DNA of 64,000 bases from Sycon ciliatum. Its lineage: Eukaryota; Porifera; Calcarea; Leucosolenida; Sycettidae. Location of the stretch: contig NC_088649.1 in assembly GCF_964019385.1 (NCBI RefSeq), positions 22,288,435 through 22,352,434 on the forward strand. Direction: 5' to 3'. Below the pieces are notes generated by a model. The model had not been told where the DNA came from. It was given only the letters and a program-made list of their open reading frames with translations, and did no database searches. The position numbers and the translations under genes were made by a program. Numbering within the stretch: position 1 is the stretch's first letter; every line of letters begins with the position of its first letter. Below are positions 1 through 64,000 of this stretch, piece by piece.

Positions 1-63
1 TTGTTTCACACGACGTACGCCTCGCCGTATGGTTCGTGACGGCTCATAATGTGTGCAATTTGA

Positions 64-424
64 AACTCGGATGTTGAGCAATAAATGTAGAAAAGAAAAG
101 GACATAATGGATACGAGTTAGAAGTAACTCTCCATCACTGTAACTGGAAACTATAATTATACAGTCATAAAGTGCAATAACTAGGCACAAAACTGACAGG
201 GAACTGAGACATTCGACTTCCTGACACCTAGTTTCCACACATCTCCGTAGCGCTAACCGACAGCCTTCCAACTTGGTAGGTTCAAGGTTATGAAAAGACC
301 AAAGAGGGGAAGGCAACTTTCTGACTGTATATAGTTTCCAGTTACAGTGATGGAGAGTTACTCTTAACTCGTATCTATATGTCCTTTTCTTTTTTCTACA
401 TTTATTTATGGCTCAACATCCGAA
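64..424. repeat. Foldback (inverted-repeat) element
   Basis: Arms at about 64-157 and 329-424 are imperfect reverse complements of each other, ending in a shared GTTGAGC / GCTCAAC block, with a roughly 170-bp centre. This is the layout of a foldback MITE. I see no clear target duplication and no credible coding frame inside. Confidence 0.7.
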
Positions 425-931
425 ATCACCCGACTGCTGTTGCAGTGAGGAAGCCAGTTTTACTAATTGTTGTTGCTGGATTGCACAGGTCTACACGTGT
501 TTGACATATCCAGCGCAAATACGATGATCAGTCTGAGCATTGTCCCGTCAGTTACTTGCAGAGATGATTACATCTCGTTTCGGTTTCGGAAATGATTTAC
601 CCAACGAAGCATTTGGCTTCACTTGGAACACAGTGGCTTGTACAATAACTGCACCTCATCGCTGTAGGCAAGATAATTGAAAACCACCTGTGCGGAATCC
701 GACAGTCCAATGTTTTTGTTCCTTGCCCATGTTCCTGTGATACAGTGGAATGACTGCCTTCGATTGCAACACTTTTCTCTTTCGTATTTTGTAATGACGG
801 AGCACGTTACTCCGGTTTCTTCAACGACTGCAGTTTTCACTAATTACTTAGAGCACGTCGCCTTCGCACGGAAGCTGCCAACGACGGCATTGCACCACAA
901 TGTCGTTAATTGCGACTTGTACAGTAGGTTT
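425..931. other. No feature seen
   Basis: Mixed-composition DNA with short frames on both strands and no recognisable motif, repeat or splice-bounded exon. Confidence 0.5.
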
Positions 932-951
932 GTGTGTATGTGTGTGTGTGT

Positions 952-1024
<73 letters not shown>
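932..1024. repeat. (TG)n microsatellite
   Basis: About 90 bp of nearly pure TG dinucleotides with a few interruptions. It creates artificial Val-Cys or Thr-His reading frames across it. Confidence 0.95.
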
Positions 1025-1028
<4 letters not shown>

Positions 1029-1639
1029 TGTGTGTTTTGTGTGTTGTCCATGTTGCTATCGTGCTCTCTGCCTGTGTGTGAATGTGCGGATTGCGGTTAG
1101 TGTTTTTCGACTACATTCGGAACACACATACAGATTAGCTTTGTTGTTAAATGGCAATACAGTGTCTAGTCTTTTTTCGGAAATTTGAAAGCAGAAAGAA
1201 GGTATTGACTAGATTTTAGTGATCTCCGCTTCTTCCTTTGCAAGTACAGTATCGGACGTACGTCAGGGGATTATTCCGACACAACGGGAGATCCGCGATA
1301 AATACCATTAAGAGAATCTATGCTGCAGAGACTCAGCTGTACCCTACAATCTGAAAAGTAACCCAGGCAAGACAGAAAAGTCGCTCATATAAAATCAGCT
1401 GTAACGTTGAAGGGATACTTCAAAGGTGGGCAAGTCTCCATGTGAAATCAACTGTACTGCTGTGCGATTTTACAGGTGTGTATAGGTCTAATACCAGTCA
1501 GCAGACCTCAGATACTTGTGAACTATAAAGACCGCTGGAGGCGAGGAAGAGCCGGTTTGTGTAGCGAGGAGCTCCTAGGCCAAATGATTCCTTTTCTCAA
1601 TGTTAACGAACGGAAATGATCGCTGTGAATTTGCTTTTT
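1025..1639. other. Eroded spacer, no gene seen
   Basis: No credible gene. The last part (from about 1490) is homologous, in inverted orientation, to the sequence around 60000-60020, so it belongs to the segmental duplication that continues to the right. Confidence 0.45.
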
Positions 1640-2520
1640 GTGACCTCGTGTAATAGCACGTAAAGCTGTCATCTTTATACACCGTGCATCTGAAAGAGAA
1701 TGATTTGTAATAACCACTGACACTGTTTCACTACGTCGTTGTTATGTTGTACGCTTTTCGGTTCGTACTATAATAAGTATAGTGTTGTCGTATTGTGGTG
1801 TAATACCTGTACACGGTTTTGATAGTTTGTGCAGTTTAATTTACGTGTATGGGTGTCTGTTTTGTACCGTTACTTTTCCTGGCTACTGTTCGCTCCTTAT
1901 AGACAGCATAAATTTGCCTGCGCAAGTCGCTACACTAGTATATAAATCAATGATCATTTTCACTGTTAGGAGATCCCTCCGATAGGCTATGCCTTTGGGA
2001 AATCCTTTAAAATTAAATAATACATATTAAAATATACGAAGTCTGAAGAACATGTTGAACAGTCTCTGCTGGGCTGACGACTACACCATAGCTCAGTGGT
2101 TAGAGCATCGCTAGCTACAAGCGAGGGTCCCTGATTCGAGTCCTGGTGGTGACAGTCCATTTTTTCTTCAGACTTTTCCCGTTTGTCAATTTCCCTCAAA
2201 CTAGTGAAGATATGGAAATATTCTTCGGTTTTTCTTTTTGTGCTATTATAGTTTTCAAATAGGCTACCTTGAATACGTGATATAGTCCCATTTAATATCA
2301 CATACTATCTGTATTTCTACGGTATTTTCAAAAGGATTGTTCCGTCATATTGAAGCACGAGCGATACATAAAAACCACGCGAGTCGTTTAACAGACCATT
2401 ACAGCAAAGCGGTTTACTTGGGCATTGCCCTTTAGATTATAGTTGCATTAAGAAACATGCAGCAGACGTTATGCCTTCTTCCATATACATGTACATGTGT
2501 ACGAATCCAATTATAATGCA
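1640..2520 (+). repeat. Copy of the gene-family 3' flank module
   Basis: From TTTTGTGACCTCGTGTAAT onward this stretch is homologous to the sequence immediately downstream of the family genes (28180-28700 and 52620-53150, plus) and, inverted, to 59240-59900. The shared part near 2240-2500 includes the ATAGTTTTCAAATAGGCTAC block and the GAGCGATACAT block. No gene precedes it here, so it is an orphaned module left by duplication and decay. Confidence 0.6.
2084..2151 (+). tRNA. tRNA-like sequence (tRNA pseudogene or SINE head)
   Basis: A perfect A-box (TAGCTCAGTGG, 2089-2099) and a near-perfect B-box (GATTCGAGTCC, 2133-2143) stand at tRNA-like spacing. Between them is a 5-bp anticodon stem TCGCT/AGCGA with a 7-nt loop. 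The loop has G where U33 is expected, the T-stem pairs poorly and the acceptor stem is imperfect, so it is probably not a working tRNA. An RNA polymerase III promoter from a tRNA-derived SINE, or a decayed tRNA gene, fits best. Confidence 0.4.
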
Positions 2521-2694
2521 AAAAGTAGGGAATTGATTACTGACTAGCAGAAAATATCATAATTGATCACATAATATGATGGCATTACGTTAAGTGATGT
2601 GAAACTGGCATCATCGCCAAGCCCATCAGAGTACGTATTGCAGTGCATCTGACATTCGCAGATGCAAATGGTTCTTTGTTGATTTTGACGAACT

Positions 2695-3115
2695 GACTTG
2701 ATGAGGATCACAAGCTGGACATCATACTTGCTTGAGCGATACCACAAAATTAGCTTAGACAAAAGATATCATACTAAGTCCATATTCTTCGTGTTCCGTT
2801 GCATCCACAATATCTGCAGTTCACTCCTCTCTGACATGTTCTCTCTTCGCCGTGACTGCGCTCACACAGACAGAGTAACCCACGGCCAAGTCAATTATTC
2901 CCTTTCCTTACCCATTGTGCAAGCCCAAGCTGGATACAGATCTATTTCATTCCTTGGTGCTGACCGCTTTAATGCGCTTCCCGAATCCCTTCGCACAAAT
3001 CATATCCCCAATTCATTTCGCCAGGAACTTAACAATTTCATTCATCTTGGGCACCCTGTAAGAAGACCTGAGGGTCTGTTGGGAATGCCCAAGTAAAATA
3101 ATAAAATACAATACA
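2695..3115 (+). pseudogene. LINE 3' end: reverse-transcriptase C-terminal region, fragment
   Basis: The frame at 2698-3096 encodes about 130 residues with the pattern typical of the extreme C-terminus of CR1/L2-like LINE proteins (FVFRCIHNI..., then RSISFLGADRFNALPESLR). It is followed by a small hairpin (AGACC...GGTCT) and an A-rich tail of AATAAAATA units. The reverse-transcriptase core and endonuclease are absent, so this is a 5'-truncated insertion. The same 3' hairpin and tail recur, inverted, near 35225-35290 and in the palindromic element near 19870 and 23160. Confidence 0.75.
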
Positions 3116-3331
3116 AAAATACAAGCTGAACGTATTTCTTTGAACATAATTATGTTGAGTTCGAAACAGGACGACTGACAACGTATCCAGACATTACAAC
3201 GGGAACAAGTTAGTGGGAACGACATTTATTATACTAGTAGACGACGAGACAAGAGACCAAGACGAACGAAACGACTACATTGAAGAGTGAGGAAAGAGAG
3301 AGCGAGATCAAGTCTAAACGGCAAGATAAAG

Positions 3332-3380
3332 GGCCTGGGTAGCTATGGCAAATATGGGCGCGCAAGTAGCTACCCAGGCC
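3332..3380. repeat. 14-bp perfect stem hairpin
   Basis: GGCCTGGGTAGCTA (3332-3345) is perfectly complementary to 3367-3380, leaving a 21-nt loop. It lies in otherwise unassigned sequence between a LINE tail and an orphan 5' flank module. Function unknown; it may be the centre of a decayed foldback element. Confidence 0.7.
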
Positions 3381-3456
3381 AACGGAGCAAAAGGAGACAA
3401 AAGGTGCGTACGCAAGTGCATGCAGGCCAGCTAAAAAATGTACGGGAGGTGGTACC

Positions 3457-3860
3457 TAACAATTATATGAACTGCACTACCAACTAGCCAGGGGGAAAAG
3501 ACAACGGAACTGACATAACACCGAGACAAGACCGAATTGCATAGAGAGTAGTGCAGGAATTTTCTGCCGCTGACCACCTATATCTGGATGATTGTATACC
3601 GTTGTGTACTTGTTCAAGTTACCTTTAAATACTGGCGCCTACTGAACTGATTCAACTGATGTTACCGGGTGATTCACTGTCTTTTATGTTTCCATGATTG
3701 TGCTCTCAACCCATTTTGCACTGATGACGGGAATATACAAATCAGTTCGCTGCTTATTATAATAATATAGGTATTTCTGCGTGGAAGTGTACCTGTATGC
3801 TGATTTCACAGCTTCGCCGATGCTGACTGGCACAGTCATGGACAATAAATCGACAATGGG
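3457..3860 (+). repeat. Orphan copy of the gene-family 5' flank
   Basis: Homologous to 8130-8540, 13005-13420 and 50020-50430, which lie upstream of family genes. Homology stops at about 3860 just after GACAATAAAT, before the AP-1/TATA promoter, so no gene of this copy remains. Confidence 0.65.
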
Positions 3861-4790
3861 TACTGCAGAGTTCCCTGGCAAAGGGGGTACAGTTACTCGG
3901 AGAGACATGGACCTTTGGACTCGGAGAGAGAGAAAAAACAAATAGACGTGTAGGGAAACAGTCAGAACCACAGGCAGAAAACCAGACCGACAGAGAGACA
4001 GAGAGACAGAGGGACAGAGACAGAGAGACAGAGGGACAGAGACAGAGATCGAGATTTTCAATCTCGCACTCGAATAATAATATGAATTGAATGCACATGA
4101 ATATCTCATGGTATATGCCATTACCCAAGGAATGAGTAATTAAGGTGATGACACGCCATAGAGACAGATTGACCAATCTCACCAAACCCGCTCGAACCAA
4201 AGAGGGAAATGGTGAGATGATTAAGGACAACATGGGGATGGAAAAACGAGGCGAGGTCGCGTTGCGTGCGGTGATATAATACAACATAGGCTGTGATCCC
4301 CCAAACTTGAAGTACACGTGCATGGGCGGGGGGGGGGTCGGATGTTTCCGTGCATATGTTATAACACTGCGAATGAAAATAATGGCTGTAGTTTAGCTGA
4401 TGAAAGGCAATAAAGACAGACTGACAAGTTTTACACTACCTGCTCGATCAAATAGGGTAATAATTATGTGCTCAAAAGGGAGACGGGAAACGAGGAAAGG
4501 TCGTGTCGCGCCTGGTGATATACAACGACTTTTTTTTACAAGATAACCACAAACCATCGTGGTGCAAACTCCGGCAAAAACGCACAGAGATGCAAATAGC
4601 GATGGCAGCCGAAGCAGTGGAGGCGGGGAAATAGCAGGTAAACCGACCAGGGGTCTCGGCCTGAGCACTGCTCATGCGCGCCATACTTGAGCAGTGATTC
4701 CATTTTCTGAAAGAAAAATACGGAGGTTTAATTGCATATTAGACTAGAAATGTGGCAATGAGCTCTGATAGGGTAATGAAACGTGCTAAT
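3861..4790. repeat. Simple GACAGA repeat and three tandem copies of a spacer unit
   Basis: At 3980-4060 there is (GACAGA)n-like low complexity. Three imperfect copies of a unit of about 100-130 bp follow at roughly 4150-4285, 4400-4530 and 4765-4910; each has a CGCTCGA-like start and ends in a GTGATAT block. The third overlaps the end of the pseudogene on the minus strand. Part of this region is homologous, in inverted orientation, to 56680-57250. Confidence 0.55.
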
Positions 4791-4806
4791 GACTGGTTGT
4801 CCAGTC

Positions 4807-5952
4807 TCAAAGCAGCCGCTCGATGATGGAGGGTGATAGTGAGGTGACTAGGGACAAAAAGGCGAAGGGAAAACGGGGAAAGGCGGCGTTGCGCGTGGTG
4901 ATATGCAACATTAACGGCAATGGCAGCAGTCTCAGAACTGTCTCGCGTACCATCGACTTCGCTCCATGAAACCCACGACAAGAAACTAAAACTTTGTTTG
5001 AAATCGTCAGCTGGTTTCTTTGACGAACGAATGCCTTGAAGACTTCAAACGTTGAGTAGACGTAACGTTGAAGAACAATTGGCTGGGACATCAGGGACGC
5101 GATTTTTGATTGTAGAAAGGAAATGAAATTACCATGTGAGACGATGACTCTACTCTTCCTGCCAAACATGGACCTGCTTGTCTCTTTGATAATTTGTCGA
5201 CTGATTACTGTGAACAGCTTTAACGCGGTGTCCTTAAGCGTATCAACGCACTTGTCATCCATGTCCCATTTGCCCGGCTTTGCTAGGAGTTGACGTGCTC
5301 CTTCCAGCTCTGGTTCCCAGCATCCCAAGCTAGTATCACCAACTTGAATAGATGTTTGACTTTGGGTCGGCGGACGGGTGAGGAAGAACAAGAGCATCTT
5401 ACACATAAAAAATAACTTGCAGTCTGATGGGCCACTGGAGTTTCCGCAGTAAAGATTAGAGGACACTTCTTTCAGGTTACACTTTTCTATAATGTTGCGC
5501 GAACGGTGAACGGTGGCATTTAGACTTTGACTTGATTTCACCAGACGATGAACGTTGTCGCGCGCCGCTTGGCTTAGGTATTAATGTTCCAAATATTTAA
5601 ATTGGAAGATGCTCGTCACAAGGAGAGCACACCAGAGATTCTCCTTCCAGGTCCTCCTCGGATCATATATTTTCGGACAGGCGGCCAGCTCCCTGCGCAT
5701 TACTATGACCAGGAGAATTAGAATGTCTTCTCCTACGTCCTTGGACGAGCAAGGTTTGTTTGGCAGAGCGGAGGCCGGGGATCTCTTGGGAACGCTACAC
5801 AGGCGCTTGGTCCACTCATTCGATGGTTGAAGTGCTGGGTAATCTATTTTGGTTCCACTGCCGCTTACGCTACCGGACCATACACGTCCAGCTATACTCG
5901 ATACGAGCAGAAAAGAATACACAGTGCCCAGCATTATCAATGTCTTGCCCAT
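4807..5952 (-). pseudogene. Cysteine-patterned secreted family protein, copy 1, one internal stop
   Basis: One reading frame runs from ATG at 5952 to 4807 (381 codons), broken only by a TAA at 5581-5579. It starts with a convincing signal peptide (MGKTLIMLGTVYSFLLVSS). The central GCWEPELE, PGKWDMDDKCVDTL and VLVSCRGFHG blocks match the other copies, and the C-terminus is hydrophobic as in the full-length copy at 51438. The closest relative is the gene at 61103. It may be a recent pseudogene, a polymorphic allele, a readthrough case or a sequencing error; the frame is otherwise clean. Function unknown. Confidence 0.75.
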
Positions 5953-6010
5953 TGTGAAAGACGACAATTTGTTGATGGTGTCGAACTGACTTCATAAGCA
6001 CAGCGCTCGG

Positions 6011-6020
6011 ACTATATATC
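6011..6020 (-). promoter_or_regulatory. TATA-like element of copy 1
   Basis: TATATAGT on the minus strand lies about 60 nt upstream of the ATG at 5952, similar to the promoter-to-start spacing of the gene at 61103. There is no AP-1-like site at the position seen in the plus-strand copies. Confidence 0.45.
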
Positions 6021-6059
6021 TGGAACTCAGTGGCTGCATATTCGCTTCCACTCATCGGA

Positions 6060-8040
6060 GCAAATAGGCTAAGCTCGCTAGAAGACAGGCCTCCGAAATT
6101 CCAAATCGTTGGACCATGTTGGCATACACGAACTTCTACAAGACTTGATTCAACTTAAGCACGTAACTGTCGCAATTCATTTCGATATTGCACGTATCTC
6201 AACTTGATCGCTTGCAATGGAAATTAGGATTGATAATTTTCGGACGTGATTAAAATGAGGGCCTCATTATGAACAGCTGTCTTTTAATTTATACTAGGCG
6301 ACTCACTTCTTAATTTGTTGAATTGCTGCGTCTTACGTTGCCGTGCATGTTTGTCTGTGTGTAACTGTTTGAACATGTTCCGGAAACCCAGAGTGAAATA
6401 ATATACATACACCAACTGGAGATCACGTTCGAAAGTAGATCAAAATAGGGTCAAGTAGACTTGGTGATTCCTGTACAACTAGTTAAAAATTTAATGTTGA
6501 ATACAGACTCTTGTCCAAGAAGGCTCGAGCACGCACATCCACCTTTGACGCCGCATCGCAAACGCTTTAGGGACCGACCTGTGTACCCTACCAAAGAACA
6601 GAAGCGTAAATGCGATACTCAGCAAAATGACTACAGAGTTTTAGCACCCCGTAAACGAGTACGCGGCGGGCTCCTCTGCCGGAGTTTGAGCCGCGATCGC
6701 AGCTCACTCTGAACGAGTCAGGAGGAGTTGATTGGATGTGGGCATACCCATTCTATCTTTTTATTTCAATTCGCTTTATTTGACGAAAATCTTCTAGAAT
6801 TATTCAAAAAGAGTTTGATTTTAGAAGAGGAATGAAGTCCAAAGTATTTCTCTGGTCATCTTTTGTTGGAGTATGTCCAAGGCTCATGTCCATCTTATTG
6901 CATACAGGGACTAGCTCAAGGCTAAGGAGGACATGTTCTTACTTTTGTTGCCTTTAGGAAAGTGCTAGCAAACATGGACTATGGACACTATTGACGTGCA
7001 TTTAATTCTTTCGTTTACTAGGGGTGAACTAGTTGCTAAAACTGAAACGCAATTGTTCACTACGCCCCCGCGACACGAATGGCTGTCATTCGTTTTGTTC
7101 TGAATCAGGAGTTGGTTAAACTTCTATCTGGAATACCTATTTGCTGAAACGAAATGCAAAGATAACGTCGCTCACATGCGCTGCAAATTTAATTGAGCTG
7201 CTGAGTAGAAGTTTGTATGCGCACAACAGTGCATCAACAGGCGTCGCACTGTTCCGCTATAGTGGCCACATGTCTGCGCTTCGATGGCTAACTGACAAGT
7301 GAGCATGCATACAACCTCCTTCCTGCCAGACGTGCTAGTTTTCCTATCCCAAGAAGCGGGTGCACTGGATTGAATTGGCACAATTTAGTCATTCGAATTT
7401 GATTTGTAGCTAATCAGCTACATGCTAGAAATGAAGTTTACACTTTGCTGACAATTGGCTTTGGTCTCGAATGCGAAATAAATATTTTCTTGTTTCGCAC
7501 TCTACCCGCCGAGTTGTCTACATGATTTCACGATAGGGCATCCCTGAGAATGCGCGCTTCCGATTACACATTTGGGCCTAGGTTGTATAACTCCCGAATG
7601 ATGATAATGAAAGGAATACTGTCATGTAAACGAAAGAATACGTGTAAAATTCGTATAAGGGTATCCCGTGGGATCCTGTGAACCGTCGCTGGGCACGTGG
7701 ACGTAGCGTGGCATTTACGTCGAGAGCGTCAATTCATGGAATTATCAATTCCACCCTCGTCAGAATAGACGGAATTTGAATTGAGAACGGATTTTCTTTA
7801 CGCGAACGATGCATCCGCTATAAGAAAGTCTAGAATTGATCGAAATGGTCATAATCAGAAGCACCAAATGAGGGATAGTCCCAAGTTAGATGACTGGACC
7901 TGGAGTTGATGACAATGTCACCCCAGTAAGATCTGAATGGAAAATTGCCTGTCACAATCAATTTTCACTTCAGACTTTCCCTGTATTCAAGTCCCTCATA
8001 CTTATGAATAAAGATTCAAAGTCCTCAGGTTTCTAGATTT
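6060..8040 (+). repeat. Spacer module of the duplicated unit
   Basis: Homologous along most of its length to 10600-12880, and more distantly to 29100-30150, 48660-49326 and 54240-55350. Recognisable blocks are TTTATACTAGGCGACTCA, the CACATCCACCTTTGACGCCG block and ATTGACGTGCATT. Frames in one copy are not preserved in the others, so I treat it as non-coding duplicated spacer. Confidence 0.6.
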
Positions 8041-8671
8041 TACTCACTTCGCTTTTGTTCTGACGACTATTAAACTGTTCAATGCATGAATACATGCCAT
8101 GCCTAGGACCACGAGCTGTATTGAACTGGAACGTGTTTCTTTTAAAACAATTATATGAACAGCACTCTCAACTAGCCAGGGGGGAAAGACAACGGAACTG
8201 ACATAAGACCGAGACAAAAGCGAAAGGCATAGAGAGTAGTGCAGGGATGTTCTGGCACTGACCACCTACATATGGATGATTGTATACCGTTTTGTACTTG
8301 TTCAAGTTACTGGCGCCTACTGAAATGATTCAACTGATGTTAGCGGAAGTTTCACTGTCTTTTATGTTTCCATGTGCTCTCTTTCAACCCCAGTTGCACT
8401 GACTACCGGTATATACAAATCAGTTCGTTGCTTATTATTATAACAATAAAGGTATTTCTGCGTTGAAGTGTATCAGTATGCTGATTTCACAGCTACGCTG
8501 ATGCTGACTGGCACAGTCATGGACAATATATAGACAATACGCACCGCAAACGTGATCATCTGCGAGATAAGATGGTAACGCATAGCTGCACAGAGTGCAC
8601 CTACACCACGCTTAGCGAACGTGGAAGACGTATTGGCCCAAACATAGGACCATCGACCGTTTCTCATAGGC
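8041..8671 (+). repeat. 5' flank module upstream of copy 2
   Basis: Homologous to 12901-13540 and 49971-50553, and to the orphan at 3457-3860. It ends at the AP-1/TATA promoter. Confidence 0.6.
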
Positions 8672-8703
8672 TGAGTCAACTGAGCAAAATCTATTGGTAT
8701 AAA
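8672..8703 (+). promoter_or_regulatory. AP-1-like site plus TATA box of copy 2
   Basis: TGAGTCA at 8672-8678 and TATAAA at 8698-8703, start to start 26 nt apart. The same pair at the same spacing precedes the copies at 13674 and 51438. Confidence 0.65.
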
Positions 8704-9803
8704 GGACGATCATCCATCCTCTGAGGGGAGGATTATTCCTTTCCGCTCCCATTAGGAATGCATTCAACTTTGTTTTCTGTTTTCTACGAAGAGAGGAAAG
8801 AAACATGCTGTCCTAACGAATTCCAAAAAAACAGAAAGAGAATAGGTCGAAGCGAATTGAGTCGAACTTTGTTCCTCCACCCGTTGTCACCATCATGCTA
8901 CCGCTGATGTTGGCGATGCTTAGTGTGGATGTCGAGACTGCTGATTCTGGAGTTATGCCTGCTGTTGAGTGGGACGGATCGGTGTGCTGGGCGATACGGA
9001 ATAATCTGCAAGCGGGTACGATGAGAAAGATCTGCAACTGGAAAGATATCCGGCAGAGCATTTTCTTTTTTACAATAGAATCTATACTGTCAGAAATACA
9101 TGCCTGCAAATCAGTCAGGGCGGACAGCCCAACGCTTGTGAAATTTTACTGCACTGCTGTGGGGATGTTTGCGTGGAATTTGGACAGGCATAGGGGGCCC
9201 TATCACGGGCAACCATATTTTACCTTCGCAACTTGTCGTGAGCGTGTAAGCTATCACGCAGAACGTCTCATTTCGCTGTGCTCGTTGAAGTGTCCCATCT
9301 CTACTGCACAAATGGAGCTGGTTGCGCTATTTCACGGAATCGGAATGTGAAGTGTCGTCACCATCTTGAACTAAAAGTGGTCCTTTTTCTACTTGCGCAA
9401 CCGCCATCTGCTGATGGCACTGATCGCTACCCCTTCAAAGCGTATCCACTGGACGCAACGAGTGCAGAACGACTCTGGCGATATTGAGAGCAGGAGTTGA
9501 GAGGAGAAAGCCATACCATATACTCGCCTGGAAAGTGGAACATCGATTCTACATGCGTCGACACTCTGGACGATTTGGGTTCGAGGGTCGCTACATCTGT
9601 GGTTTTGGATATGCTGCAACACTGGCTTTTTCGTTTTCAAAGGCTACGTCAGCGAAGTTGGGCAAGGAAGCGATTTAAAATTCTAGCGGCTACTTTCTTA
9701 AATGAGTTGACCAGCCGTGGTGGAGATGCTCTCTGCAGCATTATGTGTATCCGATCTTCGAACGTTTTAAGCGGACTGCTCTCCTGAGGTCACAAGCAGC
9801 TTT

Positions 9804-10019
9804 TCTTTTTTTCTTTTTTTAATAAGGCCACCGCTTCCAATCATGACATGCAAAGCAGCAGTGCAGAGTCGCAGGCATGAATCGTGGACGTGGTGACGGA
9901 GTCTGATGTGCTCCGCTCAACTAGGGTCTTGGCTTCACTGCACAGCAAACGCGTCGAAAGAAAACGGGGGGATTATAATTATCGGGAGATGGGGAGGGGG
10001 AAGAAAAGAAGAGAAGAAG

Positions 10020-10059
<40 letters not shown>

Positions 10060-10207
10060 GACAGAGAGAGAAAGAGAGAGAGAGAGCTGGGAGATAGAAG
10101 AGCACAGTGCTCTTGGTGATGGGGACTGTGAAGGATAGCAGGTCCTGGGACATCTGCATGAGAATCTGAATGTTGGTGATGATGGCAGCAGGGTTATAAG
10201 GTAAGCC
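9804..10207 (-). mobile_element. Poly(A) retroposon inserted in copy 2
   Basis: Compared with the paralogues, about 400 bp of foreign sequence interrupts the gene between the TCACAAGCAGC block and the ATGTCATCGTCTCTTGCAG block. The left edge is a T-rich run, i.e. a poly(A) tail read on the minus strand. The insert contains a (GA)n tract. No coding region is recognised, so a SINE or processed retrocopy is plausible. Confidence 0.6.
10021..10086. repeat. (GA)n microsatellite
   Basis: About 65 bp of GA repeats with CA/AA interruptions inside the retroposon; it generates spurious Arg-Glu and Leu-Ser frames. Confidence 0.9.
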
Positions 10208-10255
10208 GAAATGTCATCGTCTCTTGCAGTGGACTAAGTGGAAAACGCACACAGA

Positions 10256-12900
10256 TCTGCAGCACCGTTTTGCGCCTGCGTTTTGCGCCAAAAATGTTCT
10301 TCCGTATTTCTCTGTGTCGGATTATAGTTTGCAAATAGGCTAGTTTAAATACGTATTATCGTCCCATTTCATATCACCCATGTCTGGATATCTAATCTAT
10401 GCTATTTTCAAAAAGAGTGTTTCCCCATATATTTTCCTTTGAGCACGAGCGATACATTAAAGCCATGCGAGAATGTCAAATCACGATTAAGCATAGATTA
10501 TAAAACACGAATGTACACTTCCGGTGCCAGTGCATGTTCTTGCATGGTAATTACAGGCAGGTGATCACGTCTCCAGTGCTTATTGTTCAATTCAATCCAA
10601 TTCAATTCGATATTGCACGTTTCTCCACTTGATCGCTTACAATTGAAATTTGGATTGAAAAGTCTCCGGACGTGATTAAAATGAGGGCGTCATTTTGAAC
10701 AGCTCTCTTTAATTTATACTAGGCGACTCATTTCTTAATGTTTTGAAATTGCGGCGTCTTACGGCGCTGTGCATGTGTGTTTATTTTTTTGTGTGTAACT
10801 GTTTGAACGTGCTCAGGAAACACAGAGTGAAATAATACACACACACACACTGGATATATAGTTCCGGAATGGAATACAATAGGGTCATGTAGACTTGGGC
10901 TATCCTGTGCGTGTGTGTTCCATTCTGACTATTTGTAACAGTTTGAACGTGTTCCGGAAACGCAGGGTGAATAGTATACACACACAAACCGAAGATTCCG
11001 TCCCGGAATAGATTACAGTAGGGTCATGCAGACTTGGGTATTCCTGTGCAACTAGTTAAAAATATAATCGTGAACACAGACACTTGTCCAAGAACGCCCA
11101 AGCACGCACATCCACCTTTGACGCCGCATCACAAACGCTTTTGGGACCAACCTGTGTGCCCAACTAAAGAACATATGCGTAAATGCAATACCCGGCAAAG
11201 TCACTAGAGAGTTTTAGCACCCCGTAAACGAATACGTGCCGGGCTCCTCTGCCGGGTTTCGAGCCGCGATCAGAGCTCAATCTGCACGAGTCAGGGGCAG
11301 TTGATTCGATGTGGGCGTACCCATCTTTAAAGTTGATTTATATTCGCTTTAATTGTCGAAAGTCGTCCAGATTTATTCAAAAAGAGGTTGATTTGAGAAG
11401 GGGAATGAAGTGCAAAGTATTTCTGTGGTCGTCTTTAGTTGGAGTATGTCCAAGGTAACAAGGTTCGTGTCCATCGTATGGCATACGAGGACTAGCTCAA
11501 GGATAAGGAGGAAATGTTCTTACTTTTGTTGCCACAAAGAAAGTGCTAGTGAACATGTACTATGTACAGTATTGACGTGCATTTAATTCTTTCGTTTACT
11601 AGGGGTGCACTATTTTCTAAAACTGAAACGCAATTGTTCACTATGCTCCTGCGACACGAATGGCTGTCATTCGTTTCGTTCTGAATCACGATTTGCTAAC
11701 ACTTCTACCTGGAATACTTATTCGCAGAAACGAAATGCGAGGATTTAGTCTCTCACCTCCGTTGCAAATTTAGTTGACCTGCTAAGTAGAAGTTTGTATG
11801 CGCACGACAGTGCACCGACGGCGTCACACTGTTCTTCGATATTGGCGACATGTCTGCGCTTGATGGCAAGTGCGTACTTATTTTCGAACTCAGCAGCCAC
11901 ATTAGTACTAACTTTCGGTTGTGGTACTATCTTTTGGTGAGTACATTTTTATCGGGGGTAATTGACACGCAGTGGGAAGCCTGCGCAACTCGAGTGTCCG
12001 TGCATATGATGTATGTACTGTACGGTGTCTGTACATGTAGGACGGGTACGAATTTACAATCTTTAGGGAGGAACTGTGTTTCGGAGTGATAACCTCGGCA
12101 GTGGAAAGTGTATTTTTTATAGGGGGGTACAAAGTCATTGGGGAGACTTACTTACGGGGAAATACGGTAATTGACTAGTGAACATGCATACAACCTCCTT
12201 CCCGCCAGACGTGCTAGTATTCCTATCCCACGAAGCGTGAGCACTGGATTGAATAGGCACACTGTAGTCATTCTATTTTGATTTGTTGCAAATCAGCTAC
12301 ATGCTAGAAGTGAACTTTATACTTTGCTGATAATCTGTTTTGGTCTAGAATGAAAAATTAAGATTTTTTGTTTCGCACTCCATGGGCAGAGGTATGATCA
12401 TGGTTTGGCTGTAGGGCATTACTGAGAAATGGTCGCTTTCTATTGAACATTTGGGCCTAGGTTCCATGATTCTCGAATGAACTTAATGAACGGATTAAGA
12501 ACATGTAAACGAAAGACTCGACGTCAAAACCGTAAAAGGGGATCTCGTGGGATCCTGTACTGGCACCCGGACCTAGCATGGCGTTTACGGCGAGAACACC
12601 AGTTCTGCAATAAGCAATTCCGCCATCTTGATAATTGACGGAATTGGAATTGAGATGGGAATTTCTGGACGCTAAGGATGCATCCACTCTAACAATTTCG
12701 AGAATAGACCGAAATGTATGTTGGTAATCGAAGGCTCCAAATGAGGGATGGTCCCGAGTTGGATGACTGGACCTGGACTTGATGACAATGTCACACCCAG
12801 GAAGATCTAAAGAGAAAATGGACTGTAACAATCAATGTTCACTTCAGACTTTTTCTGTATCCAATTCCTTCATATTATTGAATTAAGAATCAAAGCCCTT
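10256..12900 (+). repeat. 3' flank module followed by spacer module
   Basis: At 10310-10490 lies the 3' flank module also seen at 2250-2500, 28410-28570 and 52860-53030. From about 10600 the stretch repeats the spacer module of 6180-7990. A local duplication of about 110 bp with CACAGAGTGAAATAATA is present near 10780-11000. No conserved reading frame is seen. Confidence 0.55.
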
Positions 12901-13540
12901 AGGTGTTTAAATTGTAATCACTTCGCTTTTGTTATGACGACTACTAAACTGTTCAGGGACTAACAACATGGCATGCCTAGCACCACGAACTGCATTGAAG
13001 CTGAACGTGTTTTTGTATACAATTATATGAAATGCACTCCCAACAAGCCAGGAGGGAAAAGACAAGAGAACTGACATATGACCGAGGCAAGACCAAACTG
13101 CAAAGAGAGACGTGCAGGGATGTTCTTGCACTGACTACCTGGATCTGGATGATTGTATACCGTTGTGTACTTGTTCAAGTTACCTGTAAGAACTGGTGCC
13201 TACTGAACTGATTCAAATGACGTTAGGGGACGTTTCACTGTCTGTTATGTTTCTATGTGCTCTCTTTCAACCCTAATTGCACCGACTACGGGAATGACTT
13301 CGTTCCGTATTATAATATTTGTATATCTGCGTTGATATTTACAAGTACGCTAATTTTACAGCTTCGCTGATGCTGACTGCCACCGTCGTGGACAATAAAT
13401 AGACAATAAGAACTGCAAACGTGATCATCTGAAAGATAGTATGGTAACGCATATCGGCACAGAGTGCACCTAAACCACGCTTAGCGAACGTGAAAGACGC
13501 AGCGGCCCAAACATACGTCCACCGACCTTTTCTAAGAAAC
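12901..13540 (+). repeat. 5' flank module upstream of copy 3
   Basis: Same module as 8041-8671 and 49971-50553. No exon evidence; minus-strand frames of 60-75 codons here lack a conserved ATG. Confidence 0.6.
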
Positions 13541-13572
13541 TGAGTCAACTGCGCACAATAAACTGGTATAAA
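13541..13572 (+). promoter_or_regulatory. AP-1-like site plus TATA box of copy 3
   Basis: TGAGTCA at 13541-13547 and TATAAA at 13567-13572, with the block TGGTATAAAGGACGATCATC shared with other copies. The ATG is 107 nt downstream of the TATA box, an ordinary distance for a TATA promoter with a short 5' UTR. Confidence 0.7.
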
Positions 13573-13673
13573 GGACGATCATCCCTCCTCTGGGGAGAGG
13601 ATTATTCCTTTTCGTTCCCGATCAAAATACAGTAAACTTTGTTTTCTGTTTTCTACGTAAACTGGAATGAAAT

Positions 13674-14861
13674 ATGCTGCCCGAACGACTTCCAAAGGAA
13701 CAGAAAGACAATGGATCGAGGCAACTTGAGTCGAACCTTTTTCTTCCACCCGTTGTCACCATAATGCTAGCACTGATGTTGGTGATGCTTAGTGTGAATG
13801 TTGATACTGCTGATTATGGAGTTATGCCTGCTGTTGAGTGGGACGCATCGGTGTGCTGGGCGAAACGTACCAGTGCGCAAGCGGGTACGATGAGAAAGAT
13901 CTGCAACTGGAATGATATACGGCAGAGCATGTTCTGCATTACAATGGAAGCTATACAGTCAGAAAAACACGCTTGCAAGTCAGTCTGGGCGGACAGCCCA
14001 TTGCTCGTGAAATTTTACTGCTTCGCTGTGGGGATGTTCACGTTGAATTTCGAGAAGCATAGGGGGCACTATTTACGGTCAACACATTTTAGCTTCGCAA
14101 CTTGTCATGAGCGTGCAAGCTATCACGCGGAACGTCTCATTTCGCAGTGCTCGATGAAGTCCAAAGTGTCCCATGTTTACTGTACGAATGGCGCCGGTTG
14201 CAGTATTTCACGTCATGTTAATTGTCGTCACCATCTTGCACGAAAAGTGGTCCTTTTCCTACTTGCGCATCCGCTATCTGCTGACGGCACTGATCGCTAC
14301 CCCTTCAGAGCGCATCCAATGGACGCAACGAGTGCAGAACGACTCTGGGGATGTTGGGAACAGGAGTTGAGAGAAGAAAGCCATACCATATACACGCCTG
14401 GAAAGTGGGACATCCATTCTGCATGCGTCGACACTCTGAAAGATTTAGGTTCGAGGGTCGCTACATATGTGGTTTTGGACGTGCTGCAACACTCGCTTTT
14501 TCGTCTTCAAAGGGTACGTCAGCGAAGTTGGGTAAGGAAGCGATTTAAAATTCTAGCGGCTACTTTCTTACATGAGTTGACCAGCCGTGGTGGAGATGCT
14601 CTCCTCCAGCATTACGTGTATCCGGTCTTCGAACGTTTTAAGCGGACTGCTCTCCTGAGGTCACAAGCAGCTTCTAGAAATGTAATCGTCTCTTGCAGTG
14701 GACTACGTGGAAAACGCACACAGGTCTACAGCTCCGTTTTGCGCCTGCTGAGACTAGTTATTGTGCACGAAATTACCACCGTGAAATACAAACTGCCGCG
14801 TTTCGCGTTTGTGATTCTCTCCACTCTTAACACTTTCCTGCCGTGCGCCGTGAGTAGTTAG
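13674..14861 (+). CDS. Cysteine-patterned secreted/membrane family protein, copy 3, C-terminus supplied by a transposon
   Basis: An uninterrupted single exon of 395 codons, close to the intact copy at 51438. The N-terminal 25 residues are polar and conserved between copies. A hydrophobic signal or anchor segment follows (about residues 27-45), with an internal Met at 31 that would leave a classical signal peptide. Ten or more Cys keep their positions; the GCWEQEL, PGKWDI and SCSGLRGK blocks are present. The C-terminal 35 residues are hydrophobic. The Polinton-like element inserted at codon 393, so the last codons and the TAG stop come from its terminus. I do not recognise the family; function unknown. 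Confidence 0.75.
   Translation: MLPERLPKEQKDNGSRQLESNLFLPPVVTIMLALMLVMLSVNVDTADYGVMPAVEWDASVCWAKRTSAQAGTMRKICNWNDIRQSMFCITMEAIQSEKHACKSVWADSPLLVKFYCFAVGMFTLNFEKHRGHYLRSTHFSFATCHERASYHAERLISQCSMKSKVSHVYCTNGAGCSISRHVNCRHHLARKVVLFLLAHPLSADGTDRYPFRAHPMDATSAERLWGCWEQELREESHTIYTPGKWDIHSACVDTLKDLGSRVATYVVLDVLQHSLFRLQRVRQRSWVRKRFKILAATFLHELTSRGGDALLQHYVYPVFERFKRTALLRSQAASRNVIVSCSGLRGKRTQVYSSVLRLLRLVIVHEITTVKYKLPRFAFVILSTLNTFLPCAVSS
14847..14852. other. Left 6-bp target-site duplication
   Basis: GCCGTG immediately before the terminal AGTAGTTAG. It repeats at 28168-28173. Confidence 0.85.
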
Positions 14862-14887
14862 TGCGGGGCAGGTTCTGGGCCACTTTT

Positions 14888-14976
14888 TGACCTTTGACCT
14901 TTGGGCCAAATAAGGCACACTGTGTCGGTCGTGCTGGGTCTGGCCCCGGGACCCCCCAGAGTTTGACCTTTGACCC
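14888..14976. promoter_or_regulatory. Two DR1-type nuclear-receptor-like sites near the left terminus
   Basis: TGACCTTTGACCT (14888-14900) is the exact reverse of the canonical DR1 AGGTCAAAGGTCA. TGACCTTTGACCC (14964-14976) is one base off. Both lie within 125 bp of the element end. Mirrored at 28044-28132. Binding is not demonstrated. Confidence 0.4.
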
Positions 14977-15024
14977 CTGGCATGCCATAAATGTCATTCT
15001 TAAGGTTCTTTTCGCCAAAGATGG

Positions 15025-15051
15025 CGAACGTGCACTTGTGCACGTTCGGTG
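15025..15051. repeat. Short hairpin cluster near element terminus
   Basis: CGAACGTGCAC and GTGCACGTTCG form an 11-bp stem with a 2-nt loop about 170 bp from the end. Smaller palindromes (GCACATCGAAGATGTGC near 15098, GCACATCGTAGATGTGC near 15300) follow. All recur mirrored at 27720-27995. They could be replication or regulatory signals; no evidence beyond the sequence. Confidence 0.5.
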
Positions 15052-15302
15052 CATTCGCACCGGGGAGTAGTAAAATACGTACTATCCCCTGATTTGCACA
15101 TCGAAGATGTGCATTGCATGCAGTGAATGACATATTGCGCATGTGTGCATACGCACGCGAAGCGTGTGACCTTCAGTGGTCCTATGCGTGTGGGAAAGAC
15201 GCAGTGCAACGCAAGGTGTACTAGTACACGTGTCAATATACTAATCCCTTCGTAGATTTGCAGCAAACAAGTTCACGTTCCGTGCATTCGTTTTATTCGC
15301 AC

Positions 15303-15979
15303 ATCGTAGATGTGCACTGATTGACAAGTTGCCCATACAGAGCATGCCTAATCGGCTTTTCGATCGGTTTCAGAGAATGTTCAAATTCGGCCATATTATG
15401 AGCCCCAAGATCAGAATTCGACTCAACGTAGTACTTGAAGTCACTGTTCCCATTACGTCATGTACATTTACACACAGTCTGTTGAAGCACTGAAACATCG
15501 ATTTTCGGCGAATTCAACAAGCGAAATGTGAAAATTCGGCGAAAAGATGGGTGATTTCTTCAAAACCACTTTTTTCTGCGAATTTTTCGGCCGGCCGAAT
15601 TGGGAAATGCCTACTATCCATGCAGGTGCATTAGATGCATATTTCTATTTTGATCGGGATACAGTAAGAATCAACCGGCTACGCCGGTATCATACAGTAT
15701 CATGCATCAAAACAATTATTGAAGGGGTGTCACAGTGAAGCAGTGTTGCTACGCACCGCAAATCCCCTCTGCACTGCACCGAATCTATACTGGAGAATCC
15801 AGAGTGACCAGCAAAGAGTCACAACCCGCACGTATCCAGTCACACTAAGGCATATCCACCATTCCCCACATATTCACTGTAACAAAACACAATACTGTTT
15901 ACTATAATGCACTTTTATTTAAATAGACTTGGATGAGTCTGTAGAAGAGAACACAATGCACGCACACGCATGCATGCGC

Positions 15980-15982
<3 letters not shown>
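15303..15982. other. No convincing gene; AT-rich terminal part of left arm
   Basis: A short frame at 15547-15738 is open further in the right-arm mirror (27120-27473, 117 codons, minus) because of the 9-bp arm difference near 15685. Its codon content does not resemble a gene, so I leave it unassigned. Mirror region: about 27038-27717. Confidence 0.4.

Positions 15983-16020
<38 letters not shown>
15983..16020. repeat. (CA)n microsatellite in left arm
   Basis: CA dinucleotide run, mirrored as (TG)n at 27009-27046. It separates the terminal region from the gene-bearing part of the arm. Confidence 0.9.
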
Positions 16021-16021
<1 letters not shown>

Positions 16022-16462
16022 CTAGGTTATAGTGCTATACACGTATCTAGGGTTTAGGAAGCACGAGAATATGTCGAAGCACCCACGCATACCCCTTCAT
16101 GCAGTGTACTTCAGTAGCCCAACACATTACGACTGCTCAGGACCATCACAAAACACATTACGACCGCTCAGGACCATCACAAAACACCACACACTGTTAC
16201 TACACTGCATACACAGTTACTACACTACGCCTGTTACAAGTACTTACAAATAATTTTGAAAACAAATGGCACATCCCGAAGACGGCAGCTAGCTCCAGAC
16301 CTTCATACATACGTCATCATCATCTGTAAAACCAAGCATGAGCGCACACAAACACTATTAGTGTCACGAATACGGAAGCAGGGTAAGACAAGAGGATACG
16401 AAACAAGTAAGTATCGCTATAACGAGGAGGATAAGTATACATGTAGACAGAGCAGTGCTTAC

Positions 16463-16805
16463 TTACAGGGTCCGGATACGCTCCATGGCATCCCGGTAGT
16501 CGGACTGCAACAGCAGCCCGACTTGCCGGCCCTCCCAGTAACGGGCCCGATGGGTCGCACCCGCCAGGTGCGCGGCCACGGCCTGGCCTCCCACCAGCCT
16601 TTCTCCACTGTAAAAACGAAAGAAACCGCAGAAAGCACAGTGTCATAGAGCTCTTTTGTTGGGGGAGAGAGCTAGGAGCACTGCACACTTACCATTTGTC
16701 GCAATATATTATAAGAAAGAGGCGGCGCTTGACGCACCGCCTCAGGTGTTGAAACAGGGGTACTACCCCTGTAAGGCGAACGCCACAGTGACACGTGAAC
16801 GTCAT
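16463..16805 (-). CDS. Spliced small zinc-finger protein (left-arm copy)
   Basis: Two exons on the minus strand: ATG at 16805 to 16693, then 16607 to the stop at 16463. The intron starts GTAAGT and ends in a pyrimidine tract plus CAG. Splicing joins an open frame of about 86 codons; neither exon is long alone. Two Cys/His clusters share a C-G-x-R-L-x-G pattern: one in exon 1 and one across the junction with CDKC followed by His residues 12 and 18 positions later, like a C2H2 finger. The stop overlaps another donor-like CTGTAAGT. A DNA- or protein-binding regulator is plausible. It is divergent from the RING gene at 17081. Confidence 0.6.
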
Positions 16806-17080
16806 TTCTACAGACTGTTTTCAGGATAATGATACTGAAGTGAAGGTGTGAACCGCAAAGCAAGACCTTTACCTTCTTCCTGTCAAATTCGCTCCCCAGC
16901 TGCATACCGACATCATCCGCTAAAACCCAATCATACCAAGTAACGCAAAGGTCATCAGTTGACCTTTTGGACTTTTCAACTCTTATCCAAAACCACCAAG
17001 AGGAAAAAACCAGGATGAAGAAGACGTCAGTTGTAGAAGCGTTTGTGGAGGAGTTGTTACATTATTCTCAGTAAATAGAT
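16806..17080. promoter_or_regulatory. Divergent promoter region between zinc-finger and RING genes
   Basis: This 275-bp gap separates two genes reading outward. It holds AGGTCA-TCAGT-TGACCT (16949-16965), an inverted pair of nuclear-receptor-like half sites, and a CCAAT motif near 16927. No TATA box is evident. Mirrored at 25949-26223. Confidence 0.4.
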
Positions 17081-18133
17081 ATGGCTGATACATTCGGTGT
17101 AGACTTGGACGACCGGTCGTGGTCTCTCACCACGGGTCCTTTACTAATAGAAAGGCGGACGCCAATAAGAACAGTTGTGGAGTTGGCAGATCAAAACGCG
17201 CAGCAAGAAATTTGGCACGTCGATGGTAGACTCCATCGGGAGGACGGACCAGCTCTTGTTGATAGTAGGGGAGTGTCCGCCTGGTGCTATGGAGGTCGCC
17301 TTCATCGCGTTAATGAACCGGCTTGGATAGGACGGGGTAGCATAGAGTACTACCTCAACGGCGCCCGTCATAGAGCCGGCGGTCCTGCAGTCAGTTATTA
17401 TGACGCCACATGCGGTATTCTACGGTGGTATCACCACGGAAGACTCCACAGGTATGATGGCCCTGCAGTGGAAACATTTTCAGACCTTGGTGAAGACTCT
17501 GAGGGGTTCTACCGACACCGCGAAGAGTGGTATTGGAATGGCGTCAGACAAAGGATCGGCGACGGCCCTGCTCTGACGGAGAGATTTGATGGCGCCTATT
17601 TGCTGGAAGCCTGGTATGTCCAAGGGCGTCTACACAGAGTAGACGGACCAGCCAGGATCACTCGGAGTGATGATGGTATCACCATCCAGTGGTATTATCA
17701 CGACCGGCTCCACAGGGAGAATTCGCCAGCCGTGATACGCAGGGAAGGTAACAACCGTGTACGGGAGTGGTACCGATACAACCTTCGGCATAGGGAAGAT
17801 GGGCCTGCTTTCATCTCTCAGGAGGAGGAGGGTATCTATCAGTGGTACCTCAACGGGGTGTATTACGGTGACCACCATCAAGACCAGGCAATACACCCCA
17901 TGGAGCTGCAGCACATCAATGTAGTGCCTACTAAGGTAGACTCGTCAGCAATAAGTCATGAGCCCATTTGTGTGATTTGTCAGGATACCCTGAACCGTCC
18001 TCTATCCAAGTTGGAGTGTGGTCATGAATTTCACTTCCACTGTATCAAGGAGTGGATCAGTTCTGCCTCCAGCCCAACTTGCCCAACCTGCCGCTACTCC
18101 ATGACTGCTGAGGACTTGGTTGAGTTCTTGTAG
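17081..18133 (+). CDS. RLHREDGPA-repeat protein with C-terminal RING-H2 finger (left-arm copy)
   Basis: An intronless 350-codon frame. Residues 45-262 hold about nine degenerate copies of a unit with the pattern W-Y-x-x-G-R-L-H-R-x-D-G-P-A, a repeat type known from giant viruses, phages and some bacteria. Residues 297-337 form a RING-H2 finger: C297, C300, C313, H315, H318, C321, C334, C337, with Trp325 in the usual place. The combination suggests a virus-like E3 ubiquitin ligase whose repeats bind a substrate. It reads away from the zinc-finger gene. Confidence 0.85.
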   Translation: MADTFGVDLDDRSWSLTTGPLLIERRTPIRTVVELADQNAQQEIWHVDGRLHREDGPALVDSRGVSAWCYGGRLHRVNEPAWIGRGSIEYYLNGARHRAGGPAVSYYDATCGILRWYHHGRLHRYDGPAVETFSDLGEDSEGFYRHREEWYWNGVRQRIGDGPALTERFDGAYLLEAWYVQGRLHRVDGPARITRSDDGITIQWYYHDRLHRENSPAVIRREGNNRVREWYRYNLRHREDGPAFISQEEEGIYQWYLNGVYYGDHHQDQAIHPMELQHINVVPTKVDSSAISHEPICVICQDTLNRPLSKLECGHEFHFHCIKEWISSASSPTCPTCRYSMTAEDLVEFL

Positions 18134-18219
18134 TAATACATGACACCGCTGCGTGTAGGCGACTACGAATGACCAGTCATGTGCTACAGATGGACACGGA
18201 CACGCCACCCTAAGTAGCC

Positions 18220-18465
18220 ATGAGCGGCTATTTGGACAAGGACAACAAAGCACCTCGTGGGTGGCCAAGGTTGACACTAGCTACAAGTCTGGTCGCTCAG
18301 TTGAATAAGCTGGGTGTGCCCATGAAGACCATGCAGAGGACAAGACAGACTGGAAGAAACTGTGCAGCTCGACACTCGAGGACAAATCAGTATCAGCAGC
18401 TACTACACCTTGCTGATGATGCTCACAAGACAGAAGTGGGGAAAAAACTGAATTTCTTTATTTAG
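18220..18465 (+). CDS. Hypothetical 81-residue protein (left-arm copy)
   Basis: ATG at 18220, 81 codons, basic and without hydrophobic segments, beginning MSGYLDKDNKAPRGW. It begins 87 bp after the RING gene on the same strand. It could instead be the 3' UTR of that gene. No family recognised. Confidence 0.3.
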   Translation: MSGYLDKDNKAPRGWPRLTLATSLVAQLNKLGVPMKTMQRTRQTGRNCAARHSRTNQYQQLLHLADDAHKTEVGKKLNFFI

Positions 18466-18562
18466 TGCTCAACTACGCGAAATGTGTTATTATTATTATT
18501 ATACATGTTCAACTGTAATCAGTCTGGCTGACTGCCATTCTCTACCACACATTACCGGACAC

Positions 18563-19650
18563 TGTTGTGGTTGTCGTCGTTATCGTCGTCGTTGCTGATG
18601 TTGTAGTCGGTTGTTGTCGTCGTTATCGTCGTCGTTGTTGATGTTGTTATTGGTTGTTGCTGTCGGTTGTTGCCGGTTGTTGTCGTCGTTTGTTGTTGGT
18701 TGTTGTTGGTTGTTGTTGATGTTGTTGTCGGTTGTTGTCGTCGTTATCGTCGTCGTTGTTGATGTTGTTATTGGTTGTTGTTGGTTGTTGTTGTGTGTTG
18801 TTGTCGGTTGTTGTTGCCTGTTGGATGTTGTTGTCGGTTGTTGCTGGTTATTGTTGGTTGTTGTTGGTTGTTGTTGTTGTCGGTTGTTGTCGGTTGTTGT
18901 CGGTTGTTGGGTGTTCTTGTTGGTTGGTGTTGGTTGTTGTTGGTTGTTGTTGGTTGTTGTCGGTTGTTGTCCGTTGTTGTCGGCTGTTGCTAGTTGTTGT
19001 TGGCTGTTGTTGTTGACTGTTGTTGGTTGTTGTTGGATGTTGTTGTCGGTTGTTGTCGGTTGCTAGTTGTTGGTTGTAGTTGGTTGTTGTTGGTTGGTGT
19101 TGGTTGTTGTCGGTTGTTTTCGGCTGTTGTCGGTTGTTGTTGTTTATTGTTGGCTGTTGTTGGTTGTTGTTGGGTGTTGTTTGGTATTGTTGTCGGTTGT
19201 TGCCGGTTGTCGTTTGCTGTTGTTGGTTGTTGTTGCCGATTGCTGTCGGTTGTTGGGTGTTGTTGTCGCTTGTTGGGTGTTGTTGTTGGTTGGTGTTGGT
19301 TGTTGTTGGTTGTTGTTGGTTGTTGTCCGTTGTTGTCCGTTGTTGTTGGCTGTTGTTGGTTGTTGTTGGCTGTTGTTGGTTGTTGTTGGTTGTTGTTGTC
19401 GGCCGTTGTCGGTTGTTGGTTGTTGTTGTTGGTTGTTGTTGGCTGTAGTTGGTTGTTATCGGTTGTTGTTGGTTGTTGGATGTTGTTGTCAGTTGTTGTC
19501 GGTTGTTGTTGGTTGTTGTTGGTTGTTGTTGGCTGTTGTTGGTTGTTGTTGGCTGTTGTTGGCTGTTGTTGGTTGTTGTCGGTTGTTGTCGGTTGTTGGG
19601 TGTTGTTGTTGGTTGTTGTTGGTTGTTGTCGGTTGTTGTCGGTTATTGTG
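18563..19650. repeat. GTTGTTG-type minisatellite (left arm)
   Basis: About 1.1 kb of imperfect units such as GGTTGTTGTTGGTTGTTGTC, nearly all G and T on the plus strand. It opens several long Leu/Val/Cys frames at once in different phases, a simple-repeat artefact. Confidence 0.95.
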
Positions 19651-19899
19651 TTTTAATCATTATTTTGTTCATTATCCAGGAGGATGTTGCTATGATCCAA
19701 TACTATTTTTTCGCATATATGAGACAAGTTTGTGTAGCGTTAGTGTGACGTGGAGTATGCTGATTGGATGTGAGGTGGTGAGAGTATGCTGATTGACCGA
19801 TAGCAATTAGTGGAAGGGATAAAGTAATGCACTGCTTGTGCAGCGTAACCAAACACATGGTCTGTGGGAAACACCTTAGTAAAATAAATAAAATAATAA

Positions 19900-20433
19900 T
19901 AACATGAATTGCCACCGGCACTTGAGAGACTCGAGCCTCGCCGCCTTGTTCAAATCGGACTTGGTAGCTTCGTACTGGAACTTAATCTTCTTCTTTTTGA
20001 GGTATGACCGTACAAAACGCGCTTGGATTTTTTCATTTATTTTATTTATTTATTTTTATTTATTTATTTTTTTCATTGCAACATTTTTAGCAGATGTCCA
20101 CTCGTGAAACAAAGGTGAATCTGGAACGAATAAATGGGCCATGTCAAAGGCATGACGAGTCTCGAAGTCTTCACATTCACGATGGAACCTTGTCATGATT
20201 GACGCATTCCTTGATGGTGCGCACATGAAATCACCCTGGCTCATCTTTTCCAACACCATTCTTTTCACATCCTGCAACCCATACCCTACTAGTATCAGTG
20301 GGGACGCTAGAATCAGAAGAGGCAAGACAGCACTCTTCCGTGGATGTATTACTCGACACAACACCACCCATACTTGTTTTCTAGAAGTTTTGACTATAAT
20401 GATATATTGCAGCAGGAAGTAGTATACAGTCAA
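19900..20433 (-). pseudogene. Small membrane protein broken by an AAAT microsatellite (left-arm copy)
   Basis: The minus-strand frame 20433-20056 has no clear ATG at its 5' end. It encodes a hydrophobic segment (about 20 residues around LPLLILASPLILVGYG) and then a soluble stretch. At 20033-20070 a run of AAAT units introduces stops. The coding-like sequence resumes in register after the run (about 20030 down to 19905) with a Lys-rich stretch. A microsatellite expansion inside a once longer gene is the simplest reading. Confidence 0.45.
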
Positions 20434-20493
20434 ATAGGATAGGATAAGAATGAATGCTCAACTGTCTGATAAAGAATGCAGTTCATTAAAGAC

Positions 20494-20790
20494 TTATTGG
20501 AAGGTCTCTACCAGCTGATCGTCATGTTGGACGGCAACACTGCATAATGATATGAAGCTCTCAGTTAGCTGTTTCAGTTCCGTGGTAGAAAGTGTCATGT
20601 GTGCGTCCAAAGAACGATGAAAACATCTGGGGTCCACGTTGATGCAGACGATTGGAGCAACAGCAAGACGTACCTTCAACGCTTGCTCGTCAATGTCGAG
20701 GGAGACTGCCCCGGGGTAGATGAAAACATCTTGTTCCACATCCAGTTCGAACCAGCTGGTCGGGACTAGCTTGCTTTCACCGTTGATGTA
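20494..20790 (-). pseudogene. Truncated 3' part of the loop-spanning gene
   Basis: Inverted duplicate of the last 99 codons of the gene at 21765-22535. At 20790 the homology stops exactly where the (GAA)n tract begins, so this copy has no 5' part and reads into a run of Phe codons. Confidence 0.85.
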
Positions 20791-21519
20791 GAAGAAGAAG
20801 AAGAAGAAGAAGAAGAAGAAGAAGAAGAGCAATACGGGGAGGAAAAACAGTGTCAACATCTTGATCATGTTTTACATGAAGGAAGATACGTGTGTTCTTC
20901 GTGTGGACTTGTCATGGCGGTGATTTACTTCCCTGAAGATGATGTGCATAGGAGATGTAGTTTGATGAAGAAGCCTTACGCGGTACATGAGCGGTTAAGC
21001 GGTGTGGATCGTCATCTTTTGCATTTTCTTTCGAAAACTGAACTCTTATCCGATCAGCTTTGCGTACACACTCTTCGGGAGCAGATACTTGCGATGAAAA
21101 AATCCTGTTTGTACAAGAGTATAAACTATGCTATAGCATTATCCTGCATAGTATACGATACGAATGTGGATGTACTACGTAAACTGCGTTCCTACTTACC
21201 TCGTAGCAATGTATCATGGTTGAGGTTCAGTCGAATCATGAAACCTCTTCCTCAGCATTTTCCACTCCTATATGTACTGCGTCTCATGGAGTCGACCAGG
21301 ATGGTGTCTTCTTCTCAACTGTCCACGTTGCGTACGAATTTGCTGATTTTATCTCCATCTGATACATCTCTTATGATATCATTGATTGATGCCTATTGTT
21401 GGGAAACCTATTCACTTGATCACGTGATTCAGAACTTGCACACGTTTGACTCTGATCTTATTTCCATACTGTATCAGTTCACTAAAGTGGCGGTATCATG
21501 TAAGGAATCTTTAAGATGA
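20770..21519 (+). CDS. Zinc-ribbon, TFIIB-like protein, N-terminus lost at the breakpoint
   Basis: Open frame from a TAG at 20767 to the stop at 21517-21519, with no ATG before the conserved part. After the poly-Glu run comes a zinc-ribbon pattern: Cys at 20851 and His two residues later, then CSSCGLV with Cys at 20893 and 20902. About 200 mostly helical residues follow. The ribbon plus helical body resembles TFIIB-like transcription factors, which large DNA viruses also encode, but the similarity is only at motif level. The start was probably removed when the left arm was joined here. Confidence 0.5.
   Translation, partial: LAFTVDVEEEEEEEEEEEEEQYGEEKQCQHLDHVLHEGRYVCSSCGLVMAVIYFPEDDVHRRCSLMKKPYAVHERLSGVDRHLLHFLSKTELLSDQLCVHTLREQILAMKKSCLYKSINYAIALSCIVYDTNVDVLRKLRSYLPRSNVSWLRFSRIMKPLPQHFPLLYVLRLMESTRMVSSSQLSTLRTNLLILSPSDTSLMISLIDAYCWETYSLDHVIQNLHTFDSDLISILYQFTKVAVSCKESLR
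20791..20826. repeat. (GAA)n tract at the palindrome breakpoint
   Basis: Twelve GAA triplets lie exactly at the join between left arm and loop. On the plus strand they read as poly-Glu in the frame of the zinc-ribbon ORF that follows. Confidence 0.95.
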
Positions 21520-21533
21520 GATATGATTTTGGT

Positions 21534-21660
21534 GGGCATGCCGCTGATTGGACAAAATGCTTTTGGTGGGTTTGATGCTGGCTGGTCAAATGTGTTTTTG
21601 GTGGGCTCAATGCTGAGTGGTCAAATGTTTTTGGCGGGCTTGATGGTGATTGGTTGACCT
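21534..21660 (+). promoter_or_regulatory. Four tandem units with CCAAT-like motifs
   Basis: Four imperfect units of 30-37 bp (TTTTGGTGGG..TGATGCTGA.TGGTCAAATG) lie just upstream of a TATA box. Two units contain ATTGG, the reverse of CCAAT. A GCTGATTGG motif also occurs near 19757. Probably an upstream promoter array for the gene at 21765. Confidence 0.5.
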
Positions 21661-21707
21661 AGCTGACACATATTTTATCACTTCAACCCGCCTCCGTCTC
21701 TGCCTTG

Positions 21708-21715
21708 TATAAATA
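21708..21715 (+). promoter_or_regulatory. TATA box
   Basis: TATAAATA followed by CGGG, 57 nt before the first ATG (21765) and directly after the tandem CCAAT-like array. Confidence 0.65.
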
Positions 21716-21764
21716 CGGGTGGTTGTCCTGTAGTCGAGTCATTCGTTCATCGAATGCAGTGCTG

Positions 21765-22535
21765 ATGAGTTGTTCTCCCTTCGCTTCCTGGAAGATGGAT
21801 AACCTATACGAGCGGCGGGTGAGGAAGAATTCCGCTCTTCCTGCTGACCCTCCTCAAGTTGTGCTCTCTTCGAAGGCAGTACCGGCTAAGCGTCGCTATG
21901 TGTCACCTGCTCCTACCAAGCTCCACAAAGAGATTGTGGTAGATGGGTTTCAGGAGGACATGCAACTGTCCTACAAGTCATCAGGTAGATCCTTCTACAA
22001 GCCTGGTTATAAGATGTACTTCCCTTCAGGAGCTCTACCAGCCTGTGGTAGTACGGCAACAGCTCGCAAAGATGCTCAAGGACAGGTTTACATCGAACTG
22101 AATGAGTCCACTGAGTTCATCATTACGAACTTGATCAAGACTTGTCCATCGCTCCGTGACACTCTCCGAAGAGGACGTGTGGAGAAGATCAAGACCAACT
22201 TCTACCCGTCATGTTCGTCCTACGGTCAATGTCGGGTGTACATCAACGGTGAAAGCAAGCTAGTCCCGACCAGCTGGTTCGAACTGGATGTGGAACAAGA
22301 TGTTTTCATCTACCCCGGGGCAGTCTCCCTCGACATTGACGAGCAAGCGTTGAAGGTACGTCTTGCTGTTGCTCCAATCGTCTGCATCAACGTGGACCCC
22401 AGATGTTTTCATCGTTCTTTGGACGCACACATGACACTTTCTACCACGGAACTGAAACAGCTAACTGAGAGCTTCATATCATTATGCAGTGTTGCCGTCC
22501 AACATGACGATCAGCTGGTAGAGACCTTCCAATAA
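21765..22535 (+). CDS. Unknown protein spanning the loop/right-arm junction
   Basis: ATG at 21765 gives 256 residues; a second ATG at 21795 gives 246. There is no signal peptide or membrane segment. The middle and C-terminal parts look beta-rich with alternating hydrophobics (VFIYPGAVSLDI, LKVRLAVAPIVCINVD). The frame crosses 22238/22239 without disturbance, so this junction is native. I do not recognise the family; a structural or nucleic-acid-binding viral-type protein is possible but unproven. The TATA box and tandem array upstream support expression. Confidence 0.6.
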   Translation: MSCSPFASWKMDNLYERRVRKNSALPADPPQVVLSSKAVPAKRRYVSPAPTKLHKEIVVDGFQEDMQLSYKSSGRSFYKPGYKMYFPSGALPACGSTATARKDAQGQVYIELNESTEFIITNLIKTCPSLRDTLRRGRVEKIKTNFYPSCSSYGQCRVYINGESKLVPTSWFELDVEQDVFIYPGAVSLDIDEQALKVRLAVAPIVCINVDPRCFHRSLDAHMTLSTTELKQLTESFISLCSVAVQHDDQLVETFQ

Positions 22536-22595
22536 GTCTTTAATGAACTGCATTCTTTATCAGACAGTTGATCATTCATTCTTATCCTATCCTAT

Positions 22596-23129
22596 TTGAC
22601 TGTATACTACTTCCTGCTGCAATATATCATTATAGTCAAAACTTCTAGAAAACAAGTATGGGTGGTGTTGTGTCGAGTAATACATCCACGGAAGAGTGCT
22701 GTCTTGCCTCTTCTGATTCTAGCGTCCCCACTGATACTAGTAGGGTATGGGTTGCAGGATGTGAAAAGAATGGTGTTGGAAAAGATGAGCCAGGGTGATT
22801 TCATGTGCGCACCATCAAGGAATGCGTCAATCATGACAAGGTTCCATCGTGAATGTGAAGACTTCGAGACTCGTCATGCCTTTGACATGGCCCATTTATT
22901 CGTTCCAGATTCACCTTTGTTTCACGAGTGGACATCTGCTAAAAATGTTGCAATGAAAAAAATAAATAAATAAAAATAAATAAATAAAATAAATGAAAAA
23001 ATCCAAGCGCGTTTTGTACGGTCATACCTCAAAAAGAAGAAGATTAAGTTCCAGTACGAAGCTACCAAGTCCGATTTGAACAAGGCGGCGAGGCTCGAGT
23101 CTCTCAAGTGCCGGTGGCAATTCATGTTA
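22596..23129 (+). pseudogene. Small membrane protein broken by an AAAT microsatellite (right-arm copy)
   Basis: Mirror of the left-arm copy. The open frame ends in the AAAT run near 22960-23000. An ATG in another phase at 22659 opens only 46 codons. Confidence 0.45.
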
Positions 23130-23378
23130 TTATTATTTTATTTATTTTACTAAGGTGTTTCCCACAGACCATGTGTTTGGTTACGCTGCACAAGCAGTGC
23201 ATTACTTTATCCCTTCCACTAATTGCTATCGGTCAATCAGCATACTCTCACCACCTCACATCCAATCAGCATACTCCACGTCACACTAACGCTACACAAA
23301 CTTGTCTCATATATGCGAAAAAATAGTATTGGATCATAGCAACATCCTCCTGGATAATGAACAAAATAATGATTAAAA

Positions 23379-24466
23379 CACAATAACCGACAACAACCGA
23401 CAACAACCAACAACAACCAACAACAACACCCAACAACCGACAACAACCGACAACAACCAACAACAGCCAACAACAGCCAACAACAACCAACAACAGCCAA
23501 CAACAACCAACAACAACCAACAACAACCGACAACAACTGACAACAACATCCAACAACCAACAACAACCGATAACAACCAACTACAGCCAACAACAACCAA
23601 CAACAACAACCAACAACCGACAACGGCCGACAACAACAACCAACAACAACCAACAACAGCCAACAACAACCAACAACAGCCAACAACAACGGACAACAAC
23701 GGACAACAACCAACAACAACCAACAACAACCAACACCAACCAACAACAACACCCAACAAGCGACAACAACACCCAACAACCGACAGCAATCGGCAACAAC
23801 AACCAACAACAGCAAACGACAACCGGCAACAACCGACAACAATACCAAACAACACCCAACAACAACCAACAACAGCCAACAATAAACAACAACAACCGAC
23901 AACAGCCGAAAACAACCGACAACAACCAACACCAACCAACAACAACCAACTACAACCAACAACTAGCAACCGACAACAACCGACAACAACATCCAACAAC
24001 AACCAACAACAGTCAACAACAACAGCCAACAACAACTAGCAACAGCCGACAACAACGGACAACAACCGACAACAACCAACAACAACCAACAACAACCAAC
24101 ACCAACCAACAAGAACACCCAACAACCGACAACAACCGACAACAACCGACAACAACAACAACCAACAACAACCAACAATAACCAGCAACAACCGACAACA
24201 ACATCCAACAGGCAACAACAACCGACAACAACACACAACAACAACCAACAACAACCAATAACAACATCAACAACGACGACGATAACGACGACAACAACCG
24301 ACAACAACATCAACAACAACCAACAACAACCAACAACAAACGACGACAACAACCGGCAACAACCGACAGCAACAACCAATAACAACATCAACAACGACGA
24401 CGATAACGACGACAACAACCGACTACAACATCAGCAACGACGACGATAACGACGACAACCACAACA
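23379..24466. repeat. CAACAAC-type minisatellite (right arm)
   Basis: Mirror of 18563-19650, A/C-rich on the plus strand. The arms keep the same repeat layout and produce the same set of spurious reading frames, which is unusual for a tandem array and again points to recent origin. Confidence 0.95.
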
Positions 24467-24563
24467 GTGTCCGGTAATGTGTGGTAGAGAATGGCAGTCA
24501 GCCAGACTGATTACAGTTGAACATGTATAATAATAATAATAACACATTTCGCGTAGTTGAGCA

Positions 24564-24809
24564 CTAAATAAAGAAATTCAGTTTTTTCCCCACTTCTGTC
24601 TTGTGAGCATCATCAGCAAGGTGTAGTAGCTGCTGATACTGATTTGTCCTCGAGTGTCGAGCTGCACAGTTTCTTCCAGTCTGTCTTGTCCTCTGCATGG
24701 TCTTCATGGGCACACCCAGCTTATTCAACTGAGCGACCAGACTTGTAGCTAGTGTCAACCTTGGCCACCCACGAGGTGCTTTGTTGTCCTTGTCCAAATA
24801 GCCGCTCAT
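24564..24809 (-). CDS. Hypothetical 81-residue protein (right-arm copy)
   Basis: Mirror of 18220-18465 with the same translation. An AATAAA on the opposite strand overlaps its end. Confidence 0.3.
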   Translation of the reverse strand: MSGYLDKDNKAPRGWPRLTLATSLVAQLNKLGVPMKTMQRTRQTGRNCAARHSRTNQYQQLLHLADDAHKTEVGKKLNFFI

Positions 24810-24895
24810 GGCTACTTAGGGTGGCGTGTCCGTGTCCATCTGTAGCACATGACTGGTCATTCGTAGTCGCCTACACGCAGCGGTGTCATGTATTA

Positions 24896-25948
24896 CTACA
24901 AGAACTCAACCAAGTCCTCAGCAGTCATGGAGTAGCGGCAGGTTGGGCAAGTTGGGCTGGAGGCAGAACTGATCCACTCCTTGATACAGTGGAAGTGAAA
25001 TTCATGACCACACTCCAACTTGGATAGAGGACGGTTCAGGGTATCCTGACAAATCACACAAATGGGCTCATGACTTATTGCTGACGAGTCTACCTTAGTA
25101 GGCACTACATTGATGTGCTGCAGCTCCATGGGGTGTATTGCCTGGTCTTGATGGTGGTCACCGTAATACACCCCGTTGAGGTACCACTGATAGATACCCT
25201 CCTCCTCCTGAGAGATGAAAGCAGGCCCATCTTCCCTATGCCGAAGGTTGTATCGGTACCACTCCCGTACACGGTTGTTACCTTCCCTGCGTATCACGGC
25301 TGGCGAATTCTCCCTGTGGAGCCGGTCGTGATAATACCACTGGATGGTGATACCATCATCACTCCGAGTGATCCTGGCTGGTCCGTCTACTCTGTGTAGA
25401 CGCCCTTGGACATACCAGGCTTCCAGCAAATAGGCGCCATCAAATCTCTCCGTCAGAGCAGGGCCGTCGCCGATCCTTTGTCTGACGCCATTCCAATACC
25501 ACTCTTCGCGGTGTCGGTAGAACCCCTCAGAGTCTTCACCAAGGTCTGAAAATGTTTCCACTGCAGGGCCATCATACCTGTGGAGTCTTCCGTGGTGATA
25601 CCACCGTAGAATACCGCATGTGGCGTCATAATAACTGACTGCAGGACCGCCGGCTCTATGACGGGCGCCGTTGAGGTAGTACTCTATGCTACCCCGTCCT
25701 ATCCAAGCCGGTTCATTAACGCGATGAAGGCGACCTCCATAGCACCAGGCGGACACTCCCCTACTATCAACAAGAGCTGGTCCGTCCTCCCGATGGAGTC
25801 TACCATCGACGTGCCAAATTTCTTGCTGCGCGTTTTGATCTGCCAACTCCACAACTGTTCTTATTGGCGTCCGCCTTTCTATTAGTAAAGGACCCGTGGT
25901 GAGAGACCACGACCGGTCGTCCAAGTCTACACCGAATGTATCAGCCAT
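24896..25948 (-). CDS. RLHREDGPA-repeat protein with C-terminal RING-H2 finger (right-arm copy)
   Basis: Identical translation to the left-arm copy at 17081-18133: 350 codons, ATG at 25948, stop at 24896, same repeats and RING residues. Complete identity of both copies in a 1,053-bp gene argues for very recent formation of the palindrome, gene conversion between arms, or duplicate assembly of one sequence. Confidence 0.85.
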   Translation of the reverse strand: MADTFGVDLDDRSWSLTTGPLLIERRTPIRTVVELADQNAQQEIWHVDGRLHREDGPALVDSRGVSAWCYGGRLHRVNEPAWIGRGSIEYYLNGARHRAGGPAVSYYDATCGILRWYHHGRLHRYDGPAVETFSDLGEDSEGFYRHREEWYWNGVRQRIGDGPALTERFDGAYLLEAWYVQGRLHRVDGPARITRSDDGITIQWYYHDRLHRENSPAVIRREGNNRVREWYRYNLRHREDGPAFISQEEEGIYQWYLNGVYYGDHHQDQAIHPMELQHINVVPTKVDSSAISHEPICVICQDTLNRPLSKLECGHEFHFHCIKEWISSASSPTCPTCRYSMTAEDLVEFL

Positions 25949-26223
25949 ATCTATTTACTGAGAATAATGTAACAACTCCTCCACAAACGCTTCTACAACT
26001 GACGTCTTCTTCATCCTGGTTTTTTCCTCTTGGTGGTTTTGGATAAGAGTTGAAAAGTCCAAAAGGTCAACTGATGACCTTTGCGTTACTTGGTATGATT
26101 GGGTTTTAGCGGATGATGTCGGTATGCAGCTGGGGAGCGAATTTGACAGGAAGAAGGTAAAGGTCTTGCTTTGCGGTTCACACCTTCACTTCAGTATCAT
26201 TATCCTGAAAACAGTCTGTAGAA

Positions 26224-26566
26224 ATGACGTTCACGTGTCACTGTGGCGTCCGCCTTACAGGGGTAGTACCCCTGTTTCAACACCTGAGGCGGTGCGTCAA
26301 GCGCCGCCTCTTTCTTATAATATATTGCGACAAATGGTAAGTGTGCAGTGCTCCTAGCTCTCTCCCCCAACAAAAGAGCTCTATGACACTGTGCTTTCTG
26401 CGGTTTCTTTCGTTTTTACAGTGGAGAAAGGCTGGTGGGAGGCCAGGCCGTGGCCGCGCACCTGGCGGGTGCGACCCATCGGGCCCGTTACTGGGAGGGC
26501 CGGCAAGTCGGGCTGCTGTTGCAGTCCGACTACCGGGATGCCATGGAGCGTATCCGGACCCTGTAA
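26224..26566 (+). CDS. Spliced small zinc-finger protein (right-arm copy)
   Basis: Mirror of 16463-16805: exon 1 at 26224-26336, donor GTAAGTGTG, acceptor TTTTTACAG, exon 2 at 26422 to the TAA at 26564-26566. The visible substitution in exon 1 relative to the left copy is synonymous. Two paired Cys/His clusters are present as described for the left copy. Confidence 0.6.
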
Positions 26567-27007
26567 GTAAGCACTGCTCTGTCTACATGTATACTTATCC
26601 TCCTCGTTATAGCGATACTTACTTGTTTCGTATCCTCTTGTCTTACCCTGCTTCCGTATTCGTGACACTAATAGTGTTTGTGTGCGCTCATGCTTGGTTT
26701 TACAGATGATGATGACGTATGTATGAAGGTCTGGAGCTAGCTGCCGTCTTCGGGATGTGCCATTTGTTTTCAAAATTATTTGTAAGTACTTGTAACAGGC
26801 GTAGTGTAGTAACTGTGTATGCAGTGTAGTAACAGTGTGTGGTGTTTTGTGATGGTCCTGAGCGGTCGTAATGTGTTTTGTGATGGTCCTGAGCAGTCGT
26901 AATGTGTTGGGCTACTGAAGTACACTGCATGAAGGGGTATGCGTGGGTGCTTCGACATATTCTCGTGCTTCCTAAACCCTAGATACGTGTATAGCACTAT
27001 AACCTAG

Positions 27008-27047
<40 letters not shown>

Positions 27048-28043
27048 GCGCATGCATGCGTGTGCGTGCATTGTGTTCTCTTCTACAGACTCATCCAAGT
27101 CTATTTAAATAAAAGTGCATTATAGTAAACAGTATTGTGTTTTGTTACAGTGAATATGTGGGGAATGGTGGATATGCCTTAGTGTGACTGGATACGTGCG
27201 GGTTGTGACTCTTTGCTGGTCACTCTGGATTCTCCAGTATAGATTCGGTGCAGTGCAGAGGGGATTTGCGGTGCGTAGCAACACTGCTTCACTGTGACAC
27301 CCCTTCAATAATTGTTTTGATGCATGATACTCCGGGCGTAGCCGGTTGATTCTTACTGTATCCCGATCAAAATAGAAATATGCATCTAATGCACCTGCAT
27401 GGATAGTAGGCATTTCCCAATTCGGCCGGCCGAAAAATTCGCAGAAAAAAGTGGTTTTGAAGAAATCACCCATCTTTTCGCCGAATTTTCACATTTCGCT
27501 TGTTGAATTCGCCGAAAATCGATGTTTCAGTGCTTCAACAGACTGTGTGTAAATGTACATGACGTAATGGGAACAGTGACTTCAAGTACTACGTTGAGTC
27601 GAATTCTGATCTTGGGGCTCATAATATGGCCGAATTTGAACATTCTCTGAAACCGATCGAAAAGCCGATTAGGCATGCTCTGTATGGGCAACTTGTCAAT
27701 CAGTGCACATCTACGATGTGCGAATAAAACGAATGCACGGAACGTGAACTTGTTTGCTGCAAATCTACGAAGGGATTAGTATATTGACACGTGTACTAGT
27801 ACACCTTGCGTTGCACTGCGTCTTTCCCACACGCATAGGACCACTGAAGGTCACACGCTTCGCGTGCGTATGCACACATGCGCAATATGTCATTCACTGC
27901 ATGCAATGCACATCTTCGATGTGCAAATCAGGGGATAGTACGTATTTTACTACTCCCCGGTGCGAATGCACCGAACGTGCACAAGTGCACGTTCGCCATC
28001 TTTGGCGAAAAGAACCTTAAGAATGACATTTATGGCATGCCAG

Positions 28044-28132
28044 GGGTCAAAGGTCAAACTCTGGGGGGTCCCGGGGCCAGACCCAGCACGACCGACACAG
28101 TGTGCCTTATTTGGCCCAAAGGTCAAAGGTCA
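28044..28132. promoter_or_regulatory. Mirrored DR1-type sites near the right terminus
   Basis: Inverted copies of the two sites at 14888-14976, now read as AGGTCAAAGGTCA-type repeats on the plus strand. Confidence 0.4.
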
Positions 28133-28167
28133 AAAAGTGGCCCAGAACCTGCCCCGCACTAACTACT

Positions 28168-28173
28168 GCCGTG
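28168..28173. other. Right 6-bp target-site duplication
   Basis: GCCGTG immediately after the inverted terminus, followed by CACAGGCTTTTGTGATCTCG, which continues the interrupted gene's 3' end as in the paralogue near 52610. Confidence 0.85.
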
Positions 28174-28880
28174 CACAGGCTTTTGTGATCTCGTGTACTA
28201 AAAATTTAAGCATTCATCTTTAGACACTGAGTATTATATAAGAGGAAGATTTATCCTAACGCTGAAACCGTTAAGCACTTTGTTCTTAGATTGTAAGCCC
28301 AGTTGTTAATACTGTAAGCATTATAGTGTTTTCTATTGTCGTCTAGTACATTTGCCCTGTTTTGATAGTTTGATTTTCCTTCAGAGTTACCTGTTTTGCG
28401 CCGTTGCTATAGTTGCAAATAGGCTACTTTAAATACGTTATATCGTTTTCATATCACCCATGTCTGTATATTTAATCTATGCTATTTTCAAAACGAGTGT
28501 TTCCCCATCTATTTTTTCTTTCAGCCCGAGCGATACATTAAAGCCATGCGAGAATGCCAATACACCATTACAGCAAACCCGGATTTTAGTGGCATTACAC
28601 TTTAGTTTATAGTCGCACATGCAGGAACCGCTAATCCTTCTTGCATACACATGTAGATGTACATGTGTACGAACCCAGTTATGATCCAACAAGTGGGGAA
28701 CTGATTGCTGACTAGCAGAGGATATCATATCGAATAATTTCTGGCTTTCCGTCAAGCAATGTGAAAGTGTCATCATATTTATAGCCGATCAGGATACGTT
28801 TTGCAGTGGGTGCACCTGTCGGTAGCAGACGAAAACGGTTCTTTGAACTGACTTGATCAGAAGATCCCAGCCTGTATTAT
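28174..28880 (+). repeat. 3' flank module of copy 3
   Basis: Continues the interrupted gene's 3' end (AGGCTTTTGTGATCTCGTG). It is homologous to 52610-53330 and 10310-10490. No gene. Confidence 0.65.
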
Positions 28881-30843
28881 CTAGCATTCATTTGCTCTTA
28901 TTTCGCTTCCCCTGAGTTGACAATATAGGATAGGAGTGTGACAAAAGAGGCTTCACTCTGGAGAAATTGCTGACAATCTGCCCGTGTTCACGGGGTACTG
29001 CAAGACTTAATTCAACTGCGCCACGTTCCTTCTCAATGCCTTAGGATACCGCACGTTTCTCAATGTGATTTTTACTGATTTCCTTAATTAAATAATACGT
29101 TTAATTGTGGCATAATAAGTTGCTGTGCGTTGATGTGATTCATTCAGCCTGCTTCTTTGTGTATTTGTTCTCTAACCTAAGATAATTATGATACACACAC
29201 CCCGCAAATCACGATTAAGCATAGAATGAATCTGATTATAAAACACGCATGCACACTTCCTGTTCCAGTGCATGTTTTTGCATGGTAATTACAGACTCTT
29301 GTACAAACACGTTAGGGACACGCACATCCAACATTGTCGCCGCATAGCAACCTCTTTTGCGACCGACCTGTGCTCCCTACCAGAGAGCAGATGCGCATCT
29401 GTAATTCAGATGTTCAACAATGTCGCTAGAGGGTTACTCGTATGCGAGCACGAATACGTGGTCGTCTTCGGCACTTGGAGCAACTTCCTGAACGAGCGTG
29501 GGTCAGTTCATTCGATATGGCTCGCAAGTCCTTTCTTTTTGATTTCGCATTAATACTTGACGGCAGTCGTGGAGATTTATTCAGAAAGATCATGTTCTGA
29601 TAAGGGGGGTGATGTCCAAAACCTTCCTGTTGATTTTTTCTCCTTTGGCAAACGGCGTAAAGATCATGAATGAGGAGGACAGTACTGTTAGGTTCTTACT
29701 TCACTTAGTAATATATGATGAGGAATTTACGGGATGTGCATGATTTGGTGACGTTCTCTGGGCTTATTTTAGACAGGCCTAGCCTAGCTAAATGCACCGA
29801 ACTGGTTCGATTCGCTCTACAACACGCTCTAGACAAGATCCGAACTCCTATTAGGATGCATCACCCTATCAATGCGGAGAAAGTACTAGCGAGAATCGTC
29901 TATGCACACTATTGACGTGCATTGAATTCTTTCTCTTACCAGGGGTGGACTACTTGCTAAAACTGAAATGCGATGAACTTATATTTGCCGCGAAACAAAT
30001 AGCTATCACTCATTCCGTTTTCATTCACGAGTTGCTAACACTGCTAACTGTAATACTTATTCCCATAAATGGACATGGCGTACCGGTATGTGGATTATTA
30101 ATATACGGCTTTTACCATCCACCACCGGTTAAGGTCTAGTATGGAACGTGCGGCAAAGGATAACGGTGGGTGAAAACGAAGTGCAGTACACTGTATAGTA
30201 ATTTTAGAACATTCTTTTTTTTGTGCCTCATGATGACCTAGATAGGCGTGTTATGCTCAGGCACGACATAATTCTGATCGTGTCAGCCGAACGCTTGAAC
30301 TCGCTCTGCAGCTACGGATCCATAGCCGTGCCGGAGTATTGTGGGCACATGCAAAAAGGACCTCATTCGGACTCCGCAAGTGAATATATCATCTGGCCAT
30401 AATGCCAGACACCTGCAGTTTAGCCCTTACACGCATTTTTCAACCAGTGTAAGACATCACGATTACAGTAAACAGCAACACCTTTGAAACTTCGACATTC
30501 GCACCTTGGTGCCCAGATTTACGGAGTGACAACCCTCATCAATCATCTTTTTCTTGTGCATCCATCTCTCCTTTTCCCATATTTATCTACCTCCCTCTCT
30601 AGCTGCATTATTTGTGATGCTTGGAGAAAGACTCTATTGGGAAGCGCCTCGCCAACAACATGAGCACATCACCCTTACTCCCCTTTGTTGAAGCATTCGT
30701 TCAGTCACTTCAACAACATTTGAGGGCATCGGAATAATTTAAGGCAATCGGTTTCTACGCAGAGGTAGCATCCAGATCCTGCATGCTAAGCATGCAAAGA
30801 GATATACATGGTTTTTATTGGAATTGACATTCTTCCTCAGTGA
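28881..30843 (+). repeat. Spacer module of copy 3
   Basis: Closely matches 53335-56063 except for a transposon there (53505-54226). Two small frames are shared with the paralogue: 29272-29553 (near 54440-54691) and 29715-29915 (near 54888-55088, 66 codons). Four nucleotide differences in the second are all amino-acid changing, so I see no purifying selection and do not call genes. Confidence 0.55.
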
Positions 30844-31444
30844 GCCCTTTCCCAAAGATGCTCGCCAATTTTTTCGCAACTTTTTGTGGTTTAGGAAGAA
30901 ATCGCAAACTTCGCAACTTTCTTCATTTTCGCGCTACCATTTCGCAACTTTTCCGCAATCTTGGCGCAATTGGCGCCATGGTATGGGGTCAAACGGTCAA
31001 GTCAACGACTCACCGACTACATGTCGGCCAAATGCAAACTCGTACTCGCTCATTTCTCGCCTGCCTTCAGACTGATTTCAGAGCAACAGTAGATCAACGG
31101 TAGTTGTGATAATGTGCACTGAGGTCATAGTTCCCTTTTCCTTGCACTGGAATGATGTACATGGAAGATGAATGCAACAGGATACTGGCACTGTGTTAAG
31201 TGGTGGTTGATCGCAGGAGGGGGTGTAGATCTACGAATTTGCTGTCCATGCACCGTAAGTTCTGCTTTTTCTACTCCCTTTTGGGTAGTTTTTTGCACTA
31301 GAACTCTCCAATTCTAGATTTCGATATTAGCAGCTTTGGAGCTTTTTCTGAAAATGTGGATGCAATTTCAGTAACTAGCACTTGGTTTGGCACGGTTGCG
31401 AAAAGCATAAATTCCGAAAAATTATGGCATCTTTGGGAGAGGGC
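30844..31444. mobile_element. TA-flanked MITE, copy in unit 3
   Basis: Terminal inverted repeats GCCCTTTCCCAAAGATGC (left) and a diverged inverse (right, ending GGGC before TA). About 600 bp, with several TTTCGCAACTTT repeats inside. No transposase. A paralogous copy at 56064-56670 has cleaner ends, so insertion predates the duplication. Confidence 0.65.
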
Positions 31445-31664
31445 TACCCTCAGTCCATAAATTATACCGTTTTTGTTGAATAGAGAAAAAAGGAGAAAAC
31501 ACTTATGTTACAATAACATAGCAATATTATCGTGAGTGATATGTATCAGGATACTATACGACAGTAGGGCAACACCTATGTGTGACTATGATTAGTATAA
31601 TATGAGCCCGAGCGCGCTAAAACATGACCACAGCTTTTTTTGAAAAAGTCGTGATAATCGCGAT

Positions 31665-32345
31665 TTGAATTCCGTGGCAAAAAATACGAAGTGCAGTGCA
31701 ACGCGAGTCGCTGTTGTTGTTCTCCTCGGTCGACTGGACTGTTCCGGATGCAATGAAATACATCACAAGAAAATCCTTAAAATTCTCCTCCGTCAACCCC
31801 GCATGCTCTCATCATCCGCCCTTTATAAAATCGCTCACACAACCCCGTTATCACATGGACGCAGTGCACACCTGGCTTCTCTTGTCCATTCTATTAAGCT
31901 TGAGTTGTGCCCACCTCATCTCATGTGTTTTAATTGGTTCTCTTCTCTAAGAACTAGAAACTCACTCTTACTCCCTAAGTGTAACTCATCCACTCTTTTG
32001 CGCTCCCCTCTCTTTATTGCTTATTCTGTTTGGCTCACTCTACCCAGAGAAGTTAAGGACCTGACCTCACTCCGCCTGTTTAAGATCCGTGCCGCCCCTT
32101 ATTTACTACGACATGCATAGCTCATTATCCACATGTCCTTTGCGTCTCTGTGTTTTTCACTGTTTTTATTTGACATTATCTTTCTCTTTCTTTACGGAGT
32201 TGTTGCTGTTCATTTTGCTACTCTTTCTTTTTCCCTCCCCTTACTTTTATTTATCGCCGTGGTTGGCAATCACCCACTCTCTTTAACATTGGCCGGTGTT
32301 TCCACCGAGTCTTGAGATGTTGTAATAAATAAAAAATAAATAAAA
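31665..32345 (+). pseudogene. LINE 3' end fragment
   Basis: The frame at 31700-32120 has the same C-terminal pattern as other CR1/L2-like fragments here (ILLRQPRMLSSSALYKI..., then PREVKDLTSLRLFKIRAAPY). It is followed by a short 3' UTR and an AATAAATAAA-type tail ending near 32344. 5'-truncated, with no reverse-transcriptase catalytic core. Confidence 0.65.
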
Positions 32346-32750
32346 TTCTTTGTTGCAAGTAAGTTTATTTGTTTGAGTTTGTATTCCATGTTGCGCTGAG
32401 TCGCCTAAAACTGATCGTCATCGATGTATCGACAGAAGAGCCTAGTAGTAGTAATGTACTGCGGAGCGGAAGAAGACGACATCATCGCACTCCATGCTCA
32501 GGATAAAATATTTTGAGGATTCGGGTCGGAAACAGAAGGAAGACGATGATGGCTACAGCGACGAGTCATTTGAGGGCGACACTTTCATCGAGCGTAAAAA
32601 TAATTGATGCTGGTAGTCCCACGATCTGCAGTGACGAGGAATTCTACTCTGATGACAACCTGGCAAGCGATTGGCATCGACACTGACTTGGGAGGTGAGT
32701 CGGCCTATGATTTGGCCAGAACGGACACCGCTGCACATATCCGGGACAAT
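32346..32750 (+). other. Acidic coding-like stretch split by the LTR element
   Basis: Short frames rich in Asp, Glu and Ser occur in two phases, for example from ATG 32492 and from 32604. The sequence resumes at 41456 after the LTR element's target duplication. It could be an old gene remnant; no family recognised. Confidence 0.3.
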
Positions 32751-32755
32751 GCCAG

Positions 32756-32940
32756 TGTAACAGGTTTAATCAAACTTGAAAAGTAAGAGGCCTGGTTGAG
32801 CGTGCCTCGACCAGTTATATGCAAAATGTGTGGTAGTATACATGTGGCAATGGCGCCAATGAAGGTGCTAATAGACAGGCGTAAGACGCATGAGGTGCGA
32901 GGGAGTGTAAAGTTATAGAGAACAGGGGAAAACTGTTACA
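32756..32940 (-). repeat. 3' LTR
   Basis: 185 bp, beginning TGTAACAGG and ending CTGTTACA on the plus strand. It differs from the other LTR mainly by a 2-bp length change near 32832, so insertion is recent. Confidence 0.95.
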
Positions 32941-32953
32941 TCATCCCCCTCCT
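32941..32953 (-). promoter_or_regulatory. Polypurine tract
   Basis: On the minus strand AGGAGGGGGATGA directly abuts the 3' LTR, the expected plus-strand primer site. Confidence 0.8.
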
Positions 32954-33138
32954 ATGGAGAGGAAGGAGCTTATAACCCAAATGCTCAAGTGGAATAGAGT
33001 ACAATAAGCGCAAACACGTGCGAGACCAAAAAAGGCTTCGCACTGAAGTAACACAATAAGACGACTGAAACTCCATGCAAATAAAGTGTAATAAGCTCAA
33101 CAATGTGTAAGGTGAAACTAGAAGTTCAACTGCAAAAC

Positions 33139-34134
33139 TCAGCGGGCAGAAGCCAAGGTTTTGTACTTCTGAAGTGGAACAATGTCATTACCAGATTCAT
33201 CCAACAAATAATGTTCAGGCTCCCAAGTGGCATCAGAGTAGCCTTGCCACTTGACTAGGTACTGAAGCTGATTCTGCCGGCGGCGGTGACTGAGAATGTT
33301 CTCCACCACATAGCGGGCATGACCATCAAGGTCCGTGATAGGCGGAGGCGTAGGCTGTCTCCTATTAGGAATAGCGTTCTTCTCGTAGGCACGGAGTGCC
33401 GACACATTAAATACCGGGTGACAGCGGCTGGTGTGAGGCAACTTGAGCTTGTAGGCATTCGGGCCGACCACATGGGTTATAGGAAAGGGGCCAAACCACT
33501 TGGGGCGTAATTTATGGGATGGTCGGTCCCGAGCTTCAGGAGTCAGGAGGAAATCCCGGTAGACCATTACCAAATCTCCCACCTTCAGCTTTCCCTCGAC
33601 CCTTGTCCGATCTGCATTGAAGGCCTGACGAGCTTGAGCTGCCACTAGCGCATCTTGTGAGATCTTGACCGCGTCTTGTCTTGCTTGCAACCAATCAGCT
33701 GAATCTCTGCCTCCCTGAATAGGGTTGAGGAAGTCGGGTGGCGCTCTGGGATTTAGACCGTAATTTAAGAAGAACGGTGTGTTTCCTGTAGATGATTGAG
33801 TAGCGCTGTTGATAGAAAACTCACAGAGAGGTAGGAGCATATCCCAGTTATCTTGTTTATGATTTACAAAAGCCCTCAGCACATCCTCTACTATTCTGTT
33901 TACTCGTTCAGTTAGGCCATCTGTCTGAGGGTGATTGGCAGTACTAAATGCTAGTTTCGTTCCTAAGCGATCAAACAATTCCTGAAAAAATGCTGCCGTA
34001 AATCTTGGATCACGATCACATACAATACTAGAACTCAAACCATGAAGTCGAAATACATGTTGAATATACAGATCAGCACTTCCTTTAGCGTCAATAGTAG
34101 AGGAAGTAGGTGCTAAATGTACACACTTTGTCAA
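33139..34134 (-). pseudogene. pol: Integrase C-terminal part with chromodomain (pol, second segment)
   Basis: 331 codons continuing the integrase begun near 37770. Catalytic-core motifs are visible: an Asp in CDRDPRF and the Glu in TDGLTERVNR. A GPFPITHVVG region follows. The chromodomain is at the C-terminus: RYVVENILSHR, then YLVKWQGYSDATWEPE. It is separated from the rest of pol by inserted sequence, so it is a broken gene. Confidence 0.9.
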
Positions 34135-34152
34135 GCGGTCTACAAATACATA

Positions 34153-34570
34153 TTATAGCAATAAAAACTGCTTTATGGCAGTTTTCTAAAAAAAGTTATT
34201 GTGTTCTAGTCCATGGACCCCGTCTAAAAAGTAAGAAATTAACGAAATGTGATAGCCGAAAATTAAAATTTCACACAAAACCTCACAATAATCACGACAC
34301 TTGAAGATCTTATAGTACGGCACTTGTTTATTCCGACACTTGTACTTGTACAAGTACATGGACTGCGCCAACATGCTTGCATGTGAAAGAGGACCACGAG
34401 GGGAAAAGGTCGTCTCGCATCCTGTGTGTGATTATTGTGAGGTTTTGTGCGAAATTTTAATTTTCGCCTATCCCATTTCGTTAATTTCTTACTTTTTAGA
34501 CGGGGTCCATGGACTAGAACACAATAACTTTTTTTAGAAAACTGCCATAAAGCAGTTTTTATTGCTATAA
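34153..34570. mobile_element. Foldback MITE
   Basis: Arms of about 145 bp (34153-34300 and 34424-34570) pair with few mismatches; ends are TTATAGCAATAAAAACTGC and its inverse. The loop of about 125 bp has no gene. Confidence 0.8.
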
Positions 34571-34631
34571 TTTTGTTTTGTTTTTTTGGCTCAAGGATAT
34601 TATTATTTACAGTAAGAAGGTGGTAAAACAG

Positions 34632-35220
34632 CGCAAAAAGAAAGAAAGAAAGAAAGAAGATAGCTAAAGTAAACAGCGAAAATTGCAATAATGACACAAA
34701 GGTGCAAATGCGAGAAAACTCAATAAGCGCGACATGTAGTGCGACAACAAGAGACAACCACTGGACATACATGTAACTAACGAGGTTTTGACGACCTACC
34801 TAACAGCCTAAGTGTGAATTTGATTTGTTTCTGTTTGCAAAGGTTGGGTTTCCTTGTGTGGATGTGTACAGCTTCCAAAACATTCAGCAATCTAGCACTG
34901 CGTACACGTGACACAATCGGATGATTGTTTTTCGATTGTGTCACGTGTACGCAGTGCTAGATTGCTGAATGTTTTGGAAGCTGTACACATCCACACAAGG
35001 AAACCCAACCTTTGCAAACAGAAACAAATCAAATTCACACTTAGGCTGTTAGGTAGGTCGTCAAAACCTCGTTAGTTACATGTATGTCCAGTGGTTGTCT
35101 CTTGTTGTCGCACTACATGTCGCGCTTATTGAGTTTTCTCGCATTTGCACCTTTGTGTCATTATTGCAATTTTCGCTGTTTACTTTAGCTATCTTCTTTC
35201 TTTCTTTCTTTCTTTTTGCG
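34632..35220. repeat. Perfect 288-bp-arm palindrome
   Basis: 34632-34919 is the exact reverse complement of 34933-35220 by my reading, with a 13-nt centre. The outer ends are (GAAA)n/(TTTC)n runs. Long perfect palindromes are usually unstable, so this is recent, maintained, or an assembly product. Confidence 0.9.
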
Positions 35221-35510
35221 ATATTATTATTATTATTATTTTATTTATTTTACTAGGGTGTTTCCCACAGACCTATGGTCTTCTTACGGGAGCCCCTATG
35301 TACTACATGTACGTGTATCATATCAAATTCAATACCGTATTATACGCATTGATGTGCAAGCCTTTTCTTGCGGAAAATGGAACTAGTCTTGCGTATGATG
35401 ACAGATGTACACTGTATTCAGGTTCTTCTGCCGGGGAATCATATGGGTAGTGCAGTGGCGGTGATAATAATAATAATAATAATAATATCTTTATTAGGAT
35501 GACCCGATAC
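35221..35510 (-). mobile_element. Two LINE 3' tails
   Basis: At 35221-35290 an (ATT)n run and TTTTACTAGGGTGTTTCCCAC match the inverted 3' end of the LINE at 2695-3115. At 35463-35510 (AAT)n followed by TCTTTATTAGGATGACCCG looks like another LINE tail in the same orientation. No coding part remains. Confidence 0.5.
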
Positions 35511-36436
35511 CTTTTTTATACGCAGGTCATTCTGTGGATGTTGCAGAATTTCATGACTGTGATAAAATTGTCTTGTCTTTCAGAAAATTCAGATGTCCAC
35601 ACCCTAAATCACATTTACATGAGAATTGTAACCAGGTGCGTGCCGCAGATGTTTTTGTTGATTCTGTGTTTATAATTGTAGTCATGGGTTGTCGTGATAA
35701 GGTCATCCGGCATCATATTGTAGTGAAATCGTAATCCTGTTGATGTCGATAAAACTTTTGGAAGCAGTTCAATGACTTCAAAGTGTTACAAGTCCACGAT
35801 TGTCTAAAACAACACAGCAAAGTAGGAACAATAAACATGCATTAAAATGTAAACAAATACATTGCTGAGTCCGACACCTTGTTCCAACAACTACACTGAT
35901 CCTGAGGATATAAGGGGCAAGGATATATGGTTGGAGGTACTGAGAGATAAACAAGGCACTCCATAATAATAAAATGTTACACGACTTTGGGGGAGTATGA
36001 ATGATATCCAGTCAAACCCCCTTAGGACGAACATGAAGGGACCGATGGCATTTGCTCTGTGAGTTTGTCTTAACCCTATTTTATAACGAGTGAATACAAT
36101 TATTTCTCCAATAGAGACACGAATAGATTTCTTCTAAAGCGAAAGATTCTAAGCCAGACCAAACCATTGACTCGTCTTTTATGAAACAAATGAGTCACTG
36201 AACCTTTCTTTAGGAACATGACGGCAACTGAAACAACAACAGAGAAAATACGATACATGTACAGCACATTCTTGCAGGTACAACAAACAGATTGCAGATC
36301 GTAATTCTTGCTCTACCGGCACGCAACTTTATTTGGGGCAGTGCAATCTCAGCGCTACTCACAAATCAAACAGCCCAGACTCGAGTAAACAAATCCAATC
36401 GTACGAGATTTTCACGAGACGAGACTGCACCCAGTA
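35511..36436. other. No gene; possible half of a DNA transposon end
   Basis: Nothing recognised except CCAGTCAAACCCCCTTAGG at about 36011, which resembles one pogo/Tigger-type terminus. No matching inverse end was found. Confidence 0.3.
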
Positions 36437-36767
36437 GGGAGGTTCTGCTCTACGTTTTGGGAACGCGACGCAAAGAATCACGCGAACTTTCTTCGCGTTC
36501 CCGTAACGTAAAGAAATGCTGTTCTGCTCTACGTTTCACCTAGAGAAGTCACGTGGAATGTGTACTGGGAATTTTCCCTTCCATATTTGGCAGTTTTCTG
36601 CATGCAGTTGATCGATACCCAGCAAATTTTCTCTGCGTGTGCCACAACGTAGAGAACCCCATCTCCGCGTAGAAATCTGGAGCCAAAACACGCGAAGCCG
36701 TAGACTCTAACCCAGACACCTGCTCTCTACGTGATTTCTCTACGTTTCACGTATAGCAGAACCTCCC
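36437..36767. mobile_element. TA-flanked MITE
   Basis: Ends GGGAGGTTCTGCTCTACGT and, inverted, GGGAGGTTCTGCTATACGT, each bordered by TA. 331 bp without a transposase. Internal CTCTACGT-type motifs recur. Confidence 0.7.
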
Positions 36768-37156
36768 TATTGGCTTGTTTCGTATGAAGCAAACAAGTCA
36801 CTGAATGCATGAACCTCTCCATAATGGAGATTTTCCCTGATATGCGAATTTATCTTGCATACTAGTCCTGGGCCAATGCGTCCTTGAACCTTCCCCTACA
36901 GATTGGGAACTGCCAACGATGCTATGCCACTGCAAAATTCAGATTCTACCCTATGATCGGGGCACGGAATGCCGGAAGCAATCATGACCAGTGCCTTACT
37001 TGTAACGTACCAATGTACAATGAACATGAGTATTTCGACAACACATCTAAGCCTCAGCAGCAACATACAATGTAAGCCTTACCGTCAAGAAGGTGAACTC
37101 GCGTTCTTCGCACACTGTTGGCAAGGGCAAAGAGATACGAATGGATCTAAATCCGA

Positions 37157-37769
37157 ATAAAATCAGCACACGTTTCCGTAAATGAAAGGGTGAGCATAAG
37201 CAAATGAATCGAAGGAAACTGGTCAACTCAGAGATCACTTGTCATTGAGTATTCCGTAAAAGGAGGCCTCGACAGCAGAAAAGCTAAATTTAGAAAAGAG
37301 ATCCTGTCAGCTTTTCCATTATTTATTGTATTCCACCTAAAATCAGCACACTTTTCGTAAATGAAAGAGTCAACACAAGCAAATGAATCAAAGGGAACTG
37401 GTCAACTCACCTGTCATTGAGTAATATTCCGTGAAAAGAGGTCTCAGCAGAGCCGAAGCGAAATAAGCCAGGACACGAAATATCCGAAACAGCTCATGCA
37501 AGAAGCAGTTCCAAAGAAGGAAGTTCCTCGCGCATGCACATCCGAAAACGGACTGCATTGCATGCAACACAATGTCTGCCGTGCACGTGCACAGCACGCG
37601 GCTACCACCCGTTGGTAGATCTAATACCGAGCACCTTACGTAGAAACTTACGTAGCCTAAGTGAAGTACCGAGCACCTTACGTAGAAACTTACGTAGCAT
37701 AGCGGTGTCGTTTTTTCTGCCATGTGAACACAATAATAGAAAAGCTGACAGGATCGCTTTTCTAAATAT
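37157..37769. repeat. Tandem duplication and inverted-repeat unit
   Basis: 37157-37275 and 37337-37450 are imperfect direct repeats about 180 bp apart. 37288-37326 is inverted at 37731-37769 (core GATCCTGTCAGCTTTTC). A 50-bp tandem duplication with ACCTTACGTAGAAACTTACG lies near 37625-37705. Confidence 0.65.
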
Positions 37770-40406
37770 AGCATCATGACCTGTATCGGTCCTAGGCAAA
37801 CCCATGATAAAATCCATCGAGATATCCGCCCACGGCTGACTGGGCACTGGTAAATTCTGCAAGAGACCAGTTTTTAGCTGGCCGCCTTTAACTCGTTGGC
37901 AGACGTCACATGACTTGACAAACGCCTTTACATCCAGTCCCATTCTGGGCCAATAGAAATATCTAGAGAGTCTGAAATAGGTGCGATCTCGACCGGGATG
38001 CCCCGCAGTCACACAGTCATGGTATTCTTGAAGCAGGGCGAGTCGGAGTTTGCTACTCTTTGGAATGCATAACCTGTTCTGTGGTGAAGATCTGAGATAA
38101 AGATAACCGGGTGTTTCATTTAGAAGGTAACGGTCGTGCAGATTGTCATGGCTTGAATTTTTCAGTCTCCTGATAATGGGAGCAAGATCCTTGTCGCACT
38201 TGTAACCGCTGACAATTAACTGCGCTAAGTCTGGATTAATCTCTAGGGTATGCTCTATGGCATTCAACTGAATGTTAGGAGGATAGGATGACCCGCCTAT
38301 TTCAGAATCACTGAACAGATCTGGACGGCGTGAAAGCGGGTCGGCAATGTTTTTCTTTCCTGGTTTGTGAAAGACCGTAAAGTCATAGTCAGCTAAAAAC
38401 TCTACCCATCTTTCCTCACGCTTGGTGAGAGTCGGTTTGGTTCGTAAATAGACAACACCCATATTATCAGTCATCAGGTCAAAGTGGCGGAATAGATAGA
38501 TTCTCCAGCACTTTAATGCAAATACCACAGCCAACGTTTCCCTCTCGGCCGCAGTATAGTTGCGTTCTGCAGCTGACAGTTTCCGACTACAATAGGCTAC
38601 GGGATGCAAATCCATATCTTCTCCCTGCTGCAGGAGCACACCCGCCACGGCAAAGTCACTTGCGTCAGTTTCTACCATGAAGCTTTTCTCAACATCGGCC
38701 AGTTGCAACACTGGCGCCTCGAGTAATGCTGATTTTAGAGACTCGAATGCCTTCTGTCTAGCAGCGCTCCATTCAAAGCGTGAATTTTTTCCGGTGATTT
38801 CTTCTAATGGACGAGAGATGGTCGAGTGTCGATCTATGAACCTTCGGAAATAGTTTGCAAAGCCAAGAAACTTCCTCACATCAGTTACTGACGACGGAGT
38901 TGGCCATGTTTCCACAGCACTTATCTTCTTGGGATCAGGGGAAATTGATGTGCCGTTGATTTTATGCCCCAAGAAGAGAACTTCTCTCACGCCGAATTCG
39001 CATTTAGACTGTTTGCAATACAGCTCACTATTTCTAAGTGTTTCTAGAACTGTTTGAAGATGATGCTGATGATCTTCCCAGGTCTTGCTGAAAACTAGAA
39101 TGTCATCCAAGAATACTACAACGAATTTTCGGAGATGCGGTTGCAGAATAGAGTTCATGAGTGACTGAAAGGTGGCCGGGGCATTAGTCAGCCCGAATCC
39201 CATGACTCTAAATTGGAAGTGGCCGAAGCGCGTATTAATGGCCGTCTTAGAAACATCCGAGTCTTGAATTCTGATTTGATTGTAGCCTGACCGCAAGTCC
39301 AACTTGGAGAAATATGCACTGCCCTGGATCGTGTCGAATAAGTCATCAATATTAGGAAGACAAGCTTTGTTTTTGATCGTAATTCTATTCAATTCTCGCC
39401 AATCGCACACCATTCTCAGAGTACCATCCGACTTTTTCACAAAAAACACAGGTGCACCGTATGGCGACTTACTTGGCTCAATGAATCCCTTCTCAAGTAA
39501 TTCTGATAGCTGTGACTGGAGCTCGTCCATCTCTGGTTTCGGCAGGCGGTAGGCGGGTCGAGACGGTGGTCTGGCTCCATCTTCTATCTGGATTTCATGG
39601 TCGACTGGTCTCTTCGGTGGAAGCTCATTCGGCAGCTCGTCTGGAAATAAATCCTGGTACCTCTTGAGCAGGTTCTGGATGTCTTGTTGCTCTGATTCCT
39701 GGAGTTGTGGCCCGGAACGATTCTCCTCGTTTGCAGCAGTGACCCATGCAAGAAACCCCTCGGCTCCACTCCTCAGGGCATGACGAGCTTGTCGGCCACT
39801 GATAAACATGCTTTCCACAGATGGCCGGTCGGCTGTCGGCGGGTTAGCTGAAGGCAATTTGGCAACAAAGGGCTCACCGTCCAACTGAACTTCGTTCGTA
39901 CGGAAGTTGATGCTGGGGCTGTTCCTTGTAAGCCACGGCTTGCCAAGAATAGCGTCGTAGCGAGTCAGGGGATACACAGTAAAGTGCTGTTCCTCACTGA
40001 AGCCCCCGACTGTCACCCTTAGCGTGCGTGTGGAAATCTGCGGGACCTCGCTGGTCGAGCCGTCCGCCAATGTTACGCTCAGCACTGCTGAGCTTGCATC
40101 CGTGTCAAGATGATGCTTTCGAACAAAACTGTCTGCAATGAAGTCATGCGTCGAACCGGAATCTATCAGCATCACTGCACGGCGACCGCCGATCTTTCCC
40201 TGTATGCGCAGTAGGTCGTGTTCAGGTTCATTGCCGACGCTGACGTTGCTGACATGACACCTTTCTGCAACGGGACAATTTCCTACAGCTATGGGTGTCT
40301 CCGGCTCCGTAGGTTCCTGGAGAGCAACGTCTTCAACCTCCAGAGCTCCGAACCGGTTAGCGACTGGTACCGGCGTGGGCGCTTGGGTCGTCGCCAGTAA
40401 GCGCAC
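37770..40406 (-). pseudogene. pol: Ty3/gypsy pol: protease, reverse transcriptase, RNase H, integrase N-terminus
   Basis: The frame opens at 40406 (GTG, no ATG needed if made by frameshift) and runs to the insertion at about 37770; it then continues into foreign sequence to 37602. Domains in order: aspartic protease (LIDSGSTHDFI), reverse transcriptase with FLDD in VVVFLDDILVFS, RNase H (VETDASDFAVAGVLLQQ), integrase HHCC zinc site (H...GHPG...CDVCQ) and the first catalytic Asp (DISMDFIMGLP). The frame is -1 relative to gag. Pol is intact up to the insertion, so the damage is recent. Confidence 0.92.
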
Positions 40407-40436
40407 CCCCTTTCTTACTGGCGACCAGCGTTTGGG
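40390..40436 (-). promoter_or_regulatory. -1 ribosomal frameshift signal between gag and pol
   Basis: On the minus strand the heptamer C-CCA-AAC (40436-40430) sits in the gag frame in the X-XXY-YYZ phase needed for -1 slippage. After a 4-nt spacer comes a perfect 12-bp hairpin, GTCGCCAGTAAG (40425-40414) pairing with 40401-40390, loop 12 nt. The gag stop codon (40417-40415) lies in the stem. Pol is open in exactly the -1 frame across this point. Confidence 0.75.
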
Positions 40437-41254
40437 TAGCGCTGTCCACCCTCAGTACAGTCTTTAGCGAGGTGGCCTGGCTTCCTGCAAGCAAAGCAGT
40501 GTCCCATTGCTCGCAGTTGGACACGCTCTTGGTCCGTCAGCTTGCGGAGGCCCTGACCACGGAAGCTGGGCACGGAACGCGACTCTCTACTGGCTGGTGG
40601 CCCCGACGCCGGTGGCCCTGACGACTGCTCCACGGTGTTTGCTGCCATGACAGCTTGCTCCAGGGTACGTGGATGCTCACGCATGACCTGTCGCTGGATG
40701 TGCGGCACTAGACCCCTGACGAACAGCAGCGCTCTGGTGTGGTGGTCGATTTCCGGCACTTGCAGGCTGAGGCGAGTGAAAGCAGCAATGTATGCGTCCA
40801 GCGACCAGCGCTGCGCTGCGGAAATTAGTCCCATACGCGATGTTTCCTCGTTATGCCGTGGTCCGTACACATCGCCAAGTGCCGCTTTCAGAGCAGGCCA
40901 GTCGGAAAACACTTGGTTAGCTTCCAATGCCGCTATCAACCAAAGACGAGCGTTTCCAGTCAAAAATCCTGCCGCGTAGTCGACCCTCTGTGCCGCATTT
41001 GGGAGTGCCAACGACCGTAGGGCCATGTCCATTGCAAACGTCCATTCTTTGAATGTAGCGGAATCTCCTCCAAACACAGGCGGCTCTTTCGTAAGGCGGG
41101 GTGTTGGCTCCCACGGTTCCGAGTTCGGATGTATCGTTCGGTTTCCTTGGCTAACGCGCTGAGCGGTCTTGATATCGTTTATCAGCCGAACGACGAGTAC
41201 GAGGAGCGTAAGCAGAGCGACCAGAACACCTGCCAAAAGCAGAGTAGTAACCAT
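40415..41254 (-). CDS. gag: Ty3/gypsy Gag with zinc knuckle and N-terminal hydrophobic segment
   Basis: 279 residues. Residues 3-25 are a continuous hydrophobic segment (TTLLLAGVLVALLTLLVLVV), unusual for Gag. Residues about 60-210 fit a retrotransposon capsid (KEWTFAMDMAL, RLWLIAALEA). A CCHC zinc knuckle CFACRKPGHLAKDC is at 253-266. The ATG at 41254-41252 lies inside the primer-binding site. A later Met could be the real start, which would remove the membrane segment; the frame itself is complete. Confidence 0.9.
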   Translation of the reverse strand: MVTTLLLAGVLVALLTLLVLVVRLINDIKTAQRVSQGNRTIHPNSEPWEPTPRLTKEPPVFGGDSATFKEWTFAMDMALRSLALPNAAQRVDYAAGFLTGNARLWLIAALEANQVFSDWPALKAALGDVYGPRHNEETSRMGLISAAQRWSLDAYIAAFTRLSLQVPEIDHHTRALLFVRGLVPHIQRQVMREHPRTLEQAVMAANTVEQSSGPPASGPPASRESRSVPSFRGQGLRKLTDQERVQLRAMGHCFACRKPGHLAKDCTEGGQRYPNAGRQ

Positions 41255-41266
41255 CCTCTGCTACCA
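41249..41266 (-). promoter_or_regulatory. Primer-binding site for initiator tRNA-Met
   Basis: TGGTAGCAGAGGATGGTT on the minus strand, one base inside the 5' LTR. Its 18 nt are complementary to the conserved 3' end of animal initiator tRNA-Met (…CCATCCTCTGCTACCA). Confidence 0.85.
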
Positions 41267-41267
41267 G

Positions 41268-41450
41268 TGTAACAGGTTTAATCAAACTTGAAAAGTAAGA
41301 GGCCTGGTTGAGCGTGCCTCGACCAGTTATATGCAAAATGTGATAGTATACATGTGGCAATGGCGCCAATGAAGGTGCTAATAGACAGGCGTAAGACGCA
41401 TGAGGTGCGAGGGAGTGTAAAGTTATAGAGAACAGGGGAAAACTGTTACA
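41268..41450 (-). repeat. 5' LTR
   Basis: 183 bp, same termini as the other LTR. Short LTRs of this size are typical of compact chromoviruses. Confidence 0.95.
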
Positions 41451-41455
41451 GCCAG

Positions 41456-42190
41456 TATTGGTTGCAAGAGCAAAAACAATCAATGGACTCTGCTGCTCCC
41501 TCAACTTCTCAAGTCGATAATTTGAGTACCCTTATGCGGAACATCGCTAGCATGAGCAGTATGCAGCGAAAGCAGTACTCTCTGGCGAGCGGAGAAAACC
41601 GTGTGCAGATGGGCTTTGGTGTGGGGAATATGAGTGCGACGTCTAGTATGTTGAGGAACTGGAAGACTGTGTGCAGCAGTGTATACTGTATATCTGAAAG
41701 TACAGGTGGAGTGTGATGGAGAGGACGTGGAGTGCCAACTTCTTCGGCCAGCTACAGATGATGACTGTGTTTTCGCTGGCGGTTCTCCAGTGGTGCTCCA
41801 AACAGGAGGTATTTCGGACACCCAGCTCAGCTGCCTATAGACAATTTGGATGTGGCTGAGTACCTGTCAGCTCATCCTATAAGACCCTGAACGGAGGAAT
41901 TGACCCGGAAAGGATGAACCAAGGGGCATATCAATTGTGTGCAAATATGACAATCCCATTGCTGTACATAGAATTTCGCCATTTCAACAGTGCTGCATAT
42001 AATACCATTGTAGCAACACTTAGACATGTCCGATCAATCCAAAACTTTCAGACAGTGAACATTAGGTGTGTTAGATCATTTTTAAACAAAAAACTGAAAA
42101 TCGAATTTTTGGTCTGTGGTCATATTTTAGCGTGCTCTGGCTCATATTATCAATCAAGGACTCTGCAATATAACAACGAAGTACTAAATT
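41456..42190 (+). other. Continuation of the locus split by the LTR element
   Basis: Contains a plus-strand frame at 41462-41716 of uncertain status and no recognised domain. From about 42100 it is homologous, in inverse, to sequence near 31610 (ATATGAGCC.GAGC.CGCTAAAA) and near 59755. Confidence 0.35.
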
Positions 42191-42371
42191 ACGAAATAGT
42201 GGTTGCGACTTCGGCGATGATTTGTAAGAAAGGGTTTGCTCCCCACACCGGAGCTCGCGCTATTCCGCCGACTTTACTTGACACTTGACTGACTCACGAC
42301 TGCCACCCAGAGCACACGAGAAATCCATCGAACCTTCGACTCGGCAAACCTGCAAGAAACCACCACTCCCT

Positions 42372-42417
42372 GCTCAATACACAGTGTTTCGGGGAATTCA
42401 CCCCTCATCAGTTGAGC
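42372..42417 (-). ncRNA. Hammerhead ribozyme, type I, intact core
   Basis: Minus strand, 5' to 3': stem I GCUCAA, core CUGAUGA, stem II GGGG-UGAAUU-CCCC, GAAA, stem III of three pairs (A-U, C-G, A-U) with triloop CUG, cleavage base A after the GU, then UUGAGC closing stem I perfectly. All core nucleotides of the hammerhead consensus are present, and the three-pair stem III is typical of hammerheads in Penelope-like elements and retrozymes. Confidence 0.85.
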
Positions 42418-42849
42418 TTGAGTAGGCTGAGGAAGATTGTGCCTGAAGAGCACCACTTATATAGTGCTCTCCAGGAACAAACATCACCAGGGATACAAAC
42501 TTACAGAGACGCTCCGTTTCAAGCGCGACAAACACCTCGTGAACACCAGACAGCAGCGTGAGTCAGTGTCGCTCCTGGACGGTGAGACACACGTCGAGGA
42601 CCCTCGGTCATTCGCAACGCTGTCACCTCCAAACCAACTAGTCGCAAGCCCGCGCTGGGCACAACAGAACGAAGTAGTGGTTGCGACTTCGGCCATGATT
42701 TGTAAGAAAGGGTTTGCTCCCCACACCGGAGCTCGCGCTAATCCGCCGACTTTACTTGACACTTGACTGACTCACGACTGCCATCCAGAGCACACGAGAA
42801 GTCCATCGAACCTTCGACTCGGCAAACCTGCAAGAAAGCACCACTCCCT

Positions 42850-42895
42850 GCTCAATACACAGTGTTTCGGGGAATTCACCCCTCATCAATTGAGC
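42850..42895 (-). ncRNA. Hammerhead ribozyme, second copy with core substitution
   Basis: Same structure as the copy at 42372-42417, but the first C of the CUGAUGA core is U. That position is part of the catalytic core, so this copy is probably inactive. Confidence 0.75.
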
Positions 42896-43039
42896 TTGAG
42901 TAGGCTGAGAAAGATTGGGGGGGGGGGGGCAGCCCCTCCCACGAAGTCCACTACAGGAAACGATTACAATTCCAGAAGTTGCATGCGACCTCAGAAGAGC
43001 GGTCTGCTTGAAACGTTCAAAGACTGGATACATATAATG

Positions 43040-46000
43040 TTGTTGTTTTTGTTGTAGAAGTTTACTTAACGTCGCACCACAAACAGGCGATTTAGCCTCC
43101 TTTGATACATGTGGACGACAGAAGGAATGAGAGAGAGGGGGGGACAGAAGTATGGAGAGAGGAAGGGTAGAAATAAATAAGCAATCAACCTCAGGGCTAC
43201 ACCAAAACAAAAACGGAATGGGAACATACTATATACAAAATAGCTTCATACATATATTGCAAAACACGTTTACTATTCTTCAGTCCGCTATGCCACAGAA
43301 ACACACTAGCCGAAAAGCATTTAAACGGAGCCATGATGCGCTTTTAGCAGGGCACAGAACTGAAGGTGGCTGGGCTCGGAACGGAGATCAGGCGGGAGCT
43401 GGTTCCACAGGACGGCGCCGATGAACTGCATGGTCGCTCGACCCGCATGACCGGGCCAAAATGGTACTCGAACGAGGTGATGTGCTGCTCCCCGAGTGCG
43501 GTCACCAGTAACTCTCACAAAGAAGCTGGTGAAGAGCGAGCTAGCTCGGGAGAACAGACAACGACGGACAAAGATGAGGAGCTTAATGTTAAACATGTCC
43601 TCCATTGTGGTGAGGCGGAGCTATTCAAAGATCGGGCTCGTGCGCGACCACGGTGGCAGACCGAAGAAGCCGCGGATAGCGCACTTCGTTAGACGTGTGA
43701 GGGGCTCCATGTTGCCAATTTGAAGTGACGGATAAAAGGCGTTGGAAGCGTACGACAACCTACCCTGGATCATCGACCTGTAAAACAGGATCTTTGACGC
43801 CAGGGTGAGGCTTCGGCGGCTCCGCCACAGCTCACCTACTGACTTCCGCACCTGCTGGATTGTGTGATTGACGTAAGGCTCCCAGGAGAGCTGCCCATCT
43901 ACCATTACGCCCAGGTACCGCGCTTGTTCCACAACTGCAAGGGCTGCATTCCCACAGCGAATTCGAATGTTATCTGTGTCAGGGGCTGGGCCTCTTGGGG
44001 TAATCAACAGAGCTTGCGTTTTCTTTTGGTACAGCATTAGTCCGCGGTCCTCCAAACACTGCGACAGGCCAGTGATGGCTGTGCTTAGAGAAGAGCACAC
44101 TTGTTCGCAACTGCCCGAGGCTTCAGTTGCAATGTCGTCTGCAAATTCCTGGTTTGTGACCTGCTGGGGCAAGCAGCATCGAAGGTTACGGATGTATAGT
44201 GTGAACAGGAGGGGGCCGAGGATGGATCCTTGCGGCACCCCTCGACTGCATGCGACGTATTCCGAGCAATTTCCGCCCACGACTACGCGTTGAAGCCGCT
44301 CACTCAGGTAACTAGTGAACCATAGCTGGACAGTACCGCCGACCCCAATGTCGGATAGCTCCTGTGCCAAGATGATGTGTTTGATAGTCTAGGAGCCAAG
44401 TCAGCAAAAGTCCAAGGAATAAGGAGTTAGTGTGACACCTTGTCCAGGAAAGATTTTTTGAAGGATTTGGAATGGTATAACAACCAGTAACTGATCCCTG
44501 AAAACCAGAATGTGCTAAAGTTGTCCGTTCAAGAGTTATGGCCGATTTACTAAAATTGCCATGGTTACCATAGCAACGTACATGTAAATTGCCTCTTTTT
44601 AGCTGAAGAGACATGCAATATGGGTCAAATAGATAATGAATGGCTGCCAAAGCCATAAGTGAAGATAAAAGTTCCCAAAACTGCCTTCAAAATATTATAA
44701 ATGTCATCAAAAGTGAATTATTTAATACTGGTGTGGTTTGTACATGTACAATGTACAGTGTACATGTATTTGGTATCAGTATTACATTGCATGTAGAGGT
44801 AGTATCACAGTTACTTATCAGTGGGAAATTGCTGTATGGTCACCAGGAGCAGCGCTTGACACTGGCACACTGAAGTACGAAATTAAAACTGTTCAGTATG
44901 CTTCACAAACAAGGAATGAATCTGCCCTACATGTAGGTGCAGTGACCGTGCAGAAGGGTGAGTCGTCAGGCAAAGCTGTTGCAGCTCTTCGCTAGTCCTT
45001 TTCTCTATCCTCCAGCGACTATGTGTCAAGCTGCAGCAAAAGCTCTGGACCTGAAATCTGTGATGGCCATCGGATGGAGAGGTTGTAGCATACCATCAAT
45101 GGGCAGCGGGATCTGGGATACCATCATACCAGGCTGAGCAGCAGCACATGTTTCCTGAAAGAGCTGCCTGGAAGGTGGCTTTGGCTACACGGATATACAT
45201 GTAGGTATGGGAGTCTTGGAAGGGGGACAACTCGTGGATAGCCCACTGGAGTCATGAAGAAGAGCTGTTATCGAGCCTCGTTGACAGATGTAGTCGCTGG
45301 AGGATAGAGAAAAGGACTAGCGAAGAGCCGTAACAGCGTTGCCTGACGACTCACCCTTCTGCACCAAGGTCTGGGACAGATTCATTCCTTGTTGGTGAAG
45401 CGTACTGAACAGTTCTTTTTTGGATGGAGAGCCAAGGATAAATTTATAGAAAGGAAAAAGGACCATTTACCTGCAAGCTATGCTAGAATATCCACGAACA
45501 CCACCAGTTACTAAACAATCACCTTCCTCTCATATGTTATCATAATTATACATGTAACTTAGAACCTTCCAAGTTGGAAGGCGAGTGTAGTGCGCATCCA
45601 AGATGTGCTAGCCACTGCTAGAGCTGTTAGCCAGTTAGTTGTAGAACGTCAGTACCGTCGGTCAGTGTCGTGCAATGTTATCGCATGAGCTGATTGTTCA
45701 GTAACTAGTGGTGTTAGTGGATTATAGCGTAGCTTGTAGTTCGATGGTCCTTTTTCTTTTCTGTAAATTCTTGTTTTGTACTTCTATGTGCCAGTGTTAA
45801 GCTCTGGTCCTGGTGACCATACAGAAATTTCCCACTGATAAGTATCTGTGATACTACCTCTACATGCAATGTAATACTGATACCAAATACATGTACACTG
45901 TACATTGTACATGTACAACCCACACCAGTATTAAATAATTCACTTTTGATGACATTTATAATATTTTGAAGGCAGTTTTTGGAACTTTTATCTTCACTTA

Positions 46001-46624
46001 TGACTTTGACAGCCATTCATTATCTATTTGACCCATATTGCATGTCTCTTCAGCTAAAAAGAGGCAATTTACATGTACGTTGCTATGGTAACCATGGCAA
46101 TTTTAGTAAATCGGCCATAACTCTTGAACGGACAACTTTAGCATATTCTGGTTTTCAGGGATCAGTTACTGGTTGTTATGCCATTACAAATCCTTCCTGG
46201 ACAGGGTGTCACACAGCTCAGTTCTGATGACCCCCTGGCTCCTAGACTATGACACAGTCGAAAGCCTTCGACATATCCACGAATATCACACCTGTGAGTT
46301 TGCGCTCATACTTCGCTTTCAGCCAGCGATTGACAGCTAGCACAAGAGCGTCCTCCGTACTGTGGTTCTTCCTGTACGCGAACTGCGAGTCAGGGAGAAT
46401 ACTGTGATCGGTCAGAAAGGATGTAAGCTGAGCTTTGACGATCTTCTCGAGGAGGCGAGAAACGACTGGTAGTAGAGAAATAGGTCGATACGCAGTAGGC
46501 TGACAAGGGTCAAGGCCGCCACCTTTGAATAGCGGCGACACATTAGCAATTTTAAACTGACGGGGAACACACCCCTGACATAACGAAGAATTGAAAATGA
46601 TGCTGAGCGAGGAAGCCAGTATTG
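43040..46624 (-). mobile_element. 5'-truncated non-LTR retrotransposon (CR1/L2-like), split by a foldback element
   Basis: Target duplication ATAATG at 43034-43039 and 46625-46630. The minus-strand reverse transcriptase is in two parts. 46620-46245 has fingers/palm motifs (RPISLLPVVSRLLEK, GVIFVDMSKAFD). 44370-43621 has the later motifs (GVPQGSILGPLLF, FADDIA, then LGVMVDGQLSW). The C-terminal tail is at 43605-43321 and an ACAACAA-type tail ends at 43040. The endonuclease domain is absent. Confidence 0.9.
44386..46248. mobile_element. 1.86-kb foldback DNA element inside the LINE
   Basis: Ends AGTCTAGGAGCCA and its inverse, each bordered by AT. Long arms (about 44386-44880 and 45790-46248) and inner arms (44940-45019 and 45292-45364) fold back on each other; the right arm has an extra block at 45365-45787. 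No transposase is seen. It splits the LINE between the MSKAFD block and the following helix. Confidence 0.85.
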
Positions 46625-47664
46625 ATAATGCGACAGGAGAGCATCTCCACACCGACTGGTAAACTCATGTAGAAACGTAGCCGCCAGAATTTTTAATCGC
46701 TTCCAGATCCCACTTTGTTAACTTGCCCTTTCAAAACGAAAACGCCATTGTTGCAGCACATCCACAAAAACAGATACAGCGATTCTCGAACCTAAATTTC
46801 TTAGAGTTTCAACGCAGGTAGAATCGATGTCCCACTTTCCAGGCGTGTACAATGTATGGCTTTCCTGTATAAACTCCTGCTCCCAACATCCCCAGAGTCG
46901 TGCAGCACTCGTCGCGTCCAGTGGATACGCATTGAACGGGTAGCAATCCTTGCCGTCAGTGGAAGGTGGATGCGCAAGTAGAAAAAGGACCACTTTTCGT
47001 TCAATATGGTGACGACACATCGCATTCCGATTACGTGAAAGTGCGCAACCAGCTCCATTCGCGCAGTAGAGATGGGATACTTTGGACTTAAACGAGCACA
47101 GCGAAATGATACGTTCAGCGTGTTGGTTTACATGCTCATGACAAGTTGCGAAGCTAAACTTGCTTGACTCCATAATACCTCCTATGCCTGTCCAATGTCA
47201 TTGTCACCTGCCCCACAACGGTGCAATAAATTTTCACGAGGAATGAACCGTGTGCCCGGACGGACTTGCAGGCTTGCATTTCTGACTGCATGGCCTCCAT
47301 CAAGAGGCAGTAAGTGCCTTGGCGGATATCATTCCAGTTGCAGATCTTTCTCGTTGTACCCGCTTTCACATTGGTCCGTGCCGCCTTGCACACTGATGTG
47401 TCCCACTCGACAGCAGAAACGTCTCCAGAATTAGCATAGTTGACGTTCAGACTAAGCATCACGAATATCAGCGGCAACAGTATGGTCACAAAGGGTGGAA
47501 GAAAAAGCGTCGACTCCAGTCGTGTTGATCCATTGTTTTCCTGTTCGCTTGGAATTTGTTCGAGCTGCATGTTTTAGTCGAGTTTCTTTTGGAAACCAAA
47601 GTTAAAATTATTCTGAACGAGAACGAAAAGGTATAATACTCCGTCAGAGGAGGGATGATCGTCC

Positions 47665-47670
47665 TTTATA
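47665..47670 (-). promoter_or_regulatory. TATA box of copy 4
   Basis: TATAAA on the minus strand within TGGTATAAAGGACGATCATC, about 95 nt before the ATG at 47570. It shows the same core-promoter block as the copies at 13674 and 51438. Confidence 0.65.
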
Positions 47671-48297
47671 CCAATTTAGAACGAGGTCTGTCCCGTTGTC
47701 CAGAAAACGACCAATCAGCGACATTCCCGCCAAGGGCCTTATCACAGTTTAAAGCCCGCTCAATCGTTATTTTACTACTCTTGGTGACGCGTCGAGGGCC
47801 TTGGATTAGTTTAAAGCCCGCTGATTATACTGGTGCGTACAACTCCCTATATGCATAATAGTACGGTGCAGATAATGAACTCTGCATAACATGTACGGTG
47901 TACTACTAAAAGCTACGCAATTCAGAAGTGTGCACGGTTTTTGCCTCCCATATTCTTTCAACTGTACGATTTTTTCTTTGTCAACACCTTGCGGGAACCC
48001 ATAAAAAACGAAGATCAAAGTCATTAGAGTTATCGACAAGGGGCTCTCAAAGCCCCTAAATAGCTCCACAAGCTACACGTATGAATAAGAATGAAGCTCG
48101 CAATAAGAGCCCAGCATTTCATTTGCTTCCATTCTACTTTTAGTAGTCCTAAGTGGTGCTGATTTACAATAACTTACCAGAAGACAATATTCTTTCATAC
48201 CATACCACACCAAGTCTCTCACAAACCAGAAAACTACCCAATATAGTGGTACACACGCATAATGGAAGTGAGATAATGCATGTAACCTCGTTCTAAA
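47671..48297. other. No gene seen
   Basis: Upstream region of copy 4. No similarity to the 5' flank module of the plus-strand copies was noticed beyond the core promoter. Confidence 0.4.
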
Positions 48298-48431
48298 ATA
48301 GTTAGTGCATGGCAGGGAGGGTCCAATGGCTTGTTTGTGCCCTCCAGGGTAACCCTCGGGCCTACGGCCCTCAGGCTAACATGTCGGGCACTAACAAGCC
48401 ATAGAGCCCTCCCTGCCATGCACTAACCTAT
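48298..48431. repeat. Nested hairpin (foldback MITE)
   Basis: Arms TAGTTAGTGCATGGCAGGGA and its inverse pair over about 45 bp with few mismatches. Small hairpins AGGGTAACCCT and GGGCCTACGGCCC fill the loop. Confidence 0.75.
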
Positions 48432-49326
48432 AAATAGTGCGCGCAGTTGACTCAGCTTATTAGAAACGGTCTATGGTCCTATGTTTGGGCAGCTGCGTCT
48501 TCCACGTTCGCTACGCGCGGTTTAGGTGCACTCTGTGCCACTATGCGTTACCATCTTATCTTGCAGGTCACCACTTCTCCAGTCCTTATTGTCTTCCACG
48601 TTCGCCAAGCTTGGTTAAGGTGCACTCTGTGCCGCTATGCGTTACCATGTTACCTTGCAGGTGATTACGTCTCCAGTGCATATTGTTCAATTCAATTCGA
48701 TATTGCTCGTTTCTCAACTTGATTGCTTACAATGGAAATCTGGATTTTTAAAGTATCGGAAGTGATTTAATTGAGGGCATCATTTTCAACAGCTGTCTTT
48801 TAATTTCTACTTGGCGACTCATTTCTTAATTTTTTTAAATTGCGGCGTCTTACGGTGCTGTGCATGTGTGTTTATTTTTCTGTATGTAACTGTTTGAACG
48901 TGCTCAGGAAACACAGAGTGAAATAATATACACACACAAACTGGAGATCAAGTTCCGGGATGGAATACAATAGGGTCATGTGGACTTGGGCAATCCTGTG
49001 CGTGTGTGTTTCATTCTGACTATTTGTAACAGTTTGAACGTGTTCCGGAAACGCAGGGTGAATAGTATATACACACAAACCGAAGATCCCGTTCCGGAAT
49101 AGATTACAGTAGGGTCATGTAGACTTGGGTATTCCTGTTCGACTAGTTAAAAATTTATTTGTGAACACAGACACTTGTCCAAGAACGTTCAAGCACGCAC
49201 ATCCACCTTTGACGCCGCATCACAAACGCTTTTGAGACCAACCTGTGTGCCCTACCAAAGAACAGATGCGTAAATGCAATACCCGGCAAAGTCACTAGAG
49301 AGTTTTAGCACCCCGTAAACGAATAC
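48432..49326 (+). repeat. Inverted promoter-distal piece and spacer module
   Basis: 48440-48660 repeats, inverted, the region upstream of the family promoters (with the TGACTCA site) and holds a tandem duplication of about 110 bp. From 48660 it matches the spacer module of 10610-11240. Confidence 0.55.
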
Positions 49327-49970
49327 GGTGGCTTGGGAATTGTTGTCCCAACCAGTCTAAACCACCAGTACACAACTTTGAAGACCATCACAGCGCCTCT
49401 GGTGGAACGCATCTGTTCTCAGGCTCCCCTTGGCGACTCGTTGGACTGTATTTGTTCCGCGAAGCTTAAGTTGTCGGCAGCGAACCGACATTCTATGAAG
49501 AGTAAAGTGCTTGATTTCCTTGCAGCGGCACCGGCAGAACCCTCCTATTCTGGCCAATTGGCCTCCCAGCTGGGAGCGTCCAGTTGGCTGACTTGCCGGC
49601 CGATGAAGCGCCACGGATTCGCTCTGACCAAGGGTGAGTTCCGGGACGGCATCGCCCTTCGGTATGGCTGGCCATTGACTTGTCTTCCCAGTAGCTGTGG
49701 CTGTGGGGCCAGTTTCGATCTCTGCTACGCATTATCTTGCCCAAAGGGTGGATTTCCAACGTTGCGCCACAATGAGGGACGTGAAGTCACCGCCAGCATG
49801 CTCCGGAGAGTGGCCAATACGGTTGCAGTGGAGCCTCATCTTCAGCCGGTCACTGGTGAGCGGTTTCGCCATCGGACGGCAATATCAACTGACCAGGCCC
49901 GGCTTGACATTGTGGCAGGCGGGGTGTGGGGCGGACGGTTTAAACGCTGCTATTTTGATGTAAGGCGAAT
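49327..49970 (+). pseudogene. Retroelement protein C-terminal fragment
   Basis: An open frame of 218 codons with a Cys/His cluster CGCGASFDLCYALSCPKGGF then LRHNEGRE, followed by ARLDIVAGGVWGG and YFDVRR. This combination is common at the C-terminus of animal retroelement proteins and may include a nuclease-like fold. The reverse transcriptase is missing. Both edges break the duplicated spacer abruptly. Confidence 0.5.
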
Positions 49971-50553
49971 ACAAACATGCCAAGCCTAGGACCACGAGCT
50001 GCATTGAAGCTGACTGGTTTTTTTAATCTAATTATATGAACTGCACTCCCAACACACAAGGAGGGTAAAGACAAGGGAACTGACCTAAGACCGAGGCAAG
50101 ACCGAACTGCATAGAGAGAAGTGCAGGGATGTTCTTGCACTGACTACCTACATCAGGCGGATTGGATACCGTTGTGTACTTGTTCAAGTGACCTGTAAAT
50201 GCTGGTGCCTACTGAAATGATTCAACTGACGTTAGGGGACGTTTCACTGTCTGTTATGTTTCTATGTGCTCTCTTTCAACCCTAATTGCACTGACTACGG
50301 GAATGAGTTCTTTGCGTATTAAAATAATTTTATTTAGTTCTGCGTTGATATTTACAAGTACGCTAATTTTACAGCTTCGCTGATTCTGACTGCCACCATC
50401 GTGGACAATAAATAGACAATAAGAACTGCAAACGTGATCATCTGAAAGATAAGATGGTAACGCATATCGACACAGAGTGCACCTAAACCACGCTTAGCGA
50501 ACGTGAAAGACGCAGCGGCCCAAACATACGTCCACCGACCTTTTCTAAGAAAC
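49971..50553 (+). repeat. 5' flank module upstream of copy 5
   Basis: Homologous to 12950-13540 and 8080-8671. Confidence 0.6.
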
Positions 50554-50585
50554 TGAGTCAACTGCGCTCAATAAACTGGTATAAA
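50554..50585 (+). promoter_or_regulatory. AP-1-like site plus TATA box of copy 5
   Basis: TGAGTCA at 50554-50560 and TATAAA at 50580-50585, start to start 26 nt apart as in the other copies. A LINE insertion places this promoter 850 bp from the ATG at 51438. Confidence 0.65.
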
Positions 50586-50635
50586 GGACGATCATCCCTC
50601 CTCTGGGGAGAGGATTATTCTTTTTCGTTCCCGTT

Positions 50636-51388
50636 CATAATAATAATAATAATAACACAGCACGCGTACAAAGGCCAAAGAACAATGCATGAGAATACAC
50701 TGAAATTAAGCCAAGTCCGCTTCTGTCTCCAGTCAACAAAAAACCCATCCATAAACAATGTCTGATCTCCATTTCGACTTGTCTGCAGCAAATGCTCGTG
50801 CTCCTTCTGGGTCGCTGGCATTCTTCAAAGGAATGTCGTGCCCTGCCAGGTCCTTCATGATGGTGGTAGGGAGAGTAGCCGCGAGACGGCCCCTTCGTCC
50901 ACGTGACCCCGCTTGAAAATAGCAGGACATCGCAAGGCAAGGGGGTGACTGCTCACTCATCCTCAGCACATGGCCAGTGAAGCTACGGCGTCGCTTGGTA
51001 ACAAACTCCGACAGTGGCTGCGAGTCACATCTGGAATACAGATTATCATTCGTAATTCTTTCTGGACATCGCACTCCCACCAGGTTTCTGAGCTGTCGGC
51101 GGTGAAAACAGTCCAGTCGCTGAAAGACTGCCTGGGTTACTCCCCAAGTCTCACAGTTGTAAAGGAGGACAGGCAGCACAAGCGAGCTGTACAGCTTGAG
51201 CCTGGACCTTTCTGACACATGCTTGCGCCCCAGCCAGAGGATGAACATGCAACCGTATGCCTGGGATGCCAGCGAAATCCGCCTGTCGATATCCTCAGCG
51301 CCCCCCATTAGAGAGCCAAGCTGCCTGATGCTCCGCCAGGATGAATCGCCTGACGTAAAGTGCACCCATTCCGTTTTTTGCTCATTCA
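50636..51388 (-). mobile_element. 5'-truncated LINE in the leader of copy 5
   Basis: The minus-strand frame 51389-50733 matches the post-catalytic region of LINE reverse transcriptases (LYSSLVLPVLLYNCETWG, then RRRSFTGHVLRMSEQ). An (ATA)n run at the left is its 3' tail. A short duplication TTCATAATA borders it on both sides. Confidence 0.8.
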
Positions 51389-51437
51389 TAATACAGTAAA
51401 TTTGGGTTTCTGTTTTTCACGTAAACTGGAATGAGAC

Positions 51438-52631
51438 ATGCTGCCCGAACGAATTCGAAAAGAACAGAAAGACAATGGATCAACGCAACTTGAGTGGAAC
51501 CTTTTTCTTCCACCCGTTGTCACCATAATGTTACCGCTGATGTTGGTGATGCTTAGTGTGAATGTCGAGACTGCTGATTCTGGAGTTATGCCCGCTGTTG
51601 AGTGGGACGTATCGGTGTGCTGGGCGAAACGGACCTCTGCGCAAGCGAGTACGATGAGAAAGATCTGCAACTGGAATGATATCCGGCAGAGCATGTTCTG
51701 CATTACAATGGAAGCTATGCAGTCAGAAATGCACGCCTGCAAGTCAGTCTGGGCGGACAGCCCATTGTTAGTGAAATTTTACTGCTTCGCTTTAGGGATG
51801 TTTACGTTGAATTACGAGAAGCACAAGGGACACTATTTACGGTCAACAAATTTTACCTTCGCAACTTGCCATGAGCGTGCAAGCTATCACGCTGAACGTC
51901 TCATTTCGCAGTGCTCGTTGAAGTCCAAAGTGTCCCATGTTTACTGTTCGAATGGAGCCGGTTGCAGTATTTCACGTCATGGTATATGTCGTCAGCATCT
52001 TGAACGAAAAGTTGGCCTTTTTCTACTTGCGCATCCGCCATCTGCTGACGGCACTGATCGCTACCCGTTCAAAGCGTATCCACTGGATGCTACGAGTGCA
52101 GAACGACTCTGGGGATGTTGGGAACAGGAGTTGAGAGGAGAAAGCCATACCATATACACGCGTGGAAAGTGGGACATTGATTCTACATGCGTCGACACTC
52201 TGAAAGATTTAGGTTCGAGGGTTGCTACATCTGTGGTTTTGGATGTGCTGCAATGGTCGCTTTTTCGTCTTGAAGGGGCCAGTCAGCGAGGGGAGGTCAG
52301 GAAGCGATTTAAAATTCTAGCGGCTATTTTTCTACAGGAGTTGACCAGTCGTGGTGGAGATGCTCTCCTGCAGCATTATGTGTATCCAGTCTTTGAACGT
52401 TTCAAGCGGACTGCTCTCCTGAGGTCACAAGCAGCTTCTAGAAATGTCATCGTCTCTTGCAGTGGACTACGTGGAAAACGCACACATGTGTACAGCACTG
52501 TTTTGCGCCTGCTGAGGCTGGTTATTGTGCACGAAATTACCACCGTGAAATACAAACTGCCGCGTTTAGCTTTTGTGATTCTCTCCACTCTGAGCACTTT
52601 CCTGCCGTGCGCCGTGCATAGGCTTTTGTGA
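51438..52631 (+). CDS. Cysteine-patterned secreted/membrane family protein, copy 5, intact
   Basis: 397 residues, single exon, no disruption; the best reference for the family. Residues 1-25 are polar, 27-45 are a hydrophobic signal or type II anchor, with an alternative Met31. Fourteen Cys: 61, 77, 88, 101, 116, 144, 159, 170, 176, 184, 227, 251, 341, 391. Conserved blocks are GCWEQEL (226-232), GKWDIDSTCVDTL (243-255) and VSCSGLRG (339-346). The C-terminal 40 residues are hydrophobic. I recognise no known domain; extracellular or surface location is inferred from the leader and cysteines. Its promoter is displaced by the LINE at 50636-51388. Confidence 0.8.
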   Translation: MLPERIRKEQKDNGSTQLEWNLFLPPVVTIMLPLMLVMLSVNVETADSGVMPAVEWDVSVCWAKRTSAQASTMRKICNWNDIRQSMFCITMEAMQSEMHACKSVWADSPLLVKFYCFALGMFTLNYEKHKGHYLRSTNFTFATCHERASYHAERLISQCSLKSKVSHVYCSNGAGCSISRHGICRQHLERKVGLFLLAHPPSADGTDRYPFKAYPLDATSAERLWGCWEQELRGESHTIYTRGKWDIDSTCVDTLKDLGSRVATSVVLDVLQWSLFRLEGASQRGEVRKRFKILAAIFLQELTSRGGDALLQHYVYPVFERFKRTALLRSQAASRNVIVSCSGLRGKRTHVYSTVLRLLRLVIVHEITTVKYKLPRLAFVILSTLSTFLPCAVHRLL

Positions 52632-53500
52632 TCTCGTGTAATACCAATTTTAAGCATTCATCTTTAGATTTATCCTAATGCTGACACAGTTTAGCATTTT
52701 GTTCTTAGGTTTTAGTTCTATTGGTAAATACTATAAGCATCATAGTGTTTTCTATTGTGGTATAGTGCATGTGCCCTGTTTTGATAGTCTAATTTACCTT
52801 CAAAAGTTGCTTTTTTGTGCCGTTGCTGTTCTTGGCTTCTGTTCGTCCGTTTTGCTCTGTTTTAGATTATGGTTTGCAAATAGGCTACCTTAAATACGTA
52901 ATATCGTCCCATTTCATATCACTAACGTCTGTATATCTTATCTTTGCTATTATCAAACCTTTTGTTTCCCCTTATATTTCTCCTTTGAGCCCAAGCGATA
53001 CATTAAAGCCATGCGAGAATGTCAATACACCAGTACAGCAAAGCCTGTTTTTAGGGGCATTGCACTTTAGTGTATAGTCGCACATGCAGAAACCACTAAG
53101 CCTTATGGCGTATTCATGTAGATGTATATGTGTACGACTCCAGTTATGATGTAACAAGTGGGGACGTGATTACTGACTAGCAGAGGATATCACATTGAAT
53201 CATGTATGGCTTTCCGTCCAGCAATGTGAAAGTGGTATCGTATTTTAGAGCCGACCAGGATACGTTTTGCAGTGGATGCACCTGACGGTAGCAGACGAAA
53301 ACGGTTCTTTGAACTGAATTGATCAGAAAACCCCAGCCTGTATTATCTAGCATTCATTTGCTCTTATTTCGCTTCCCCTGAGTTGACAATATAGGATAGG
53401 AGTGTGACAAAAGAGGCTTCACTCTGACGAAATTGCTGACACTCTGCCCGTGTTCACGGGGAACTGCAAGACTTGATTCAACTGCGCCACGTTTCCTTCT
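52632..53500 (+). repeat. 3' flank and spacer module of copy 5
   Basis: Homologous to 28180-29040 in order and orientation. No gene seen. Confidence 0.6.
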
Positions 53501-53504
53501 CAAT

Positions 53505-54226
53505 AGATATCCTTAGCTAAAAAAACGCTAACGTAAACGCAAACCTTTCCGTACTTCGGATCGTTCAAACTGACTTTTCCCTTAGCACAAAGTACGTTAT
53601 AGTTGAGACGAAGTAGTCGTGACAACCATGGCGATATGAATTTTCGTGGAAACAGGTGCGGGAAATTCAAAATTTTGAACCAGGGATTAGTTTGCTGTCG
53701 TTCCGAAAGAATACCTTGGCGAGGTCTTTTACTCTGGAATAGCAAAAGCACGGCGAAAATGAGTTTTCGCTGTTCCCAGGTCCTTGGAAACCCTTTCCTA
53801 AACGCAGCACCGAAGACTGTAAGGGTTCTCCAGCTCCAGCACGTCTGGGAGAGGCCGATGAATTTCTTCCTCAGGAGTGCCGTGGAACTGGTCCTTTGTT
53901 TCCCAGATGGGATAGAGGGAGAAAGGCACGAAGCAGAGGACGCAGAAATTGTCAACTGAAAGGCAAAAGTCGCCAAAAAAGCTAAATGTCACAAGAGGAA
54001 GCAATCTCGACTCTCGATCTCATCTCGATCTGTACGACGTGCTTTTATCTCCCGCCAGTTACAAAACAATGCGAGTTTTTGCATTTTTTGCAGAATTTCT
54101 ATAACGAACGTCGGCCCGTTATTTTGAGCTCTGTAACGTTTTTCCGTTATCCGATAACGTCTTTTGTCACGGCTGGGAGTGAGTACCGTAAAAGTTAGCG
54201 TTATCGTACTTTTGCTAAGGATGTCT
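53505..54226. mobile_element. DNA transposon relic with AAT target duplication
   Basis: Absent from the paralogous stretch at 29030. Termini AGATATCCTTAGC and, inverted, AGACATCCTTAGC; AAT at 53502-53504 and 54227-54229. 722 bp. Frames inside (for example 53976-53500, minus) are short and not recognised. Confidence 0.7.
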
Positions 54227-54229
54227 AAT

Positions 54230-56063
54230 GCCTTAGGATACCGCACGTTTCTCAATGTGATTTTTACTGAATTCCTGAATTAATAAAATTAATACGTTAA
54301 ATTGTGGCATAATACGTTGCTGTGCGTTGATGTGATTCATTCAGCCTGCTTCTTTGTGTATTTGTTCTCTAACCTAAGATAATTATGATACACACACCCC
54401 ACATAGATTATAAAACACGCATGTACACTTCCTGTTCCAGTGCATGTTTTGCATGGTCATTGCAGACTCTTGTACAAACACGTTAGGGACACGCACATAC
54501 AACATTGCCGCCGCATAGCAAACTCTTTTGCGACCAACCTGTGCTCCCTACCGGAGAGCAGATGCGCATCTGTAATTCAGATGTTCAACAATGTCGCTAG
54601 AGGGTTACGCGTATGCGAGCACGAATACGTGGTCGTCTTCGGCACTTGGAGCAACTTCCTGTATGAGCCTGGGTCAGTTCATTCGATATAGCTCACAAGT
54701 CCTTTCTTTTTGATTTCGCATTAATACTTGACGGCAGTCGTGGAGATTTATTCAGAAAGATCATGATATGATAAGGGGGGGGGGGGGTGATGTCCAAAAC
54801 CCTCCTGATTATTTTTTCTCCTTTGGCAAACGGCGTAAAGATCATGAATGAGGAGGACAGTTATGTTCTTACTTCACTTAGTAATAGATGATGAGGAATT
54901 TACGGGATGTGCATGATTTGGTGACGTTCTCTGGGCTTATTTTAGACAGGCCTAGCCTAGCTGAATGCACCGAACTGGTTCGATTCTCTCTACAACACGC
55001 TCTAGACAAGATCCGAACTCCTGTTAGGATGCATCACCGTATCAATGCGGAGAAAGTACTAGCGAGAATCGTCTATGCACACTATTGACGTGCATTGAAT
55101 TCTTTCTCTTACTAGGGGTGGACTAGTTGCTAAAACTGAAATGCAATGAACTTATACTTGCCCGCGAAACAAATAGCTGTCACTGATTTTAACTGGTTTG
55201 AGGGAAAGAGACAAACGGGAAAAGTCTGAAGTTTCGTTTTCATTCACGAGTTGCTGACACTGCTACCTGTAATACCTATTCTCATAAATGGACATGTCGT
55301 ACCGGTATGTGGATTATGTATATACGGCTCTTACCATCCACCACCGGTCAAGGTCATGTATGGAACGTGCGGCAAAGGATAACGGTGGGTGAAAACGAAG
55401 TGCAGTACACTGTATAGTAATTTTAGAATATTATGTTTTTAGTGTGCCTCGTGAAGACCTAGATAGGTGTGTATGCTCAGGCACGACATAATTCTGATTA
55501 TGTTAGCCGAACGCTTGAACTCGCTCTGCAGCTACGGATCTAAAGCCCTGCCGGAGCATTAAGGCCACATGCAAAAGGACCTTAGTCGGACTCTCCAAGT
55601 GAATATATCATCTGGCCATAATAACAGACACCTGCAGTTTAGCCTCCACACGCATTTTTCAACCAGTGTAAGACATCACAATTACAGTAGCAGCAACACC
55701 TTGGAAACTTCGACATTCGCACCCTTGGTGCCCAGATTTACTGAGTGACTACCCTCATCAATCATTTATTTCTTGTGCCTCCATCTCTTCTTTTCCCATA
55801 TTTATCTACCTCCCTCTCTAGCTGCATTATTTGTGATGCTTGGAGAAAGACTCTATTGGGAAGCGCATCGCCAACAACATGAGCACATCGCCCTTGCTCC
55901 TCTTTGTTGAAGCATTCGTTCAGTTCCTTGAACAACATTTGAGGGCATAGGAATAATTTAAGGCACTCGGTTTCTACGCAGAGGTAGCATCCAGATCCTG
56001 CATGCTAAGTATGCAAAGAGATATACATGTTTTTTTATTGAAAATAACATTCTCCTTCAGTTA
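54230..56063 (+). repeat. Spacer module of copy 5
   Basis: Matches 29035-30843. Includes a G run near 54778 and the two small paralogous frames discussed for copy 3. Confidence 0.6.
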
Positions 56064-56670
56064 GCCCTTTCCCAAAGATGCTCGCCACTTTTTCGCAACT
56101 TTTTGTTTTTAGGAAGAAATCGCAACCTTCGCAACTTTCGCAACTTTCTTCATTTTCGCCCTACTATTTTGCAACTTTTCCGCAACCTTAGCGCAACTGG
56201 CGCCATGGCATGGGGTCAAACGGTCAAGTCAACGACTCACCGACTACATGTCGGACAAATGCAAACTCGTACTCGCTCATTTCTCGCCTGCCTTCTGACT
56301 GATGTCAGAGAAACAGTAGATCAACGGTAGTTGTGATAATGTGCACTGAGGTAATAGTTCCCTTTTCCTTGCACTGGAATGATGTACATGTAGGATACAT
56401 GCAACAGGCTACTGGCACTGTGTAAAGTGGTGGTTCACCGCAGGAGGGGGTGTAGATCTACGAATTTGCTGTCGATGCACCGTAAGTTCTGGTATTTCTA
56501 CTCCCTTTTGTGTAGTTTTTGCACTAGAACTCTCCAATTCTAGGTTTCGATATTAGCAACTTTGGAGCTTTTTCTGAAAATGTGGATGAGATTTCAGCAA
56601 CTAGCACTTGTTTTTGCACGGTTGCAAAAAGCATAAGTTGCGAAAAATTATGGCATCTTTGGGAAAGGGC
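56064..56670. mobile_element. TA-flanked MITE, copy in unit 5
   Basis: Ends GCCCTTTCCCAAAGATGC and its exact inverse over about 18 bp, bordered by TA at 56062-56063 and 56671-56672. Paralogue of 30844-31444. Confidence 0.75.
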
Positions 56671-57439
56671 TACGCGCAAAGCCACCTTCTCTTGTTTGCC
56701 CTTCCCTCTTTTGTCCCTAATCACCGCACTATCACTCTATATCATCGAGCGGCTAATGGGAGACTGGACAACAAGTCCTTAGTGCGGGTCATCGCCCAAT
56801 TACAGCTCATTACCACATTCCTATTGTAGTAGTATCTGCAACGAAACATGAATAATTCTGCTGCCGGAATATGGAATCACTGACTATATGGTTATATATC
56901 ACCACGCGCAACGCGATCCATCCTCTTTTTTAAGTTATCTCACTTTTACCCTTTTTGCTAGAGCAGGTATTATGAAATTGGCCAATCTGTCTTTATGCCG
57001 TGCCCTCACCTAAATTACTCTTTCGAAGTGTAATGTAATATGCCCGGAAATGTTCATGTGCTTCCAAATCATTTTATTATCCGGTTTCTAGCTTGCAAAT
57101 CTTCATATCTGTCTTTCTCTGTTGGCCTGGCTCTCTGCCTGTGGTTCTGTCAGTCGCTCTATATCTCAATCTCTCTCTGTGTCTCTAGCCGAGTTCCTCC
57201 AAGTCACTCCGAGTCTCTGTACCTCTTTTGCTCCTATTCATTTTTCTTGATCTACATCTATAAGACGAATGGAGGATCAGGAAGTAAAAGTGAAGCTACA
57301 ATGTCCACTAACACCACCAGAGTCCTTGGCTCTCCGCCCGAGTCTAATTCCTGTACATCACAAATACTTGCGAGTACTTCGCTCCTGCTCTTGTAGCAGT
57401 CGAGCACGCTCATATGGAGTAGTGCATTCCAGGTCCATT
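56671..57439 (-). repeat. Inverted duplicate of the 3960-4900 spacer
   Basis: Shares, inverted, the CTCGATGAT, TAGGGACAAAA and GGCAGAAAACCAGACC-type blocks with 3960-4900. This places it downstream of the minus-strand gene remnant that follows, as in copy 1. Confidence 0.5.
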
Positions 57440-57650
57440 AACCCTTGACGGTGCAGTAAAATTTACCTAGCATTGGACTCTCCGCACAGACCGACTTGCA
57501 GGCGTGTATTTCTGATCGCATAGCTTCTATCTTTAAGGCAGTACGCGCCTTGCCGGATATTATTCGAGTTGCAAATCTTTCTCATCGTACAAGCTTGCAA
57601 ATTTGTCCGCACGGCCCCGTGACACTGAGTAGAAGCTTCTACTCAAGTCG
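57440..57650 (-). pseudogene. Cysteine-patterned family protein, copy 6, remnant
   Basis: Short minus-strand homology to the first Cys group of the family (the region encoding the HACKSV and KFYC blocks in the intact gene), with stops and frame breaks. Only this fragment and the promoter remain. Confidence 0.6.
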
Positions 57651-57797
57651 ACTCGACCGATTGTCTTTCTCGTTGTTTGCATCTCGTTCCAGCAGCATGA
57701 TTTATTCCGATTTCGGTATAAAAGAAAAATAAAGTTTAATGTACTTTGAGCCAGAACGAAGAGGCAAAATTCAACTCCAGAGGATGGATGCTCGTTC

Positions 57798-57803
57798 TTT
57801 ATA
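57798..57803 (-). promoter_or_regulatory. TATA box of copy 6
   Basis: TATAAA (minus) within a TGGTATAAAGAACGAGCATC block, upstream of the remnant at 57440-57650. Confidence 0.55.
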
Positions 57804-58284
57804 CCAACATATTGGGCGCCGCTGACAAAGCCAAAGAGAAATGGCCAATTGTCCTATGTGTTCGCCACTACATCTTCCACGCACACTGAGCGTAGTTTAG
57901 CTGCATGCTGTGACATGTGTTCTCTGGTCGGGAGCACAGATCGGGAGCAAGGAGCTTGGCACGCAGCGACAACGTAGGATGTGCGTGCTCGAGCGTGTTT
58001 GTACAAGAGTATGTAAATACCATGAAAGTACATGCACTGGAGCAGGAAGACTACTTAACTGTATTTTAATCTATGCTCGAACGTGCGGGTTTTCGTAACA
58101 CATACATGCACACAAAGACGCAGACATAAAGAAACACATTCGCGCACGGCAGCGTAAGACACCACACGTAAACGAAATTAAAATTAAGATTGGAGTCGGT
58201 AAGTAATTGAAAGACACGTGAGAAAATGAGGCACTCCTTTCAATCGCGTTCGCAATTCTTCTTCCCAAATTTCCATTGTGAACA
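57804..58284. other. No gene seen
   Basis: Upstream region of the copy 6 remnant; no motif of note. Confidence 0.4.
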
Positions 58285-58985
58285 ATGACATTGAGAAACG
58301 TGCAGTATCCTAAGGAATCGCGAAGGAGACGTCGTTCATATCTGCTTTGTAAGACCCGGCACCCTCCTGAGTGGGAAACCCCGAAGCAGATTCTTAATCG
58401 TACTTGTGACTGGTCATCCCTGAAGTGGCGTCGTCAGATTCTGTCCTTGCTGTATTTTCATCATGTCTTTTACCAGTTTCCGTCTTTGCTAATTCGTTTC
58501 AAATTCAATGTATCCCTTAGTTGTCGTCACCCGTCCTCTATAGTTTTACCTCGTTCTGGCGCCCATTTCTATAAATCCCCTCTCTTCAGTTTATCTGTGG
58601 AATGGAACAAACTTCCAGAACACATCCGCTGCGTTCAGTCCTCTGTCAATTTTCGCATTGCTCTAAAGGCTCATTACTCTCAGCATAGATATTCTCTGAC
58701 TGGAATTCCGAACTTTTCCGTTTGAGAATTTTTTTCCTTGAAATTAATCCTTGCTGGGTTTTTTCATCTAAATGTCCCGTTATTATCTGCAGAGGTGATT
58801 TCTTCCCTCGTCGATTTCTTTCCTGCTTTTATACCTCGATATTTAGGTACTTGTTTCCCTTCTTCCCATACTTCATCTTCCACTCTCCTCTCCCCATTTC
58901 CCCATTTTTCTTGCGATATTGATGTGGGAGACTTCCGTGATAAGCATCCATTTGCTTTTGGAGAATCCTTTTAAATAAATACAAT
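58285..58985 (+). pseudogene. LINE 3' end fragment
   Basis: The frame at 58285-58725 resembles the C-terminal part of CR1/L2-like LINE proteins (LNRTCDWSSLKWRRQILSLL, later LSVEWNKLPEHIR). It is followed by an AAATAAATACAATACAATAC tail. The catalytic core is missing. Confidence 0.7.
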
Positions 58986-59239
58986 ACAATACAAAAACGT
59001 GCTGAAGGTGATTCCAGTGATCCCAGTATTGCAGTACGTCGTGCACACGGGCAGAGGGTCAGCAATCTGGACTGACGAAACCCTTTTTGTCACGCTCCCA
59101 TCATAATTTTCTGCTGAGCGGAAGGGAATATACAGCAAATGAATGCTAGATATTACAGATTGTTATTTTCCCACAAAGTCGGGTCGTCACCATTAACAAA
59201 GAGCCGCTTGCGTCTGCGATTGTCACACGCACTGCAATA

Positions 59240-60130
59240 CGTGTTCCGCTGGGCTTGACGATGATGCCAGTTTCTCATCACATCACTTGACGGAATGCAA
59301 TAAATGATTCATTAGAACATCCTCTGCTAGTCAGTAATCAATTCCCTACTTATTGCACACATGTACATGTTTACGGGAAGAAGGCATAGCGTGTGCTGCA
59401 TGTTTCCTAAGGCGGCTATAATCTAAAGTGCAATGCCAATGTAAACACGCTTTGCTGTAATGGTGTATTGACATACTGGCGTGGTTTTAATGCATTGCTC
59501 GTGCCCAATGGAAAAAATAAGTGGAAACAATCATGCGTGATATGAAATGGGACGATGTTACGTATTCAAGGTAGCCATTTTTAAACTATAATATGAAAAA
59601 AAGAAAAACCGAAGATCATTAGCCAGGAACAGCACCGGACAAAACAGAATGATACCCATACAAGTAAATTAAAGACTATCAAAACCGTGTAAATGTACTA
59701 TTACACCACAATACGACAACACTATACTTATTATAGTACGAACCAAAAAGCGTACAACATAACAACGAAGTACTAAAACAGTGTCAGCGGTTATTATAAA
59801 TCCTTCTCTTTCAGATGCATGTTGTCTAAAGATGACATTTTGAAGTGCTATTACACGTGGTCGCAAAAAGCCAGTTCGCAGCGGGCATTTCCGTCCGCTG
59901 TCATTAGGGACAGGTTCCATCCTGCTCCAGAACTTCTCACAACACAAACCGGCTCTTGCTCGCTTCCAGCTGTTTATAGTTCACAAGTATCTGAGGTCTG
60001 CTGACTGGCATTAGACCTCTACAGATCTGTAAAATCGTGGATCGGCCCAACGGACTTCTCATGGCGACTTGCCCACCTTTGAAGTATCCCTTCTCAGTTA
60101 AAGCTGATTTTATATAGCCGACTTTTCCGT
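59240..60130 (-). repeat. Inverted copy of the 3' flank module
   Basis: Reverse complement homology to 1490-2500 and to the 3' flanks of the family genes. No gene copy adjoins it. Confidence 0.6.
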
Positions 60131-60642
60131 CCTACCAGGCTTTCACCTATACCTTTGCACACGAATGTGGCACTTACTCCCAAGCGTCCTTGTTCATTTA
60201 TATTATATGCCAGGATAACATCAGGCGTCTACTGTAATGAACTGGATCCAGTAATTAGCATTCGAGTATGTCAGTGCCGGAACGTTTATAACTTTGTTTG
60301 CATAATTCATTGTTTTCTGGAACTACTTCACGTGGTTTATGGTGCAATAGTACATGTACTTCACACTGGGATGCCGTTCAGAATGTAGAGCACATCTGAT
60401 TCTCCGCACGTAACGATACTCTTTGAGAAATGTATCGCGAATCTCCCGTTGTGTAGGAATAACCTCCTGATGTACATCCGCCATTTTACTTACAAAGGAA
60501 GGTAGGAACACCACAAAATCCGATTGTAGAAAAGAAAAGAAAGGGAAAGTCACACAAGTTCTCATTCAGACGGAAGGCCTTCCCACAGCATGGCTACGCA
60601 AACATGCACATACGAACACAGACACGCACAAGCATACACGCA

Positions 60643-60674
<32 letters not shown>

Positions 60675-61015
60675 ATCACACACATGCACAAAAATGCCCG
60701 CGCCAACACCCACTCCTCTACCGTAAAAGCTGCAATTAACAATAATGTGGCGCAATTCCGGACACATTCGTGTGAAAACGACATGTTCATTTGAATTAAT
60801 CATCTCTCAAAAGGTAATTCCTGTGGCGGTCCACGACACATGTAAAACGTGAGAGTGAAGAAGACACGCTTTTTGCATGAGAAGACACAAGTGCATTACT
60901 ACAGCTTTAACACTTTCACGGGGCACCAGCAGCGGACTCACCGAATCCTTCAATGCTACTCGCTCTTCTTATGAACTCTGATGTGTCGCAGAGATTGCAC
61001 TGGCACTTTGTTCCA
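60131..61015. other. No gene; (CA)n microsatellite
   Basis: Contains a (CA)n run at about 60646-60672 and no recognised coding sequence. The right end is the upstream region of copy 7. Confidence 0.45.
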
Positions 61016-61021
61016 TATAAA
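61016..61021 (+). promoter_or_regulatory. TATA box of copy 7
   Basis: TATAAA followed by GGCC, 82 nt before the ATG at 61103. Confidence 0.6.
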
Positions 61022-61102
61022 GGCCAATGCGGATTTGTTTGAACATGTTCATTAAACATCGGAATGGCGGTGTAATCATCATTAAGACCAACAGACAAGA
61101 CG

Positions 61103-62131
61103 ATGCTTAGGTTGATCCCTTTATACGTGTTGATCATGTCCAGCATAGATGAACATGTGCAATGCGGCAGCCACGACACCAACAGAAGTGTTGCTTTCTC
61201 GTTGCAGCAGCAGTCAAATGATTTGACAAGGCGCCTGTGTTGCGTTTCACGGCCATCATCCGCCCACCCTCCTGCAAACAAGACTTGCTCCATCATGCAG
61301 GTGGGCGAAAGCATTCTGGTTCTCCTTGGCGCAGTACTGCGCAGAGAGATGAAGAGCTGCAGGCACAATGTGGACTCAAGGCGGCCTTGGAAGGAGAATG
61401 TTGCATGTGCTCTTCTTATGTGGACCATCTATCGCCTGGAAGAGTTCAAGAGTAGTTCTCTAAGCATTGCAGAGCGGCACGCTGTCAGTCGTCTGCTGAA
61501 ATCAAGCCAGAGTCCAAGCGCAACCGTCCACCACTCCCGCAACATTATAGAAACGTGCAATTTGAAGCAAGAGTCCTCTCACCTCTACTGCAGAAACGCC
61601 ACAGGTACCAATGCATGCAAGTTGCTAAATTTGTCGAAAACGCTATTGTTCTTACTGACGCACCCGCGAAGACCGAATCGAACTTCTTTGGACCAGACTA
61701 CCTTTGGATGCTGGGAGCCAGAACTGGAAAAGGCGCGTCTTCTTCTTGCAAAACCTGGGAAATGGGATATCGATGACAAATGTATTGATGCTCTACAGTC
61801 TATCAGCGCGAACGTATTCAAGCTCTTCATTCCCCGCATGTTGGAACACGCACGAGTATTTCTGTCAAAAGTTGTTAGCAGAGGCAAGAGAAGGCGACGT
61901 ACCCTGTTGTCATGTTTGCACGCTAAGCTTCTTACGCTTATGGCAGGGCCAAATGTTTTACAACGCCACGTATACCCATTGTTCAAGAAAATGAAAGACT
62001 TCGTCCAGCGCAGGAACCAAGTGACCAAGTCCAACAAAGTGTTGGCTTCATGTCGAAGTCTTCGCGGACCAAAGTCACAAACAAGTACGGTCTACTGTGC
62101 TGAAGCTATTAGCACTAGTCATTGTGAATGA
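61103..62131 (+). CDS. Cysteine-patterned secreted family protein, copy 7, divergent; frameshift near the C-terminus
   Basis: 342 codons starting with a short signal peptide (MLRLIPLYVLIMSS). It shares with the intact copy the GCWEPELE, PGKWDIDDKCIDAL, RHVYPLFKKMKDF and ASCRSLRGPK blocks and most Cys. It is closer to copy 1 (4807-5952) than to copies 2-5. After the SLRGPK block the frame ends early. A hydrophobic tail like that of other copies is encoded in a shifted frame from about 62098 to 62237. So it is either a recent pseudogene or a secreted form without the tail. Function unknown. Confidence 0.65.
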   Translation: MLRLIPLYVLIMSSIDEHVQCGSHDTNRSVAFSLQQQSNDLTRRLCCVSRPSSAHPPANKTCSIMQVGESILVLLGAVLRREMKSCRHNVDSRRPWKENVACALLMWTIYRLEEFKSSSLSIAERHAVSRLLKSSQSPSATVHHSRNIIETCNLKQESSHLYCRNATGTNACKLLNLSKTLLFLLTHPRRPNRTSLDQTTFGCWEPELEKARLLLAKPGKWDIDDKCIDALQSISANVFKLFIPRMLEHARVFLSKVVSRGKRRRRTLLSCLHAKLLTLMAGPNVLQRHVYPLFKKMKDFVQRRNQVTKSNKVLASCRSLRGPKSQTSTVYCAEAISTSHCE

Positions 62132-63198
62132 TGTGTTGAGTACAAAGACTACCTCGCCACGGTTACCGTTTATCGCTGCTTCCCTGCTGGCAACAGTTCT
62201 CCCGTCCAAAGTCGATTTGATCCTTCGCCACGGATGAGCCTCTTTTCCTGATGTAACCCCATGACTAAAACAATCACTATGACGCAAATTTGTTCGCTCC
62301 TGAACACATTTCTTGTACCGTGCGCTGCGAGGAGCCTTGTATGGAATTGTCGAAATGTGTATGCTCGGATGTGTATGTAGTGGAGGGAGGGGGGGGGGGG
62401 CGGGAGAGGCGTGTACATGTGTAATATTTGCAAGTGCAAGTGGGTGTGTAGTTTTCGTGTGTGTATTATTGCCTTCCAAAGTGTAAATGTGCATAAGCAA
62501 GAGGTATAGACGCAACCATCAAAGGCTGCGTATATAGTCGCTCAACCACTTCCCAATTTAATTGTTTTAATTATGACACGGATTGTCTATCTTTAGGAGA
62601 GTTTTACTTGCACAATCATCTGTTTGTCCCTCTCATCCCTCTTTCGTTTCTTACCTTCTGTTTTTATGTTGCAGCACTTCGTCGTGTAGCCTTTACTCTT
62701 TCACTTCTCTTTATTTTCGCAATTGGGTCAATCCACAGTCTACAAAAATACACATTTTGTCATATTTCTGCTCTCCTTTTGCCATTTCTCACAAACAACC
62801 ACTCTCTGGAAAGCTATTGATGGCAGCTATGCACTCGTAGAAACTACAACACTGAGCGTCATTCGTGTGTGCAGCTCCGTGATGGAGAATACTTTTTCAA
62901 ACTCAAACAAATTTGCGCACCGCGATCTATCACGAGCGGCTTACCGATTTGGAAAATCGCGGCTCATAGAAACCAGACGAAGTACTGGTGAAAATGCCTA
63001 TAATCCGAAGGATTTCCAGCCCCAAAACGCATAGGTGAGCGAGAAGATATCAGAGTTATTCTCAGCATGATGGCAGTTCACAGGCTTGCTTTGCAGCCCC
63101 TACTCTCCCTGCTGTTTTGCTATTGTATACTCTGTTGTCTTCTGCCCTTCAGAAGAGTACGTTGTGAACCTATTAAAAAATAAATAAAAGAAAAATGT
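62132..63198 (+). other. No gene; G run and a LINE-like tail
   Basis: Shows the hydrophobic out-of-frame tail of copy 7, a G run at 62385-62400, and at about 63120-63195 a TTCAGAAGAGTACG stretch ending in AAAAAATAAATAAAAG that resembles a LINE tail. A short frame near 62723-63034 is not recognised. Confidence 0.4.
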
Positions 63199-64000
63199 TT
63201 AATTGCGCATTTTTGATCCCACACTAGTTTCAAGCTTCGTCGTCATTATTATATTAATATTTATTCTTCTTTTACTAGGGAATTTCCAACAGGCGTCAGC
63301 GCCTTTTAACAGGGAGCCGTAGGTGTAATTTGATGGATGACCGAAATTCATCTGGTGAACTGGACATTCGGCAAGCCGATGGAAGTGTATTCCACCTGGC
63401 AGCGCCCAAATAAGAACTTGCACTAAAGCCATATTGGGTGTTAGCGGGGGGGGGGGCAGAACGAGAGCAGCAGAGACTTGGCAACGGGTGGTGGCTGCAG
63501 TGTGAGAACCATGGGCGCGCAAGGTAAGGCGGTCTCGCAGAAGAGGACTTGCAAGTCCATCCAGGCAGTGGTAAACAAATACATAGGTTTTGAAGTTGAG
63601 GCGTTTCTCAAGGACGTACAAGTTAGTATGACTGTATGGAAGAGTGGTAGGAGTCATTATATCCAACGAAAATATTCTCATTAATGCTACGGGGCTAGCA
63701 GTAAGAAGCTTGTAATATAGAGTTTGTGATAAGCAATGAATACATGCAGTGCTGCCAAACTCAAATGTGGACTGATTGATCGATAAATAGAAGAGTCGTT
63801 TGCAAAAATTGCTCCGAACTTCCTATTGACATTTGCACATACTGCCTCCAATTAGGTTGAGAAAGACAGATGTTCGTCAACCAGCATTCCGAAATATCAA
63901 GCGTGAGCAGATGGGACTATGGAAGTGCCCCGCAGCTGACTGCGGTGCCAGGTGGCAACTTCGTGCCTGGTCGCCGGAGCCGGACAAACTGAGTCTTGGA
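63199..64000 (-). pseudogene. LINE 3' part, runs off the window
   Basis: Minus strand. Near 63900-63830 the sequence fits the thumb region of a LINE reverse transcriptase. 63681-63250 carries the C-terminal pattern (RLNFKTYVFVYHCLDGLASPLL), frame-broken further down. The tail near 63240-63275 (TTACTAGGGAATTTCCAACA inverted) is related to the LINE tails at 3090 and 35230. Confidence 0.65.

What the first reader, a model, noticed from the sequence alone, without database searches (positions are those of the whole stretch)
14847..28173. A Polinton-like element that is one 13-kb palindrome: a copy-back genome?
Seen: 6-bp target duplication, AG...CT ends, arms of 5.94 and 5.93 kb with very few differences, loop of 1.45 kb. 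The right loop junction lies inside an intact gene; the left junction truncates one gene (20494-20790) and removes the start of another (20770-21519) at a (GAA)n tract. So the left arm looks like an inverted copy of the right. Protein-primed linear DNA replication is known to produce such snap-back molecules in adenoviruses and phages. Inference: a defective copy-back Polinton replicated, integrated and is now fixed or segregating.
Basis: partly seen in the sequence, partly recalled or inferred. Interest (0 to 1): 0.9.

Follow-up and report, generated by a model that had tools for sequence, protein, structure and literature searches.

The report
Palindromic defective Polinton-like element
A virus-like jumping element in a genome that looks like a sponge's has lost one of its ends and carries a mirror copy of the other instead, probably a copying accident of linear viral DNA that then inserted into a host gene as one piece.

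Summary
Window 14853-28167 is a 13,315-bp element flanked by a perfect 6-bp target duplication (GCCGTG); a paralogous host gene 38 kb away in the window shows the empty site. The arms (5,938 and 5,929 bp) differ only by two substitutions and two small indel sites; the loop is 1,448 bp. Outside homologues orient the event. A 256-aa gene crosses the right loop junction intact. At the left junction the same gene begins abruptly at codon 159, and a TFIIB-like gene lacks its N-terminus exactly at a GAA tract, while a 98%-identical relative carries that N-terminus. So the left arm is a secondary inverted copy of the right. A near-identical protein points to the calcareous sponge Sycon ciliatum or a relative as host. 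Ends and duplication fit Polinton/Maverick criteria, but no polymerase, integrase or capsid gene was recognised, and no full-length parent was seen: the own-genome search did not complete. Best reading: a copy-back (or tail-to-tail joined) defective genome of a linear element that integrated as a palindrome; in-situ repair between terminal repeats is the main rival. No Polinton case appeared in the literature listings I searched.

The parts
14847..14852 (.). left copy of 6-bp target duplication GCCGTG
   Evidence: empty-site paralogue at 52517-52668
28168..28173 (.). right copy of target duplication GCCGTG
14853..20790 (.). left arm, 5938 bp, inferred secondary inverted copy of the right arm
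   Evidence: at its inner edge the 256-aa gene begins abruptly at codon 159
22239..28167 (.). right arm, 5929 bp, inferred native
   Evidence: the intact gene 21765-22535 crosses its inner edge, and all 6 relatives read across that point
20791..22238 (.). loop between the arms, 1448 bp
20791..20828 (+). GAA tract (12 GAA units then GAG) at the left junction, coding the poly-E of the TFIIB-like protein
   Evidence: P0007 has a poly-E at the same place preceded by an N-terminus
20770..21519 (+). TFIIB-like protein ORF (weak TFIIB zinc-ribbon match) without the N-terminus seen in relatives
   Evidence: P0007 98% identical with that N-terminus
21765..22535 (+). intact 256-aa protein of unknown fold
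   Evidence: no Pfam match and no PDB match below E 1
20494..20868 (-). chimeric ORF: 3' part of the 256-aa gene fused to the reverse of the GAA tract
   Evidence: 0 of 4 database hits carry the fusion
17081..18133 (+). left-arm copy of a 350-aa protein with HREDGPA-type repeats and C-terminal RING-H2 finger
24896..25948 (-). right-arm copy of the same repeat/RING protein
18570..19649 (.). about 1 kb of TGTTGTTG-type degenerate repeats, left arm
23380..24456 (.). same repeat tract (CAACAACCA), right arm
13674..14861 (+). host gene-family ORF cut near its 3' end by the insertion
   Evidence: uninterrupted paralogue 51435-52631

Best explanation
A linear Polinton-like genome was being copied from its right end. 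Synthesis stopped in or just before the GAA tract of the TFIIB-like gene. The new strand's 3' end then switched onto its own or a sister strand about 1.45 kb back, inside the 256-aa gene, and was extended back to the right terminus. Second-strand synthesis turned this snap-back into a 13.3-kb duplex with two right ends, so both termini stayed usable for replication and integration while the left part was lost. Helper enzymes replicated and integrated it, duplicating 6 bp of target. Shown here: the palindrome, target duplication, empty-site paralogue, secondary left arm and exact junction. Inferred: protein-primed replication, helper enzymes in trans, and formation before integration.
For: Arms run to the last base of the element and the loop is asymmetric. 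Both ends carry the same terminal sequence beside one perfect 6-bp duplication, and the joined flanks match an empty paralogue. The 256-aa gene is intact across the right junction, where 6 of 6 relatives also read through, and begins at codon 159 on the left. P0007, 98% identical, keeps 21 residues before its aligned stretch that are absent here. The left junction abuts the only GAA/TTC run of six or more units in the window. No polymerase, integrase, ATPase, protease or capsid family reached its curated cut-off in the 12 element translations scanned against Pfam, some of which are the two arm copies or overlapping frames of one ORF. Ends and TSD match the criteria used for vertebrate Mavericks, (AGT)2//(ACT)2 plus 6 bp (passage read in PMC8097293).
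Against: No full-length parent was seen. No second copy of the junction was seen: 0 of 4 protein hits to the chimeric ORF carry it; this is a weak test, since not even the window's own chimeric ORF is in that list. By eye no clear microhomology stands at the junction, and the parent DNA there is unknown. The structure alone does not separate this from in-situ repair or end joining. A weak Phage_capsid match (E 0.28, 11 bits against a cut-off of 24.2) to 27120-27485 was taken as chance.
Confidence: 0.48

Rival explanations
1. In-situ conversion: a full-length element inserted first. A break at the GAA tract was then repaired by fold-back copying of the right arm outward, resolving within the terminal repeats, so the left part was replaced in place.
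For: It predicts the same TSD, arms and loop, and GAA tracts are recalled as fragile. Arms are very similar, as a recent conversion would give.
Against: It needs fold-back, about 5.9 kb of copying and re-annealing at the far terminal repeat in one event. No trace of the lost N-terminus remains: P0007's first 26 residues have no significant match in the window (best E 0.23).
Confidence: 0.2
2. Tail-to-tail end joining: two broken right-end fragments of extrachromosomal genomes, one broken at the GAA tract and one at 22239, were ligated, and the product integrated.
For: The breakpoints are unequal and by eye I saw no clear microhomology. The few arm differences could come from two parent molecules.
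Against: Near-identity of the arms is more directly given by copying; two of the four differing places are a microsatellite unit and a small complex indel, which can arise later.
Confidence: 0.17
3. Assembly or library artefact: a fold-back molecule or assembler path duplicated one arm.
For: Fold-back chimaeras are a known library problem (recalled); no reads could be examined.
Against: The two outer flanks jointly match an empty paralogue, whereas a fold-back read would run into the reverse of one flank. The arms differ at four places.
Confidence: 0.07
4. An established non-autonomous family with native long inverted arms, comparable to foldback-type elements.
For: Long-armed transposons exist (recalled); Polinton-like viruses can have long terminal inverted repeats (passages read in PMC4642659).
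Against: The left junction cuts two genes whose longer relatives represent clusters of 31 and 32 member sequences, and no database protein seen carries the junction.
Confidence: 0.06

Closest known systems
Polinton/Maverick elements
   Same: 6-bp target duplication and AGTAGT...ACTACT ends, as in the criteria for vertebrate Mavericks quoted in PMC8097293
   Different: No polymerase, integrase, ATPase, protease or capsid gene recognised; one end duplicated over 5.9 kb
Hairpin and palindromic deletion derivatives of yeast killer plasmid pGKL1 (recalled; no paper read)
   Same: Protein-primed linear DNA whose terminal part forms a snap-back and an inverted dimer
   Different: Those are free plasmids in laboratory yeast; this is integrated in an animal-like genome
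Adenovirus incomplete-particle defective DNAs with inverted terminal duplications (recalled; in PMC5033970 only reference titles and passages on packaging from the left end were seen)
   Same: Duplicated terminus on linear genomes of protein-primed replicators
   Different: Not integrated; the left end is typical by recall
Copy-back defective genomes of RNA viruses (search listing only)
   Same: Template switch onto the nascent strand giving complementary ends
   Different: RNA genomes, different polymerase
Foldback-type DNA transposons (recalled)
   Same: Very long inverted arms around a short loop
   Different: Different ends and target duplication (recalled); here the junction cuts two genes of the element

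Membership tests
Polinton/Maverick | 6-bp target site duplication | tested here: met
Polinton/Maverick | AG...CT ends, (AGT)2//(ACT)2 subtype | tested here: met
   sequence; criterion in PMC8097293
Polinton/Maverick | protein-primed polymerase B and retroviral-type integrase in this copy | tested here: not met
   none in 12 element translations scanned against Pfam; expected if the left part is lost, so I call it Polinton-like only
Polinton/Maverick | packaging ATPase, protease, jelly-roll capsid proteins | tested here: inconclusive
   no sequence match above cut-off (one Phage_capsid match at E 0.28); the fold of the 256-aa protein could not be predicted (10 tries)
Polinton/Maverick | full-length parent with the marker genes in the same genome | not testable with these tools
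   The genome search unanswered in 22 attempts
Copy-back (snap-back) defective genome | terminus duplicated in inverse orientation to its last base | tested here: met
Copy-back (snap-back) defective genome | one native and one novel loop junction | tested here: met
Copy-back (snap-back) defective genome | formed during replication, before integration | not tested
   needs allele or population data, or a second insertion with the same junction

The most novel reading that the evidence does not exclude
A fossilised copy-back defective interfering genome of an animal Polintovirus: a snap-back palindrome that kept two right-end origins, replicated and integrated with helper enzymes, and so records that Polintons replicate as protein-primed linear DNA and can spawn interfering derivatives carried in the germ line.
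Probability: 0.35. Interest if true: 0.8.

Novelty: new variant of a known kind. Interest (0 to 1): 0.62.

Why it matters
Mavericks encode capsid-morphogenesis homologues, but viral particles had not been observed according to the start of the abstract of PMC8097293 (2021). A palindrome with two copies of one end, integrated with a clean target duplication, would be physical evidence for an extrachromosomal linear replication stage with strand switching, and for enzymes acting in trans. It also gives a sequence signature (arms reaching the terminus, one native and one novel junction) that can be searched in any genome with Polintons.

Tried and rejected
Relatives in IMG/VR: 76 and 235 pattern matches, 0 confirmed, for the TFIIB-like and the 256-aa family. 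GTDB genomes: 13 pattern matches, 0 confirmed, TFIIB-like family only. Those answers warn that records of the window's own genome may be left out. PDB by sequence or profile: nothing below E 0.6. PHROGs and NCBIfam, 5 proteins each: one weak PHROGs match of unknown function (E 0.041) and one rad18 match by the RING finger far below cut-off. The idea that P0014 and P0016, whose first aligned residue after the start is the junction residue, show other copies of the junction was set aside as unproven: that residue follows a GTG codon that a gene caller may use as start. A chance palindrome is excluded by arm length. Literature: no palindromic or copy-back Polinton was apparent in the titles and abstract starts listed for Polinton+palindrom (44 papers, 20 listed), Polinton+defective interfering (1 paper), at least 3 of Polinton, Maverick, defective, long terminal inverted (22 papers, 20 listed) and Polinton+terminal inverted repeat+sponge (6 papers). 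Searches for the precedents gave little: 1 paper; 6; 82, 15 listed; over 45,000, 12 listed; 4. Passages only were seen of PMC8097293, PMC6431247, PMC6526912, PMC4642659 and PMC5033970; no paper was read whole.

Full report
What is there. The window holds a 13,315-bp insertion, 14853-28167, bounded by GCCGTG on both sides. It begins AGTAGTTAGTGCGGGGC and ends with the reverse complement. The arms are 5,938 and 5,929 bp and the loop is 1,448 bp. BLAST gives 99.78% identity, 4 mismatches and 2 gap openings. A global alignment resolves this as four differing places: two substitutions, one complex indel of 1 and 8 bp, and one AC dinucleotide unit. The assembly therefore holds two distinct arm sequences.

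The target. The insertion cuts ORF 13674-14861, one of a local gene family. The left flank matches 51386-52616 at 91.6% over 1,231 bp and the right flank resumes at 52611. Joining the flanks with one copy of the duplication gives a sequence that aligns to 52517-52668 without a break at the insertion point; the alignment covers 100 bp on the left and 51 bp on the right. Further right the similarity is patchy (82-89% pieces). This is a natural empty site in the same window and confirms a 6-bp duplication.

Which arm is native. The 256-aa gene 21765-22535 crosses the right junction at codon 159. P0001 matches it at 95% over all 256 residues and P0002 at 88.4% over 250 residues; all 6 relatives, partial ones included, read across that point. 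In the left arm the same gene starts abruptly at that codon (position 20790). On the other side of the left junction lies the TFIIB-like ORF. P0007 is 97.5% identical over 242 residues from its residue 22 on and has 21 further residues before the poly-E that are missing here. More distant relatives P0009, P0010 and P0011 also begin MDS (P0011 after a short extension). Of the 7 relatives, these 4 have a full N-terminal region; P0008, P0012 and P0013 are short or rearranged there. So the right junction is ancestral and the left one is new.

The switch point. The left arm ends at 20790 and the GAA run starts at 20791; it is the only GAA/TTC run of six or more units in the 64 kb. The parent's DNA at this place is unknown, so homology at the switch cannot be measured; by eye none is evident between the tract and the bases beside codon 158 in the right arm.

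Host. P0003, a EukProt entry named scpid42763, is 98% identical over 173 residues; the prefix 'scpid' is used for Sycon ciliatum in PMC6526912 (passages read). The window is probably from that calcareous sponge or a close relative; a mobile-element gene is not proof of the host. The two loop families stand for clusters of 32 (P0001, 3 contigs listed) and 31 (P0007, 1 contig listed) member sequences. Whether these are copies within one genome or the same locus in several assemblies is not known.

Gene content. Of 12 translations from the element scanned against Pfam (they include arm duplicates and overlapping frames), one matched clearly: a RING-H2 finger (E 9e-10) at the end of a protein with HREDGPA-type repeats, present in both arms, which also has a sub-threshold DUF6745 match (E 0.0003). 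A TFIIB zinc ribbon matched weakly: 4 of 8 members of the TFIIB-like alignment, best E 0.0056; the window's own protein scores 14 bits against a cut-off of 29. Weak matches taken as chance: DUF7928 (E 0.085) to 22572-22970 and Phage_capsid (E 0.28) to 27120-27485. The low-complexity ORFs were not scanned. The 256-aa protein has no match in Pfam, PHROGs or NCBIfam and none below E 1 in PDB.

How it most likely arose. The arrangement (terminus duplicated to its last base, asymmetric loop, one old and one new junction, no recognised replication or integration genes, clean target duplication) is what a copy-back of a linear genome followed by integration would leave. Tail-to-tail joining of two broken genomes before integration gives the same product. 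Together these pre-integration routes get 0.65. In-situ repair through the terminal repeats gets 0.2, artefact 0.07, a native long-armed family 0.06. An artefact is unlikely because both flanks jointly match an empty paralogue and the arms differ at four places.

Membership. Ends and TSD meet the criteria quoted for vertebrate Mavericks, but marker genes are not found in this copy and no parent was seen, so 'Polinton-like' is as far as the evidence goes. Precedents in pGKL plasmids and adenovirus are recalled, not read.

Limits. The own-genome search did not answer in 22 attempts, so copy number, the parent and shared junctions are open.

Noticed in passing
4807-5580, 8817-9350, 13674-14861, 46718-47573, 51435-52631, 61076-62131: A family of related ORFs is repeated through the window, by DNA similarity (8731-9802, 46626-47585 and 51386-52616 match the target gene) or by shared GKWD motifs seen by eye. 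None of the 4 scanned has a Pfam match. Local gene-family expansion of unknown function.
   Followed up: partly
44460-44882 and 45774-46196: A second inverted repeat pair, 423-bp arms at 96.5% identity with a loop of about 0.9 kb, just beyond a reverse-transcriptase fragment.
   Followed up: no
34142-34300 and 34424-34581: Inverted repeat pair of about 160 bp at 95.6% identity next to the end of a chromodomain integrase ORF.
   Followed up: no
33139-41260: A Gypsy-type retroelement (protease, RT, RNase H, integrase zinc domain, chromodomain) whose integrase core appears, by eye, split by about 3.4 kb of other sequence; perhaps a nested insertion.
   Followed up: no
17081-18133 and 24896-25948: Protein with about eight HREDGPA-type repeats (counted by eye) fused to a RING-H2 finger inside a virus-like element; possibly a ubiquitin ligase that acts on a host target.
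   Followed up: partly
P0014 and P0016, each with a longest contig of 308,372 bp: Two truncated copies of the 256-aa gene start at the very place where the left junction cuts this element; probably a GTG start chosen by a gene caller, but worth checking for a recurrent break site.
   Followed up: partly
18570-19649 and 23380-24456: About 1 kb of degenerate repeats open in several frames in each arm (QPTTTNN-type and L/V/C-rich ORFs).
   Followed up: no
about 23127-23173 and 35230-35277: A 48-column match at 95.8% between the right arm and a place outside the element; not characterised.
   Followed up: no
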